The notes under the pieces were generated by a model. The model did no database searches and was not told the origin of the DNA. It worked only from the letters and a program-made list of their open reading frames with translations. A DNA stretch of 64,000 bases from Rhynchosporium graminicola (Eukaryota; Ascomycota; Leotiomycetes; Helotiales; Ploettnerulaceae), in the NCBI GenBank assembly GCA_900074885.1, contig FJUW01000073.1, positions 115,604-179,603 of the forward strand, in the 5' to 3' direction. Of this stretch, positions 1 through 64,000 are shown piece after piece. Numbering within the stretch: position 1 is the stretch's first letter; every line of letters begins with the position of its first letter. The translations under genes were made by a program, and so were the position numbers.

Positions 1-232
1 ATTCAGATTGGAGGTTTGGAGGTTTCCCCCTATTAGTGGAAACACTTACTGCTAAGCGAGATTACACGAGTAGAGTTTAGGGGCCCCTTTTCATATATAT
101 ACTTCCCTTCTCTCTCTACTTCTTCACTCCTTAGTTATAGATTCTAAGTTAATTCTTACTACTTCATATTTATAGTAATATGAGGTCTTATTACTAAGGT
201 AGTTTTAAGACCTTTCTAGAGTAAGCGTCATA
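1..232 (+). repeat. 5' LTR of Gypsy element (left end off window)
   Basis: Matches 6372-6603 with scattered C/T and G/A differences, as expected of RIP. Position 1 aligns with 6372. The LTR ends at 232 (TCATA, against TCACA in the other copy). Confidence 0.88.
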
Positions 233-789
233 TTATCTATAACTCTTTTACTTACGTCTAGGAAAATAGTAAATATCTACCTATATTATACCTCTTTGCC
301 TAGAGCTACTAAACGCAGGAGACTACGCTATACAGAGAAGGCTTATACTAAGTATAAACTTAAAGAATAGCACCTAAATAGAAGTAACCTAAGTCCGATA
401 AATCGACGACCGGTTCTCTAACTCCCTCTACTTCTACCTATTCTTCGGCGACTCGTAATACTCGCTATAATCTACCCCTCTCTATAGTAGAGAGTGCTCG
501 CGACGACGCCTTATCCGAGTTGAGCTCTCTAACTCCTACTATAATCAACGAACTCACCGAGTTACTAAACCTCCCCGATAATACCCTTATATTAATAGTA
601 ACTATAAGTAACTTATAGGAAGACCGCGCTTACTAGCTGCAAGAGGCAGAGAGAAGACTCGCGGAGGAGAGATAATCAAATATAGACTTATCTATAGAGC
701 TATATTAGTTACAGGACAAGTTCCGGGAACTACGCTAGTTAACTACTTATCGTTCTATTAAGTCTATATCGTTTAATAACGTTTAATCG

Positions 790-2140
790 CGTATAACTCC
801 GCTGCACTTAATTAAAGAAGATAATACTACTCTTACGCCTAATAATCGCCGTCGAGAATAATCTACCGGAGGAATATCGTTAATATTATACGCTACGCGT
901 ATTAAGAAGATTCCGAACCTTTTAAATAAGCTCTCTAATAGAATCGACTACTCTCTAAAACTCTAGGAAGTATAGATACGTAACGCCCTCCGGCGCTACT
1001 CTAGCTACTTCCTTAACGAAGATTACTATAAAGATTAGTTACTTAATTAAACAGAAAGAATAGCTAGAACTTACCTAGAACTCTCGTTCTTAGAACTAGA
1101 ATATAACGAGGAAGGTAATATAATCGATTCACTTAATATGATCACTTAACTTATCTTCTTCTTATCGAATCCATATGACTAATAAACTGCAAGAGCTAGC
1201 TACTTAGCGCTAAGGATAGATTATAAGTAGACCTTTTGGACGTTCTACTAGGAATTCTGTACGCTAGCTCGTAAAGCTAGTATAAATAATTAATCGACTC
1301 TGAAAATAGACCTATAGGAGAAGCTACTTGTACAGCTTCGGAAACAGCTCTTCTAATAGTACTAAACGTTAAGAACACTAGAAGAATACGTTAAGGCTAT
1401 ATAAGCTAAAGATTAAGGTTAATTTATCGAAAAAACTTACTATTCCGAGTCTTCAGCTAAGGCTAGCGCGACTCGGGAACGCCTTATTAATACCTCCTCC
1501 TAGCGCTATATTACTAACTCTTCTTCTTATCCGTAACTAGGCTTTCCTACTCCCGAGAATACTAGTACGACCGGTAATTAAACCTCTACGAGTCATATGC
1601 TATAGTAAGTGCGAAGCGATACTCCGCGAGCTCTATCGCTAGCGAATACTCCTTGTTACTTCACGCTTACCTTATACTTACGCTTATTATTAGCTCGACC
1701 TAACACTTCGTATTATATTAACGCGATTAATACTAATAACGATATTAATAGCGAGCTAGAAGATAATAACGACAAAGATACGTATAGTAACGCTTAGGAG
1801 TATATCAAACCTCTGCTAGTAAAAGACTATACCTAGGGAAAGACTCCTTCCTAGGTAGTATACGAGATATGCGATATCTTGACCTTACGAAGCTTCTTAG
1901 TAGTTAATCGTTTACTATGCGTGCTACTCTTACTAAGAATAGACTTTCGTATAAGCTACTTATACTTCTTGATTCTAGAGCTAATAGATACTATTTTATT
2001 AATCGTTCTTTTCTTAAATCTCTTTTCTTCTTTCTAAAACCTTTAATTTACTCTCTACTAAACGTAATCCCTATTAAAGGTTTTAATAGCGTTAATAGTA
2101 GTATAATTAGTTACTATATATACTTAACTTAATAGTAGAT
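790..2140 (+). pseudogene. Gypsy gag and protease relic
   Basis: Degenerate plus-strand coding DNA following the 5' LTR. Around 1917-2132 a short open stretch reads LLILLDSRANRYYFINRSF, which fits a retropepsin active site in which the expected DSG has become DSR (one G-to-A change). Upstream, 790-1600 contains broken gag-like frames with many UAG/UAA codons. It belongs to the element spanning 1-6603 and is not functional. Confidence 0.6.
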
Positions 2141-3379
2141 TACCGCGCTTAGGTATTTACCCCCTTTCTTATTACTACTCTCGGAAACTATAGTATTATA
2201 CTCGGAAGGACCTGGCTTTCGGAATATCAAGTACTCTTAGATGCTTCTAAACGATAGATCATTTAGCTACTATGTACTCCTCCTAGTAACGTTTATAGCT
2301 CTCTGATCGAAATCAAGGACTTATATAAATACTATACTTATTAGCGCTATTAATACGACGTTAACGAACGAAATAGACGCCTTAATTAGTTCTGGGAAGC
2401 GTACGAGGTATAGCGAAACGTAGCTAGCTCTCTTATTAATATTTAAGTAGTTGCTAACTCTATATCTATTATTAAACGACTACTACTAAACGCTCGGAAA
2501 CGCACTTCTAGGGAGACTTATAGCTATAAAAATATCTAAAACTCTCCCTTAGAGAGTATTCTATAGGTAACTAACCCTCTGCTATTACTACCGCTTAGTT
2601 AGGACTATTTCTCCAGTATTCATACTACTTATTATAGATACGCTAAGCCTAAGTGTTTATTATCTGAAGAATAAGAAGAGAGTAGTAAAGAGAAGCTTTT
2701 ATACGCTAGAGCTACTGATACACGTCCGAAGTGTATACGATTCAGTAACGTTATTACTTATATCCCGCGTGAATCTCCACTTTAACCCTAACTGGAAGTC
2801 TCTACGTTAAAGACCTACGTATAAGATTACGCTTATATAATTTATACTATAGATTAATAGTTACTAGGAATACTGTCTCGCGAGTTAATAGAAGCTACTT
2901 TAGGTATAAATATAGCTATTACGCTATTTCGGAAGCGCTAATAGTAATAAAGACTACCTCCTCGTGCGCTCAGACCTCTCTAAGAGCCTCTTACGCTAGA
3001 GATTTATATAATTAGTAGCTTAGCTTTCTATCTCTTATATAAACGCTAGAAGTCTTCTAATAATAAGATCTTCTCTATTACTCTCCACGAGATAGATAAG
3101 CTTCTTAATAACCGAATCGCAGATCAGTAACGTAATACTGCTATTATATCTTTAACTATCGACCTTACGAAACGCTATAAAACCGCTTAGTAATTTGCTA
3201 TTAGCTTAAGCGAATTAGATTCAGAACTACGGATTCCTCACGAGTATAGCTAGTAGGCATATATCTTTTCTAAGGAAGCTAGCGATATTCTCCCTTCTTA
3301 TTATTTATACGATTACCGAATTAAGCTTAAGGAAGGAGCCGAAAAGAGCCTTAAATACTCCCTCTTATATAAGATATCA

Positions 3380-5760
3380 GCTAAAGAACTTGAAGTAGTA
3401 AAGGCGTATATTACTAATAACTTAGCTAAAGGTTTTATTGAACTTTCTTAAGTATCGTACGCTATACTTATTCTTTTCGTTAAGAAAGCTAATAGAAGTC
3501 TATAGTTCTATATAGACTTTCGTATACTTAATAACCTCACGAGGAAGGATTAATACCTACTTCTATTGATCGACGAAACGCTAGCTAGAATCTCTACTGC
3601 TAAGATCTTTACTAAACTAGATATTCGCTAAGCTTTCTATCGAATTCGAATGGATCTAGCCTCAGAAGAGTATACGACATACCGGACCAGCTAAAGAGCG
3701 TATAAATACAAGGTACTACTATTCGGTCTAACTAACGGCCCTGCGATATACTAGCGGTATATGAATAATATCTTATTCGACTACTTAGACGACTTCTATA
3801 TAGTATATTTAGACGATATTCTGATCTACTCTAACGACCTACTATAGTATTAATTATATATATATAAGATACTATAATAATTACAAGACGCTGGATTATA
3901 AGCTAACCTTAAGAAGTATGAATTTAATATTACTCGCACTAAATACCTTAGATTTATTATCTCTACTTCTAGAATCGAGGTAGACCTTGAAAAGGTTAAT
4001 ATCATACGATCTTAGAACTACTTCATTATAGTTAAGGGCGTATAATCGTTCTTAGGTTTTTATAACTTCTACTAGCGATTTATTAAAGACTATGGAATAA
4101 TCGCGAAACCTCTTATATAACTTATTAAAAATAACGTGTTATTTCGGTTCCTTAGAGAGTATAAAGATACCTTTAATTACCTAAAGCACGCTCTCACTTT
4201 AGTACTACTCCTTTACTATTATTAGTAAGATCTACCTTATATAATCGAAATAGACGCTAGTGATAGAGTAATAGCAGGTGTGCTATCGTAATAGCACGAT
4301 AAAGACTAGTTCTTAGTAGCTTACTTCTCTAAGACTATACTACTAGCTGAGCTTAATTACGCTATCTACGATAAGGAAATGCTCGTAATTATATAATCTT
4401 TTAGTAACTAGAGATCTGAACTCGTAGGCGTATTATATCAGATCCGCGTTATTATTAACTATAAAGCTCTTGAGTACTTTATAACCTCTAAGTAGTTAAA
4501 CGCATAATAAGCACGATAGATAGAGCTACTCGCAGATTATAATTTTATAATTACTTATTGACCTAGGAAGTATAATCTACTTACTAACGCTCTCTCTCGT
4601 AGAACAGATGAATTAGACGATTAAAATAACGCTAAGAGAGCTTAACGTTTATAATAAATACTACGCGAAGACTAAATCGATCTAGTACTACTTATAAGTA
4701 ACCTCCGGAATAGTTCTGATTCTATAGATAGCTTTAAACTTATTAATACCTTAGAAGTCGCTAACCTATCGCTAGTTTTCTCTATAGTATAGTAAGTACT
4801 CGATGCTAATCGTACTATACTGTTACTCTAAGCACTACGAAAATAAGCTCTCTCTGCTACTCTTAGAAAACTGACTATAGAAAAAGATCTTCTACTCTAC
4901 GAAGGAAGATTAATCATACTTAACGTTTTATACTTTCGTATGCTACTTATACGCGAAGTATACGACTGATTAGAGACCGCTTATCTAAGTGTAAAGAAAA
5001 CCTTATAACTCCTATTATCATAGTACTACTAGTACGGAATCGCTTTAACTATTAACTAGTACTGCTATAACTGCTATACTTACTAACGAATTCAAGTGCT
5101 ACGAGATAAGAAGCCCGGACTCCTATAGCCCTTACTAGTGCTATCATATCTATAGGAGTATATTACAGTCGATTACTATAGCTTTAATCGCGATAAACAC
5201 AGTTACGATAACGTCCTTATATTTATAGATTATTATAGTAAATAAGTAATTAGTATTCTATACTGAAAGACCTCTGATACGCGCGACCTTATAAAGCTCT
5301 ACTTATATTACGTATACCGCTATTTCGGAGCTCTACTAACTGTTACGTCTAATAGAAGGCCTTAATTCGTTTTACGCTTTTAGATAGCTATTTATATAAT
5401 TCTAGGCACTAAAAGATAGCTTTCTTTAGTAGACTACCCTTAGATAGATAGCTAGACGGAAATCTATAACTAATACCTCTAGCGCTGATTACGACCTTTT
5501 ATCTCTTACTATTAAGACGACTAGTCGGAATTCTTACCTATTATAGACTACGCTCAGATGACCCTCCCTTACGACTCCCTTAGAGGTCTCTTACCCTTCG
5601 AGGTAGTATATAGTTATGCTCCGCGCGTCGACTAGAATTGGAAATCCGATTTACTTGATTTAGCTACTCCTTCTGATAAGCTGAATACTTAATAAGCTAT
5701 CGAATACGCTAGCTGACTACGAGCTATATAGACTACCGCTTAATTAAGCTTTCTACGCGT
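3380..5760 (+). pseudogene. Gypsy pol relic: reverse transcriptase, RNase H, integrase
   Basis: Plus-strand translation across stops shows the reverse transcriptase landmarks: KLDIR*AFYRIRM near 3610, FGLTNGPAIY near 3722 and the catalytic YLDDILIYS near 3808. RNase H-like sequence follows at about 4230-4600 (EIDAS, KEMLVI). Integrase-like sequence lies at about 4850-5700. The stops are nearly all TAG or TAA where Gypsy relatives have Gln or Trp, the signature of C-to-T changes on both strands. The pol order marks it as Gypsy rather than Copia. Confidence 0.85.
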
Positions 5761-6019
5761 ATAAGCTAAGATATCCCGATCTTATAATCGCTCACGCTAT
5801 AAAGTCGACTTTACTATAGACGATCTTATTTAGCTAGATATACGCTACTTTATAAGCACTCGACCTAGTAAAAAACTCGACTTCTTAACTAATAGACCCT
5901 TTCGTATAGTTGAAAAAGTTAGAAGCTCTTACTATTTAGAGCTCCCTATAAGTATAAAAGTATATAATATATTCCCTGCGTCGAAGTTATATAAGTATAT
6001 TAATGACCTATTGCCTAGA

Positions 6020-6345
6020 TAAACGTTACTACTACTGCTATTAATTAATATTACTAGCGACGATAAATAGGAAATAGAGAACGTACTAGCGTGCTATAAG
6101 CAGCGCGGTAACCTCTCTTACCGCGTCTCCTAGTTGAATTAAGACGTCGATCTTACGTAGTATAATACTTCAGATATTAAGTACGCTCCTGTAAAGCTCT
6201 AGTAATTCCACCTCGATAACCCGACGTAAGCAGGTCCCCCTATAAAGCTCCCTCATTAGCTAAATGCTTTCTACGATAGAATTGACGATTACGATTATCT
6301 TAATAGTAATAAGGAGATAGACTAACGCTCGAGGGCGAGCTTTTT
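6020..6345 (+). pseudogene. C-terminal pol tail with chromodomain-like sequence
   Basis: Downstream of integrase the frame reads ITSDDK then EIENVLACYKQRGNLSYRV, resembling the start of a retroelement chromodomain (an acidic lead, then xIExIL and a strand). The aromatic cage positions cannot be judged because Trp codons are changed to stops. The reading continues to the polypurine tract. Inference: the element was a chromovirus-like Gypsy. Confidence 0.45.
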
Positions 6346-6361
6346 TCGGAGGGGGGGGTAG
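6328..6361 (+). promoter_or_regulatory. Polypurine tract with conserved upstream motif
   Basis: CTCGAGGGCGAGCTTTT at about 6328-6344 is followed by a G-rich polypurine run and then the LTR at 6362. The same motif, at the same spacing, occurs in two unrelated-looking small LTR elements in this window (near 8354-8370 and 36249-36263 on the minus strand). Confidence 0.7.
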
Positions 6362-6603
6362 TATAACGACTAGTCAGATTAGAGGTTTGGAGATTTCCCC
6401 CTATTAGTGGAAACACTTACTACTAAGCGAGATTACACGAGTAGAGTTTAGGGGCCCCTTTTCATATATATACTTCCTTTCTCTCTCTACTTCTTTACTC
6501 CTTAGTTATAGATTCTAAGTTGATTCTTACTACTTTATATTCATAGTAATATGAGGTCTTATTACTAAGGTAGTTTTGAGACCTTTCTAGAGCAAGCGTC
6601 ACA
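6362..6603 (+). repeat. 3' LTR of Gypsy element
   Basis: 242-bp copy of the LTR at 1-232. It begins TATAACGAC (RIP-altered TG start) right after the G-rich polypurine tract and ends GTCACA. It contains TATA-like runs near 6450-6460. Confidence 0.88.
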
Positions 6604-7959
6604 ATTCCGAGGCAGACTATAAGTACTTAATTCTGAAGAACTATATATAAAGTTCATCTAAGCGATATATAGATACTTAGGATAAGCGACTATTATTACT
6701 ATAAGTCGGAAGTTCTTCTAGCTATATATATTAGAAAATATAAGAAAGTTCGTTCGGAACTATAATACTTAAAGAAGGAATAAGATATAATAAGACTAGA
6801 GATTAGCATTCCTTAAGCTATGATTATTATTAGACTAAATTTAATAAGAATTTTCAATCGACTTTATTACCGATCCTCTAGAAAGTTAAAAGATATATTA
6901 ACTTAATTATAGTTATTTATTAGCTTAGGAAAGGAATTATAAAAAATAAACTACTATTAATTAATATAGAAGCTATAGTAAAGTAGCGTATATAAGTCTA
7001 CTGTAGTATATATACTACTATATATAATTATATCCGACCGAGGGAAATAGTTAGTCCTTGTCGAAATATTATAGACTTAAGTATACTCTCTATTAGAGAT
7101 TATATAACGCTTTTCTACTATTTATTACTTAGAAAGCGATAGCTCTATGGAAAGGATAAACTAAATACTAAAGATATACTTATATATATTCGTAGACTTC
7201 GTATAAGATAATTAGGTTAATATATTACTATCAGTAGAAGTAGTCATTAATAACTAAGATTTTATATCGATAGAGGTAAGCTCTTTCCTCCTAACTTATA
7301 GTTACTATATATCATATATCGATTTAGATATCGAAGATAAAACGATGGCTATTATTAACTATTCGCCTATTCAAAAAGCAGATACGATCTTGAAGAAGCT
7401 ATAGGCGCGAGGAAGTAGATATAGATGATAATAATAGTAATATAATAAGTCTAGGAAGAGGTTACTAACTAGTATTATTAATAAGTCCTAGAGTTCAAAG
7501 TCAGAGATAAGATCTAGTTGAGTTTATAGAATATTCGAATAAAACGGATTATAAAGAAGCTTAACGCAAAGTAAGCTAAGTATATAGTACTCGAAGTAAT
7601 CGAGTCGTATAGCTATTACTTAGATATATTACCGGGAATATATAATATTTTCTATATATAGTTATTATGCCTAGCTACTATTAACTTATTTCCGAGCTAA
7701 GTATAAGATAAATTATAGCTACTACTATTACTAATCATAGACGAAGACAAGTTCGATATTAAGGAAATCTTTATAGAAAAGTCCTTTCGATAAGGAGGCC
7801 AGATAAAGAAGAAATGCTTCGTAAAATAGATAAGGTATATATAACTAATATAAGAACTAGAAGTAGCTCTTACTATTACTATAGTACTTAATAGGTAAGA
7901 GGAGAAGAATAGACTAGATAGCCCTGACTTTAAAACTAGAAGGGAGTAATATAATAAGT
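6604..7959 (+). pseudogene. Gypsy integrase/chromodomain 3' fragment
   Basis: AT-rich plus-strand relic of a second Gypsy family, cut on the left by the 3' LTR of the element at 1-6603. Near 7725-7960 the frame reads IDEDKFDIKEIFIEK, then a region matching chromodomain layout (xVEEIL...VKW..Y..WEP), with stops where the aromatic residues should be. It ends beside an LTR of the TACCCG family (7960 onward), which is the expected order for the 3' end of a chromovirus. Confidence 0.6.
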
Positions 7960-8134
7960 TATCCTTATTAATATACTTAATACTTAAGGCGTCTACGCTA
8001 ATACTTAACTTATTATTATATGTATACTAATACTACTACTACTAGCGGCCATAGTATCATCTTTTCTTCGAAGGGAGACTTCTATTCCTCCTTTCTCTCT
8101 TTAATTAATTCATCTTATAATATAGATGAGCTTT

Positions 8135-8336
8135 TGTAACGACACAAGACTCAAGGCGGTATACAAGCAAGAATAAACAAGTAGGGAGGCTAAGAGCGAT
8201 CTTATATAGTCTAGTACGAAGGAAACAGAAAGATATAGAGCTCTGAAGGAGTCTGCACCTTCTATATATATAAGGAGGGTATGCCTAAGGCACCGATACT
8301 GGCCCGTATCTGCCACGTATACTATGCGCCGTTATA
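8135..8336 (-). repeat. TRIM 3' LTR (minus orientation)
   Basis: 202 bp. Pairs with 9236-9437. The last ~82 bp, read on the minus strand, are nearly identical to the end of the LTR at 34168-34440. Confidence 0.88.
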
Positions 8337-9235
8337 TTACCCCTTTCCAAGATAAAAGCTCGCCCTCGAGCCTTGAAGAATCGAATAAAGGAAATAAAGT
8401 AAGTACAAAACGCAGTCAAATATTAAGATAACCTTCTAAATTTCTATTAAACCGAAACCGTAGATACTAATTCAGTACCGAGATTATCTCTTCTATAGAG
8501 GGAAACGTAATCTCCGGTAATTATAATACCGAGTTTTGCTAAATAAGCGAGGCTAAGCGAGTGATTGAAACACTTAAAGGTTGCGAAAGAAACGAAAGTC
8601 TAAATCGAATTCCAAAGAAGCTAAAAGATTAAGGAGAGTCAGATATCTTTATTAAGTAGATATAGAAAGTGTTAAATTAAAGGTTCTAGTAGAAGGAGGT
8701 CGATTCTGCCGAGGGGGATAAATTATACCGGGGTACGGGGGTTACGAGTCGGATTCCGGCAATTTCCGCTAAGGTAATAAGCTACTTCGTCCTAGCTTAA
8801 AAGTAAGGTTTTTCGCTATTAGAGCTGCTTTCGGAAGGTTGAAGTCGGGTGAGGGGATAATAAATATTAGGGCCTATAGGGAAGTTTCCACCTAAAATTC
8901 GTCTGCTGTTTTACTTCGTACGCACGAAGGAACGAGTTTCGAAGTATCCGAGAGTGACTTCGCAGTAATACTAGTGCTTCTGAGGCTGAATTATATTCAA
9001 ATTCCTAGCTATCCGAGAGATCTCTGGAATCTCGGCTCTTTTGAAAACCTAACTATCGAATTCGTAATTGATAGTACTAACTGTTTCCGTATGATTCCGA
9101 AGTACAAAAATCTAAGGTAAGTAGAGATAACTCAGCGAAGAGCTCCCTAATAGTCGAAGTCGTACGTCCGAATCGAGTTTTCTAGGTGAGATATTATTTA
9201 ATACTATCCCCGGCGGTCTTAATCTTTCTATTTAA

Positions 9236-9437
9236 TATAATGATATAAGACTTAAGGCGGTATATAAGTAAGAATAAATAAGTAGGGAGGCTAAGAGCGA
9301 TCTTATATAGTCTGGTACGAAGGAAACAGAAAGATACAGAGCTCTGAAGGAGTCTGCACCTTCTATATATATAAGGAGGGTATGCCTAAGGCACCGATAC
9401 TGGCCCGTATCTGCCACGTATACCATGCGCCGTCACA
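9236..9437 (-). repeat. TRIM 5' LTR (minus orientation)
   Basis: 202 bp. On the plus strand it begins TATAATGAT (RIP-altered TGTAACGAC) and ends GCCGTCACA. TATA-like sequence and shared R-U5 segment as in the partner LTR. Confidence 0.88.
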
Positions 9438-9476
9438 GCTTTTACACTTTACACTTTGTATTCGCCCTGTGATAAT

Positions 9477-9739
9477 ATTCCGAAATTACTGAAAAATTCA
9501 GTCATATGCTCTACTATAATCGGAATAGCTGGAAACCGTAGAAAATTACTACTTTTAGAACACTTACTTAGTAGCGAGAGCCTAAGCGAGAATCTAAGCC
9601 TTATTCAGTTTAGTTCAAATTCACGTGCTCTATTCGAATATAATTAATTGTAATCGATTACCTTTTGATTAGATTAGATTACGTATAAATTACCTTTGAT
9701 TTGATCTGATTAGGTAGTAATAATCTATCTAAACTAATC
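9477..9739. other. Island boundary, no gene seen
   Basis: AT-rich junction DNA between the transposon block and the gene island. Around 9650-9740 there are imperfect short repeats of GATTAGATT/TTTGATT type. No coding or RNA feature can be supported. Confidence 0.5.
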
Positions 9740-9744
9740 ATTTG

Positions 9745-10396
9745 ACACACACTGGCATCAACTCAGCGTTTAGAATATCCTTCGGCTCTTGCCCAGATAG
9801 ATACTCGGCACAGTGTTGATTCCATTCGATCCGCATGCTTGACAGTGTAGCGGCGAAATTGAACGACAAAAGCTGGATAGTTCTAGTGGCAGGAGTAGAA
9901 GTCATAGGTAACGACGAGATTCAAAGGTAGCCAATATTCGATTGTTAAGTATAGCTGCTCCATCTGCCGTTTGTGAAGTTTGTTATGGGATCTGATGCTC
10001 TAACAGCGCCACAGATCATGGATCACTTTAGCCACAGCATTATTACCCCCAATTCACACAGGAGTATAGAGCAAGAAATTCTACGCGCTATCTCCGAAGT
10101 TAGTTGTCTATCTATACCCTAGCATCCTACCTTGTCCGGTGGGAATCAGCTCGAGTTTCTCAGCTGCAGATACGAGTCCCAGATATTCCCTGATAGCTAC
10201 TCGTATACCGTAACGTCTCTCAGCTAGGCAAAGCTTACGTAGCCATTTGTCGCTTCCTGCCTGTATTGTACATAAGTGATCAGATAATATAGGTTAAATA
10301 GATGCAGGATCCATAGTATGCGGGATGTACAGCGCGAATTGTCCGACGCTAGGCTTGGAGGACAACCGTAGACTTTTGAGGGCATCGCGAAAGAGT
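9745..10396 (-). pseudogene. Unknown degraded gene, copy A
   Basis: The minus strand contains protein-like stretches broken by stops and frame changes. One reads ALKSLRLSSKPSVG near 10380-10330, one reads AIREYLGLVSAAEKLELIP near 10190-10140, and one reads RIEWNQHCAEYLSGQ near 9830-9780. Part of this (about 10085-10396) is duplicated at 10620-11240. I do not recognise the family. The codon-like composition and amphipathic helices suggest a real ancestral protein, but no intact frame remains. Confidence 0.45.
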
Positions 10397-10619
10397 ATAC
10401 AGAGCAAGCTATTCTCTTGAAAATTACTACTAGTTTTACAAATCTGATCTACATCTTTAGGCATTACTTACTCTTTATACTCTCTTACTTTATATGATAA
10501 GAGGATATATATCTAATAGGTATCTCTATATTCACAATATCGAATAGACTATGAAAACAGGGATTGGCCCTATTCTTACAAGAACCTTTCGGGGAAGCCT
10601 TTCGGGAAAGCGACAAGGA

Positions 10620-11240
10620 GTAGTCTATCGATACCTTAATATCCTATCTTGCCCGATGGGGAATCAGCTTGAGTTTCTTAGCTGCATATACGAGTCCCAG
10701 ATATTCCCTGACAGCTATCCCCATCCCGGGATTAATTCATAGTGGAAAGATAAATTCTGCCCACACTTTGGGAGATAGTGCCTTACTGATTGGCCAGGAG
10801 CCCCTGCGAGGATTATTCTCTACTTTGAAGTATTCAGGGGGGGGATATCCTCCGTACCTACCGTGATGCTTCACAGCTGGGTAAAGCTTACGCGGCCACC
10901 GCTTACTCGCAACTGCTACCTTGATATTAGCTTATATCCGGCATCAAAGAGCCGATTTCCGTCCGTAGCAGGGTAATGGATCGCTTACGTAGATCATGCT
11001 TGAATTATAATACCGAGCCAACCACTTGTAGATAAAGCCGGCGATAGTATCAAAAATAAAAGGTAGGGGTTAAAATCGTAAGCTTAGGGTAATTGTTGCT
11101 TCCTGGCCGCATTGTATAAGTGATCAGTGATGTAGACTTTAGAGTTTCAGGATCCACATTTATATGCGGGGCGTATAGTGCGCATTATTCGACGCTAGCC
11201 TTGAAGGACATCCGTAGACTTTTGAGGTCATCGCGAACTC
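10620..11240 (-). pseudogene. Unknown degraded gene, copy B (tandem duplicate)
   Basis: Two blocks match copy A in the same order and orientation: 10620-10730 resembles 10090-10205, and 11075-11240 resembles 10250-10396. They are separated here by about 340 bp, against about 45 bp in copy A, so B has an insertion or A a deletion. The minus-strand reading REYLGLVYAAKKLKLIP matches copy A's peptide with several replacements. Both copies contain stops. No function assigned. Confidence 0.45.
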
Positions 11241-11345
11241 TCTTGTTGACCACCCCCGAAGGTTCCCTATGGACAGCCCGTTTGGCTGGATTACAGAATA
11301 CTGACCTTCTAAGTTTTACGAGGCCTCACACATCAAACAAACGCT

Positions 11346-11953
11346 ATGTCTTATCTAGTATGGGACCGCCTACACTCATGTTTCAACGAAAACACACCTT
11401 ATCCAAAGCTTGAAGTGCCGACAGAAGTCGATGAAGAAACTGCTGTTGAAAAGGTGACGGCCAAAGTCTCTTGGTTGGATCCATTTTTGGCTGGTCCCTG
11501 GGAGGACTGACCTTTCATTCACCCGATCAGAGCACGCCGAGTACGACGCTCGAAGAATATTTTCCGTGCGGAAACTTTGCCTCCGAAGCTAATGCGAAGC
11601 AGTGCGTATTTGAGATAATGTCTTATTCCTGGCTTCCCGTCGATTGCCACGACAACGCACCCAAACAGGAGTTTCTTGCGGGTGACTGGCGTTGTTGGAC
11701 CTTCGATGCACAGAACTTTGATTATCGTCAACTTTCAGAAGTCACAGTCGAGGAAATTTCCACCGGCATATATGGTGGCATCCATGTTACTTGGGGCTAT
11801 CATATTACACACTGTGCCTTCATGTAGAGAAAACTTCAAAGGGCTGCGATTAGCAGCCGACTCTTGGATGGTTATATCGGAAGCGTTAATCATACGCAAC
11901 ACTGTCAAATGCTTATGGTCCCGCGACTGTGGTCAATGGGTTCACATAAATGA
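11346..11953 (+). pseudogene. Broken HxxHC-type (UstYa/DUF3328-related) membrane-oxidase-like gene
   Basis: An ATG at 11346 opens a 54-residue frame (MSYLVWDRLHS...) that ends at 11510. The homologous body continues in another frame from about 11471. It shows a Cys pattern common in a large fungal family: CGNFASEANAKQCVFEIMSY, then WLPVDC, then HITHC and later NHTQHC, two HxxHC motifs as in UstYa-type proteins. A TAG at 11825-11827 falls where relatives carry Trp before an RKLxRA helix. Downstream coding stays in frame to TGA at 11951-11953. So there is at least one frame break and one nonsense change of RIP type (TGG to TAG). An unusual intron near 11480-11510 could replace the frameshift, but the nonsense codon remains. 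Located next to the RiPP-like genes, it may be a lost tailoring gene. Confidence 0.7.
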
Positions 11954-11964
11954 GAGAACTCAAG

Positions 11965-12207
11965 CGAGAGAGAAAACATGAAGCATCTGAGCTTGATCGA
12001 AAATCAGATATCCTGCCTTGTGAATTCTGGATTTTCTTTAACGAGGGCTACAATGGCAGCACCAACGTCCTTCTCGTTACCATACGTCTCCGCACAGTCT
12101 ATGGCCTTACATACGGCTTTCAATGCGAATAATACGGCCTGCTTGGAATGCTGGGCTGCCTGATAGACCCTCAGCTGAATTTGAGGCATAGGAATGCCAT
12201 TGTTCAA
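11965..12207 (-). pseudogene. Aldo-keto reductase N-terminal remnant
   Basis: The minus-strand frame 12207-12004 reads NNGIPMPQIQLRVYQAAQ, then ALKAVCKAIDCAETYGNEKD and VGAAI. This is the N-terminal AKR pattern NNGxxxPxxGLGVYQ...ALxxGYRxIDxAxxYGNExxVGxAI, including the catalytic-region Asp and Tyr (ID..ETYGNE). A TGA follows at RQDI*FSIK, where AKRs have Trp (DIWFxxK), again a TGG-type nonsense change. No in-frame ATG precedes it and the remaining ~200 residues of the barrel are absent. It converges tail to tail with the broken HxxHC gene. Confidence 0.75.
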
Positions 12208-13011
12208 TTAAATGGTAGCTATACTGGTCAATGGGGTATTCGACAAGCGTGTATCAAAGTCAAAATGATAGTTAAAGCGCATATATTTTGCCCCTTTTTC
12301 CACGTTGAGCTGCCCACTAACATGAATGGGTGATAACCATAATGTCGCCTTCACGCGTCCTACAAGTATTTTACAACTTCATCTTTTCAGTATCTCTACT
12401 ACTGTAGATCCTTATACTATTGAGAATTTTGTGTTCTAAAGGGCACCTACTACTCATCCTACCTCTCGCTTTATCTCAGTACTTCTAACACTATAAACTT
12501 CAACACTCTTAACACCCAAAGGAGCTTTCGTGTTATTACTACCCCCTCAGGTTAGTCTGCAGCCCCACTAGAAAACAGGGGGTAAAAGATACCTGTATAC
12601 CTCGGTAATTTCAGACCAGAATTGTGAGTAGCTTAGGGTGGAGGTAGGCGGGGCTTGGGAATATTAGGCTAGCGTTTCGGCGTTAAGTCTATTTTCAGGT
12701 CAATACACTAGTTTAACGTCATAGTTCGACCAATATACGACCAAGAAATCTACTGAAACCCTTCGTACTTCATACCTAGGTCGTTATAATAAGGTTTAAA
12801 GAATATTTTCTACAGCTAGTTACTTCTATATTGGAAGATAAGGGTAGCCGCGAGCATCGAGATTAGAGAAAACCAAATAGCATTCATTTCCACGATAGTA
12901 CGACTCTGCACGCTCCTTCTCAATATCCACATGATCACAAGCAAAACAGAATACCCCTCAAGAGACGAAATAACGATGATCCCTGAAAGAAATCAGTGCT
13001 TCAATTCCTTA
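12208..13011. other. Intergenic DNA downstream of the precursor gene
   Basis: About 0.8 kb of mixed composition. It includes the 3' side of the RiPP precursor gene at its right edge and AT-leaning sequence with no supported frame. Nothing else was recognised. Confidence 0.5.
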
Positions 13012-13361
13012 TTACTTTCGCTAAATAATGAGTTAGTTAATCATGTATTGAAGGCTTCATTTAGGAACGTGTAACGTACTTTGCCCCAGGCCGATCGAGT
13101 GGAAGGTTTAGTATCAGGGTTGGCGACGTCAACCTCGCTGCGTTTGCCCCAGGCTGACCGAGTAGAGGGTTTAGTATCAGGGTTGGCGACGTCAACCTCG
13201 CTGCGTTTGCCCCAGGCTGACCGAGTAGAAGGTTTGGTATCAGGGTTGGCGACGTCAACTACGTCCCGGTACACCATGGGCGGTTTGTATCCAATTGTTG
13301 GCAGAGTGGCGGCTCCCGTCACCAGTAAAGCGATCAAGACCTGAGCAGTTACGAACTTCAT
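13012..13361 (-). CDS. Secreted repeat precursor of a Kex2-processed (dikaritin-like) RiPP
   Basis: ATG at 13361; exon 1 13361-13080; predicted 59-nt intron 13079-13021 (GTACGT donor, CTAAC branch site, TTTAG acceptor); exon 2 13020-13012; 96 residues. Residues 1-20 are a signal peptide (MKFVTAQVLIALLVTGAATL). After a short leader come three copies of VDVANPDTKPSTRSAWGKR (from residues 35, 56 and 77), the first two followed by SE. Each ends in the Kex2 site KR. Read without the intron the third copy ends GKVRY...; splicing restores GKRK and a stop. This is the architecture of UstA-type precursors and Kex2-processed repeat proteins: signal, repeats, KR. The nearby pair of UstYa-type genes supports a RiPP role. 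The peptide contains Trp but no Tyr. An alpha-pheromone precursor is the alternative; the repeats lack the Cys/Gly pattern usual in filamentous ascomycete alpha pheromones. Structure confident; chemistry is inference. Confidence 0.85.
13081..13265 (-). repeat. Three tandem 63-bp coding repeats
   Basis: The repeats encode three identical 19-residue peptides joined by Ser-Glu. Six single-base differences are visible (four between the middle and last unit, two between the middle and first), and every one is silent, which points to selection on the peptide. Confidence 0.92.
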
Positions 13362-13404
13362 GTTGGAGTAGAGGAATAAAGATGTTGGAGTAGAGGAATG
13401 AAGA
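13361..13404 (-). repeat. 22-bp tandem duplication in the precursor's 5' leader
   Basis: 13361-13382 and 13383-13404 are the same 22-mer with one A/G difference. On the minus strand they lie directly upstream of the precursor ATG, so they form part of the 5' leader or proximal promoter. Confidence 0.8.
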
Positions 13405-14504
13405 TTTAAATCGGAAGGAGTATGAAGTGCAAGTATGTTGCAGGAGGATTCCTGGGCTCTATGTACTTGTGCTTTATGGTATATGAAAAGATGAGTTATA
13501 CATTTGCTTGGTCACTTCTGGATTTGCTCAGCAAAGCGAATACAATAATAGTCTGCTCGAGTAGCTCCGCTTTCTCCTAGGTTTCGCTCGCCTTCTGCGG
13601 CCTAGCTTTTGTATTGCTACGTTGCAGTGCATTACATCGTCAGTCCTGTGCGATTCATGCTCGCACATTTGAGGCAAATCTGCCATTGGCACAATCTCAC
13701 GACTTTCCTGTCAGAGGCCTGTAAAATCCTGATAAGTAAAAGTGAACAAGGCTCCGACTCAGCTTAGGCGCTGAGCGGGCCGGAAGGCCTGCGCAGGTCC
13801 TGGTGGAACGAAGCTCAGGCTCAAAGACCCATTTAAGAGCTCAAGCTCTCGGTGTTGAATCTCTTATATCTCCATTGGGTGACTTGCCGCGCACATAATT
13901 TTGGATCCACTCGGAGCCTGTAATGGGCACGTGATAGTCGGTTGTATATGTACGGTGTTAGGCTTGTTCAGCGTGCGCAGCGTGCGCTGAACATTGTGAT
14001 CTTTTGGTCCAGATGGCGTAGTTGGTGTGGGCCTAATCTCAACCCCGTTATAAAGCCATTGAACCTAATCAATACGAGGAAGCCAATGGAGCTCTTTCGT
14101 TTGACGGCAGATCTATCTCGATTCTATCTTTTGAATTTGACCATCAACGACCTTCCGTTTTAAGTAGTAGCTCCTAATCCAAGCTACACCTGGAGGGACA
14201 AAGGGGTAGCTTAGCGCACAATCGAAAAGCTTCGCGTTACTTGTTGTGAGGATACAGGGATAAAGATTACGTCAAAGCTTGTTATCAGCTCTAGTAGAAA
14301 GAGTGGTCGATGAGAGGAAGATAAGCCTAAATGTGATCAGTTCGTTGGCATATCGCTTTGAATTGCCGTATTGATTTGACCATTTGCTCATGTGGCTCTG
14401 TTTCAAACCATCATCTCTCAAATCTCTTCCCCTCAAAACGCTCATTCCGGGTGACTTTTATTTTTGAACATCAGAATCTATGCTCAAGCAGCAAATAATT
14501 GGAC
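13405..14504. promoter_or_regulatory. Divergent intergenic region between precursor and first oxidase gene
   Basis: About 1.1 kb separates the two divergent start codons, so this DNA should hold both promoters and any shared control sites. A solo LTR of the mini-TRIM family occupies 13919-14052. A TATA-like stretch for the precursor may lie near 13470-13490 on the minus strand. No transcription factor site can be assigned with confidence. Confidence 0.5.
13919..14052 (+). repeat. Solo LTR of the mini-TRIM family
   Basis: Reverse-complement match to LTRs at 22646-22770, 36106-36230 and 36521-36645. It begins TGTAATGGGCACGTGATAG and ends CAACCCCGTTATA. Flanks are GAGCC and AAGCC, a near-match for a 5-bp target duplication. 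It carries a 9-bp tandem duplication (CAGCGTGCG twice) inside an inverted motif that is TTCAGCG-CA-CGCTGAA in the other copies. This copy has not been visibly decayed by RIP. Confidence 0.82.
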
Positions 14505-15560
14505 ATGGACGATTTCAGGGACTTTTCAGGCGGCTCGGCTCTTGTTAGAAGCTCATTGGAACAAGAATCCACTGCTAATCCTCTTCTCGAGGAACAATTG
14601 GAGTGTCAAACGTTCCTCTCAAAGACAACTAATATCATGAGAGTGCCGATGAAAAGGACTAGACAACAACTGGTTCTCTGCAGCTTCGATAGTTTCAGTC
14701 GACTGCTCCCATGGCTTCTACTCCTAGCATTATTGATATGGAATATGGGTTATTATCAGAGGTCTGAACTTCGCAAACCCATGTATCCACAGTTGACTTA
14801 CAGTAAGTCGTCTTTTGTGGCCCGACCTCGACCATGTGCTGACAGTGATGGCAAACAAGGTCCCGTACAACATCTCCTCGAATATGAGGAACGGGTTTTT
14901 CAGTTGGGTTTTGCTCCTGATACCACAGAGTACCAGGGGCAACCGAGTCCTGAGCTTGATGAAAAGTGGCTGGAGTTGTATAGAAGTAAGTGACAGAGTA
15001 AATACATCATCACATGATTTTCTAACCGGCATACAGTGGGCATCTCTCGTGTTCCCCTTGAGACAGCGAAACATTTAATCAACAAAACTGTATTATTTCC
15101 TCACGACGAGGAGAAGAACTATGTTATTGAACTTGATGTTTTCCATCAACTTCACTGTCTTGTGGGTCACAATGGACTCTTGTTTTATATCTTCAATTTT
15201 ACTAACAAAGCCAAGAACATGATCCGGAAAGCTCTTCACCCTGATTACTATAAACCACATATGATTGCAGCCGATGGAGAAGATGAGCTACTCGGCTTTC
15301 ATCATATTGATCACTGTGTCGACACAATTCGGCAGTCTTTGATGTGTAGTGTAGATGTCAGCGTGCTAACGTGGGAATGGAATGAAGAGCGACAGCAGAA
15401 TTTGGAAAAGGGTGCCATTGTGCATACTTGTCGCAATTTTGATAAGGTTCGAGACTGGGCGAAAACTCACGCCATCGATCAGTGGTTTGACTTATGGCAT
15501 CACGAGATAAATGATCCACTCGATACTAGCACCTGGGAGGAGAGCTATACAGGAGAGTAA
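14505..15560 (+). CDS. UstYa-type (DUF3328) RiPP oxidase 1
   Basis: Exons 14505-14985 and 15037-15560, with a 51-nt intron (GTAAGT, CTAAC, ACAG) that joins AGA A to TG GGC as RMGIS; 334 residues. The ATG at 14505 is used rather than the upstream TTG in the same frame. Residues 67-84 are a single transmembrane helix (LLPWLLLLALLIWNMGYY) after a ~65-residue cytosolic tail. PSPELDEKW (147-155) is the usual conserved stretch before the catalytic part. HQLHC (197-201) and HHIDHC (249-254) give the two HxxHC motifs thought to bind metal in UstYa enzymes; SLMC and the CRNFDKVRDWA tail are also typical. In ustiloxin, asperipin and related pathways these proteins cyclise precursor peptides oxidatively. 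Placed beside a repeat precursor, it is the likely cyclase. Family call strong; substrate inferred. Confidence 0.9.
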
Positions 15561-17217
15561 AGAACTGGTTTGAGTATAAAGAGCGATTCGTAGGCATTTT
15601 GAAGAGCAAGCTATAAACACATGCATGTAATTACAGTCACCTATTCTTGATATATCGATTGCTGATATATCGATCACATGAGCGTACATGGTCATAGCTC
15701 TTACAGCTCTGATATCGAAGCTTTGGTTCGACTTGTATTTAGACATCAAGAATACCAACACTAAAACGTGTACGAGATCATATGACAGGATATGTTAAGA
15801 AGGCTAAGACGCACAGGAAAGAATAGCTCTGGGAAGAGTGCCAACTGCAGAGCTACTTTTCAGCACGACACCTGGCTGACTACTTTATTGTCTTCGAGCA
15901 GGATAAGGACTCAACTAGGACAGCGGATGACGTCGCTCTATAGTTATCCCAGTTGGGAAAGGATTTGTTCGTAAAGCTAGAAAAGAATTATGAGGAGGTG
16001 AAGGGGGATATGGAAGAGCAAGCTAGCATTGTCCCATGATTTTGGGGATTCGAAGTCTGAGAGGATGCCATGGCTCGAAACGAGCCGGTTCCCATCTCAC
16101 TCGGCTGGACTGCGCAACGGAGAGATCCCAGGCTCTTACCAACTGCCTCCCAAAATAGATTGGGATTGGGATGCTCAGTGCCGTGGATCGAGACCTGATT
16201 CGTATCTTAGTAGCGGCCGAGAGTATGTTAAGAGACGCCTACCAGCTTTGTAGCGATAGCTCTGCGGAACGGAGAATAAAGAACTGGTGTCGGATAGCCC
16301 CGAGACTAAATTCTTCAAGATAGTGGAAGTTCAAGCTTCAATTTACTGCTGCTGGGACATATACCTGCCTGTTGCGGAGAGAACGGGGAAATATTGTGGG
16401 GATTATGTTCGGCAGACATGCCAAGGTGCGGCAACTTTCCTTTACACTATCAAGTTTTTCAGAAAGTTCTGAGAATATGACTCTAAATGGAAAGTTGTAA
16501 CTCTTTGACACTTGTCTGTGTTGACAGGAAGTAAGAGATAACCGAAGTACGTAAGTACCTCGGTCTCGCTACAGTAGGCGCCTTCCTAACGGAAGCGTAT
16601 CCGAAGTGGCATCACCCACATGAATTTTAGCCGAAGGATCCTACGGGGTCAGCTCGGGGATCCATAAATGGCGCACTCTCATCAAGTGAGATTTAAAGCC
16701 AAGATTAAGTTGTGAGCTGAACGAATTGTAACGGCGTGGGATGGCAGGGAGGTACATGAAAGCGCCGAGCGTGTCTGGGTTCCCAAGCTTCCATACAATA
16801 CTGCTAGTTTCACTTCAGCTTGTTAGATTTGTGTGGCTCAGAATATCCGCTCGTGAGTCTTATGGTAAAACCAGCAAACTTGTTTTTGGGGAATACTGGC
16901 CCGATAAGAGGGGAAGCTTGGAAGCCTGGCCAGCTCTTGCGCCAAGATTAACGTGGCAGGGATCGGAAGCATATCGTGAGGAGTAGCATGAGAGTCAGGG
17001 GGTTGGGATATTTCGCCATTGTGGATATCAATTCAAAAATCTTAATTGAGGCAGCAATGGGTCACGAACGCAAGCCATAGAGATGTCCCCGGGCTAGTTG
17101 AAATTGAGTGAAAGTATACGAATTATCGGTATCTTCTGATGCCCCAAAACGCAGTTTCTCAGGTCTTTTTCATTCCGTACAACGAATTCTTTCTTCGCAA
17201 CTCGACGCACAGTTACT
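15561..17217. other. Intergenic DNA between the two oxidase genes, with a possible relic
   Basis: About 1.65 kb with no intact gene. At 15835-16037 a plus-strand stretch looks coding: one frame reads SYFSARHLADYFIVFEQ, then TADDVAL, a TAG, then LGKDLFVKLEKNYEEVKGD. It ends in TGA at about 16037. I do not recognise it. Short frames at 16029-16253 and 16741-16986 show no family feature. The promoter of the second oxidase gene must lie toward the right end; a pyrimidine-rich leader precedes 17218. Confidence 0.4.
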
Positions 17218-18175
17218 ATGGTGTCTAAATCTTCCATAGGCTACGCTGCTCTGGCAGAGGATGAGGAGGGTGGAATATCAACCAAGAACCTGTCGGTGTC
17301 TGCTATATCTCGATCAAGTTGGGGTAATATAAGTTTTGGACTTTTATTGATATCCAATCTAATTCTTTTCGGGGTTTCCTTGTCGAACTTTTACCGGACT
17401 ACGGATTGTGACTCTGCCCTCTCTGGGTTTGGGGGTCATCAGAAAACACATTCTATGAACGATGATCTTAAGCGTACTTCGTCTTACTGTAAGCTAGTCT
17501 TTATCATTTTGTTTGGCTGAAAAGTGTCTCCAAAATACTAACTTGGATTTCAAAGCTCCTTTGCTGGATATCATCGACATGAGCCCCAAAGAATTGATTT
17601 TTAATGGGAAGCTCAGCGACAACACCTCCATATATCGAATGCCACCGTCACCAGAAGTTGACGAAGCCTGGAACTACATCTCAACAGAGGGACTAGAAGT
17701 CATTACCGTTCCCTCTTACGCGATTGAGAAGTCAAAGAAAGATCCCGACCTCAGCGTCAAAGCTCCCAGTTCATGGAATCGAGGCTCGGACGCTTTCCTA
17801 GTTCAGATCGACGTCTTTCACCAAATTCATTGCCTGAATGAGCTTCGGAAAGAACTGTATTATGATCAGTACTATAACGCCCCTCCCGACGCGTTGCACA
17901 GAGATCATAAAAACCATTGCATACATATGCTGCTACAGAACATCATGTGTCATGCTGATGTGGAGATCATCAGTCACAACTGGGTCCACAATGACCACAT
18001 TCCAGACCCCAAAGAGCGACCATTCCCAGATTTCAATGTAGTTAAACAGTGTAGGGACTTTGGTAAGTTGTTAGACTGGGCTAGGGAAAATGGGATAAGG
18101 CAGCTGGCTGAGAAATGGAACGCTCTGAGAATTCCATTGGGTGGAAAAATCGTTTCAGGTGATGGATATGCTTGA
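17218..18175 (+). CDS. UstYa-type (DUF3328) RiPP oxidase 2
   Basis: Exons 17218-17488 and 17556-18175, with a 67-nt intron (GTAAGC, TACTAAC, AAAG) that joins SSY to SPLLD; 296 residues. Residues about 36-57 form a single membrane helix (NISFGLLLISNLILFGVSL). YSPLLD (90-95) and SIYRMPPSPEVDEAW (115-129) are the classic UstYa entry motifs. HQIHC (179-183) and HKNHC (208-212) are the paired HxxHC motifs, followed by IMCHADVE (220-227) and the CRDFGKLLDWA tail. It matches the standard length and layout better than oxidase 1, whose sequence is more diverged, so the two are likely separate enzymes rather than a recent duplicate. In dikaritin clusters two UstYa proteins often act together in cyclisation. 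Transcribed in the same direction as oxidase 1. Confidence 0.92.
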
Positions 18176-18261
18176 ATTTGAAAGAATTTCATGTAAATAC
18201 GGTCTGAGATATCCGTTTCTAGTCTATCTTGCAAACAAATAATGATACTCAGTATTCCCAT

Positions 18262-18403
18262 CTATCCAAATACTTGCTCAGACTCCCCTGTACCGCTGCC
18301 TTTGGAGTTTCTTGCCGTTCCATGGTCCTCATTTCCAACCAGCGCGGCAATCATAGGGGGCGTGGAGGCAAACGCTTGGAGTACCTCCCTCTCTGTGATA
18401 TTA
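18262..18403 (-). pseudogene. 3' end of an unknown gene truncated by transposon DNA
   Basis: The minus strand from about 18403 to a TAG at 18262-18264 reads ITEREVLQAFASTPPMIAAL, then VGNEDHG and GTGESEQVFG. It looks like a real hydrophilic C-terminus. Upstream (above about 18405) the sequence turns abruptly AT-rich and no frame continues. The stop lies 86 bp from the stop of oxidase 2, tail to tail. It may be the last piece of another cluster gene. Family unknown. Confidence 0.45.
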
Positions 18404-18591
18404 GTCTTATATAGAATTGTTTTCTTCTATAAGGAGTCTTATACTAAGAAAGTCCTTAATATGGAGTCCGACTCTATATACTAGACTCCAGCTAAGCTAG
18501 ACTCTATTACGTGATCCTAGATCACCTGTAGGTATAATACTATTATTACTATATTATAATTAGATATGCAATACTACTTATTGATTCGTAG

Positions 18592-18830
18592 TATTATGAC
18601 GACAGCTTATCTGAAGGTCATATAAGTAGAAGGATAGGGACCGGAACCCGAGTTTCCAGGCACCCTAGTCTAGTTAGCGGCCGACTCGGTATAGTATCTG
18701 ACTAGTACTAGCGTATATATATAAGAAGTCTTATACTCTACTTCTCTTCTTCTTCTCTTCTTATCTTCTTATTTCCTTAGTAGTATACTGTATAAGATCG
18801 CGCTTAGCTTCTCCACTTATTTATATACTA
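18592..18830 (+). repeat. LTR copy (same family as 34168-34440)
   Basis: Begins TATTATGACGACAGC and matches 34168 onward for about 230 bp, then diverges after ACTTATTTATAT. It marks the left boundary of the transposon nest. With the copy at 34168 it may be the outer pair of one Gypsy element now spread over 15.8 kb by nested insertions. Confidence 0.7.
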
Positions 18831-19599
18831 CTTCAAATCTTTTATTATTATATTAAATAAGAAGCTTAATCTAGCTAGAGATAACTTGATATAATAGCTT
18901 ATTACTAAAGTAGTTATTCGATAACTACTTATATATAACCGAGATTCTAGAGACCTCTCGGATAGCTATAAATCAGGGTTAATTTAGTATTACGTTCTGA
19001 GGTTGCGCATACTACTTGGATTGCGCGAGCTAGTAAAGACGAGTAGCCTAGGGATTATCTTATTATATTTAGTAGTAATTATAAGGATAGTTAGTTAGTA
19101 GGGATTCCTTAGGCTAGAGTTATATAATAGAGTCTAACTTAGCAGGAGTCTAGAGGTAGAAGTTACCTGCCTCTAATAATAAGTACTCTAATACTAATAT
19201 TTTTAACTTTAGCGTAGCAGGGAATACGCGCTACTTATCGCGTACTGCGTTAGTCGCTCTCTATTATATACTATTAGCTTATTCCGCTTATAACTAGAGT
19301 TCCTTAAGTATCGTAGAGGTAGTAATAATAGTATTATTATCTAAAGCGGCTTTATTAACTACTTCGGGTTCTTTAACTTATAGGGATTCGTTCTATAGTC
19401 ACGAGGCTTCCTCTTCTTCTTAGTATCTTCGATCTTATTATATTATAACCAGGGCTACTACTACTATCCCTTATAGTAGTAGTAGTTTTTATAGTGCTTT
19501 CGGCTTAATTAGTTAGACTAATTAGTACTAGAGTCGTTTATCTTCTATACTTTAGGATATATATCTTATTCGTATTATAAGAGTATATCTACGCGCTTA
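18831..19599. other. AT-rich decayed transposon DNA
   Basis: Follows the LTR at 18592. All frames are closed by dense stops. Its position suggests the 5' interior of the outer Gypsy element, but no protein motif can be read. Confidence 0.45.
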
Positions 19600-22500
19600 T
19601 TTTCTTTCTTAAGGATATAACTAATCGTATAATTAAACTATAAGAGGAGTAATAACTACTATATTTACTACTCTATAAGCTACTATACTATTATAAAATA
19701 CTCGAGGTTCTTATAATTAATATAAATATAGAATTCTTATATGCTTTTTAATTCACTTTACTATTCCTTAAGATAATATATAATTACTTATATTTCCTTA
19801 TTATAGATTTCATAATTATATTTAGCTAGAGCGTTTTTCTTCGAGAAGAATATATAAAGTTATAAGTATCTTTAGTCGTCGAATAAATATATAAGTACCT
19901 TTTCTATTACTTATCTAGAAGAGTCTATTTTAAGTATTATTTCTTAGTTAAAGTTAAACTATATTAGTATAAGTCTAGTAATAAATATATCTTTTAACTT
20001 CTTAAACGCTTTATCTATAGCTTTATCCTATTACTATAGCTACTTCTTATAAGTAAGCTATATTAGTAGTAGTATAATTATTAAGTAATTCTTAATAAAT
20101 ATCTAGTAGAAATTCGTAAATCCTAAGAAGCTTTATACTCCTTTTACTAAGGTTAAGAGTTCCTATTCTCGAATCGCTTATACTTTCTTAAGGTCTATTT
20201 AAATACTCTCTTTTATATCGATTATAAACCTAAGGTATTTCGTTATTTATACTTCGAATTCGTACTTTTTAATATCTAGTTATTATTATAAGGGGAATAT
20301 AAAGTAAATAGTATAAAAGCTTATCTATATTATAAGGAGAATTAACTAAGAAGGGAAAGAAAGAATAAGAGTCTCTCTTCTAAGAAAAGATAATACCGCG
20401 GCCGCTAGAAGTAGTAGTATTAGAATACGTATAATAATACGTTAAGTACTAATATAGACGCCTTAGGCGTTAAGTATACTAACGGGTATAGCTTATTATA
20501 GTTATAGTCTAGCTTTATATAATCTTACTATAACTTTCGCTACTTACTTTTAGTAATAATAGTAGTTACTATCTAAATAGATTAAGATATTATTATTATA
20601 AGTAGAATAGAATTCGTTTAAGTAGTTATATAAAGCTTAATTAATATACTATTAAAATATACTTAAGGTATTCGTAAATCTAAAAGGAGTTACTAGTTAC
20701 TTATATAGATTATATCTTATACGAAAAGCTATCTTCTATTTATTACTAATAGTAATATATATCTTATAGAAAGTAATAATAATATCTAGTTTTATAAACT
20801 ATTTCAATTTTTTAATATTCTAGAGAGTCTTATAGATTAGTAATAATAAGTATCGATCTTTCTTTATAATTCGATTTAACTTATAGTAATCGATATAAAA
20901 TCGTAGCTTATCTCTTAGTTTCTTTACAAATAAGATAAGAGTAATAATAAGCGAGTTACTAACTCGAATAAATCCCTTATTAAGGAGCTTATAAGAGTCT
21001 TCTATATTACTAAGAGTTTATCGCGAGATATATTATATAAAGGGCCCAAGGGTATTATAAGTTCCTTACTATTATATAGTTCGAGTTTAATCTTATAGTC
21101 GATCTCGGGACTCTATAGTAATAATAGTACGACTATTTTCTTATTATTATATAAGTCGAGGTACTTATATAGCTAATTAGGAAGTTTTATTCGCAGGTTA
21201 ATCTTTATCTTTATTATAAGAGCTTTCTAGATATCTACTATACTTATAGTAAATACTTATATCCTTTTATATAGTTATTCTTAAGTAAGCTTATTAAATA
21301 CTATTACTAATATTACGAAGTAGTCTAGCTCGTAGTCCAGCTCTTATACCTACTTACGTAAAGTCGTAATAATTGTATTAATATAGTATTATAACTTCGA
21401 GGCGATTATATATATATTATTCTTCTTAAATTATAATAATCCTAAAATCAGATCGTAACCTTCTAAGTATAATACTATAGAGAAGAAAGCTTTAGATTTC
21501 TTATATTTATTAATATCTATCTCTATAACTAGTACTTCTATAATAGGACTTCTTTCTCTTTTAAATAAACTTATTTCGATAAGGGAAATAAGGAATTACT
21601 AAAAGTAATAATAAGTAGTAAAGCTAGAATTAATAATACTATATAAAAAGTATCTAGTATTAAGTAGAATCTTAATATACTACCGTTTATTAATTATTAT
21701 AAATACTAAGAAAAAGGCTTTATTTATTATATCCTTAAACTAATCCTAAGCTTTTACTATTACTACTTAATTAATCTGCTTTTATTTCTATTAGCGATTT
21801 TAGATAGAAGCTATTCTTTTCCCGAGCTCTCTAGCTTAGAGCTTAATCTATCTATCTCGACTTCCTTTAGCTTCCACTTCTTTATCTTTATCTTAGCTAT
21901 TACTATATAGCTTTTCTTCTTCTTAGTTATAGCGAGTTTTATATAGTAGTTATAGATTATATATCTATCTTATCTATAGTAGAAGTGAAGCCGCTCTACT
22001 TTCTATCTCTTAATCTTTATAGAGCTTACTAATTAGAGTTCCTTCTTTATTATTATAATTATAGTAATAATAGGAGTTACTTTCTAATCTATCGAGTCTA
22101 TTACTTATTAGTCTATCTTAAGAGATTACTCTTATATTTACCTCTATTACTCTACTCTAGCTAATAGCTTCTTAACTTCGGCTAGCTAGTCGCTAACGAT
22201 ATATAATTACGAATAGTACTTTTCGTATAATTATTCTTCCTTTATATTAATAGTAATATAGACTTAGGTAGTAATAACAATAGCCTTTATATAACTCTTC
22301 TTAATTACATCTAATTAGTTCTATCCTTCTGCTTCAAGGAGTAGCTAAGTAAAATTGTTAAGGAATTTATTTAAAAGATAAGTTTCTTACTTATTCTTAT
22401 TTAGCTAGCTTATAGCTTTCTATAGTAGTAGAAGTTGCGAAAAGTAGTAGCTATTTATTAAAATAGCCTTTCGACTATTAACTGCCTTTATCGTTAGATA

Positions 22501-22645
22501 AAGCTTATCTATAGATAAATTCTGCTTATAGCCTCGCTTAAGAGATAGCTAAACGCGTATTATATTCGTTCTCTCTTATTACTAATAATAATAGTATCGA
22601 TCTCTAGCTTCGCTCGTAGGATACCCTCGAATTAGAAGTATAATC
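19600..22645 (-). pseudogene. Minus-strand Gypsy gag-pol relic
   Basis: Minus-strand translation shows gag sequence near 22636-22556 (FEGIL*AKLEID), reverse transcriptase LRFYIDYYKLNRIIKKDRY near 20900-20840, LDEFY-like YLNEFYSTYNNNILIY near 20600, and after a solo LTR insertion the frame resumes with LDIKKYEFEV near 20260. RNase H-like AIDKAFKKLKDIF follows near 20000. It is a RIP-decayed Gypsy copy whose 5' LTR and leader are at 23250-22771. Confidence 0.75.
20287..20490 (-). repeat. Solo TACCCG-family LTR inserted in Gypsy pol
   Basis: Interrupts the minus-strand reverse transcriptase between GLQLD-type sequence (near 20510) and KKYEFEV (near 20265). Matches the LTR copies at 7960-9476, 23046-23250 and 25140-25341. 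Confidence 0.75.
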
Positions 22646-22770
22646 TGTAACAGGGTTGAGGTTAGGCTCACATTAACTACGCCATCTGGACTAAGAGATC
22701 ACATTATTCAGCGCACGCTGAATACGCCTAACATCGTACATATATAACCGACTATCACGTGCCTATTAAA
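22646..22770 (-). repeat. Solo LTR of the mini-TRIM family
   Basis: 125 bp, in reverse orientation to the copy at 13919. On the plus strand it starts TGTAACAGGGTTGAGG and ends GTGCCTATTAAA. It sits where the Gypsy leader should meet gag, replacing about 270 bp that are present in the matching copy at 25838-26104. Confidence 0.8.
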
Positions 22771-23250
22771 ATATATCCTAGCGTTATTATAATTACTACT
22801 TATATAATAATCATATAAATAGCCAGATCTATTATATATAATCCGAGGCGTTTATCTTTATATTATAGATAAGATAGCCGGATCTACTATATATAGTCCG
22901 AGGCGTCTATCTTCGTATCGTAGGTATATATATAATAATAGTAAGACTAAGATACTAGCTTTCTTACGCACGCGTATTATCTATTACTCGAAAGCAAATC
23001 TTCTTTTACTTAGTTAAGAATATTAGAAATAAGTTAATTCAAATATTATAAAGCGAATATAAAGTATATAATATAAAAGCTTATCTATATTATAAGGAGA
23101 ATTAACTAAAGAGAGAACAGAGAAATAAGAGTCTCCCTTCGAAGAAAAGATAATCCCGCGGCTGCTAGTAGTAGTAGTATTAGCATACGTATAATAATAC
23201 GTCAGGTACTAGCGTAGACGCCTTAGGCGTTAAGTATACTAATGGGTGCA
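22771..23250 (-). repeat. Inverted arm: 5' LTR (23046-23250) plus leader of the minus Gypsy
   Basis: Reverse-complement match to 25140-25838. The LTR reads TGCACCCATTAGTATAC from 23250 leftward. The leader includes GCTTTCGAGTAATAG and GTAAGAAAGCTAGTATC, which the right arm shares. Confidence 0.75.
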
Positions 23251-25139
23251 ACCCGTCATAAATCTCCTAGGATCTAGAATCTAGTTCTGATTTACTAAAT
23301 TAGTATTATAGCTTTTCACTTTAATATAAAACGCGAAAGCTCTAAGTTATTCTTTACTAGTATCTATAAGATAAGCTTTATCTTATAAGATCATCTGGAT
23401 AATAATTCCCGTAAGGATCTCGATACTAAATAACTTATAGCTAAAAAGCTATCAGAATAATATTATACTCTTAAAGAAGCCTTTTCTAAGCGGGATTCTA
23501 ATATTCTTCTATTATATCGCTTATACGATTATAAAATTATCTTAGAGGCACTACTACCTAATATATATTAGCCTCTATATTAGTAGTCTATAGAGGAACT
23601 ATAAGTAACTAAGGAGTATCTTGTAAAGAACTTAAATAAGGGATTTATTAAATCTAGCTAAAGTCTTTTCGTATTACTTATACTATTCTTTAAGACAGCT
23701 AATAGAGGCTTATAGTTCTAAATCTCCTATCGTAAGCTTAATACGATCACCTGAAAGGATTTATATCTAATATCTAAGATCGATAAGCTTTGAGCTTATA
23801 TATCTAAAGCTATAGTTTTTAAAAAACTAGATATCTAAGTAATATTTAATTATATTTATATAGACTCTAAATCAGAGAAGTATATTATCTTCTGAACCCG
23901 CTTCGGATCTTATAAATATAAGTTACTATATTTCAAGCTCTACAATAGACTTAGTGTATACTAGCGATATATAAATAATATACTACTAGACTATCTAGAC
24001 TATTTCTATATAACTTACTTAGGTAATATTCTTATATACTCAGAAATGATCTAGGAATACGAGAAGTATATTAGATTTATACTATAATACTTAATAGATA
24101 CTAGACTCTAAGTAGATCTTAAGAAAAGCGAATGCTATATTACTTAGACTAAATACGTTAGATATATTATTACTATTAATAGAATCGAGCCAGATCCTGA
24201 GAAGGTAATACTATTAATAAACTAGAAGTATCCCGAAATAGTAATAGCTATAAAATTTTTCTTAGGATTCTATAGCTTCTACTATTAATTTATTTGGAAT
24301 TTCAGTCTTATCGCTAAATCTCTCTTAATACTTACTAAGCCTATATTACTATAGAATTTCACTAGCGATTATAAGAAATCCTTCGATAAGCTATAGTAAT
24401 AGCTACTATAGTACAGAAACTATATTATTTCGACTTAGAATTATAAACTAAACTAGAAACTATTATCTCTAATAGTAAAATAGCTAGAGTTATCTCTCAA
24501 TTATATAAAGATACCTAGTAGTATTTAATTAGATTCTATTTCTATATTCTTAATAGATATAAACTAAACTAGAAGATCTATAATAAAGAACTATATGCTA
24601 TTATTAAGTCCTTTCGGAAATAGAGATTTAAACTTATATTATTATAGTACTATACTAGCGTATATATAGACTATCGATCCTCAGAGTATGTTATAAATAC
24701 TAAGGTCTTAACTAGTAATTAAGCTAGATAGATAGAATTTCTACTCGAAGTTAACTTTCAAATTATATATATACTTAGTAAAGATAACGCTAAAGCTAAT
24801 ATCTTTAGCTATAAGAAGTAGAACTTAAAGATATAAGAATAGCAGGAATATAATAGTAGATCTCGGGTTTTATAACTACTAGATCGCTTAGATCTTAGGA
24901 TTAATACGAAATTAGCTAAATATTTCGTTAATTAGATAAGTTATATATACTTAATATCCTTAGGTATCGATATACTATTAGAACTTATATATAACTATTT
25001 TAATCTTATTAAGAAATTGAACTTATCTAACTAAGAATTATTCTCTAATAAACAGAATATATTAGAAAATAGTTATATTATTAATAATAGATTACTACTT
25101 TATAATAGTTATTTATATTTATAACGCTATATATCGGGT
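23251..25139 (+). pseudogene. Gypsy reverse transcriptase/RNase H fragment between inverted LTR arms
   Basis: Plus-strand translation gives PLYRLYDYKI near 23510, FKKLDI near 23818, SYKYKLLYFKLYN near 23910 and the catalytic-site relic YITYLGNILIYSE near 24010 (DD changed to GN). RNase H-like KNYMLL follows near 24580. It is cut on the left by the inverted LTR at 23250 and on the right by the LTR at 25140. Stops are numerous. Confidence 0.75.
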
Positions 25140-26196
25140 TATACCCGTTAGTATGCTTAACGCCTAAGGCGTCCACGCTAGTACTGACGTATTATTATAC
25201 GTATTCTAATACTACTGCTACTAGCGGCTGTAGTATTATCTTTTCTTCGAAGGGAGACTCTTATTTCTTCTTTCCCTCTTTAGTTAATTCAGCTTATAAT
25301 ATAGATAAGCTTTTATATTATATACTTTATATTCGCTTTATAATATTAGAATTAACTTATTACTAATATTCTTAACTAAATAAAAGAAGATTTGCTTTCG
25401 AGTTATAGATAATACGCGTGCGTAAGAAAGCTAGTATCTTAGTCTTACTATTACTATACGTATACTTATAATATAAAGATAGACGCCTTAGACTATATAT
25501 AGTAGACCTTGCTGCTTTACTTATACTTAATATTCTTAATTAAATAAAAGAGGATCTGCTTTCGAGCGGTAGATAATACGTGTATATAAGAAAGCTAGTA
25601 CCTTAGCCTTACTATTATTACATGTATACTTACGATACGAAGATAGACGCCTCGGACTATATATATTAGATCCGGCTATCTTACTTACGATATAGAGATA
25701 GACGCCTCGGAGTACTTACAATAGATCCGGCTACTTTACTTATAATATAAAATAGATACTTCGAATTATATATAATAGATCTGGCTATTTATATAACTAT
25801 TATATAGATAGTAATTATAATAACGCTAGGATATATAGTTCATAATAGCAGAAGAATAGCCTCTCTAGTAGCTACTAGATACCTTCGAGGCATAAAGACG
25901 ATAAGTTATTAAGCTAGTAGTATAATAAGTAAGTTCGATAGCTACCTTAGCCGATAGGATCGAAGATATAGAATAATAAAACGTATAGCTAGTGCTACTA
26001 GTAGTACTAACCCTAAATAATATAATATAGTCGATAACTTCGGAGCTAACTATAGCTATAAAGTAATATATATCGAAACCTGAAAAGTTCGATAATACTA
26101 ACTTAGCTCTATACTTCTAATTCGAGGGTATCCTATGAGCGAAGCTAGAGATCGATATCACTACTATTAGTAATAAAAGAGAACGAATATAATACG
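25140..26196 (+). mobile_element. Plus-strand Gypsy 5' fragment: LTR, leader, gag
   Basis: LTR 25140-25341, leader to about 25840 with a partial internal tandem duplication, then gag-like sequence: KPEKFDNTNLALYF near 26070 and FEGIL*AKLEIDITTISNK near 26110-26170. It is the same family as the minus copy that begins at 23250, in the opposite orientation. The match ends at 26196, where unrelated sequence begins. Confidence 0.7.
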
Positions 26197-28191
26197 CTAT
26201 TCCGGACGCCTTGTCGCGAAGGGAGCAGGATACGTTAGGTGAGGACGATAGAGGGTCTCGATTTCGCAGATTTCTCGAACCGGATTCCGTGAAAGACTAG
26301 CCGGCACTTGACGGGGAGTAGTAGTTACTACTATAGTATTAGACTTCCTAGCGATATAATTTGATACGATAATAGCTCTAGTTATTATAGCACTAGATAC
26401 TCTAGTAATATAATCCGACACGATCCCCCCTACTAATCAGTGGGACTCCGAGGGACCCTTCTAGGATAAATAACTAAACGAATACTAGGAAAAGGCGGTC
26501 GAAAACGATATAACGTATAAAACCGTACTCTATACTATTCAGAGCGGAGCCCGGTTATTACCTAGCGAAAGTAAGCTTAAAGTGCAAGTAGAAGACTATA
26601 GTATCGATACGAAAGGAAGACTACGTTATCAGGGCAAATTATAAGTACTAAGAACTGCATATTCTATAGACTCCGCGGAAGATATAGCGGGAGATAATAT
26701 ACTAAGAACGAAGTTGATCTAATCTATTTATAACGTACTGATATATAGGTATCCCGGGAGGGACTCTATTGCTTTTATACTAGGAAGGTAATTCTACTAG
26801 CTTTTATAATCGAAATATATCTAATAATTCTTAAGGAACTGCGACTACTATAGAAGAAATAAGGTATAGAGAGAATATAAACACGGACTCCTTCGATTAC
26901 TACTAGTACTCGACTAATTCTTCTAGGAGATCTTAATAGACTTTATAACTGATTTACTAAACTCTTAAGGGAACTAATACCTTTAGGTAATTAAGGATAG
27001 ATTAAGTAAGTCTATTATATTAGAGGCGATACTTAATATAAAAGCAGAAGAGTACGCGGAGAGGTTTATAGACTACTAGGTATATTACTATAGTATGCTA
27101 AAAGCTATTATAAGCGATAGAGGAACGAATTAGATGAGTATATTCTGGAAGACGTTTTGTCGACTTTTAGGCGTATACTAGAGATTAAGCTTCGTATACT
27201 ACTTATAAATAGATAGAGGCCTAGAGAGACTAAATTAAGAGGTATAAGCTTTTTTACGAAATTTTATTAATTAAGAGTAGTCGGACTAGAAGAAGTAGCT
27301 CCCTATAGTATAACTCGCGTTAAATAGCTAATATTAAGCGGGACTCGGAATAAGTCTATTCTTCGCAACGAATAGCTACGAAGCGCTATTCCTTATACTA
27401 TTAGAACTAGAGACCGAGTAAAATACTAAACTTAGGTCGAGTGAAAGAGCTAGAGCTTTTATTACGAAGATAAAGAATATTACTAAGTTATACTAGGTAA
27501 ATATAGCTAAGGCTACGTAGAAATAAGAGAATAATACTAATAAAACTAAGACTCTAGTATTAATCTACTAAAAAGGTAATAAGGTATAGCTAGACTTACG
27601 TAACTACTAAACGGACCGTCCGAAGAGGAGCTTAGATACTAAATATACTAAATATATAGTAGAAGAAGTACTTTCGCTATTATCCGTATGATTATCCGGG
27701 ATCCTCGGGAATATCTACTTAGTATTTTATACGGATTTACTACGACTTACTAGTAACGACCTCTTAATAAGGTAAGAGACTAATAATAAATAACCGGATC
27801 TAGTCTTATTTAAGACGCACGAAGAGTTTTCGATAGAACAGATCCTTTATATAAGAGATAAGAAGAGAGAAAGAGGAAAGTTTAGGGAAGTACTTATAAA
27901 ATAGTTAAATTACTATAAACTAATATAGGAACCCTTAGAAAACTTAGCGGACTCTGTAGCTTTAGACGAATACGAGCTGAAGTATAGGGACGCTAATATA
28001 TATAATAGACCCTTATCTAAATAGGAAAAGAAGACGAAAAGGGAAAAGCGAAACTCTAAGTAGGAGGAAGCGGACCCCGGGGGAAATAATAAGGAGAGAG
28101 TAGTTAATAGGGATAAAAAGAGGAGGGAGGGTTTCTGATATAATTTAGTCGGGAGCTAGGCGTTTTCTAATAGAAGAAGTTATATCTTTAT

Positions 28192-28210
28192 AAAAAAAAA
28201 AAAAAAAAAA
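28192..28210 (+). repeat. A19 homopolymer
   Basis: Nineteen consecutive A downstream of the integrase/chromodomain frame. It could be a retroposed poly(A) tail or simple slippage; there is no target duplication that decides it. Confidence 0.6.
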
Positions 28211-29070
28211 GATCGATTTTAGAATTTGATTTTAGATTTTTAATTCTTAAGAAGAAAACGCTACGGAAAGGATACGTATTCTACTATATTTCCTACGGAG
28301 TCCCTAGGAGGCTCGGCGGGGTCCTAAAACGAGAGCTAGAGATACTCTACTAGTACTAAAAGAGAGTAAGCTAACGAAAAACAAGCGGAGTCCGATAATA
28401 ACTTACGTTTAACTCTATTAGGTAATAATAGTAATAATAGAAGTAGTGACCTCGGAAGCTAGGGGATTATAAAATATTAGTTACTAATAAGGAATAAGCA
28501 GGGACCGAATAAACTTACGCGGAGAGAAGACTAGAGGATTAGAGGGGCTTAAGGGCTTTCTAGGCCTTTAAGACTTTAATAAGATCGATATAAGTATTAT
28601 TTCTAAATAGAGTATAAGGCGACGAAAAATAGGCGGAGTATAATACTTACTTATTAGTATCAGTAGAATAAGTCTAAACGGAGTAGGAGATTTAAGGACT
28701 ATTACGTAAGCTAACTATTTTCGCGCGGAATCCGGGGAAAACTTATAAGTTCTTATAATTCTTCTTCTTATCCTTATAGCGGATAAAGGATCAGGAGCGA
28801 TTCGACTGAGTTTATTAGGATTCCGTTCGAGAACGGGCGGGGTATAGTACTTATAGCTTAGTCGATATAATTAGAGCCCGAGAGGGTATAAGTAATATAG
28901 TAAATAATAAGAGATATCTGACTCCGCTAGTTTTAGCGCGGACTCTAATAGTATTATAGTAGGATATTTAATATATTTTTTCTTTTAATAGAAGGAGAGG
29001 AGGGACTTACCTTACTATAGTTATAGTTATTAAATAGAAGAATGAAGAGGAGTCTAAAGAAGTAGAAAGT

Positions 29071-29290
29071 CTCTTCTTTTATAACGTCCTAGCCGGATCG
29101 AGCGATAATAAGAGCGGAGCGCTAGCCTAATGCGGCGAGATAATAACAAAGGAAGCGAATAATAATAGAAGGAAGTATAATAATACTTTTATAACGTATT
29201 AGCTAGATCGAGCGATAATAGAAGCGGAGCGCTAGCTTAATGCGGCGGGATTATAATAAAGGAAGCGAACGATAATAGTAGAACGCTTAT
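29071..29290. repeat. Two 110-bp tandem repeats
   Basis: GATCGAGCGATAATA and GCGGAGCGCTAGC recur with a 110-bp period (AGCCGGATCG at 29091, AGCTAGATCG at 29201), differing by transitions. Confidence 0.75.
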
Positions 29291-29372
29291 CGTTTAGTAA
29301 TAGAACGCGGTTATGAACTACAGGGGGATTCTATAACTATTTATTATAAGTCTCCGCTAGAAAACAAGCGGG

Positions 29373-29569
29373 AGGAGGGGAGTAATATAAGAGTTAAGCC
29401 CTTAGGTTATAGTGCTAGTATTACTAGTACAACTCGCTGACTAAGGCTCGGTTAAGCCTTAGTATTGCGCACTTTTTCTTGCGGCTTCCGGTTAGATTCT
29501 TACTCTCTCCTTATCGAACTTGTTGAATACTACCATGAACCCTCGTGTATATATTGTTCACCCGTGACA
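29373..29569 (+). repeat. Probable 3' LTR of the preceding Gypsy fragment
   Basis: A purine tract (GCGGGAGGAGGGGAG) ends at about 29372. The following ~197 bp end in CACCCGTGACA, a plausible LTR end. No partner copy exists in the window. Confidence 0.4.
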
Positions 29570-32270
29570 ATATACTAGTAGTTAAGAAAGTAAGAAATCC
29601 AAAAGGGAGACCTTACGGAGACTATTAGATAATTAATAGTAGGACTATAAGAAAAATATACCTTTTACTAAATACTTAGTACTTACGGGATAAGCTAGCT
29701 AAAGTAAAGATATATACTAAGTTATATTAATATAACGCGTTTAATTTAATCCGAATTAAGAAGGGATATAAGTAGAAGACTGCTTTCGTATTACCTTTAG
29801 GGCTATAGGAATATATAGTAATACTGTTCGGCTTAACTAATGCCTAGCTATATATTAAAGGCAGAATAATAATATTCTTAAGGACTTTATTAGGAAATTC
29901 GCTATATACTACCTAGATAATATTTTAGTATACTCGGAGACTATCCAGGTATACTAGAGCTACTTTACTTAAGTTATAGAAGTATTATATAAAGTAGATT
30001 CTAGACTAAAGATATCGAAATATGAATTCTTAGTTAAGTAAGTTACTTTTCTAAGGTATATTATTTACTTAGAAGAGATAAGTATTAACCCGGAGAAAAT
30101 CAGAGCTATAAAGGAATAAGAGTCTCTAAAGAATGTTAAGAGTATATAGTTATAATTAGGTTTTACTAACTTCTACTAATAGTTTATTAGAGACTATTCT
30201 AAGATCGCTAAACTACTCACGAGCTTAATAAAGAAGAGCGTTCCTTTCATATAGACTAGCTAGTATAAGGAGGCCTTCTAGAGGATTAAGTAAGAATTCA
30301 TAAAAGAACTAATCTTATATAGTTTCGACGAAAAAAAGGAAAATATAATAGAAATAGATACCTCTGATACTTATACTAGCGTAGTATACCTGCAGCGAGA
30401 TAATAAAGGATAACTATACCTAGTCGCTTACTTTTCAGAAAAAATATCTCTAGCTAAATAGAATTATAATATCTATAAGAAGGAACTTATAGCGATTATT
30501 AAAGTACTTAAATACTAGAAAATATACTTATAAGAAGCTAAGTTCCTAGTTATCGTCTATACTAACTATATAAATCTTCGAACCTTTATAACTACTAAGG
30601 TCTTAGATAATCGTTAATTAGCTCGATAGTCAGAGGAACTCGCCTCTTTTAACTTAGTTATTAAGTATATATAGGGAAAAGATAATACACGAGCAGATAC
30701 TCTAAGCAGATTACTAGGTTATAAAGATAATAAGGTCTATAATAAGACTGCCTTATTTAGATAGCTAGATAATAGAGATATAGTTACTAATATTAGAGAA
30801 GCTACTATAATTAAGTAAGAAATTAAGGGACCTTAGTATAATACCTTAAAGGAGGCCTAGAAGAAGAATAGAATATCCTTAGATAAGACTAAGGAACTTA
30901 TTATAAGGAATATAATTAAGAATAAGATTATACGAGTTAATAGGAAAGTTTAGCTTCCGCTAAGCTTAGTAGAAATATATATTAAAGAATAATATAAGCT
31001 TCTCGTATATAGATACTAAGGGATACGAAGAACGTATCTAATGATTTCAAAAAACTACTAGTCGGAAAGATTCCGCTAAGTAATTAAAGAAGTACTAGCT
31101 AACTATAGTACTTATATTAGAAATAAGTCTTTCTGATATATACCTTATAAGCAGATAATTATAATACTAATATTACTAATATCTTGGAAATCGATATCAT
31201 AGGACTTCATAGGGCTATTACTACTATCGAAGGACCCGGTCACGGGAGTTAGCTATAATATAATACTTATTATTATAGAAAGACTTACTAAGTATATAAT
31301 CTTAGTACTAATCTTATCTACTCTTATAGCTAAATACTTAGTATAAGCATACCTTAAGAAAGTAGTCTCTAAGTACGGAGTACCAGAAGAAATCGTATCA
31401 GATCGAGATAAGTTATTTATATTAAAATTCTGGAATACTTTAATAGGGTTCTTAGGGACTAAACGATAACTATTAATAGCTTTCTATCCTTAGACTAATA
31501 GAGGAAATAAAAGAATAAACTAAGTAGTTAAAGTATACTTACGTTACTATATTAACTATTTATAAAATAATTAGATAGAATTACTATTACTTATAGAATT
31601 CATATATAATAGCTCGATTACGGAAATAATAAAAGTTATACTATTCTTCGCGAATTATAGTTACGAACCTATCGCTTATAGAGAACTTAACTTAATAATT
31701 AAGGATAATAATATAGCTCGTATCTAGGTCCGAAATATCTAGGACCTTTATAAGGAACTCGCAGAAGAACTCTAGTTTATAGTAGAGAAGAATATATACT
31801 ATTATAATAAGAATTATAATTAGGAGCTAACGCTATAGGAAGGGGATAAGGTTTACTTTCTACGAAAAAATATTAATAAATAGAGACTAAGTAATAAGTT
31901 AGACTATAAGAAACTTAGACCTTTTAAAGTTAAATATATTAAAGAACCTTTGAATTATAAACTCTAGCTACTAGCTATAATAAAGAAGATATTCCTAATA
32001 TTCTATATATCCTTATAAGAAAAAGTACTACCGGGAGCACTACTAGCCCCGAAGATATATGCTGAACTAGTTAACTTACTCGTAGAATACGATATAGAGG
32101 AGCTACTAGATTATTAATATAAACGAGATATTATTAGATACCTAGTGAAATAAAAGAACTATCTATATTCGGAAAATATATAGGAACTTAAGTTAAGCTT
32201 TTACTACTTAGTATTACTAGCTAATTTCTATCGATAAAACCTAGATCTGCTTAGAGCAAGTCCGTAGGGT
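29570..32270 (+). pseudogene. Chromovirus pol relic (RT, RNase H, integrase, chromodomain)
   Basis: Plus-strand translation gives YYLDNILVYSETI near 29910 (reverse transcriptase YLDD relic), YNIYKKELIAIIK near 30470 (RNase H), KYGVPEEIVSDRDKLF near 31372 (integrase core with the D of SDRD), and EYDIEELLDYQYKRD then YLVK*KNYLYSE near 32090-32170 (chromodomain with Trp as stop). The gag and protease end is missing. The 3' LTR is at 32892-33387. Confidence 0.8.
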
Positions 32271-32799
32271 CGAAAGGAAAGTTGACCGTTAGGTCGAACA
32301 AGGGGTCGATAAGGATATCGGAACTAGAGGGTTCCGCGCCTACTAACTTATTATTATTAGATACCTTCTCCTTTTCCTATTTCTCTTTTTCTTCCTTTTC
32401 TAGAGCTTTAAGAGTATCGAGCTTAGCTATCGAGTTCAGACTAGTAGTAATTATCTTTTATTACCTTTCGTATAAGAAACGTTTCTATTTCTTTAACCTT
32501 ATAATTCGTATATAGAACTTAGCTATAGCTAAATCTTCCTTATCTTCTAATTTTTTAATTTAGGAATCTAGACTTTCCTATTCAGAAGCTATAAGTTTCA
32601 GATCCCTTATACGAATATCGCAGGATTTATTTAATCGAGCGTAATAACTATACTAAGTTAATTTAAGGTCGCGAGGCGATATATACTCTTTATATTCCGC
32701 CTTTTCATATCTAGTATATAGTACTATAATTTTACTACTTAATTCTATTTATCTTCCGAGTATAATATAATCGACTTATTTAGTTAAGCGTTTAGGGGG
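32240..32799 (-). pseudogene. Antisense accessory ORF of the chromovirus
   Basis: Between pol and the 3' LTR the minus strand reads MPPKRLTK*VDYIILGR from 32799, then a helical stretch with RIIRLKKQKRFLYERQ, a short acidic segment (KLDTLKALEKEEKEK) and DPLFDLTVNFPFD. This resembles the small coiled-coil proteins often predicted in fungal genomes with the pattern RLRKQxRxLxxRxxxMxxRGLxSLDELE. It is broken by TAG codons at Gln positions. It lies opposite to the retroelement genes. The family resemblance is from memory and is tentative. Confidence 0.45.
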
Positions 32800-32891
32800 C
32801 ATAATAAAAGAAGAAGATAGCTATAAGTAGATATCGATATTTCCTTAGGTATACTTAAGCGTAGGGACACGCTAAGATAGAAAGGGGATAG

Positions 32892-33387
32892 TGTTACGAA
32901 TCGGCCTAGTTCTTAGCACTAAAACTATCCTAGTACTAGAATACTAATAGTACTACCTAGTAGTAAGTACTAGATGAGTTTTAGTACTAATAAGAGAGTT
33001 AGTACTGTTACAAGGAGGGTACTAATACGGTTATAGTATAAACAGCGAGTAGTACTATACGCCTACTTGTATTATAGTAATAATAGTATTATAGCTATAG
33101 GTAATCCGGGATCACGTGATATACTAGACTACTAGATAAGTCGCGAGGGCTTATACGCTCTGTAAGACGGTCTTATATAGCTAGCATAAGGGAACGAAGG
33201 CTCTATATAAGACTAGTACTTCTGCTATTAGATAGGAGCTTCGTGCTCAAATTCATATAGTAATTAACACCTGCTTATAACGTCTTAATTCTAATTAAGA
33301 ACTGAATTTCTTATTTACTTTACTTTATAGCTGATAATAACTGACGAGCCTGTATACCGCGTACTAGTCAGAACTAGGAACGTTACA
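32892..33387 (+). repeat. 3' LTR of the chromovirus (496 bp)
   Basis: Begins TGTTACGAATCGG after a purine tract (AGAAAGGGGATAG) and ends GGAACGTTACA. Internal TATATAAG-type sequence near 33214. No second copy in the window, so the element is 5'-truncated or its 5' LTR was lost. Confidence 0.65.
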
Positions 33388-34167
33388 GTAAGCTATAAGC
33401 TGTTATTATATATAGATAATTACGCTTACTCTCGATTAACTTCTATATTTATAACTACTCTTTAATATCGAATAATACCAATAAAGCTTAGAATTAAGCT
33501 TATTAAATAAATAGAGAAGCTCTATAACTAGACTTTTATTATACTTTAGCTTAAGGGAAGGCGCGAATATAATATAAGTAACATATACAATACGCTGCCG
33601 AAAGCGTTATAGCTGGAACTAGTAAGGATACTATAGATATATATATTATAGCTCCGTTAGACCCATATACCTTACCTTATTACTATTCCTAACTCTAAGG
33701 CAGGAGAGAACTTACTAGCAATATGACTATTATTATAAGGTCGATTAATATATAAGATTATAGTAGTACTACTACGATAGTTAGTATAGGTAACTCGTTA
33801 AGTAAACTATATAGCAATCGATAGAGGAGTGCTACTTACGGACTAAGTAATTATTATAGTTAAAGAGAGAAGGGTTTTTATTTTGATAAACCCTTTCCTT
33901 TATATTTTTTACGCTTTACTTAAACTCGCCTCCTGCTATAAATAGATAAAGTAATAATAACTCACTGCCTGACTTAGAACCTATAATTAATATAGTACTA
34001 TTACTATAATATAACTAGTTAGTTACTATTAAAGAAATCATTATTATTAAAGAATCGCTAGTATCTATTACGCGAACTTTAATAAAAATAGTTATAATAA
34101 AGACTAGTTGCTAATACTAAATAAATATCTTCTAAGCTTAGGATTAAGCTCTTCTTAAGAGGGGGGT
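33388..34167 (+). other. Decayed 3' interior of an outer Gypsy element
   Basis: AT-rich, with no readable protein. It ends in a polypurine tract (AAGAGGGGGG at 34157-34166) directly before the LTR at 34168. Confidence 0.5.
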
Positions 34168-34440
34168 TAACATAATAATAGCTTATCTGAAGGTCATGTA
34201 AGTAGAAGGATAGGAACCGGGACTTAAGTTCCTAAGTATCCCGGTATAGTTAGTAGCCGACTCGGTATAGTATCGGACTAGTACTAGTATATATATATAA
34301 GGGGCCCCATACTCTATTTCTCTTCTTCTTCTTTCCTTATCTTCTTATTTTCTTGGTAGTAGACTATATAAGATCGCTCTTAGCTTTCCTACTTGTTTTA
34401 TCCCTGCTCGTATACCGCCTTGAGTCTTATGTCGTTTTAT
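34168..34440 (+). repeat. 3' LTR of the outer Gypsy (pairs with 18592)
   Basis: Begins TAACATAATAATAGC and shares ~230 bp with 18592-18830. Its last ~82 bp (from GTAGTAGACTATATAAG onward) match the minus-strand end of the TRIM LTRs at 8135 and 9236, so the TRIM and this Gypsy share R-U5 sequence. Confidence 0.75.
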
Positions 34441-36024
34441 TAGTATAAACCTTACTCTATAATTATTATGTCAATTATAGTATTATTATTTTATCCTCGC
34501 TAATACTACTATTACTTTCTCTATTGATATATCAATCGTAAGGATTCTATATATATAGCGATAAAATATTAATAATTCAATAGTAAGCTTTATTTTACAC
34601 AAACTATATTTACAATTAAACTACTCGGAATAATCAATTATCTGATAATCGCTTTTTCTAGTATTCTTTATTAGAGTATTCTCGCATAGCCTTTAAGTTA
34701 TCTATTCTTAAATAATATTATTAATAATAAAATCTAGGCTACATGACAAATACTAGCTATAATAGAAATATATTCCTTAGTAGCATAGTTTAAGAATTTT
34801 AGGATATAAAATATACCTTAGAGTATCGACGAGCTATCTCTTCAAGCTCCTCATAAATTTAATATTTATGATATAGATAAATGCTGAGATTACTTAGCTA
34901 TATAATATAATAGTAGATATAGGCGTAGTCGATCAATATATAGAACTCAGTATTAATCTCTAACTATAAGGCTAAGCCTTATAGATGTAGCAGTAGCGGG
35001 ATTATAAATAAGATAGATATAGTAAAAGTAATTAGGAATTAATGTAAAGCTATATCAGTCGAAGTCGTCTCTATTTACTATTAATAGTAATACACGAGCT
35101 TGCTAGTAGATCCTCTATCTCTCTCTATAAAGCGTAGAACTATCAATAGAGATGGCAAGTACACGCACTAGCTAGTCTATGCATTCTCATTAAAAAAAAC
35201 TCTATCGACGATGAATAGAAAGAGAATACTATTAGAGTTATATAGATTTGAGTTATCTACTTAGAGATAATACTTATCTATTGATTCTTCATTTCAAAGC
35301 TTAGGCTTCAAATAATGAAGGTTCGCCTTCGACTAGCGCGAGCTTAGACTTGTTGAAGATTCGAAAGCGACTAGAGGCATATGTGTTTCTTGATGGAAGA
35401 TGATGTGCAAGCTTAGCTTAAAGTAATTCTTACATTTATATTAGCCTCACCCTTTTCTCGAGATAATTATAGATATAAAAAGACAGGAATCTCGGTATAC
35501 AGGGCTCTGTAAGCCCTCAGATCTTGAAGAATACTCGCCAACTGCGCTTTATTTCTCCTTTTGCTGTTGAATTGAGTCGTTCTATCAGCTATCAAAATAA
35601 TTGTGCTTTATTCCCCCGAGCTATAGTAGATAAAAGCTTGTATGATCTATCAAGCTCATGCCCAAATGTTTAAATAGCTACAAAATTCAATTCTGATAGT
35701 CCGCATTTCCATGTCTCCTGGTCATCAAAGTAACAAACAATTTTTCTAAACAATAGAGTGACGTTTTCTACCACCTATCTTTCTAAATAACACAGTGACG
35801 TTTTCTACTATCTATCTAGCCGAATTCAACTCTACTGCAGTTAAATGTGTTCGATAGTCGGCGTTACTTTTGTACGGAATCTCTCTATAGCAAATTTAGA
35901 ACGTCTACTTAATAGGTAATCAAAATCAATATGAAATAATATACTGAAGCGCGACCGCTATATTATCTTCCAGGTAGGAATGCATATTCTGTTGCATAAC
36001 GCCTTCGAATTGTTTCTGAACGCC
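34441..36024. other. AT-rich DNA without recognisable genes
   Basis: About 1.6 kb of AT-rich sequence. A few less decayed patches (near 35300-35560) have no coding potential that I can support. Confidence 0.5.
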
Positions 36025-36105
36025 ACTATTCATGAAATATCCTCAATTCGATAAAGCATATTTATTACAATATTATCTTACTCGATTTTACTTCTATACT
36101 CGAAT

Positions 36106-36230
36106 TATAACGGGGTTAAGGTTAGGCTCACACTAACTACGCTATCTGGACCAAAAGATCATAATATTCAGCGCACGCTAAACACGCCTAATACCGTATA
36201 TATATAACCGACTATTGCGTACCTATTATA
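36106..36230 (-). repeat. Mini-TRIM 3' LTR
   Basis: 125 bp. Contains ATTCAGCGCACGCTAAA (decayed inverted motif). Confidence 0.8.
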
Positions 36231-36520
36231 ATATCTCCCCTCTTAGTAAGCTCGTCCTCGAGCGCTTTTAGGCCGAGGAATTGCCGTGACTCGCCCGGCT
36301 AATATGCTACGTTAAACCCCTAAGGGTTATAACGTAATATACTGAGACGAGAGGTCTCGAAGTCGATACTATTACCCCTTATCAGCCTAACGTAAGCAGT
36401 TTGAATATGTTACTCTAACGCTTTTTCTCGGCTACCTTATGCGCGTCTCGCTTAAGGATTTTGGCCACGTCAGCTATACTCAGAGGTATTCTGCCAGAAG
36501 ACTAGTTGCGCTGAATATTC

Positions 36521-36645
36521 TATAAAGGGGTTAAGGTTAGGCTTATACTAACTACGCTATCTAGACCAAAAGATCACAATATTCAGCGCACGCTGAACAC
36601 GCCTAACACCGTACATGTACAACCTACTATCACGTGCCTATTACA
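36521..36645 (-). repeat. Mini-TRIM 5' LTR
   Basis: 125 bp. Retains the inverted motif TTCAGCGCACGCTGAA and the CACGTG box near its minus-strand start. Confidence 0.8.
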
Positions 36646-36816
36646 ATAATACTCGTACTATCGTTATTTATACTCTCACTATCGATTGATAATATCAGCT
36701 GCTAAAGTCCCTTTGAAAACGCTCACTTCTACGATCTCTAATAGTATAAGGACGGTGCAAGTCGGCTATATGAATAAAACGAACTAATAGAAGGGATATT
36801 TCATGAATAGTAGCCC

Positions 36817-37191
36817 TGTTGAGTATAGGTAGTGCTAGCAGTACAGTACAGATTATGGTACGGAGTAGCGTATTCAACGTCCTGAAGGTACCGGAAGTAC
36901 CGGAGTTGAATAGCGTACTCAACTAATTTGCTAGTACCGGAAGTACCGGAAGTACAGTCGATAGTACATAAGGTACGTACTTGGATTACCGGAAGTACCG
37001 AAAGTACCGGAAGTACCGTCGATAGTACGTAAGGTACGTACTTGGATTACCGGAAGTACCGAAAGTACCGGAAGTACCGTCGATAGTACGTAAGGTACGT
37101 ACTTTGATTACTTGGATTACTGTATAGATACCTATATATATAGCTACTTCCTTCTATAGAAATTGAACCTCTATCGAATTCAAATATAACA
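36817..37191 (+). repeat. Copia 5' LTR with expanded 61-bp minisatellite
   Basis: It is 122 bp longer than the 3' LTR, exactly two extra 61-bp units built from GGAAGTACC and GATAGTACGTAAGGTACGTA (about 36935-37113). Confidence 0.88.
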
Positions 37192-37433
37192 GGTTCTGAG
37201 CCCCGCAGCGTTATTTTACCTGCATAAGACTATTGAAATTGAATTCTTTTAAGAACTATCAAAAGTTACTTTCAGTACCTTTTCTACTACTTCTTTACTA
37301 ATAAGTATATTACTATACTATACGGAAGTATAAGTGATTACAGAGGAGAGAAGCCGAGAGTGGTAAGGCTAATAGGCTCTAATTATAGAGTCTAGTCACT
37401 ATAAGTCAGGTTATCACTATAGAGTAAGGAGCT

Positions 37434-40080
37434 CTAGAGAGTAGTAATAGAGAGGCCTGAGTAGAGTAGTATTAAGGTATACTCTACCCTAGGCCGTATA
37501 GGGTATCCCCCTGGTGGATATAGTAACCCTAGGATGGGTTTTGGAGGTATTTCTAGTAGTCTTTTAGAATAGGTTAATATCTTAGGACTAGGCGAGAATA
37601 CTAAGGAAACCCCTAAGAAGAAGAGTAGCAAAGGGAAAGACTCCAAAGTGCTAGAGGTAGTAGATCCTTCAAGGTCTACTAGGAAGAACGCTAAAGCGTG
37701 TACTATAATACTTAGTACATGTTCTCAACAAGTATTAATCTTGATAGCAGAATTACCTACTGCTAAAGGTCAATAGGAGGCTTTATAGCAGATATACGCA
37801 CTAGTATCGGCTATGAACCTAGCCTCTAAACTAAGGGAGTTCTCAAGCTTTAAAACTACCTTAGGGAGTGACTATAATATCATTTCTATTGCTAGTAAAT
37901 TGACTAGCTTACAGGGAGAGATTAGAGAGATCTCTATACGAGAGATACCCTCTAATATACTTAAAATAACTATACTATTTAAAGCACTAGGGTATATAAC
38001 TCAGAATTCCACGGCCCTCTAGTATCACTAGAATTAGGAGGATATTTAACCTAGGAAGCAATTATCGGCCGGTATACAGAGATAGAGAGGTCTCTACTAA
38101 AGTCTATTATTCAGAAGACTAAAGAGTAAGCTATAAAAGCAACTGACGCAAAAGCCAAGATCAAGTGCTATAATTGCAGCAAAATAGGTCACTACTCAAG
38201 AGAGTGTACTAAGCTAAAGAAAGAGGGTAAGAAAGGTAATACCGACCCTTCTACTAGTCCTTTACCGATAGCTAGAGAGAAGCCGAAGAGTGAGGTAGCT
38301 AATTAAGCTCTAGATAATTGCTAGATAGCAGTAGGAGCGAAAGTACCTACTAATTAGATAGTAGACTCTAGGTATTCCCGATATATGACGTTTGATCGGA
38401 GTGTTTTTAGTACTTATAAACCTCTGAATCATATAGTTAAGATAAGTACTGCAAACAGCAGTATACTAGAAGGAATCGCTAAAGGCGTTATATCCCTGGA
38501 TATCCTAGTATATGGAGAAAGGCGTATAGTTAAGATTACCGGAGTACTTCATATACTAGATCTTTCTGGAAACCTAATTTCAGTACTCTAGCTCTAAGAT
38601 AGGGGTATATCGATACGCACAGAGGAAGCACCTAATACAGGGCTACTTCTTACTCTCTAGGAGAGAGTAATTAGAGTAGCTTAAAGAATTAGAAGAGCCT
38701 ACTTCTTAAATATAGTAGAAATAGCTTATGTTACTAGTATAGAAGATATAGGGAAGTAAGCAACCCTCCTGCACCGACGACTTAGTCACTTATCTTATAG
38801 TACTATAAAAGGAGTCGATAAAGTGACTTCTAGATTAGATATACCGGTACAGAAACTCCAAGATCACTATACCGAGTGCGCTATAGTAAAGGCTATACGA
38901 ATTATTAATAGAACTCGTCCAGAAAGAACCGATAGAATCCTTAGAAGGGTTCATATCGACTAGTAGGGACCAATTAGTACTCCTAGCCTTAAGGGAGATA
39001 CTATAATGCTTATAATAACTAATAAAGCGACTCGACGTATTTGGACGCTATTTAGGCACCGGAGAGATATCGATGAAATTCTGACTAAATAGAAGTTAGA
39101 AGTAGAAGCAGAGAGTACTAAGAAACTACTCTCTATTAAGCTAGATAATACTCCTGAATTCCGGGCATTAAGAGCTATATAGGAGATCAAAGACCTTAGA
39201 GAGGTACAGGTGATTCTTAGTATAAGAGTCACTAGGGACAGAAAGAAGCGTATACTATAGTTAGACCAGGAGGTCTATATAAACAGTATACTAGAAAGGT
39301 TCCGACTTCAGGAAGCGAGTGCAGTTAATATACCTGATTCTGATCGGAACGCCTATACGGCTTCAGAACTAGGAGAGGAGTTAACTGATTAATCAGAGTA
39401 CTAGAGTGCTATTAGTACTACTATATAGTTAGCACGTAGTACGAGATTTGATATATCGTACTCTATTAGGTAATTATCAAGATTTTACAGCAATCCGGCG
39501 ATACGGCACCGGAATTCATAGACCTGTACTATAAGGTATATTAAGGGTACTAAGAATTAGAAGCTCAAATTAGGGGGTGAATCTGACTCCCCGGGAGTCG
39601 AATTATAAGGTTTCTGCGATACCGACTACGCCGGAGACCTAGAAGATCGATTGTTGACTTCAGGGTATATATTTACCTTGAATAATAGACTAGTTATATA
39701 GTCCAGTACTAAGCAAAGGTCTATAGCACTCTCTACTAGCTAATCAGAGTATATAGCAGCTACAGAAGCTTGCAAAGTAGGAATATGGATCAGAGGACTT
39801 CTAATCGAATTAGGGTATACGCAATACCTGTCTATAGGTCTATTAGTACCTATTTATAGCGATAATACAGCTTATATTACGCTTGCAAAGGACCCTGTAG
39901 CTCATGCAAAGTCGAAGCATATTAAGGTCAGGTACTACTATATCAAGTAACTAGTAAATTAGGGTATGATCAGTATTGAATATCTGAATACTACGGAGAT
40001 AATAGCTGATATACTAATAAAACCTCTACCGAATATAGCCTTTAAGAGGTATATTCGTGACTTCCTAGGGAAGTAGTAGC
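37434..40080 (+). pseudogene. Copia gag-pol, internally deleted
   Basis: Plus-strand reading with occasional TAG/TAA. Gag includes a CCHC zinc knuckle at about 38161-38214 (CYNCSKIGHYSREC). The protease region around 38350-38590 has IVDSRYSRYMTFDRSVF and ISTANSS. GAG-pre-integrase HRRLSHLSY lies near 38776 and the integrase core near 38940-39180 (VHID, KLDNTPEFRALRAIQ). The frame then jumps to EIKDLREVQVILSIRVTRD, which belongs near the end of reverse transcriptase. RNase H at 39610-39980 includes GFCDTDYAGD, SEYIAATEA and HIKVRYYYI. Ends at 40077. Confidence 0.85.
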
Positions 40081-40132
40081 TAGGGCCACAGGCAGTGGTT
40101 TTGTAGAGTTCTATAGTATGAAGTAAGGGGGC

Positions 40133-40385
40133 TGTTGAGTATAGGTAGTGCTAGCAGTACAGTACAGATTATAGTACGGAGTAGCGTATTCAACGTCCTG
40201 AAGGTACCGGAAGTACCGGAGTTGAATAGCGTACTCAACTAATTTGCTAGTACCGGTAGTACCGGAAGTACCGTCGATAGTACGTAAGGTACGTACTTTG
40301 ATTACTTGGATTACTGTACAGATACCTATATATATAGCTACTTCCTTCCATAGAAATTGAACCTCCATCGAATTCAAATACAACA
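40133..40385 (+). repeat. Copia 3' LTR
   Basis: 253 bp with one minisatellite unit. Follows GTAAGGGGGC, the polypurine tract. Confidence 0.9.
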
Positions 40386-40390
40386 AGCCC

Positions 40391-40575
40391 TTATACTATT
40401 AGAGATCGTAGAAGTGAGCTTTATTGAAAGGACCTTAGCGGCTGATATTATGAATCGATAGTAAGAGTATAAATAATAATAGTATAGGTATTCAAGTACA
40501 GGAGTAAAATCGAGCAAGATAATATTATAACGAATATGCTTTATCGAAGTGAGGTGATAAATGAATTATCGATTG
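40391..40575. repeat. Second MITE copy, inverted and truncated
   Basis: Reverse complement of the MITE at 36025-36811 from its TTATACTATTAGAGATCG segment to near the terminal repeat (decayed to GATAAATGAAT). The Copia target duplication lies exactly at the junction between the two MITE copies. Confidence 0.7.
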
Positions 40576-41272
40576 ATGGATTGATGGATTAATTGCTTCA
40601 ATGATTGACTGCTTCGGAAGACGACTAACTTTCGTCGTTCCCTCTCTTTTCATATATATTTGCATGCTTATACTATAAGTATGGTAATACTGCCGCTCAA
40701 AATTAAGAACTAAAGTGCCATCTATGCTTTAGCCGGATCATGATACTGGCCAACTGGCCATCCATCACCAACAATAAGATATCCGAGCGATAAGTAAGCC
40801 ATTGGATTGGTAAGTATAAGCAGGCTTCACGGAACGCTGAGCTCGAAACTCTCCGTTTACAAGATTTCGCTTGCTGCTGCTGCTGCTGCTGGCTCGGCCT
40901 GCCGAGTTGAGTTGTCTGCACAGACGCGCGGCTGACTGAGCGGCCTACTTGCTTTTGTATTTATATCTCAACGAGATCTAACGAGAGCCTGCTGTGAGAT
41001 TCTTTGTGGTTCTTGTTATACTGCAGGACTGCTATACTGCTTTTTTATGATGGAGAGAACAGCATGTTGAAGCTCGTTCTTTAACACTATCTAACATATG
41101 CTAAGCGAGCCAAGTGATCAAGTGGGTCTGCAATAACGGTACGGGCGCAGCGCTTCCAGCGCTTGCAAGCGTCCCGGGCCGCCGGGCCCAACGAAGCCCC
41201 GAACCCAACCAAATGTCACTCTAGTCAACCTCGGGGCAGGAAAATCTATCCCATTTGATACTGATAATCGAT
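40576..41272. other. Intergenic DNA and promoter region of the kinase gene
   Basis: Composition becomes balanced here. It holds a short CTG trinucleotide run (about 40871-40890) and a GC-rich patch at 41130-41200. A minus-strand frame (40921-40703) reads a short poly-Gln tract from the CTG run but shows no family feature. Confidence 0.5.
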
Positions 41273-42656
41273 ATGCCGTTCCTTGCACATCTCCCGTGGG
41301 TAGCGAAAGGGGCACTTCGTAAGCACACTTTGCCTAAGCGCCGAGCGATCTCATGTATATCACTATTACCATCACCCTTGCGCACGACGCCGCATCATCC
41401 CGATGCTCAATATCTGCTACGACAGATGCAAAAACAACAAATCGCTCGGCAACCTTCACAAAGATCTATCTCGTCGACTTCGTCTGAAGTTTTACCAATG
41501 GCCGACGAGCCTCTAGCGCCAGGGGCAACTATACAAGGCTACTCAGGACGGATTTACACTATTGGAGAGTCAATTGTGGAACGACGCGATCCTTTGTTGT
41601 GCGTGTATCGAGCAAGGTAATTTACCCCATGCATCTCCTCCAAAAATTGTGTAATATGCCTATATTGATGGGGGTATAGCGTCGAGGGCAAGAAGTTCAT
41701 CTTGAAAAACATGATTCCAGGTGAATACGAGTACCAAAAAGATTTACAAGAGTCCGTCTCTTACTGTCCTCATCTACGCACTATAGTCGATGGTGTCCCG
41801 GGCCCAGATCTATTTATATACCCATTCTTGGAAACGAATCTTCTTCAATTCAGCCAGAACAAACTTCTCGACACAACGCGTAAATTCATACTGAAAAATG
41901 CTCTTGTTGGACTCGCTACACTCCACGAGAAGAACATCATCCACGGTGGTAGATTGACATACCCCTCCCTCTTCTTTTCTCGAACTCTTAGGAAGAAGGG
42001 CATGAAGATCTCCGCTAATCAGAAGCAATAGATATCAAGCCAGACAACATTCTACTGGACTATGAAGTCAAAGACACCGCCTTTCATGTCAAGCGAGTTC
42101 AGATAGCAGATCTAGAAGATTCAGTGATTCTCCCTGACGGTAAACATTTGGAAAACACGATGTGTGGAAATCAACTGTGGAGAAGCCCTGAATCCTGGGC
42201 ACGAGCTGCTCAAGGCATATCGTCCGACATCTTCTCATTTGGAATCGTGGTGAGTAGAACATAGGATGCTCTTTCCGATTCACTTAGATAAGCTAACCCT
42301 ATGTTCAGTCCATCTACGTAATGCTAAACGACATGGTTCTTCGAGCTAGTAAAGATGAGTTAGCAGCAAACGATGCATGGCGATGGGTGCTCGGCAGACA
42401 GATCTCTTTCTTTGCAAAAGAAGAGGAATTCAAGGGTTTGCTTAAATGGATCGGCGAAGAGAACCCTTTCTATGAACGTCTTATTACTCTTGCTGATAGT
42501 TTTGACTATTCGGCGAGTCCCCGAAAGCCGTTCGAGTATTGGGAATTCGTCGATGCTTCATTCCGTGATTTGATCGGTAAGATGACAGCTCTGGACCCGG
42601 CAAAGAGGATCACAGCCAAGAATGCGTTAATGCACCCATGGTTTAGTGCTAATTGA
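41273..42656 (+). CDS. Divergent protein kinase domain protein
   Basis: Four exons: 41273-41616, 41680-41948, 42032-42249, 42309-42656, with introns of 63, 83 and 59 nt and GT...AG ends; 392 residues. The ATG at 41273 is the first Met of the frame. Residues 1-40 are Arg-rich and could be a mitochondrial-type presequence (inference). The kinase fold starts near 90 with a degenerate glycine loop. FILKNMI gives the ATP Lys (K124). The catalytic loop is HGDIKPDN (203-210; Gly for the usual Arg of HRD). The metal-binding triplet is DLE (231-233) in place of DFG. WRSPES is the APE-like segment, SDIFSFGIV helix F, and LDPAKRITAKNALMHPWF the standard C-terminal lobe. It resembles the orphan kinases expanded in filamentous ascomycetes. 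All key catalytic residues (K, D, N, D) are present, so it could be active. Substrate unknown. Confidence 0.9.
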
Positions 42657-45600
42657 GGGAGCCTTGGTGTGCAGCTTTCATTTTATGTTTATTTTCTAGC
42701 GAGTTGTTAGAAAGAGTTGTGATGACCGGCCCTAGTTATCGATACTAAAAATAAATTTGAGAGATGAAAGAGTTTTTCGATCAGTGCGTGTCTTTCTTTG
42801 CTCGGGAATTATTGATCTCTATCAGCGTTTCGTAGACGTGTACCGGAATCGATCGAAGGTTCATTGGGCCGTAAGCCACACCTGTACAGATGATGGCATA
42901 AAACTACCTACGCCTCGTCATAAGAAAGATACTGTAGCTCGCTATTGTACTATTCGCCAAGGTTGCCGCCCCTGAAAGTCCTCTGAGCATGATCAGCCCG
43001 CAGAACAGAAGGAGCGGAAGAAGAGGACGAAAGAGAAAAGAAAGAAAGAGAAGGGTTGAGGAGAGTAAGGAGAGAGAGCTAAGTAGATGAAAGTAGGGCT
43101 ATAGGGTAAAAATCAATTTTTGCCTCGCCATACAGGAAATGCTCAACTGTGGCTTTTTATCGGCATATTCGCTACCGTTACTATCCACCAAAGTATTAGG
43201 AAAATAAATAGTCTTTACGAAGATGCTGCTTCTGGGCGGACTACTTGCAGATAGTCGAAACGATATCAAAAAAAAGTAGCGAAGGCCAGGCTAAAAGTTT
43301 AGGATATGAATATTTAATAAAGTATGTTCGCGCTACTACTTATGTTAACGCACCTATGCGCAGGGCTAAGGAAGACCTTTTTCGGCATCTGCTAAGTAGT
43401 GATATATTTTGAAACTCGAGAAAGTGCTATGAGCTGCGATGTTAGATACTGAAGACCCTTCGTAGAATTATCAAGACGAAAGCGCAGCTAGTTCTAGGCT
43501 TTAGTATGTTTTTCTTTTACTTTATTTAAATTTTCTTATTAAAAATATAAGGGTAGGCGTAAAGAAATATACATTAGTCTTTGTATGATATCTTACACAG
43601 ATATATAAGAATAAGATATAGTATAACGCGCTTTCAAAATGATAGTCTGCCTTTTTGTTTTGATCGGATTCCATTTATCTCGTCTCGTATTTGATTATGA
43701 ATAATATAACAGGCCTTCGAATCAGAGAATTCCTCGCCAGCTGCATCCCTTAGCTAACGTGATATATAAAGTGAGTATGTTAGAAGTTTTAGTCAACCGC
43801 TCGAAGGAGTTAAATAATATCAGTTTCAGACACGAAGTCATAATCTAATCTACTAGATACTAGTATAAGTATTTTCGACTAGAAATAAAGCATTAAATTA
43901 TCCGATCTCTTGTCCTAAGGTTGTCGTTTCTCATAGTCCAACCTCTTCAGATTAACAAGTCGTTATGATACGAGGACTTAGCAACAGCTAATAATATCCC
44001 GGATTCGACTTTCGCGGATTAGACGGGAATATATTAGTACAACATATCTGTTAGAGAACTCGTAGTACTATCCATCGATAATACCTCGGTGAAATAGTAG
44101 TAGATATTACTATTTTGTGAATAAATATAATCAATAAATGAAAGATATCTGTCTATATCTTTAGGCTACCGTCTTTTAGCCTTTAATCGAATTTTATATT
44201 ATTATACCTAGAGAGAAAGCTCTATTAGCAGTGCTTATAAACCATAGCACGACTTTTGTGAATCTATCCTTGATTACTATAAGGACTTCTTCTAGCCTTT
44301 CTTCCCAGGTATAATTGGGGCTCTCGTGGTCTTAGTACTTAATGTTATTCTTCAGGAGACATAGCAGTGACGCTAGGTTGTCATCACCGCATAATTCACA
44401 AACTACAAGCTCTCGCACTATTTCCTGTTCACTCGTACAACAGATAATACAATGGCATAATCTTATAGCTCGCTTCGAAAGCCATACTTTTTGTAGGATT
44501 TTGAGAAGAAATTACCTGCGGGATATAATTCCTCATCTTAATAATACATTTATCGAGCCACGGCCTAACAGAAGGAAAGGATCGCTTATAAGCAGTTGCC
44601 GTTCGTCGAAGGCTTGAGATTTACGAACAGTGCGATTTGGTGATCTGCAGAACAGAGCATGTAACGTAGGCTCTCTAGCTAAAGTATTATTGTCGTCATA
44701 GATCTATTTCTTCTCTTTTTCTGCACTAGTTGAAGAGCTACTCTCGCCTTTAACTCTCTATTACCTCTTCCTTGGCCTTCCTTAGGAGGGCCAAATTTTT
44801 ATCCTGAGGTACCATGTGACTTTCTTCTAGAGCTTCGCATCATAAACCTGGAGAATTCGAAGCTACATCCATGACCAATGCCACTTCTAAAGACTAATGT
44901 TAGGATATCGATACTCATATAAGCTAGTAGAGAAGATTAAATCAAGCCCTCCTCAAACATATCATATAATAATATAAAGCTTAGTCGGGTTTCTCACTTT
45001 ATTAGAGAGACTTATCTTTATCTAGAATCAAATCTATCTTCGAGAAGATGTACTTTATCATATACTTAAGAGAAAGATGAAAGATAACCTCGTTATCTAG
45101 GGCATATGATTATCGAGTTTTTATCCTTATTTTGTATGTAATATATAATAGTATACATTAATATTTATGCGTAATTCTTTTTATGAAGAATGTCAATATT
45201 AGCGAACTAAAAGAATGTAAAACAAGCAATTGATCCGCCGGGTATAGAGTATATAGAAAATCTGACTACATGAGCGAAGACTAAGTGTAAAATATACACA
45301 CGTCGTACTATTTCTCAGTCTCAAAATTGTCGTATAAGCGGAAAAAAGATTGAAGAGAGGAGAATCTTACTTATAAGAATATTTATGCTCCCCAGGCGGC
45401 TTCCCTAAAGTCGATATGATTCCCTGCCTAGATATACTTGTTTAAACTCTGCAGAATGTATAACACTTTGAATGGCTTCGATTTCCCCGCCAATCGTGAC
45501 AGCAAGATCGATATAAGATCTTTGCGATCGTCAAAAATAAATTTTAAATAAATATGAAACTAGGTCATTATCCTGGAGTGCGGGGACAAGAATAATACTT

Positions 45601-46388
45601 CGTAGGCAAGGCAATAAATATAAGCTCACCTGATTCAAGCGATTGAGGATAATGACGAGGGACGGAGATTGTAATACAGAAAGAGATCCTAAGGAAATTT
45701 TCATAAGGAAGGATAGTAGAGATATTATATTTACTTTCACTCAGGTATTCTGTCTAATAAAAGACAAGTATTAGTGCCTATCTATATTGTTCAACCAGCG
45801 CATTCCGAGATATCACGGCTTGCCATACCAAATGCCTACTAGTTAGAGCTTGGCCAAGGTGTCAGGCGAGGAGATTCCTTTCAAAGGTACGAATCGCATC
45901 GTTCAATGTGTTTCGTACCAAGGGCCGGATTCCAGGTCTCCAAAGCAATTGCTGGGCACCTTCGAGCAGTCCACTTCCGTAGCTCTTGCTGTCTTCTCGT
46001 CCACGTACCGCAGCTGCCCTAAAGCTTTCTAAGAACACAGCCCGGCACCACCGGATGAATCGTCATTAGCAATCTGCTGGCCCCTGGAATGAATATAGAA
46101 GGGAGCTCAAACTATCTGGTCTTGAAAGTGTAACGGAAAATTGAACAGCTGCCGCTCAAAACATATCAGTATCTTCACTCACAGCTTCTCGGCCTCAGAA
46201 AACTGGCTTGTATTGTCATGGTGATGGACAATGAAGAATGACATGCGGTTCAAAAAAGGGAGGGTTTGGCGCTATCGATTTATCTTGGATTATTATCAAA
46301 CATTAATGATCGGCCTTAGACTCGCCGACCCTTCCATCCTCCTACTCTACCAACGGATCTGCTCCTCCAACGATCGACTTCCCTCCAT
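42657..46388. other. Long intergenic stretch, no supported gene
   Basis: About 3.7 kb of AT-leaning DNA. Short frames at 42757-42975, 44342-44617 and 45850-46032 lack motifs or convincing composition. On the minus strand, about 46030-45850 reads DCSKVPSNCFGDLESGPWYE, which looks protein-like but has no start, no continuation and a stop; it may be a gene scrap. No tRNA or repeat was recognised. Confidence 0.45.
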
Positions 46389-46898
46389 CTAACTGTGAAC
46401 AATCTTGATCATAATTCCCGCTGGCGTGTAGCCGGTGGCGAAATAAGCAGTAGTGTGATACTGCTCAGCAGAAGCATTGTAAACAACACCCATAGAGCCA
46501 CCAGTAGTTCCACAGCCAAGCAAAGAAGCCTTTTGCTTCTCTTGGGTGGCTTCAAATCCCCCATCGATCGTATTCGCGATATCCGTGTAGAATACACTAG
46601 AGTCTACTTTGCTATTGATGTGTTGAGCGAGAGCGATAACAGTGCCGTTGTTGAATAGCGTCCATTCAGAACAGTCTGGTGCTGCCTCGGCTGTCATGGT
46701 AAACTGACGGCCTGCCTTGGTCTCTAGGCCGTAAGATCGAAGATATTGAGCGACGCTCTTGATGTCTTCGACGGTGACGTTTTGTGGGGTACTGTCAGGC
46801 GCGTTGTAGCAGAGCTTCTTTGCAGATTCGCATTCTTGGGCAATAGCGTGACTTGCTAGGACAGCAGCAGTCAAGGCGAGGGAGCGGGAGAAGAACAT
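46389..46898 (-). CDS. Small secreted protein, four cysteines (effector candidate)
   Basis: Single exon, 169 residues, ATG at 46898. Residues 1-20 are a signal peptide (MFFSRSLALTAAVLASHAIA) with likely cleavage before QEC. The mature chain has four Cys (23, 30, 76, 129), probably two disulfides, and three N-glycosylation sequons (NVT 40, NGT 84, NAS 141). No membrane anchor, enzyme motif or Kex2 repeat is seen. The C-terminal half (VDSSVFYTDIANTIDGG, LLGCGTTGG) looks compact and conserved in character, but I cannot name the family. It lies alone in a gene-poor island between transposon blocks, typical of secreted effector-like genes. A clear core promoter lies upstream. Confidence 0.88.
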   Translation of the reverse strand: MFFSRSLALTAAVLASHAIAQECESAKKLCYNAPDSTPQNVTVEDIKSVAQYLRSYGLETKAGRQFTMTAEAAPDCSEWTLFNNGTVIALAQHINSKVDSSVFYTDIANTIDGGFEATQEKQKASLLGCGTTGGSMGVVYNASAEQYHTTAYFATGYTPAGIMIKIVHS

Positions 46899-47060
46899 TT
46901 TGGTGTGATGGATGGATGATGAGGAAAAGCAGAGTAGTTGTAGGAGGGAGATGAAATGGAGGGTGGATTGATGATGAGTGGCGTGAGTGTGGTGAGGAGA
47001 TAGAGATGGACGATAGTGTGGAGCTAGGTAGGCGAAGGCGCGAAAGCTGGATATATATCC
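46899..47060 (-). promoter_or_regulatory. Core promoter and pyrimidine-rich leader of the secreted protein gene
   Basis: On the minus strand a TATATATCC box (complement of about 47050-47059) lies ~155 bp upstream of the ATG, followed by a long C/T-rich leader with CATCC and CACAC repeats, usual for well-expressed fungal genes. Confidence 0.6.
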
Positions 47061-48465
47061 TCAAATACCAGAATCGAGGTAGATAGCTATTTGACCTAAT
47101 TGGAAAATGACGTGGGTAACTCAATTCAATTGAGGGGAAGTCCTGATACAAAGTCAACCTTCGAGCTCCTAGTTCAATTATTGGCTGTTCATTACGGATA
47201 ATTCCTTTCTGTGGCTTATTAGGCTGATTTGAAGTTTGATTATAGCTTTACAAAGGTATATGTTGACAAGTATAAGCTCGTCGACCGCGTCTGCCGTTGG
47301 AACATTCCTCCTTATACCCGACACCAGCGATTAAATGACGCAGGTTGTAAACAAAAGTATATATAAACTTCATATTCTCGAACAACTGACCAGTAGCAAA
47401 CAAGGGCTTGGTAATTTATAGCCGCCGGCCACGTCATTTACTTTCATGAAATATTAAAATGTGGCTTGAACTTTCAGCTAGCTATTAGATAACCTTTTGT
47501 ACGCTTGCTTCCGTCACTTCCGTACGAAGTGGTACCTTCGTAAGAAGTATGTATCATACGGAGAACTTGATGAAAAAAGGCTACTGATGGCTGTCCATAT
47601 TTCAGGTTGCAAATTCGTACCTCTAGCTTTAAACATGTGGTTTGCCATTCATAGGCTTTTAATATGCCCCTCGCAAACTTTATGCGCCTATCTCCTGATA
47701 TGATTATAGCAAATGTAGCCCCTCGCCCTCTGTGCAGAAAGACACATATGCTTATAGAAGCTGATCCTAGAGGAATGAAGAGATCAAGCCTAAGACATTC
47801 ATAGTTCAGTTCGCGTCTGGGTTTTACTTGGTACAAGGGATAAATAATCTGCAAACTATGGTCTGTGTTTTATTCTACGAGTTTCCATCACGGGGAGCCT
47901 TTACGAAGGGAGCTAATCCAATGATAGAGCAATAATATATAGTATACTGGGGAAAATAGTCACAAAGCATACAAGATGCACGGACTACAATTGTACTTCT
48001 ACATCATTTAACCCCTGTACTGGGTAGAAGGTACTTTGAAGTAGCGCCGAATGATGCGACCTAGAGGACATAAGGCTATGATATGCACTCTCACATCAAA
48101 GGAAACTATCATAGATACGAAAGCATAAGGGTGCCACTGTATCGTTAATAAATTGAGCGAGGGTGTACCCTCGTCAGCACCATTTGGTCCTACCAAGTTA
48201 TCTTCTTCTTTACGTTTACTGTCTAACACCCGATTAAATTGTGCCAGAGGGATGGATCATTTGAGACCGATTACTCGAGTAGAAAAACTTGCTCAACGTA
48301 TATTATTGTAATAGAGCTAGGTTACCCTCTCTTTGACATTCCTAGCAATTCTGCATGTCATCTCTTTAGCGAGCGGAAGTAGTATATAGAGGTGCTTGGT
48401 TTGATGTAGGGTATGTATACTAGTATGCTCTATGGCCTTGTGCCTGCCTACTTGATGGTAAAAGT

Positions 48466-48595
48466 AAATATACCCCTTACCCTGCTGCTGAGTTCTAGCA
48501 GGTTCTCCCTCATAATCAGATTCAAGTTAGTTAAATGATTTGATGCTAGTCTTTGCCTAGGCTCGTGCTGAAGAAAACAGGGTAAGGGTTTATTT
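48466..48595. repeat. Possible MITE with ~18-bp inverted ends
   Basis: Left end AAATATACCCCTTACCCTG (about 48466-48484) pairs with CAGGGTAAGGGTTTATTTT (about 48578-48596). About 130 bp in all, no coding sequence. Confidence 0.45.
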
Positions 48596-49018
48596 TTTAT
48601 CCTGACCACATATTCCACTCTACACGGGGATTCAACCAATTAACCAATCCGGTTTTTTTAATTTCTCCTCTATTGAGTAGAATCTGGGCTCTCTCGCACG
48701 GACAGGAATAGTAAACTTATTACACCTTGTACGAAGTATTACAAAGTAAAGTCGATAACGCCAAGTGCCGGGAAGAAAGCCTAATGAAATGGAATTATTA
48801 AGATTTCGATAATACTCTGCATGTCTAATCACTTGTAATTGCGGGTACCATGAGGGTAATCTATGGAGACTGTATAGATGTGATACTGAGGTATTTGGAA
48901 GTATTTGAATCATCTCCATTCAACATTTACTAGTCTTATTTGATGTAAATTTAGCCATACCTCACAAGGTCCATGAGGATGCTCGTTGCTTACAACCTTC
49001 TGCACTTACTGCGCCCTC

Positions 49019-49262
49019 CCCCCACCCGGGTATAGGTATAGAGGTTCCTTGGGATGAAAATGAGGCCTTGAATCGGTAGCTTCTTTTCACTGTAAGCATG
49101 ACTTTGAACACCTCTCCAACCTTCTATAGCTACCCTTGCTATTATAGAAGATCAGATTATGCCTCGTGCTCGAGGTTCTATTAGGACCTTGAAATATTCA
49201 GAGTTTGAGAAGCAGGGCATCAGCCCAGTTTTATCCTTGGGAACCTCTATACCGGGAGTGGG
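49019..49262. repeat. Possible MITE with ~30-bp imperfect inverted ends
   Basis: GGTATAGAGGTTCCTTGGGAT at about 49034-49055 pairs with ATCCTTGGGAACCTCTATACC at 49233-49253, and CCCACCCGGG with the GGGAGTGGG that follows. About 244 bp, no coding sequence. Confidence 0.5.
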
Positions 49263-51373
49263 TAATAGTATTTTTGGACGCTTACTTTATAGGGTAAAGT
49301 GGACAGAATTTCGCACAAGGCTATAACGCATACACATACAAATACCATGCCGAGAGCTTCGGAAGCCACTTTTGCTTGCTTTTGTGTTGACTTGGTGAAA
49401 TCGTGCGAAAGAAGAACTACTCAAGGTAGAAAGAATGGCTAAGCTATTACTTTCAGGATAAATCAACTATCTAGGAAAACAAAACATGAAATTTGTTATA
49501 GCTAGATAAGCCTGAGACATGTTTACGGACAGAGTATTGATTAAGTGTCTGTCGTGTATAGAGTAGGCTAATAGTACTAGACAGAATAACAGGTAAAAAT
49601 AACCACTAACAAAGCGAGCGAGGTTGTCATATCGCTCAATTACATAATATAAAATGTTATAAATGAGTCCGTGGCCCCGATGTAGGGTTGAGTATAGGTG
49701 CGTATTGCTGGCTTTCTTCGTATGTCTAAACCTGTCAACAGGACCTTATGTTTGTAGAGCATATTTAGTTAGAAGCGACCTTCGGTTTACGCCCTGGCAG
49801 GCTCAAACCCACGGAATAAGCAGGTACCTTATGGCCTCACAACGAGATATTTCCTTTCTTATTACTTAGTAAGAAAGAGATCTACTATAAATCCCCTTTC
49901 GTATAAAGGAGATGGTCGAATAGCATCCATTCGCTTAGGGTTAAAAGCTCAAACGCCAGCGTACTTGAAATGTATCTCTTAGCAACCTCTCAACGGAAGA
50001 TGCGCCTGCCAATATCAGGCGGAAAGTAAGGAAGATTGATTTCTCGTCTGCGACGGAATATACGGTCTTAGATTGGGGACATGGCACCGACTATTGTAGT
50101 CTAAGGCAGACAAGGTAAAAAAAGAATGAACAGAGAACAGAGGCGGACGTATACCGAGCAGGCGTTTCTGTGCATAATCTGCTGTCTGAGAAGCCTGATA
50201 TTCTGCAACAGGACGAAGACGAGGACGAGACCGAGATATTTGATGGAAATACTTTGTACACGAAGAAGAAGCTGATGACTTGACCTAAGACCAAGGTTAA
50301 GATCGTGATAGAGCAACGCATGAAAAGGTCCCAGTTTCTTAGCAGAACGACAGACTCTGGAACACAAAACCTTCAAGCCATCTTCTAGGACATTCTACGG
50401 CTAACCTTCTAGTAGAGTTGAACGCTTATTGACCTTCCTATTAGTATTGGATGATCAAGTTCCTATCTTTAGATATTCTGCTAATACGCTTATCTAAAAT
50501 GTTTCTGAATTTCCTAGACTTCTAGATGATTGCATACCGAGGATCATAGCTCTCCATTAGGTATTATATCTCTACTATCACTTTCATTAACCATCCCGAA
50601 AGTCATGGCCGAATCAAACATATCCCACGCGTTAGGCACATCTCATTCGACACCAAATCATAGTCTCCGCTAGCAAGCTCTTCTATGAATTCGAACCACT
50701 CGATAAGTCATCAACAGCCTCACGACTAGCAGATAAAGAATGATATAATAACAAGATCAAAAAGATCTATGGCCATATTTTCTAAACCGCTGGACTAGCA
50801 CTAGATATGTATCTCTGTACAACCGGTTCAATAGAAAGCGAAGCAGCTGGACCTATGACTTTAATGAAGATTTCTTTTGACCCAAACTAGAAAATGACAA
50901 GCGGAAATTGAGATGTATTATGCTGTGTTATATATCTGCTTCTTACGATAAACGAAGAAATCAAGTGGGAATATACGCCATTGTTATTATAGTTTTATTT
51001 TTATCCTTCTTGATTTCATTCCTTTGCTTACGTGTTTATGAATATCAATATACGTTGATAGCTAGATATACTTTAGTTATTAAGCCTCACTCTTGACGTT
51101 CTCCTGCTTGAAGCCTTGTTTTCAGCCTTCTCCCTCAAGCCTCCCCAGGCCTCGTTCTCACAACAATCAGGGAGAATCAAATCGCAATACGAATCACTAG
51201 CATTGTCTTTTCATTCCCACTCCTTCGATCCTACCTTCTTACTCGTACAACCTTGCCATCTCGAAACGCCTCCGTCGTCTTTAATTCCTGTGATCGATGC
51301 AGGTTTCGACGTAAGAGGTAAGTTTGCAATCTGTTTCAGCCATGATATCCCTTTTTTTGAGATACATCCTTGC

Positions 51374-52449
51374 TTACAGTCCAGCGAAACCCTCTCCATG
51401 GAACATCTTGAGACTCTCGGCTGGCTTGCTCGTGCAAAACTTTTTGCGATTTTGAATTTCGTTTGTCCAGATCCTCCCCATTTTCACGCTTCGATAGTTG
51501 CATTGGTACTCCTCTCCTGCAGAAGCACTTTTGTCGTTGTGTCTCCTGTCAAGCCCGGTTCGAATTCCAGTTCGATGCCTTCGAATGCTGACAACAAGAC
51601 GTGGAACTGCCCCGATGGACCCATGAAATTGAACCAAGCACTTCGCCGAATGATCATTTTACCCGCAATATCGGCGTGCCAATCGACAATTGACGTAATG
51701 TAAGATACTGTCGTAGCCACATTGACAATTTGGACCCAGTGCGAGTATACTATCGAAAGGCGTAGCTGCACAAGGTTAGCTGAGAACAGCGCAATCAATC
51801 AGGAGCCCACCTTCATAGATTTGACGTCCAACATTCTACGATGTTTTGCAGCCATAGCAAGTACAAGATAGAGCTCCGCCGTAGTAAGTGAAGGATCTGG
51901 CCGGCACCGGTCGCGTATCATAACCAAGGCGAATGGAACTGATCGATGTGGTTTGTGCGGGAGATTCGTGCAAGTGTTTTGTGAGGGATATGACATGATC
52001 AACTCTGCAGAGATACCGGGCGTGTATGTATCGTTCTTTAGGTGGACTTTGCGATTTCTAGATCCCATGAATCAGCTTCATCCCTTATGTAGCAAAAGAA
52101 TAAGCAATCCTCACTGCTTAACGTGTATTTCCCGAGCAGTCTGCTGTGATAGGACTCTCATCCAATCAACTAGAACAGACGATACGTATTCTGAGCAATA
52201 CCGAGATGACACTGCGTCGCGCAAGATGAGATTCATGAAGAACGTCCTTTTTCGGCCCTTCTCACCCCCGATCATGTCGGCAATAGGGTACATATCGTTC
52301 CACACTCCCTCTCTCTCGCTGTCCTCGCTTTCGTCGGCGGCCTCAATGTATAGCCGTTCCAATTGTAGGTCGGTTGGGGTGGAGCTTTTCGAGCTTTTCG
52401 AGCGCGACAAATCGTATAGTAGACTGCGCGCAGAGGACTGCCATGACAT
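51374..52449 (-). pseudogene. Degraded multi-exon gene, possibly PD-(D/E)XK nuclease-like
   Basis: Three consecutive minus-strand stretches look like one protein. 52449-52111 starts MSWQSSARSLLYDLSRSKSS and contains ESEDSEREGVWNDMYPIAD. 52068-51799 contains RSVPFALVMIRDRC and ELYLVLAMAAKHRRMLDV. 51798-51484 contains SIVDWHADIAGK and FHVLLSAFEG. A WN..V/P segment followed by ..P.A..I....AEL.L..W.AAH.R resembles the fungal PD-(D/E)XK nuclease-like family, but the resemblance is weak. I could not find splice sites that join the pieces in frame, so I treat it as decayed. Overlapping plus-strand frames are shadows. Confidence 0.35.
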
Positions 52450-52564
52450 CCTGAGCCTTGCATACGCTGCGCATATCTGATCGCATTGAGGGGTTTGTAG
52501 GGTAAATCCGAGTGCACGAGTTTGAGATTGAGGTTGAGGTCGTTGAAGGTAAATAAACCATCAT

Positions 52565-54904
52565 TATGATGTTACTGGACCTCCAGTAGCTAGTTGCGCA
52601 CAGACCTCTACTTCCATAGCTTTCTTCTGAGGTTTCTAAACCTTCTCTATAATATAACTACGCTTTTCTAGAGCTTCTGTTCCTATACCTTTTCTAGTAA
52701 CTACCGCAGGGAGAGACTAAGCTATATCTCTCTCTACTAGTAATTCTTTCGTACTTTAATTTCTTCTCTAAAGGAAACTAGTAAACTTAGCAATAGTACT
52801 AGCGGTGCTTACTACTACGTAGCGCCTAGGTATTAAGATCGCTTCAGATTTTCGGTTATAAGCCCGTAGTAAATCCCAGATATCGACGGAATATCTATGA
52901 AGAATCATACGATATTAGAAGGCCTCCGATTATAATGATATATACCCTCCTAGCTATATATAGCTATTTGCACTAAGTACCCCTATATATTTTAGGATTC
53001 TTCTAGGCCTTAGAATTAGTAGAAAGAAGTATCTAGATCTACTATCTGTAGCTTCCCTGAGGATAATAACCCTATATCTTAGTATAGAAGTTATACTCTA
53101 GGTAAATATTATCTCGAAACCCTATATCCTAGCTTTTCCCTTCGAGAGCCTCGAGTGAGCTAAACTAGCCCTACTATCTTTCTTTCGAGCCTACCTCGAA
53201 ATAAGAATATTACTGCTAACTTGGCTTCGAGCTAACTATAGATAATATTAACGCTGAAAGCTAAATAATATTACTATAACTAGCTATAATTACTATAATA
53301 TATTAATAATACCTAGTACTCTAGTAATAAAGAATCTAATAATTTTAATTCTTTCTTCTAAGAGTTAATAAATAATATACTTATATAGTCGCCTGAGGTA
53401 TACCCTAACTATTAAACCTTAGAATCTAACGCGGTAGATTCAGTATATTCTTATATTATTTTATAGCCCTTATATATAAATCTCTACGAAAAACTAAAAG
53501 GATTAACTCGAAAGTTTTCCAAATTTCAAATTTTCAAGAATCCGAATATCGAGGAGCCTACTTACCTTATCTTAGCTCGAGCAGTCTCGAAGCTAACCTT
53601 ACCTTGCCCTATAACTTCTGTATAGCCTCCCTCGAGCTAGTCTAGTACTACTTTAGTAGCTTAACTTTCTAGCTAGAAGATATCATAACCTTTAAGATAT
53701 AATAGCTATAATGTATTAGGGGAATTACTAATTATAAAGTTATATATATTAGAGTCTCTAGAATTAGTATTAAGTTTCTAAACTTTTATATTAGTTAAAT
53801 ATTCAATAGGAATAAGCTCTATACTTAATACTTGTTATTATAAGCTAAAAAATATCTAGGAGAATATAACTTCTTAAGAATTATCTGCTTTATTAATGCT
53901 AAAGAAGCTACTAAATATAGCTTGAACTTAAACTATCTTATAATCGGTATAAATAGTAAAGCTAATATAGCTATTATATTAAGCTAATAAGATTATAAAG
54001 GAGAGAGGAGAAATACTAGAGGTAGCTACGATACTAACTCCCTTATAAGCTTTTAAGGTTTTAGTCTTTAATTAAACTTATATAAAATATAAGTAAACTC
54101 TACTTAGAGAAATAATAGAGTAGCTAAAGGAAAGAATTTAATAGAAACTAGATTCTAGGATATATATTAAGGCTGCTCGAGAGAAGTTAAGGAGACTAGG
54201 ATAGGTAAGATATTTAGGATATCTAGAATAAACATATTCTGATTTAAGAGAGCTAAGGATTTCTATAGTAAAAGAGATATACTAGTAGTATAATAGCTAG
54301 ATTATCTTAATTATAACTTTAAGGTAGAAAGTCTCATATTACTAGCTCTAACTTATCTTAGAGCTATTATTATATTACTTAGTAGAGATAGATACTTTAA
54401 AGTATCTCTGATTAGATATTAGAATAAAAGAAATTATATAGAATAGAATATATATAAGTAAAGAAGAGAAGTAAGAAGTTATCGAGTATCTTAAAACTTA
54501 GTATTTAGATAATAAACTGCCCTTAGAAGAGGTAAATATTATAGCTAAAGTATTAAATCTTATTTAGAAAGAATACGAAAATCTTATCTCTTACTACTAT
54601 TATACTACTATACTCTTTAAACGTATAGGAGTTACTGATATTAAAAAGGGTCTAGGAGAAGCTTTACTACCTAAGAAGACCTCTAATAAGTATATCCTTA
54701 CCTCTCTTACTTAGGCTTTTATCTATAGAATTAAAGATAATAAGCTAAGAGTTTATACTTTAAATAATAATATTCTGCGTGTTCTATACTTATAGAGAAT
54801 ATATAAAGTACTTTATCTATCTTAATAGTTAATTAAGGCGTAGGAGAAAGTAGAAGAAGAGGTAAAGAAGAGAAAGTACTTTAATAAACTAGAAGAGTAT
54901 ATCG
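52565..54904. other. RIP-decayed repeat DNA, element not identified
   Basis: Composition turns AT-rich at about 52,570. Broken frames on the plus strand (for example near 53,900-54,800) have stops at TAG/TAA throughout, and no catalytic motif could be read. Probably transposon remains. Confidence 0.5.
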
Positions 54905-55174
54905 TGTTGTATTTGAATTCGATGGAGGTTCAATTTCTACGGTAGGGAGTAGCTATATATATAGGTATCTGTACAGCGATCCAAGTACGTATCTTGCGTA
55001 CTACGCCCGGTACTCCCGGTACTAGTAATTAGTTAGGTACGCTATTCAACTCCGGTACTTCCGGCACCTTAGGACGTTGAATACATTACTCAGTACTATA
55101 CTTAGTACCATACTTAGTACTATACTCGGTACCAAATTGTACTACTATACTGCCAGTACTACCTATATTCAACA
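54905..55174 (-). repeat. Copia 3' LTR (minus)
   Basis: On the plus strand starts TGTTGTATTTGAATTCGATG and ends CCTATATTCAACA. Matches 40133-40385. Confidence 0.88.
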
Positions 55175-55239
55175 GCCCCCTTACTACCTACTATAGAATC
55201 CTATAAAACTATCGCCTGTGGCCCTAGCCACTACTTCCC

Positions 55240-58200
55240 TAGGAAGTCACGAATACACCTCTTAAAGGCTATATTCGGTAGAGGTTTTATTAGTATATTA
55301 GCTATTATCTCCGTAGTATTCAGATATTTAATACTAATCATACCCTAATTTACTAGTTACCTGATATAGTAGTATCTGACCTCAATATGCTTCGACTTTA
55401 CATGAGCTACAGGGTCTTTTGCAAGCGTAATATAAGCTGTATTATCGCTATAAATAGGTACTAACAGACCTATAGACAGGTATCGCGTATACCCTAATTC
55501 GATCAGAAGTCCTCTGATCTATATTCCTACTTTGTAAGCTTCTGTAGCTACTACATACTCTGATTAACTAGTAGAGAGTGCTATAGACCTCTGCTTAGTA
55601 CTGGACCATATAACTAGTCTATTATTTAAGGTAAATATACACCCTGAAATCGACAATCGATCCTCTAGGTCTCCGGCGTAGTCAGTATCGCAGAAACCTT
55701 ATAATTTGACTCCCGGAGAGTCAGATTCACCCCCTAATTTAAGCTTCTAATTCTTAGTGCCCTTAATATACCTTATAGTACAGGTCTATGAATTTCGATG
55801 CCGTATCGCCGGGTTACTGCAAAATCTTAATAATTGCCTAATAGAGTACGATATATCAAATCTCGTACCACGTGCTAACTATATAGTAGTACTAATAGCA
55901 CTCTAGTACTCTGATTGATTAGTTAACTCCTCTCTTAGTTCTGAAGCTATATAGGCGTTCCGATCAGAATCAGGTATATTAACTCCACTCGCTTCCTGAA
56001 GTCGGAACCTTTCTAGTATACTATTTATATAGACTTCCTAGTCTAACTATAGTATACGGTTCTTTCTATCCCTAGTAACTCTTATACTAAGAATCACCTG
56101 TACCTCTCCAAGGTCTTTAATCTCCTATAGAGTTCCAATAGTATCTATAGTACCCTGTACCCTCTGGAGATCTCTTCTAATAACTAGCATATCGTCGACA
56201 TAGAGGAGTATAATCTCTTCTCTCTTCTTATTAATAAATATACTAGATTTATTAAAAATAGGTTTAAAACCTAAAGTTTTCAGCCCCTTATAGCCAGTAA
56301 TATACCACTCTCTTCCAGACTGTTTCAAACCGTATAAAGCTAATAAGAGTAGTAGTACCTGCCGGCTAGTAACTCCAAGAGCTTTCCGGAGAGCCTCAGT
56401 CGGTCTTATATAGACCTTAGCATGTAGTTCAGCCCTTGGATACGCTGATACTACGTTATATTAACAGTATTCCAGGTCTTCCTACGCTACTATAGCTAAT
56501 ACTATACATAGGCTTTCCATCTTCAAGGTAAGGCTAAAGGTTTCCAGGTAATCTTCACCTAGCTTCTAGCTAAACCCTTGAGCTATAAGCCTAGCCTTGA
56601 ATCGATCAATAAGACTAGAAGGTGTCAATTTGACAGTAAACACTATATAGCAACCTACTTTTCTTTGACCTTTAGGTAAATCGACTACCTTCCAGGTATT
56701 AAGAGACTATAGTTTAACTATTTCAATAGCAATTACCTCCTCCTAGTATGATTTATTAATACCGGCTAAGGCTTCTGCCTCAGTAGTTAGTACTATAACA
56801 GAACCTTCTGAGGTAATATAGGCCCCCTGAGCCGTATAATCACTCTGATTAAAGTAGTCTTCTTTAATAGATTCTTAGACCTTTACTATAAGGTCTTCTT
56901 AGAGGGTAAGAGCTTTTATAGCTTTCCAAGTACTAGTACGAACCCTAGCAGACCTTCTAGGAACTATTAGAATAGAGTCTAATTCAGACTCTTCTTCAGC
57001 TCCCTCTTCTTCTTCTGCTTCTGATACCGTATCACTAGTACGGTCTTCTTCAGATCCTGTATCTACGATAATTATATTACCGTTAATCTCCTAATCTTGT
57101 AGAGTATTAGAAGGGTATTCAGGGCTTTCGGCCCCCTGACCCTCTCTACTCTCCTCCGGTAGCTAGGGTAGTAGTTTCCCTATATAAATAGGTAGCTGAA
57201 CCCTATCCTATTCATCCTAGGGTAATACCAGGTCTCTAATTTGCCTGTTTTCTCCCTAGTTCCACTGTAGCTTCTTATCCTTATAGAAGACCGGACTAGA
57301 AGACTTAATAATCTTCTTACTCCTTAGATTATAGAATTTCTATTACTCTATAGTATTCTTATATCTAATGAATATAACTAGCATTCCAGTAAGTTCCAGT
57401 TTACTTACTCTATACTCCTTTAGTACGTGTATATAAGCTATATAACCCTATACCCTCAAATGCTTCATAGACAGTATTTTACCTATCTAAGCTTCTATAG
57501 GAGTCTTTCCCTCCGGCCCTACCGGGGTCCGGTTACGTATATACGCATAAGTACGAGCTGCTTCAGCCCAGAAGATTAAGGGTAGTTGAGCTTCTATAAG
57601 TATAGCACGTATCAGGGTGATCAAGGTTCTATTTAACCTTTCTGATACTCCGACTTACTACTAAGAGTATACCGTAGTAAACTCAAACTATACCGCTCCA
57701 AATTTAACCTCCTATATAGCTCTTAAAGCCCGGAACTCAGGAGTATTATCTAGCCTAATAGAGAGCAGTTTCTCAGTACTCTCTGCTTCTACTTCTAATT
57801 TCTATTTAGTTAGAAGTTCGTCGATATCTCTCCGGTGCCTAAATAGAGTCCAAATACGTCGAGTCGCCTCATCAGTTATTATAAGTATTATAGTATCTCC
57901 CTTAAGGCTAGGAGTACTAATTAGTCCCTACTAGTCGATATAAACCCTTCTAAGGATTCTATCAGTTCTTTCTAGACAAGTTCTATTAATAATTCGTATA
58001 GCCTTTACTATAGCGCACCCGGTATAGTAATCTTAGAGTTTCTATACTAGTATATCTAACCTAGAAGTCACTTTATCGACTCCTTTTATAGTACTATAAG
58101 ATAAGTGACTAAGTCGTCGGTATAGGAGGGTTACTTACTTTCCTATATCATCTGTACTAGTAATATAAGCTATTTCTACTATATTTAAGAAGTAGGCTCT

Positions 58201-59446
58201 TCTAATTCTTTAAGCTACTCTAATTACTCTCTCCTAGAGAGTAAGAAGTAGCCCTGTATTAGGTGCTTCCTCTGTGCGTATCGATATACCCCTATCTTAG
58301 AGCTGGAGTACTGAAATTAGGTTTTTAGAAAGACTTAGTACATGAAGTACTCCGGTAATCTTAACTATACGCCTTTCTCTATATACTAGGATATCCAGGG
58401 ATATAACGCCTTTAGCGATTCCTTCTAGAATACTACTATTTGCAGTACTAATCTTGACTATATAATTCAGAGGTTTATAAGTATTAAAAACACTCCGATT
58501 AAATATCATATATCGGGAATACCTAGAGTCTACTAGCTAATTAGTAGGTGCTTTCGCTCCTACTGCTATCCAGCAGTTACCTAGAGCTTAATTAGCTACC
58601 TCACTCTTCGGCTTCTCTCTAGCTACCGGTAAAGGGCCAGTAGAAGGGCCGGTAGAGGGTTTATTACTCTCCTTACCCTCTTTCTTTAGCTTAGTACACT
58701 CTCTTAAGTAGTGACTTATTTTACTGTAATTATAGCACTTGATCTTTACTTTTGCGTTAGTTGCTTTTATAGCTTACTCTTTAGTCTTCTGAAGAATAGA
58801 CTTTAGTAGAGACCTTTCTATCTCTGCATACCGGCCGACAATTACTTCCCAAGTTAAATTTCCTCCTAATTCTAGTAATACTAGAGAGCTATGAAATTCC
58901 GAGTTATATACCCTTAGTGCTTTAAATAGTATAGTTATTTTAAGTATATTAGAGGGCATCTCCCGTATAGAGATCTCTCTAATCTCTCTTTATAAGCTAG
59001 TTAATTTACTAGCAATTGAAATAACGTTATAGTTAGTCCTTAAAGTAGTTTCAAAACTTGAAAACTCCCTTAGTTTAGAGGCTAGGTTTATAGCCGATAC
59101 TAGTGCGTATATCTGCCGTAAAGCCTCTTATTAACCTTTAGTAGTAGGTAATTCTGCTATTAAGATTAATACTTATTAAGAACATATACTAAGTATTATA
59201 GTATATGCTTTAGCGTTCTTCCTAGTAGACCTTAAAGGATCTACTACCTCTAGTACCTTAAGATCTTTCCCTTTATTACTCTTCTTCTCAGGGGTTTCAT
59301 TAGTATTCTCGCCTAGTCCTAGGATATCGACCTGTTCTAAAAGACTACTAGAAACACCTCTAAAACCTATCCTAGGGTTACTATATCTACTAGGGGGATA
59401 CCCTATACGGCCTAGGGCAGAGTATGCCTTAATACTACTATTGGTA
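55240..59446 (-). pseudogene. Copia gag-pol relic
   Basis: Minus-strand reading. Gag starts near 59446 with LGRIGYPPSRYSNPRIG, a zinc knuckle follows near 58740, protease near 58509-58297 (MIFNRSVFNTYKPLNYI), then the integrase core near 57950-57600. Reverse transcriptase catalytic site YVDDMLVIRR is at 56215-56185 in an open stretch 56328-56125 (MKQSGREWYITGYKGLK). RNase H GFCDTDYAGD lies near 55690. Stops at former Gln and Trp codons make it inactive, but decay is milder than in the Gypsy relics. Confidence 0.85.
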
Positions 59447-62400
59447 TCACTCTGTCGTAGTACGTACAATCAAGTAGTCTGCGTGAGCCAAAGTACAGTG
59501 ATAATAGTAGTAGTATTATCTATTATATCGTGGCTGTCTTTCCTAGGTAGTCGAGACTCCGTAAGGGAGATATATCTGGCCGGCTAAACCTCGGCGCAGA
59601 TACTCGACTAACACGTGACTATAGACTAACACTAGGAGTACTTTAAAGTAGCTCCAAACTATCTACTTCTCCGTATGAAAGCAACGCTTTTTGCCTTCTA
59701 ATAAGAGTAGTACCTTCGTACTACTCGTGCAGAAGTATTATATAGTATATAGGTTTCCACGTAATCAGGTCTAAAGATTAGATAACTGAACTAAACGCCT
59801 TATAGGCTCTCTTCCGGCTTCAAGTCATCCAAATTCCCTCTATCTACTTATTCTATAGGCTTAATAACTAATTGATTCGTATGCAATAGCTCCTTTAGAG
59901 CTCCGTTGCAATTTGTCTTAGTTATCGTATCTATAGAGTTATCTAGCCCTACTACCCAAATTACCTCCGATATCTCTTTTCTTTCGTACGCCTAACGTAG
60001 ATATATAAGGTTAATTATTAATCTCTTCTCTCTTATAGTATTAAGTCGTACTACGTAGTCGTATAAAGACTTAGAATCAGTAACTATAACTAAAGGTAGT
60101 ACTATAATCTCTATAATCTGTTCGATAGTAGTCTTAATAGCACTAGCTATATTAAAACCTTCTGATATAGCGTATAGTTCAGAGGCTAGTACAGATCTAG
60201 TAACTCTCTTATAGCAGACCGAAGACTAGTGAATAACGTTTGCCTTATTATACTTATCTATAAGTACGTAGACGTAGCTAATTTAAGAGTAGAAGTCTTT
60301 CAAATTAGTAAATAAACCGTTAGTAAATACGACGAGTTTCAGAGACTTCTTATCTAATTTAACGTATCGGAGACCTTTACTATAGTTAAGCTTTTACTAT
60401 AAGATTCTCTTGTTTAAGAGCTTAAAGTCTTTCTCTATCGGATTCATAGTTTATACGATAAAAGAGATATTAAACGATACTTCCGGCTGAGAAATAGTTA
60501 CTAGGTATAAACCTCTAGCTCTCTAGGCAGCAAATTGCTCGATTTAGGTAAGACCTTATCGTATACTTCCACAGGAGTTAGTAAGATTAACTAGTTCTTT
60601 CTCAATTATTCTTAGTATCTTATCGTACGATTATTAAGACAGTCGAATAGAGCCGTTAGTTTCCAAGGTAATATAACCTCTATTAAAGTTAATTAGATAT
60701 AAAGTAGTTAATTACTCTCTCTCGTTCGACTTGAATCCAGCCTTCTATAGCTCTCTTTCTTCTGCGTTTATAAAGGTCTTGTTACCGATAAAGAAGGTAT
60801 CGTTAATCTGAAGACTAAGAGCTCCTATACTAGCTTTATCACCTGAAACAGATAGTAAGCACGTGTCGAACGTCGATAGTACTATATGGAGTTTCTTAAC
60901 CTTATATCTATAGTATATACCGAACTAATAGTTCGCTGACTCTAGTATACTATATATAGGCCTAACGCACCGTAAAAACTAATATAGCTAAGTCAGAATC
61001 TCCTTTAGAGGGCGCACGAAGAAGTTATATATTAGGTATGATATAGACTAAGTATAAGCTTATATAATATCACGGCTATATACCTTAAACTCAGGGTATA
61101 TAACTGCGTACACTAGTAGTAGTCGTTAGCTAACTCGTTAAATAGTCGGTAACGTAATAAGTACTTAGTTCTTTCCTGAGTCGTTATATACTTATACAAC
61201 TAATCTAGACTTCTCGTAGGCTTTCTATATACCCTCAAATTTAGTCTAGTCGATGAATTTAGCGTTAAAAACCCTAGCTCTAGCTAGTAATTCGTCTTTA
61301 TAGACTAATTCAAAGATCCCTATAGCGATTAGACTATTAATCTCCTTACGTCTTAACGCAGCGTATTAAGGTTCTACTACTAAGGAACTAACGAATAATT
61401 CGTTATTGTCTCTGAATCGAATTAGCTTTCGTCGATCTCTATGAGGTTACTTCTTTAGTACTAGTATAAGTCGATTTAACTTAGTAGTACTAAGTGATAG
61501 TAAGAGTATAATTTCAGGTAAAATACCCTCTGGTTCATCAGAATCGATTTCTTCTTCGTACTATAGTTTAATCGACGTAGAGTGAAAAGTCGTTAGTCCA
61601 CTATCGATTTCTATTATATAGTTCTCTCTATCTATAGAAATAAGTAGCTAAGGTCTATCCCAGAAGCCTTTCTCTCTCTAAACTAGTACTAGAGAGTTCA
61701 ATAGAAGGTCTCTTACTACTATAGAACTCGGTCTATTCCGAGTATTCAGGGCGTTAATAACTTACTGACGACTCCGTAGCTTACGAATCTCTTCTATAGC
61801 CTTATGAAGTGCAGCAGCTCGTTAAGAGACTAATAGTAAAGAGGCGTCTATCTCTACTATTCTAGGGTATACTCTAAATACTAGTAAAATAGGTATAATT
61901 CCACTAGGTCTAGAAATATAGTTAATTACGTGGAATACTATCTATAGTACTATATCTTAACTAAGGTATAGTAATTCCTTCCGAATTATTATATAAGCTC
62001 TCTTCAGAGGGCCGTGGTATCTCTCTACCTTACTAATAGAGTAGTAAGCCTCTACAGGTATAACTTTAACTATAGAACCCTCTGTCTTAGCACTCTATAC
62101 GAATTCTTTCGACTTAAATTATATACTTGCGTCTATAACGATAAAATCAGGTAGCCTAAGGTAAGTATCTATCTATATCTACTTAAATCGGTTCTATATA
62201 TGCTCTGCAGATATATTAGTAAGAAAACCTCTGTTCTAGAAGGTAGTACCTTAATCGACTATATATAAGACTTATCGACCGTCTAGTTACATAATATCGA
62301 TCACGACTTCGTAATTAAAGTATATATTATTAGTATTATAGAGCTTGAACTTGAATCTGCCTAGTGATTTTCCGTATAGCTAGTAGTGCTTATAGAGCTT

Positions 62401-64000
62401 AGTAAGCTCCTTTAATACCCCTGAGTTATGCTCGTAACCGGCCTATTATAGTAAATCTTCTAGCTTTCTTACTAAGGGGTATCTGAATCGGTAGTAAAGT
62501 CGATATAAATCCGTCTCCGTAAGTACTCTTATATTCGACTGGAAACACTCTATAATATACGTCTCAAGTGACTCTTTCCAGAGTAAGAAGAGGTAGCCGA
62601 ATCTGCGTATAACTAGTATATCTCCCTATAGTATAACAAGTACGTTACGAAGATTATCTAATATAACTCTGAGCTTATCTATATCATCTAAATAGAGTAG
62701 AAACGGGGTATCTATAGCTATAACCTCAAATTAGATCTTTCTAATTAGAGAAGGTATAATTACTATACTAATAGAAGCAGCTTTACTAATACCGAATTTA
62801 ATATTTATTCCACGGGAAAGCAAGAGTTCAGCCTTATATAGAGCCTTATAGGCTTCGTATTAACCTTTACCTACTATAGATACCTTTGCTACTCTAGTAT
62901 CGATTATAATTCTATAGAAAACTAACGAATTATATCGGGGGCTACTTATTATCGTCTCTGCGGTCCGGTCCTCTTCTGTAGCTTCTTCGGTAGTATCTAT
63001 TAGGTGCTTAAAAGCCGTATTTACCAGGGTTTCTATTATTTACTATGCGGCTTCTACTAAGATAAGTCCTATAGAAGTTATAAATAGAGCTTCCGGCTTT
63101 TCGTTATCGGAATCGTAGTCTATATCGCTCCCGGCTTCATATGAGGTAAAGGCAGTAGCTATATATTTATCTTCTGTACTTTTATACTCTGCGACGTATT
63201 ATCTATATACTTTCTTAAAGACTCTTCTAAAGTTACCTTTAAACTTAGAAGAGTTCTTCGCCTTGAACTTCTCCTTAGCTTTCTCTCTTTCTTCTACTAT
63301 ATAGTCGAAGGATATATAATCCGTAGTATTATATACCTAGTACTTCTTAGCGTTACCTTCCTTATCTAGCGTATTTATCTTCTTCTCTCCTTATATTCTG
63401 AATCGCCCTTTACTATCTCTCTTCTCCTTCTCTCTGTATACTTATCCTTTATCGGAATCGCTTCGGAATTTTCGATTAGTATAGAAAGTAGTACTAGTTG
63501 CAGGGTATACGCATTCGTAGTTAACGATAGAGGTTCTGATAGAAGTAATTGTCTTTTTAGTAGAAGTTATAAGTTAAGCTAGAGCAATTTAGTAGGCTTC
63601 CGAGCTTTAGCAGGTAGTAATAATCTTATTTATAACGAACTTCTTATAGCGTAATTCAAAGGGTATACTATAATATAGCTCTCTAATCTGCGTAGAGAGT
63701 ATATTAAAGCACTCTGAAGTCGTCTTTCTAGGGTTCTTTTCCTTAATCGATTCAAGAGTAAGAAGATTCTATATAGTTAGAGAAGATCTGCTAAACTCCT
63801 CGCTCTTAAACTGATCTATTATATTCTTTAGTATAGTATCGAACTTGATAATTAAAGAGGTTCCAGGGATACTATTCAGACCGTAATAGTAGTATTAGAG
63901 AGCCGCGCCTTTTAGTATTAATAGAAACGCCTTACTATACTCCTCCGGTGGAATCTCGGCTCTTAAGCAGGCGTCGTAGAATATTCTGACCTTACTACTA
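59447..64000 (-). pseudogene. Second Copia-family gag-pol relic, continuing off the window
   Basis: Minus-strand order is that of Copia: gag and protease-like sequence near 63.5-62.5 kb (RVAKVSIVGKGQYEAYKAL), integrase near 62.4-61.8 kb (WQ..ID, VERYHGPLKRA), reverse transcriptase near 61.4-60.7 kb (ARVFNAKFIDQTKFEG, LQINDTFFIGNKTF) and RNase H near 60.3-59.9 kb (VTDSKSLYDYVVRL, EKRLIINLIYLR*AYERKEI). No 3' LTR was found at the left end, where it abuts the other Copia near 59,446. RIP-type stops throughout. Confidence 0.8.

What the first reader, a model, noticed from the sequence alone, without database searches (positions are those of the whole stretch)
11346..18403. Compact, apparently undescribed dikaritin-like RiPP cluster
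A secreted precursor with three KR-terminated peptide repeats lies divergently next to two intact genes with the full UstYa/DUF3328 layout (single membrane helix, PSPEvDeaW-type motif, two HxxHC motifs). UstYa enzymes are known to cyclise such repeat peptides in ustiloxin, asperipin-2a and phomopsin pathways. No tyrosinase, methyltransferase or transporter is seen within the island, so this may be a minimal cluster, or one pruned by transposons. The peptide sequence VDVANPDTKPSTRSAWGKR is not one I know from a characterised product.
Basis: partly seen in the sequence, partly recalled or inferred. Interest (0 to 1): 0.92.

Follow-up and report, generated by a model that had tools for sequence, protein, structure and literature searches.

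The report
Split peptide gene cluster, barley fungus
The barley scald fungus carries a gene predicted to encode a secreted peptide with three copies of one 19-residue repeat, beside two intact UstYa-type oxidase genes that would likely turn the cut-out repeats into a modified peptide; it is a new member of a known fungal peptide class, with an unusual tyrosine-free, tryptophan-bearing repeat.

Summary
A 96-residue precursor (13012-13361, minus strand) has one predicted intron whose removal makes the third repeat end in KR like the others; all 6 variable bases among the three 57-nt core copies are silent (about 4e-4 by chance). Two intact UstYa genes lie beside it. A word-based search of 5.8 billion proteins found no precursor relative at E<=1; one weak hit (E=2) shares the AWGKRSE repeat end. 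The two oxidase types share a contig length in 4 of 7 species found in both hit lists, plus one metagenome contig; the precursor was not found there. 'Minimal cluster' is doubtful: a broken-looking companion gene lies at 11.3-12.0 kb, and about 15 kb further left, across AT-rich, largely RIP-mutated DNA, stands an intact copper amine oxidase (1 of 5 in the genome) beside another broken-looking companion. Likely reading: a Kex2-cut, UstYa-modified (dikaritin-type) peptide whose cluster was split and partly decayed. Expression, modification and product are untested. New member of a known kind.

The parts
13080..13361 (-). Precursor exon 1: predicted signal peptide, short leader, repeats 1-2 and most of repeat 3
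13021..13079 (-). Predicted precursor intron (59 nt); splicing makes repeat 3 end in KR
   Evidence: signals read by eye; no RNA evidence
13012..13020 (-). Precursor exon 2 (R, K, stop)
14505..15560 (+). UstYa-A gene, exons 14505-14802, 14860-14985, 15037-15161, 15216-15560; 297 aa, identical to RCO7_11740
   Evidence: model
17218..18175 (+). UstYa-B gene, exons 17218-17488, 17556-18175; 296 aa; 89% to a Rutstroemia sp. NJR-2017a BBW protein
   Evidence: model of that relative
11346..12000 (+). Broken-looking companion gene (UstYa-like, HxxHC motifs): frame change and in-frame stop; only the piece 11450-11824 was tested
   Evidence: outer limits by eye
13362..14504 (.). Shared 1.14-kb region between the divergent precursor and UstYa-A start codons
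13918..14053 (.). 136-bp dispersed element inside the shared region; 53 other places listed in the genome
1..9500 (.). AT-rich, RIP-mutated repeat DNA separating this island from the copper amine oxidase island left of the window (C47:109452-111819)
19000..40000 (.). AT-rich, RIP-mutated repeat DNA to the right

Best explanation
This is a gene cluster that likely makes a dikaritin-type peptide (a fungal RiPP): a precursor predicted to be secreted and, once spliced, to carry three identical KR-ended repeats sits beside two intact UstYa oxidase genes. Inferred course: the precursor enters the secretory pathway; Kex2 would cut after each KR and a Kex1-type carboxypeptidase would trim KR, giving SEVDVANPDTKPSTRSAWG or a shorter form; the two membrane-anchored UstYa proteins, with paired HxxHC sites on the lumenal side (motifs shown, topology and copper inferred from CctR), would oxidise side chains of the repeat, most plausibly by a bond or desaturation involving Trp, its only aromatic residue. 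The cluster was probably larger: a copper amine oxidase and two broken-looking UstYa-like companion genes lie around it, the amine oxidase part cut off by RIP-mutated repeat DNA. Shown: gene models, motifs, silent repeat differences, recurrence of the oxidase pair, remnants and repeats. Not shown: expression, splicing, cleavage, modification, product, activity.
For: Repeat precursor with a predicted intron that makes repeat 3 end in KR; 6 of 6 variable core bases silent; one copy found. Two intact PF11807 genes with PSPE.D..W and paired HxxHC; AlphaFold models put each HxxHC on its own helix behind a long N-terminal helix and a disordered start (UstYa-A itself; the 89% relative of UstYa-B), the layout described for the copper enzyme CctR (PMC12435403, section 3 read). 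UstYa-A-type and UstYa-B-type proteins share a contig length in Rutstroemia (282611), Cercophora (2311677), Apodospora (4845350), Tricladium (588761) and one ENA contig (32862). DUF3328 genes peak at the position next to Kex2-repeat genes across fungi (PMC7329392, section 7). Of 8 other matches to the companion piece, 6 lie within 5 kb of UstYa matches on C53, C64 and C75, and C53 and C75 also hold repeat-precursor candidates. Copper amine oxidase: 1 of 5 in the genome, about 0.5 kb from a companion-like gene.
Against: No Tyr or Phe in the core; 65.6% of repeat sequences of UstYa-accompanied precursors contain Tyr, and Trp is not enriched there (20.5% against 24.5%) (PMC7329392). No precursor relative at E<=1, though both oxidase types recur. 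In 3 of the 7 species in both lists (Mollisia, Thozetella, and Aspergillus terreus by entries from two strains) the contigs differ, and two of the four same-length cases are contigs of 2.3 and 4.8 Mb. Two companion genes look broken and the precursor gene's own RIP index is +0.58 (350 bp, noisy), so the pathway may be dead. No PF00264 tyrosinase match on C47. UstYa-B has 89% but UstYa-A only 55% identity to Rutstroemia, so the pair may not share one history. Kinship of companion and UstYa families is weak (hhalign E 0.0036, probability 9%); one companion match (C35) has no UstYa match on its contig.
Confidence: 0.74

Rival explanations
1. The cluster is a relic: the precursor and two oxidases are still readable but the pathway is no longer expressed or complete after repeat insertion and loss of companion genes.
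For: Two broken-looking companion genes; RIP-mutated DNA on both sides, composite index mostly +1 to +1.6 against -0.02 to -0.52 in the island 10-18 kb; precursor gene alone +0.58; a dispersed element in the shared promoter; P0122 is the only member of its 90% cluster, so no close sister copy is in that database.
Against: Precursor, UstYa-A, UstYa-B and the copper amine oxidase all read intact; repeat differences are only silent; splice signals intact.
Confidence: 0.25
2. The precursor releases unmodified linear peptides (a signal or effector), and the two oxidases act on another substrate.
For: No Tyr or Phe in the core; most Kex2-repeat precursors (6120 of 7878) have no UstYa gene within 15 genes (PMC7329392).
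Against: Precursor and UstYa-A share one divergent promoter region; the scan found no other repeat precursor in the window; all but three putative mating factors and pheromones lack a UstYa neighbour (PMC7329392).
Confidence: 0.15
3. The copper amine oxidase island is an unrelated neighbour, and the cluster really is just precursor plus two oxidases.
For: About 15 kb lies between, about 12 kb of it AT-rich or RIP-mutated; copper amine oxidases are ordinary fungal enzymes (recalled); the clustering is one case noticed after the fact; the gene beside it matches the companion piece only at E 0.0135, 30% identity, and its N-terminal piece matched nothing better than E 0.11 elsewhere.
Against: Only 5 such genes in 55.3 Mb; it stands divergently about 0.5 kb from a companion-like gene whose relatives mostly lie beside UstYa genes; both islands are isolated: the 30 kb C47:75604-105603 has no ORF of 110 aa or more.
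Confidence: 0.45
4. The repeat ORF is a chance tandem repeat, not a gene.
For: No annotated homologue found; no RNA data here.
Against: Signal-peptide-like N-terminus, intron that makes the third KR, only silent changes, position beside UstYa genes.
Confidence: 0.04

Closest known systems
Dikaritins: ustiloxin, phomopsin, asperipin-2a (PMC7329392, sections and passages; PMC10512285 and PMC9233826, passages)
   Same: Kex2-type repeat precursor next to UstYa/DUF3328 genes
   Different: Core without Tyr; no tyrosinase match on the contig; other core sequence; 3 repeats against 16 in ustiloxin
Victorin (PMC9233826, passages; original paper not held)
   Same: Repeat precursor, UstYa-type class, cereal pathogen; a copper amine oxidase in the victorin cluster is recalled, not checked
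   Different: Victorin is cyclised between Phe and Leu; this core has neither residue; that the amine oxidase belongs to this cluster is inferred
Epichloecyclins, GigA (PMC9233826, passages)
   Same: Repeat precursor of a grass-colonising fungus
   Different: Tyr-Ile ring in a nonapeptide; this core has neither residue
CctR, DUF3328 copper hydroxylase (PMC12435403, section 3 read)
   Same: Disordered N-terminus, membrane helix, paired HxxHC on helices in the models
   Different: Acts on a non-ribosomal peptide; reaction of UstYa-A and UstYa-B unknown
Venturia inaequalis dikaritin clusters (PMC9632046, passages)
   Same: Same search logic; nine clusters in a fungus that, like Rhynchosporium, grows under the cuticle
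   Different: No sequence comparison was made here

Membership tests
Kex2-processed repeat protein (KEP) | N-terminal signal peptide | tested here: inconclusive
   Hydrophobic segment from residue 3 (Kyte-Doolittle 1.83 over 19 residues); no signal-peptide predictor was available
Kex2-processed repeat protein (KEP) | Several near-identical repeats split by KR/RR sites | tested here: met
   Three repeats; two end GKR as read, the third after the predicted splicing
Dikaritin (KEP modified by UstYa homologues) | UstYa/DUF3328 gene beside the KEP gene | tested here: met
   Two PF11807 genes starting 1.1 and 3.9 kb from the precursor start
Dikaritin (KEP modified by UstYa homologues) | Released core is cyclised or otherwise oxidised by the UstYa proteins | not testable with these tools
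   Needs LC-MS and deletion strains
Dikaritin, ustiloxin/phomopsin/asperipin subtype | Tyr in the core | tested here: not met
   VDVANPDTKPSTRSAWGKR has no Tyr; so not filed under this subtype
Dikaritin, ustiloxin/phomopsin subtype | Tyrosinase in the cluster | tested here: not met
   22 PF00264 matches in the genome, none on C47
UstYa / DUF3328 copper enzyme | Two HxxHC motifs behind one membrane helix | tested here: met
   HQLHC+HIDHC and HQIHC+HKNHC; long N-terminal helix (UstYa-B by its 89% relative). Hydropathy peak 2.03 in UstYa-B, but 1.57 in UstYa-A, just under the usual 1.6
UstYa / DUF3328 copper enzyme | Copper- and oxygen-dependent activity | not testable with these tools
   Inferred from CctR (PMC12435403)
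Victorin-type cluster | Copper amine oxidase belonging to the cluster (recalled) | tested here: inconclusive
   Gene reading intact 15-17 kb away across AT-rich, largely RIP-mutated DNA
Fungal alpha-pheromone precursor | Repeats of the alpha-pheromone type (recalled as Cys- and Trp-bearing) | tested here: not met
   No Cys in the precursor

The most novel reading that the evidence does not exclude
A Trp-centred dikaritin: two UstYa copper enzymes form a Trp cross-link (or desaturate the core) in a 17-19-residue Tyr-free peptide, finished by a copper amine oxidase and once assisted by a second, Pfam-less HxxHC membrane-oxidase family that travels with UstYa genes; the cluster was broken in two by a transposon in a barley pathogen.
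Probability: 0.2. Interest if true: 0.68.

Novelty: new member of a known kind. Interest (0 to 1): 0.43.

Why it matters
[quoted passage not shown] A Tyr-free, Trp-bearing core beside two intact UstYa genes would test whether UstYa chemistry reaches Trp. R. graminicola colonises the barley apoplast; the passages I saw of its genome paper treat PKS, NRPS, terpene and DMATS enzymes and its main text never mentions DUF3328 (PMC5118889), so its RiPPs look like open ground.

Tried and rejected
Minimal-cluster reading: weakened by the companion genes and amine oxidase. Pheromone reading: no Cys in the precursor. First UstYa-A model (315 aa) kept an intron; replaced by the 297-aa model identical to RCO7_11740. 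The first repeat scan (dibasic sites only, 44 sequences) found this precursor and one Arg-rich low-complexity frame; it could not see R-delimited repeats or loci fetched later. The wider scan found three distinct places in 292,473 bases, overlapping loci counted twice (window, C53, C75). PDB by sequence: no match at E<=1; by fold: 63 matches at E<=10, 0 at E<=0.001. Rfam: none at the gathering score in the window. tRNA: none. Paper searches: 'AWGKR'/'WGKR' (20 papers, none on fungal RiPPs by its title); Rhynchosporium with RiPP, UstYa, Kex2, dikaritin or secondary-metabolite words (15 of 28 listed; 64: 12 of 16 listed; 93: 9 of 9 listed); UstYa, dikaritin and Trp or KEP words; victorin and amine oxidase. 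None of the titles and abstract starts listed describes this cluster; the listed papers were not all read. In its main text PMC7329392 names Rhynchosporium under types G-3 (di-His) and G-6 (Tyr), neither of which fits this core; whether its supplement holds this precursor could not be checked (no supplement look-ups).
Full report
Source. The window is C47:115604-179603 of a 55.3-Mb, 121-contig genome, and C47 is 179,603 bases long. The best hit of UstYa-A is RCO7_11740 of Rhynchosporium graminicola on a contig of 179,603 bases, and my final spliced model is identical to it. The published R. commune UK7 assembly has 55.59 Mb in 163 scaffolds (PMC5118889, passages), close to but not the same as the held assembly. 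So this is the barley scald fungus.

Precursor. On the minus strand, 13361-13012, one predicted 59-nt intron with ordinary fungal signals gives 96 residues: hydrophobic N-terminus, short leader, three repeats of VDVANPDTKPSTRSAWGKR (the second and third led by SE, the first by DV), and a final K. Without splicing, the third repeat would lose its KR; with it, all three end GKR. Of 57 core positions 6 vary among the copies, all silent third positions; with 26-27% of single changes silent, chance gives about 4e-4, treating the six as independent. One match in the genome. Among 1495 word-sharing candidates from 5.8 billion proteins the only hit up to E=10 is P0001, E=2.0, an unnamed 71-residue ENA protein with a signal-like start and two repeats ending AWGKR-SE. 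Its local score is 98 against at most 58 in 2000 shuffles, but it was picked from a huge database, so this is a lead only.

Oxidases. UstYa-A (14505-15560) and UstYa-B (17218-18175) read intact. No Rhynchosporium record is among the 120 listed of 310 hits of UstYa-B, so it may be unannotated. Both have the family motifs; the hydropathy peak of UstYa-A is 1.57, just under the usual membrane cut-off, that of UstYa-B 2.03. AlphaFold models from alignments of 31 rows that I chose among the hits (mean pLDDT 71 and 74, pTM about 0.6; for UstYa-A, for the 89% relative of UstYa-B) show a disordered N-terminus, a long helix at about 48-88, and each HxxHC on its own helix, as reported for CctR, whose motif binds two coppers (PMC12435403, section 3). 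Copper binding here is inferred.

Recurrence. I compared contig lengths in the two hit lists by eye (113 listed for A; 120 of 310 listed for B). One unnamed ENA contig of 32,862 bases also has both. Equal length stands in for same contig; on the 2.3- and 4.8-Mb contigs it does not show adjacency. The precursor search brought no hit from any of them, but such small genes may be unannotated.

Surroundings. The tested piece at 11450-11824 has eight matches besides itself up to E=1: two each on C53, C64 and C75, all within 5 kb of UstYa matches, one on C35 (E 0.006) with no UstYa match on that contig, and one on C47 beside the amine oxidase (E 0.0135). Three of the family members scanned have no Pfam match below E 0.03; HxxHC motifs are shared; profile comparison lays them on those of UstYa at E 0.0036 but with 9% probability, so kinship is suggestive only. 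The window copy and the copy beside the amine oxidase both look broken by frame changes and stops; introns were not ruled out by RNA. The copper amine oxidase at C47:109452-111819 (PF01179 E 1.9e-93, last exon E 2e-10) is one of five in the genome. The composite RIP index is -0.02 to -0.52 over window 10-18 kb and -0.13 to -0.67 over the amine oxidase island; between them it rises from +0.1 through +1.0 to +1.2 to +1.6 (window 1-8000) and +0.6 (8-10 kb); the 350-bp precursor gene alone gives +0.58, a small sample. A 1.5-kb piece of the spacer has 40 scored copies of 768 candidates, one of the right flank likewise (40 of 844). C47:75604-105603 holds no ORF of 110 aa or more.

Mechanism. Shown: gene structures, motifs, conservation pattern, neighbours. 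Inferred: secretion, Kex2 cutting, trimming, oxidation by UstYa-A and UstYa-B. The core lacks Tyr; in PMC7329392 (section 7) 65.6% of repeats of UstYa-accompanied precursors have Tyr, and the P-3 type with Trp and Pro shows that Trp-bearing, UstYa-accompanied precursors were known. Victorin shows that Tyr is not required for the class (Phe-Leu link, PMC9233826, passages). Trp is the only aromatic residue here and so the likeliest site, but other C-H oxidations remain possible.

Verdict. It belongs to a known kind; what is new is the precursor, the probable split architecture and the companion family. Interest is moderate.

Noticed in passing
L043:6198-6431, minus strand (C53:61197-61430): Second repeat-peptide precursor candidate: repeats LSYREAAPEPAPEPQ[VL]R among four UstYa matches (C53:56.0-63.5 kb) and companion matches; R-delimited rather than KR.
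   Followed up: partly
L051:293-700 (C75:1150456-1150863): Third precursor candidate with signal-like start and many DIESVD repeats split by dibasic sites, about 0.6 kb from an open companion frame and about 5 kb from the nearest UstYa match.
   Followed up: partly
C18:409189-414100 (L047): Tyrosinase and UstYa matches lie together, a possible ustiloxin-like locus; frames carry several stops or introns; the scan found no repeat precursor in the 10 kb fetched.
   Followed up: partly
window 13918-14053; also 22648-22768, 36105-36228, 36521-36645: Dispersed element of about 120-136 bp with imperfect 10-bp terminal inverted repeats (by eye) and an internal palindrome in this copy; 53 other places listed in the genome; one copy sits in the region shared by the precursor and UstYa-A.
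   Followed up: partly
window 16920-17220: Frame remnants upstream of UstYa-B resemble the annotated N-terminus of the Rutstroemia protein, so upstream DNA may be conserved; with 89% identity for UstYa-B but 55% for UstYa-A this hints at a recent transfer of UstYa-B. No benchmark of other genes was possible.
   Followed up: partly
window 46389-46901 (-): Open frame of a small protein with a secretion-signal-like start and four cysteines; the frame has no Pfam match; a possible secreted protein.
   Followed up: no
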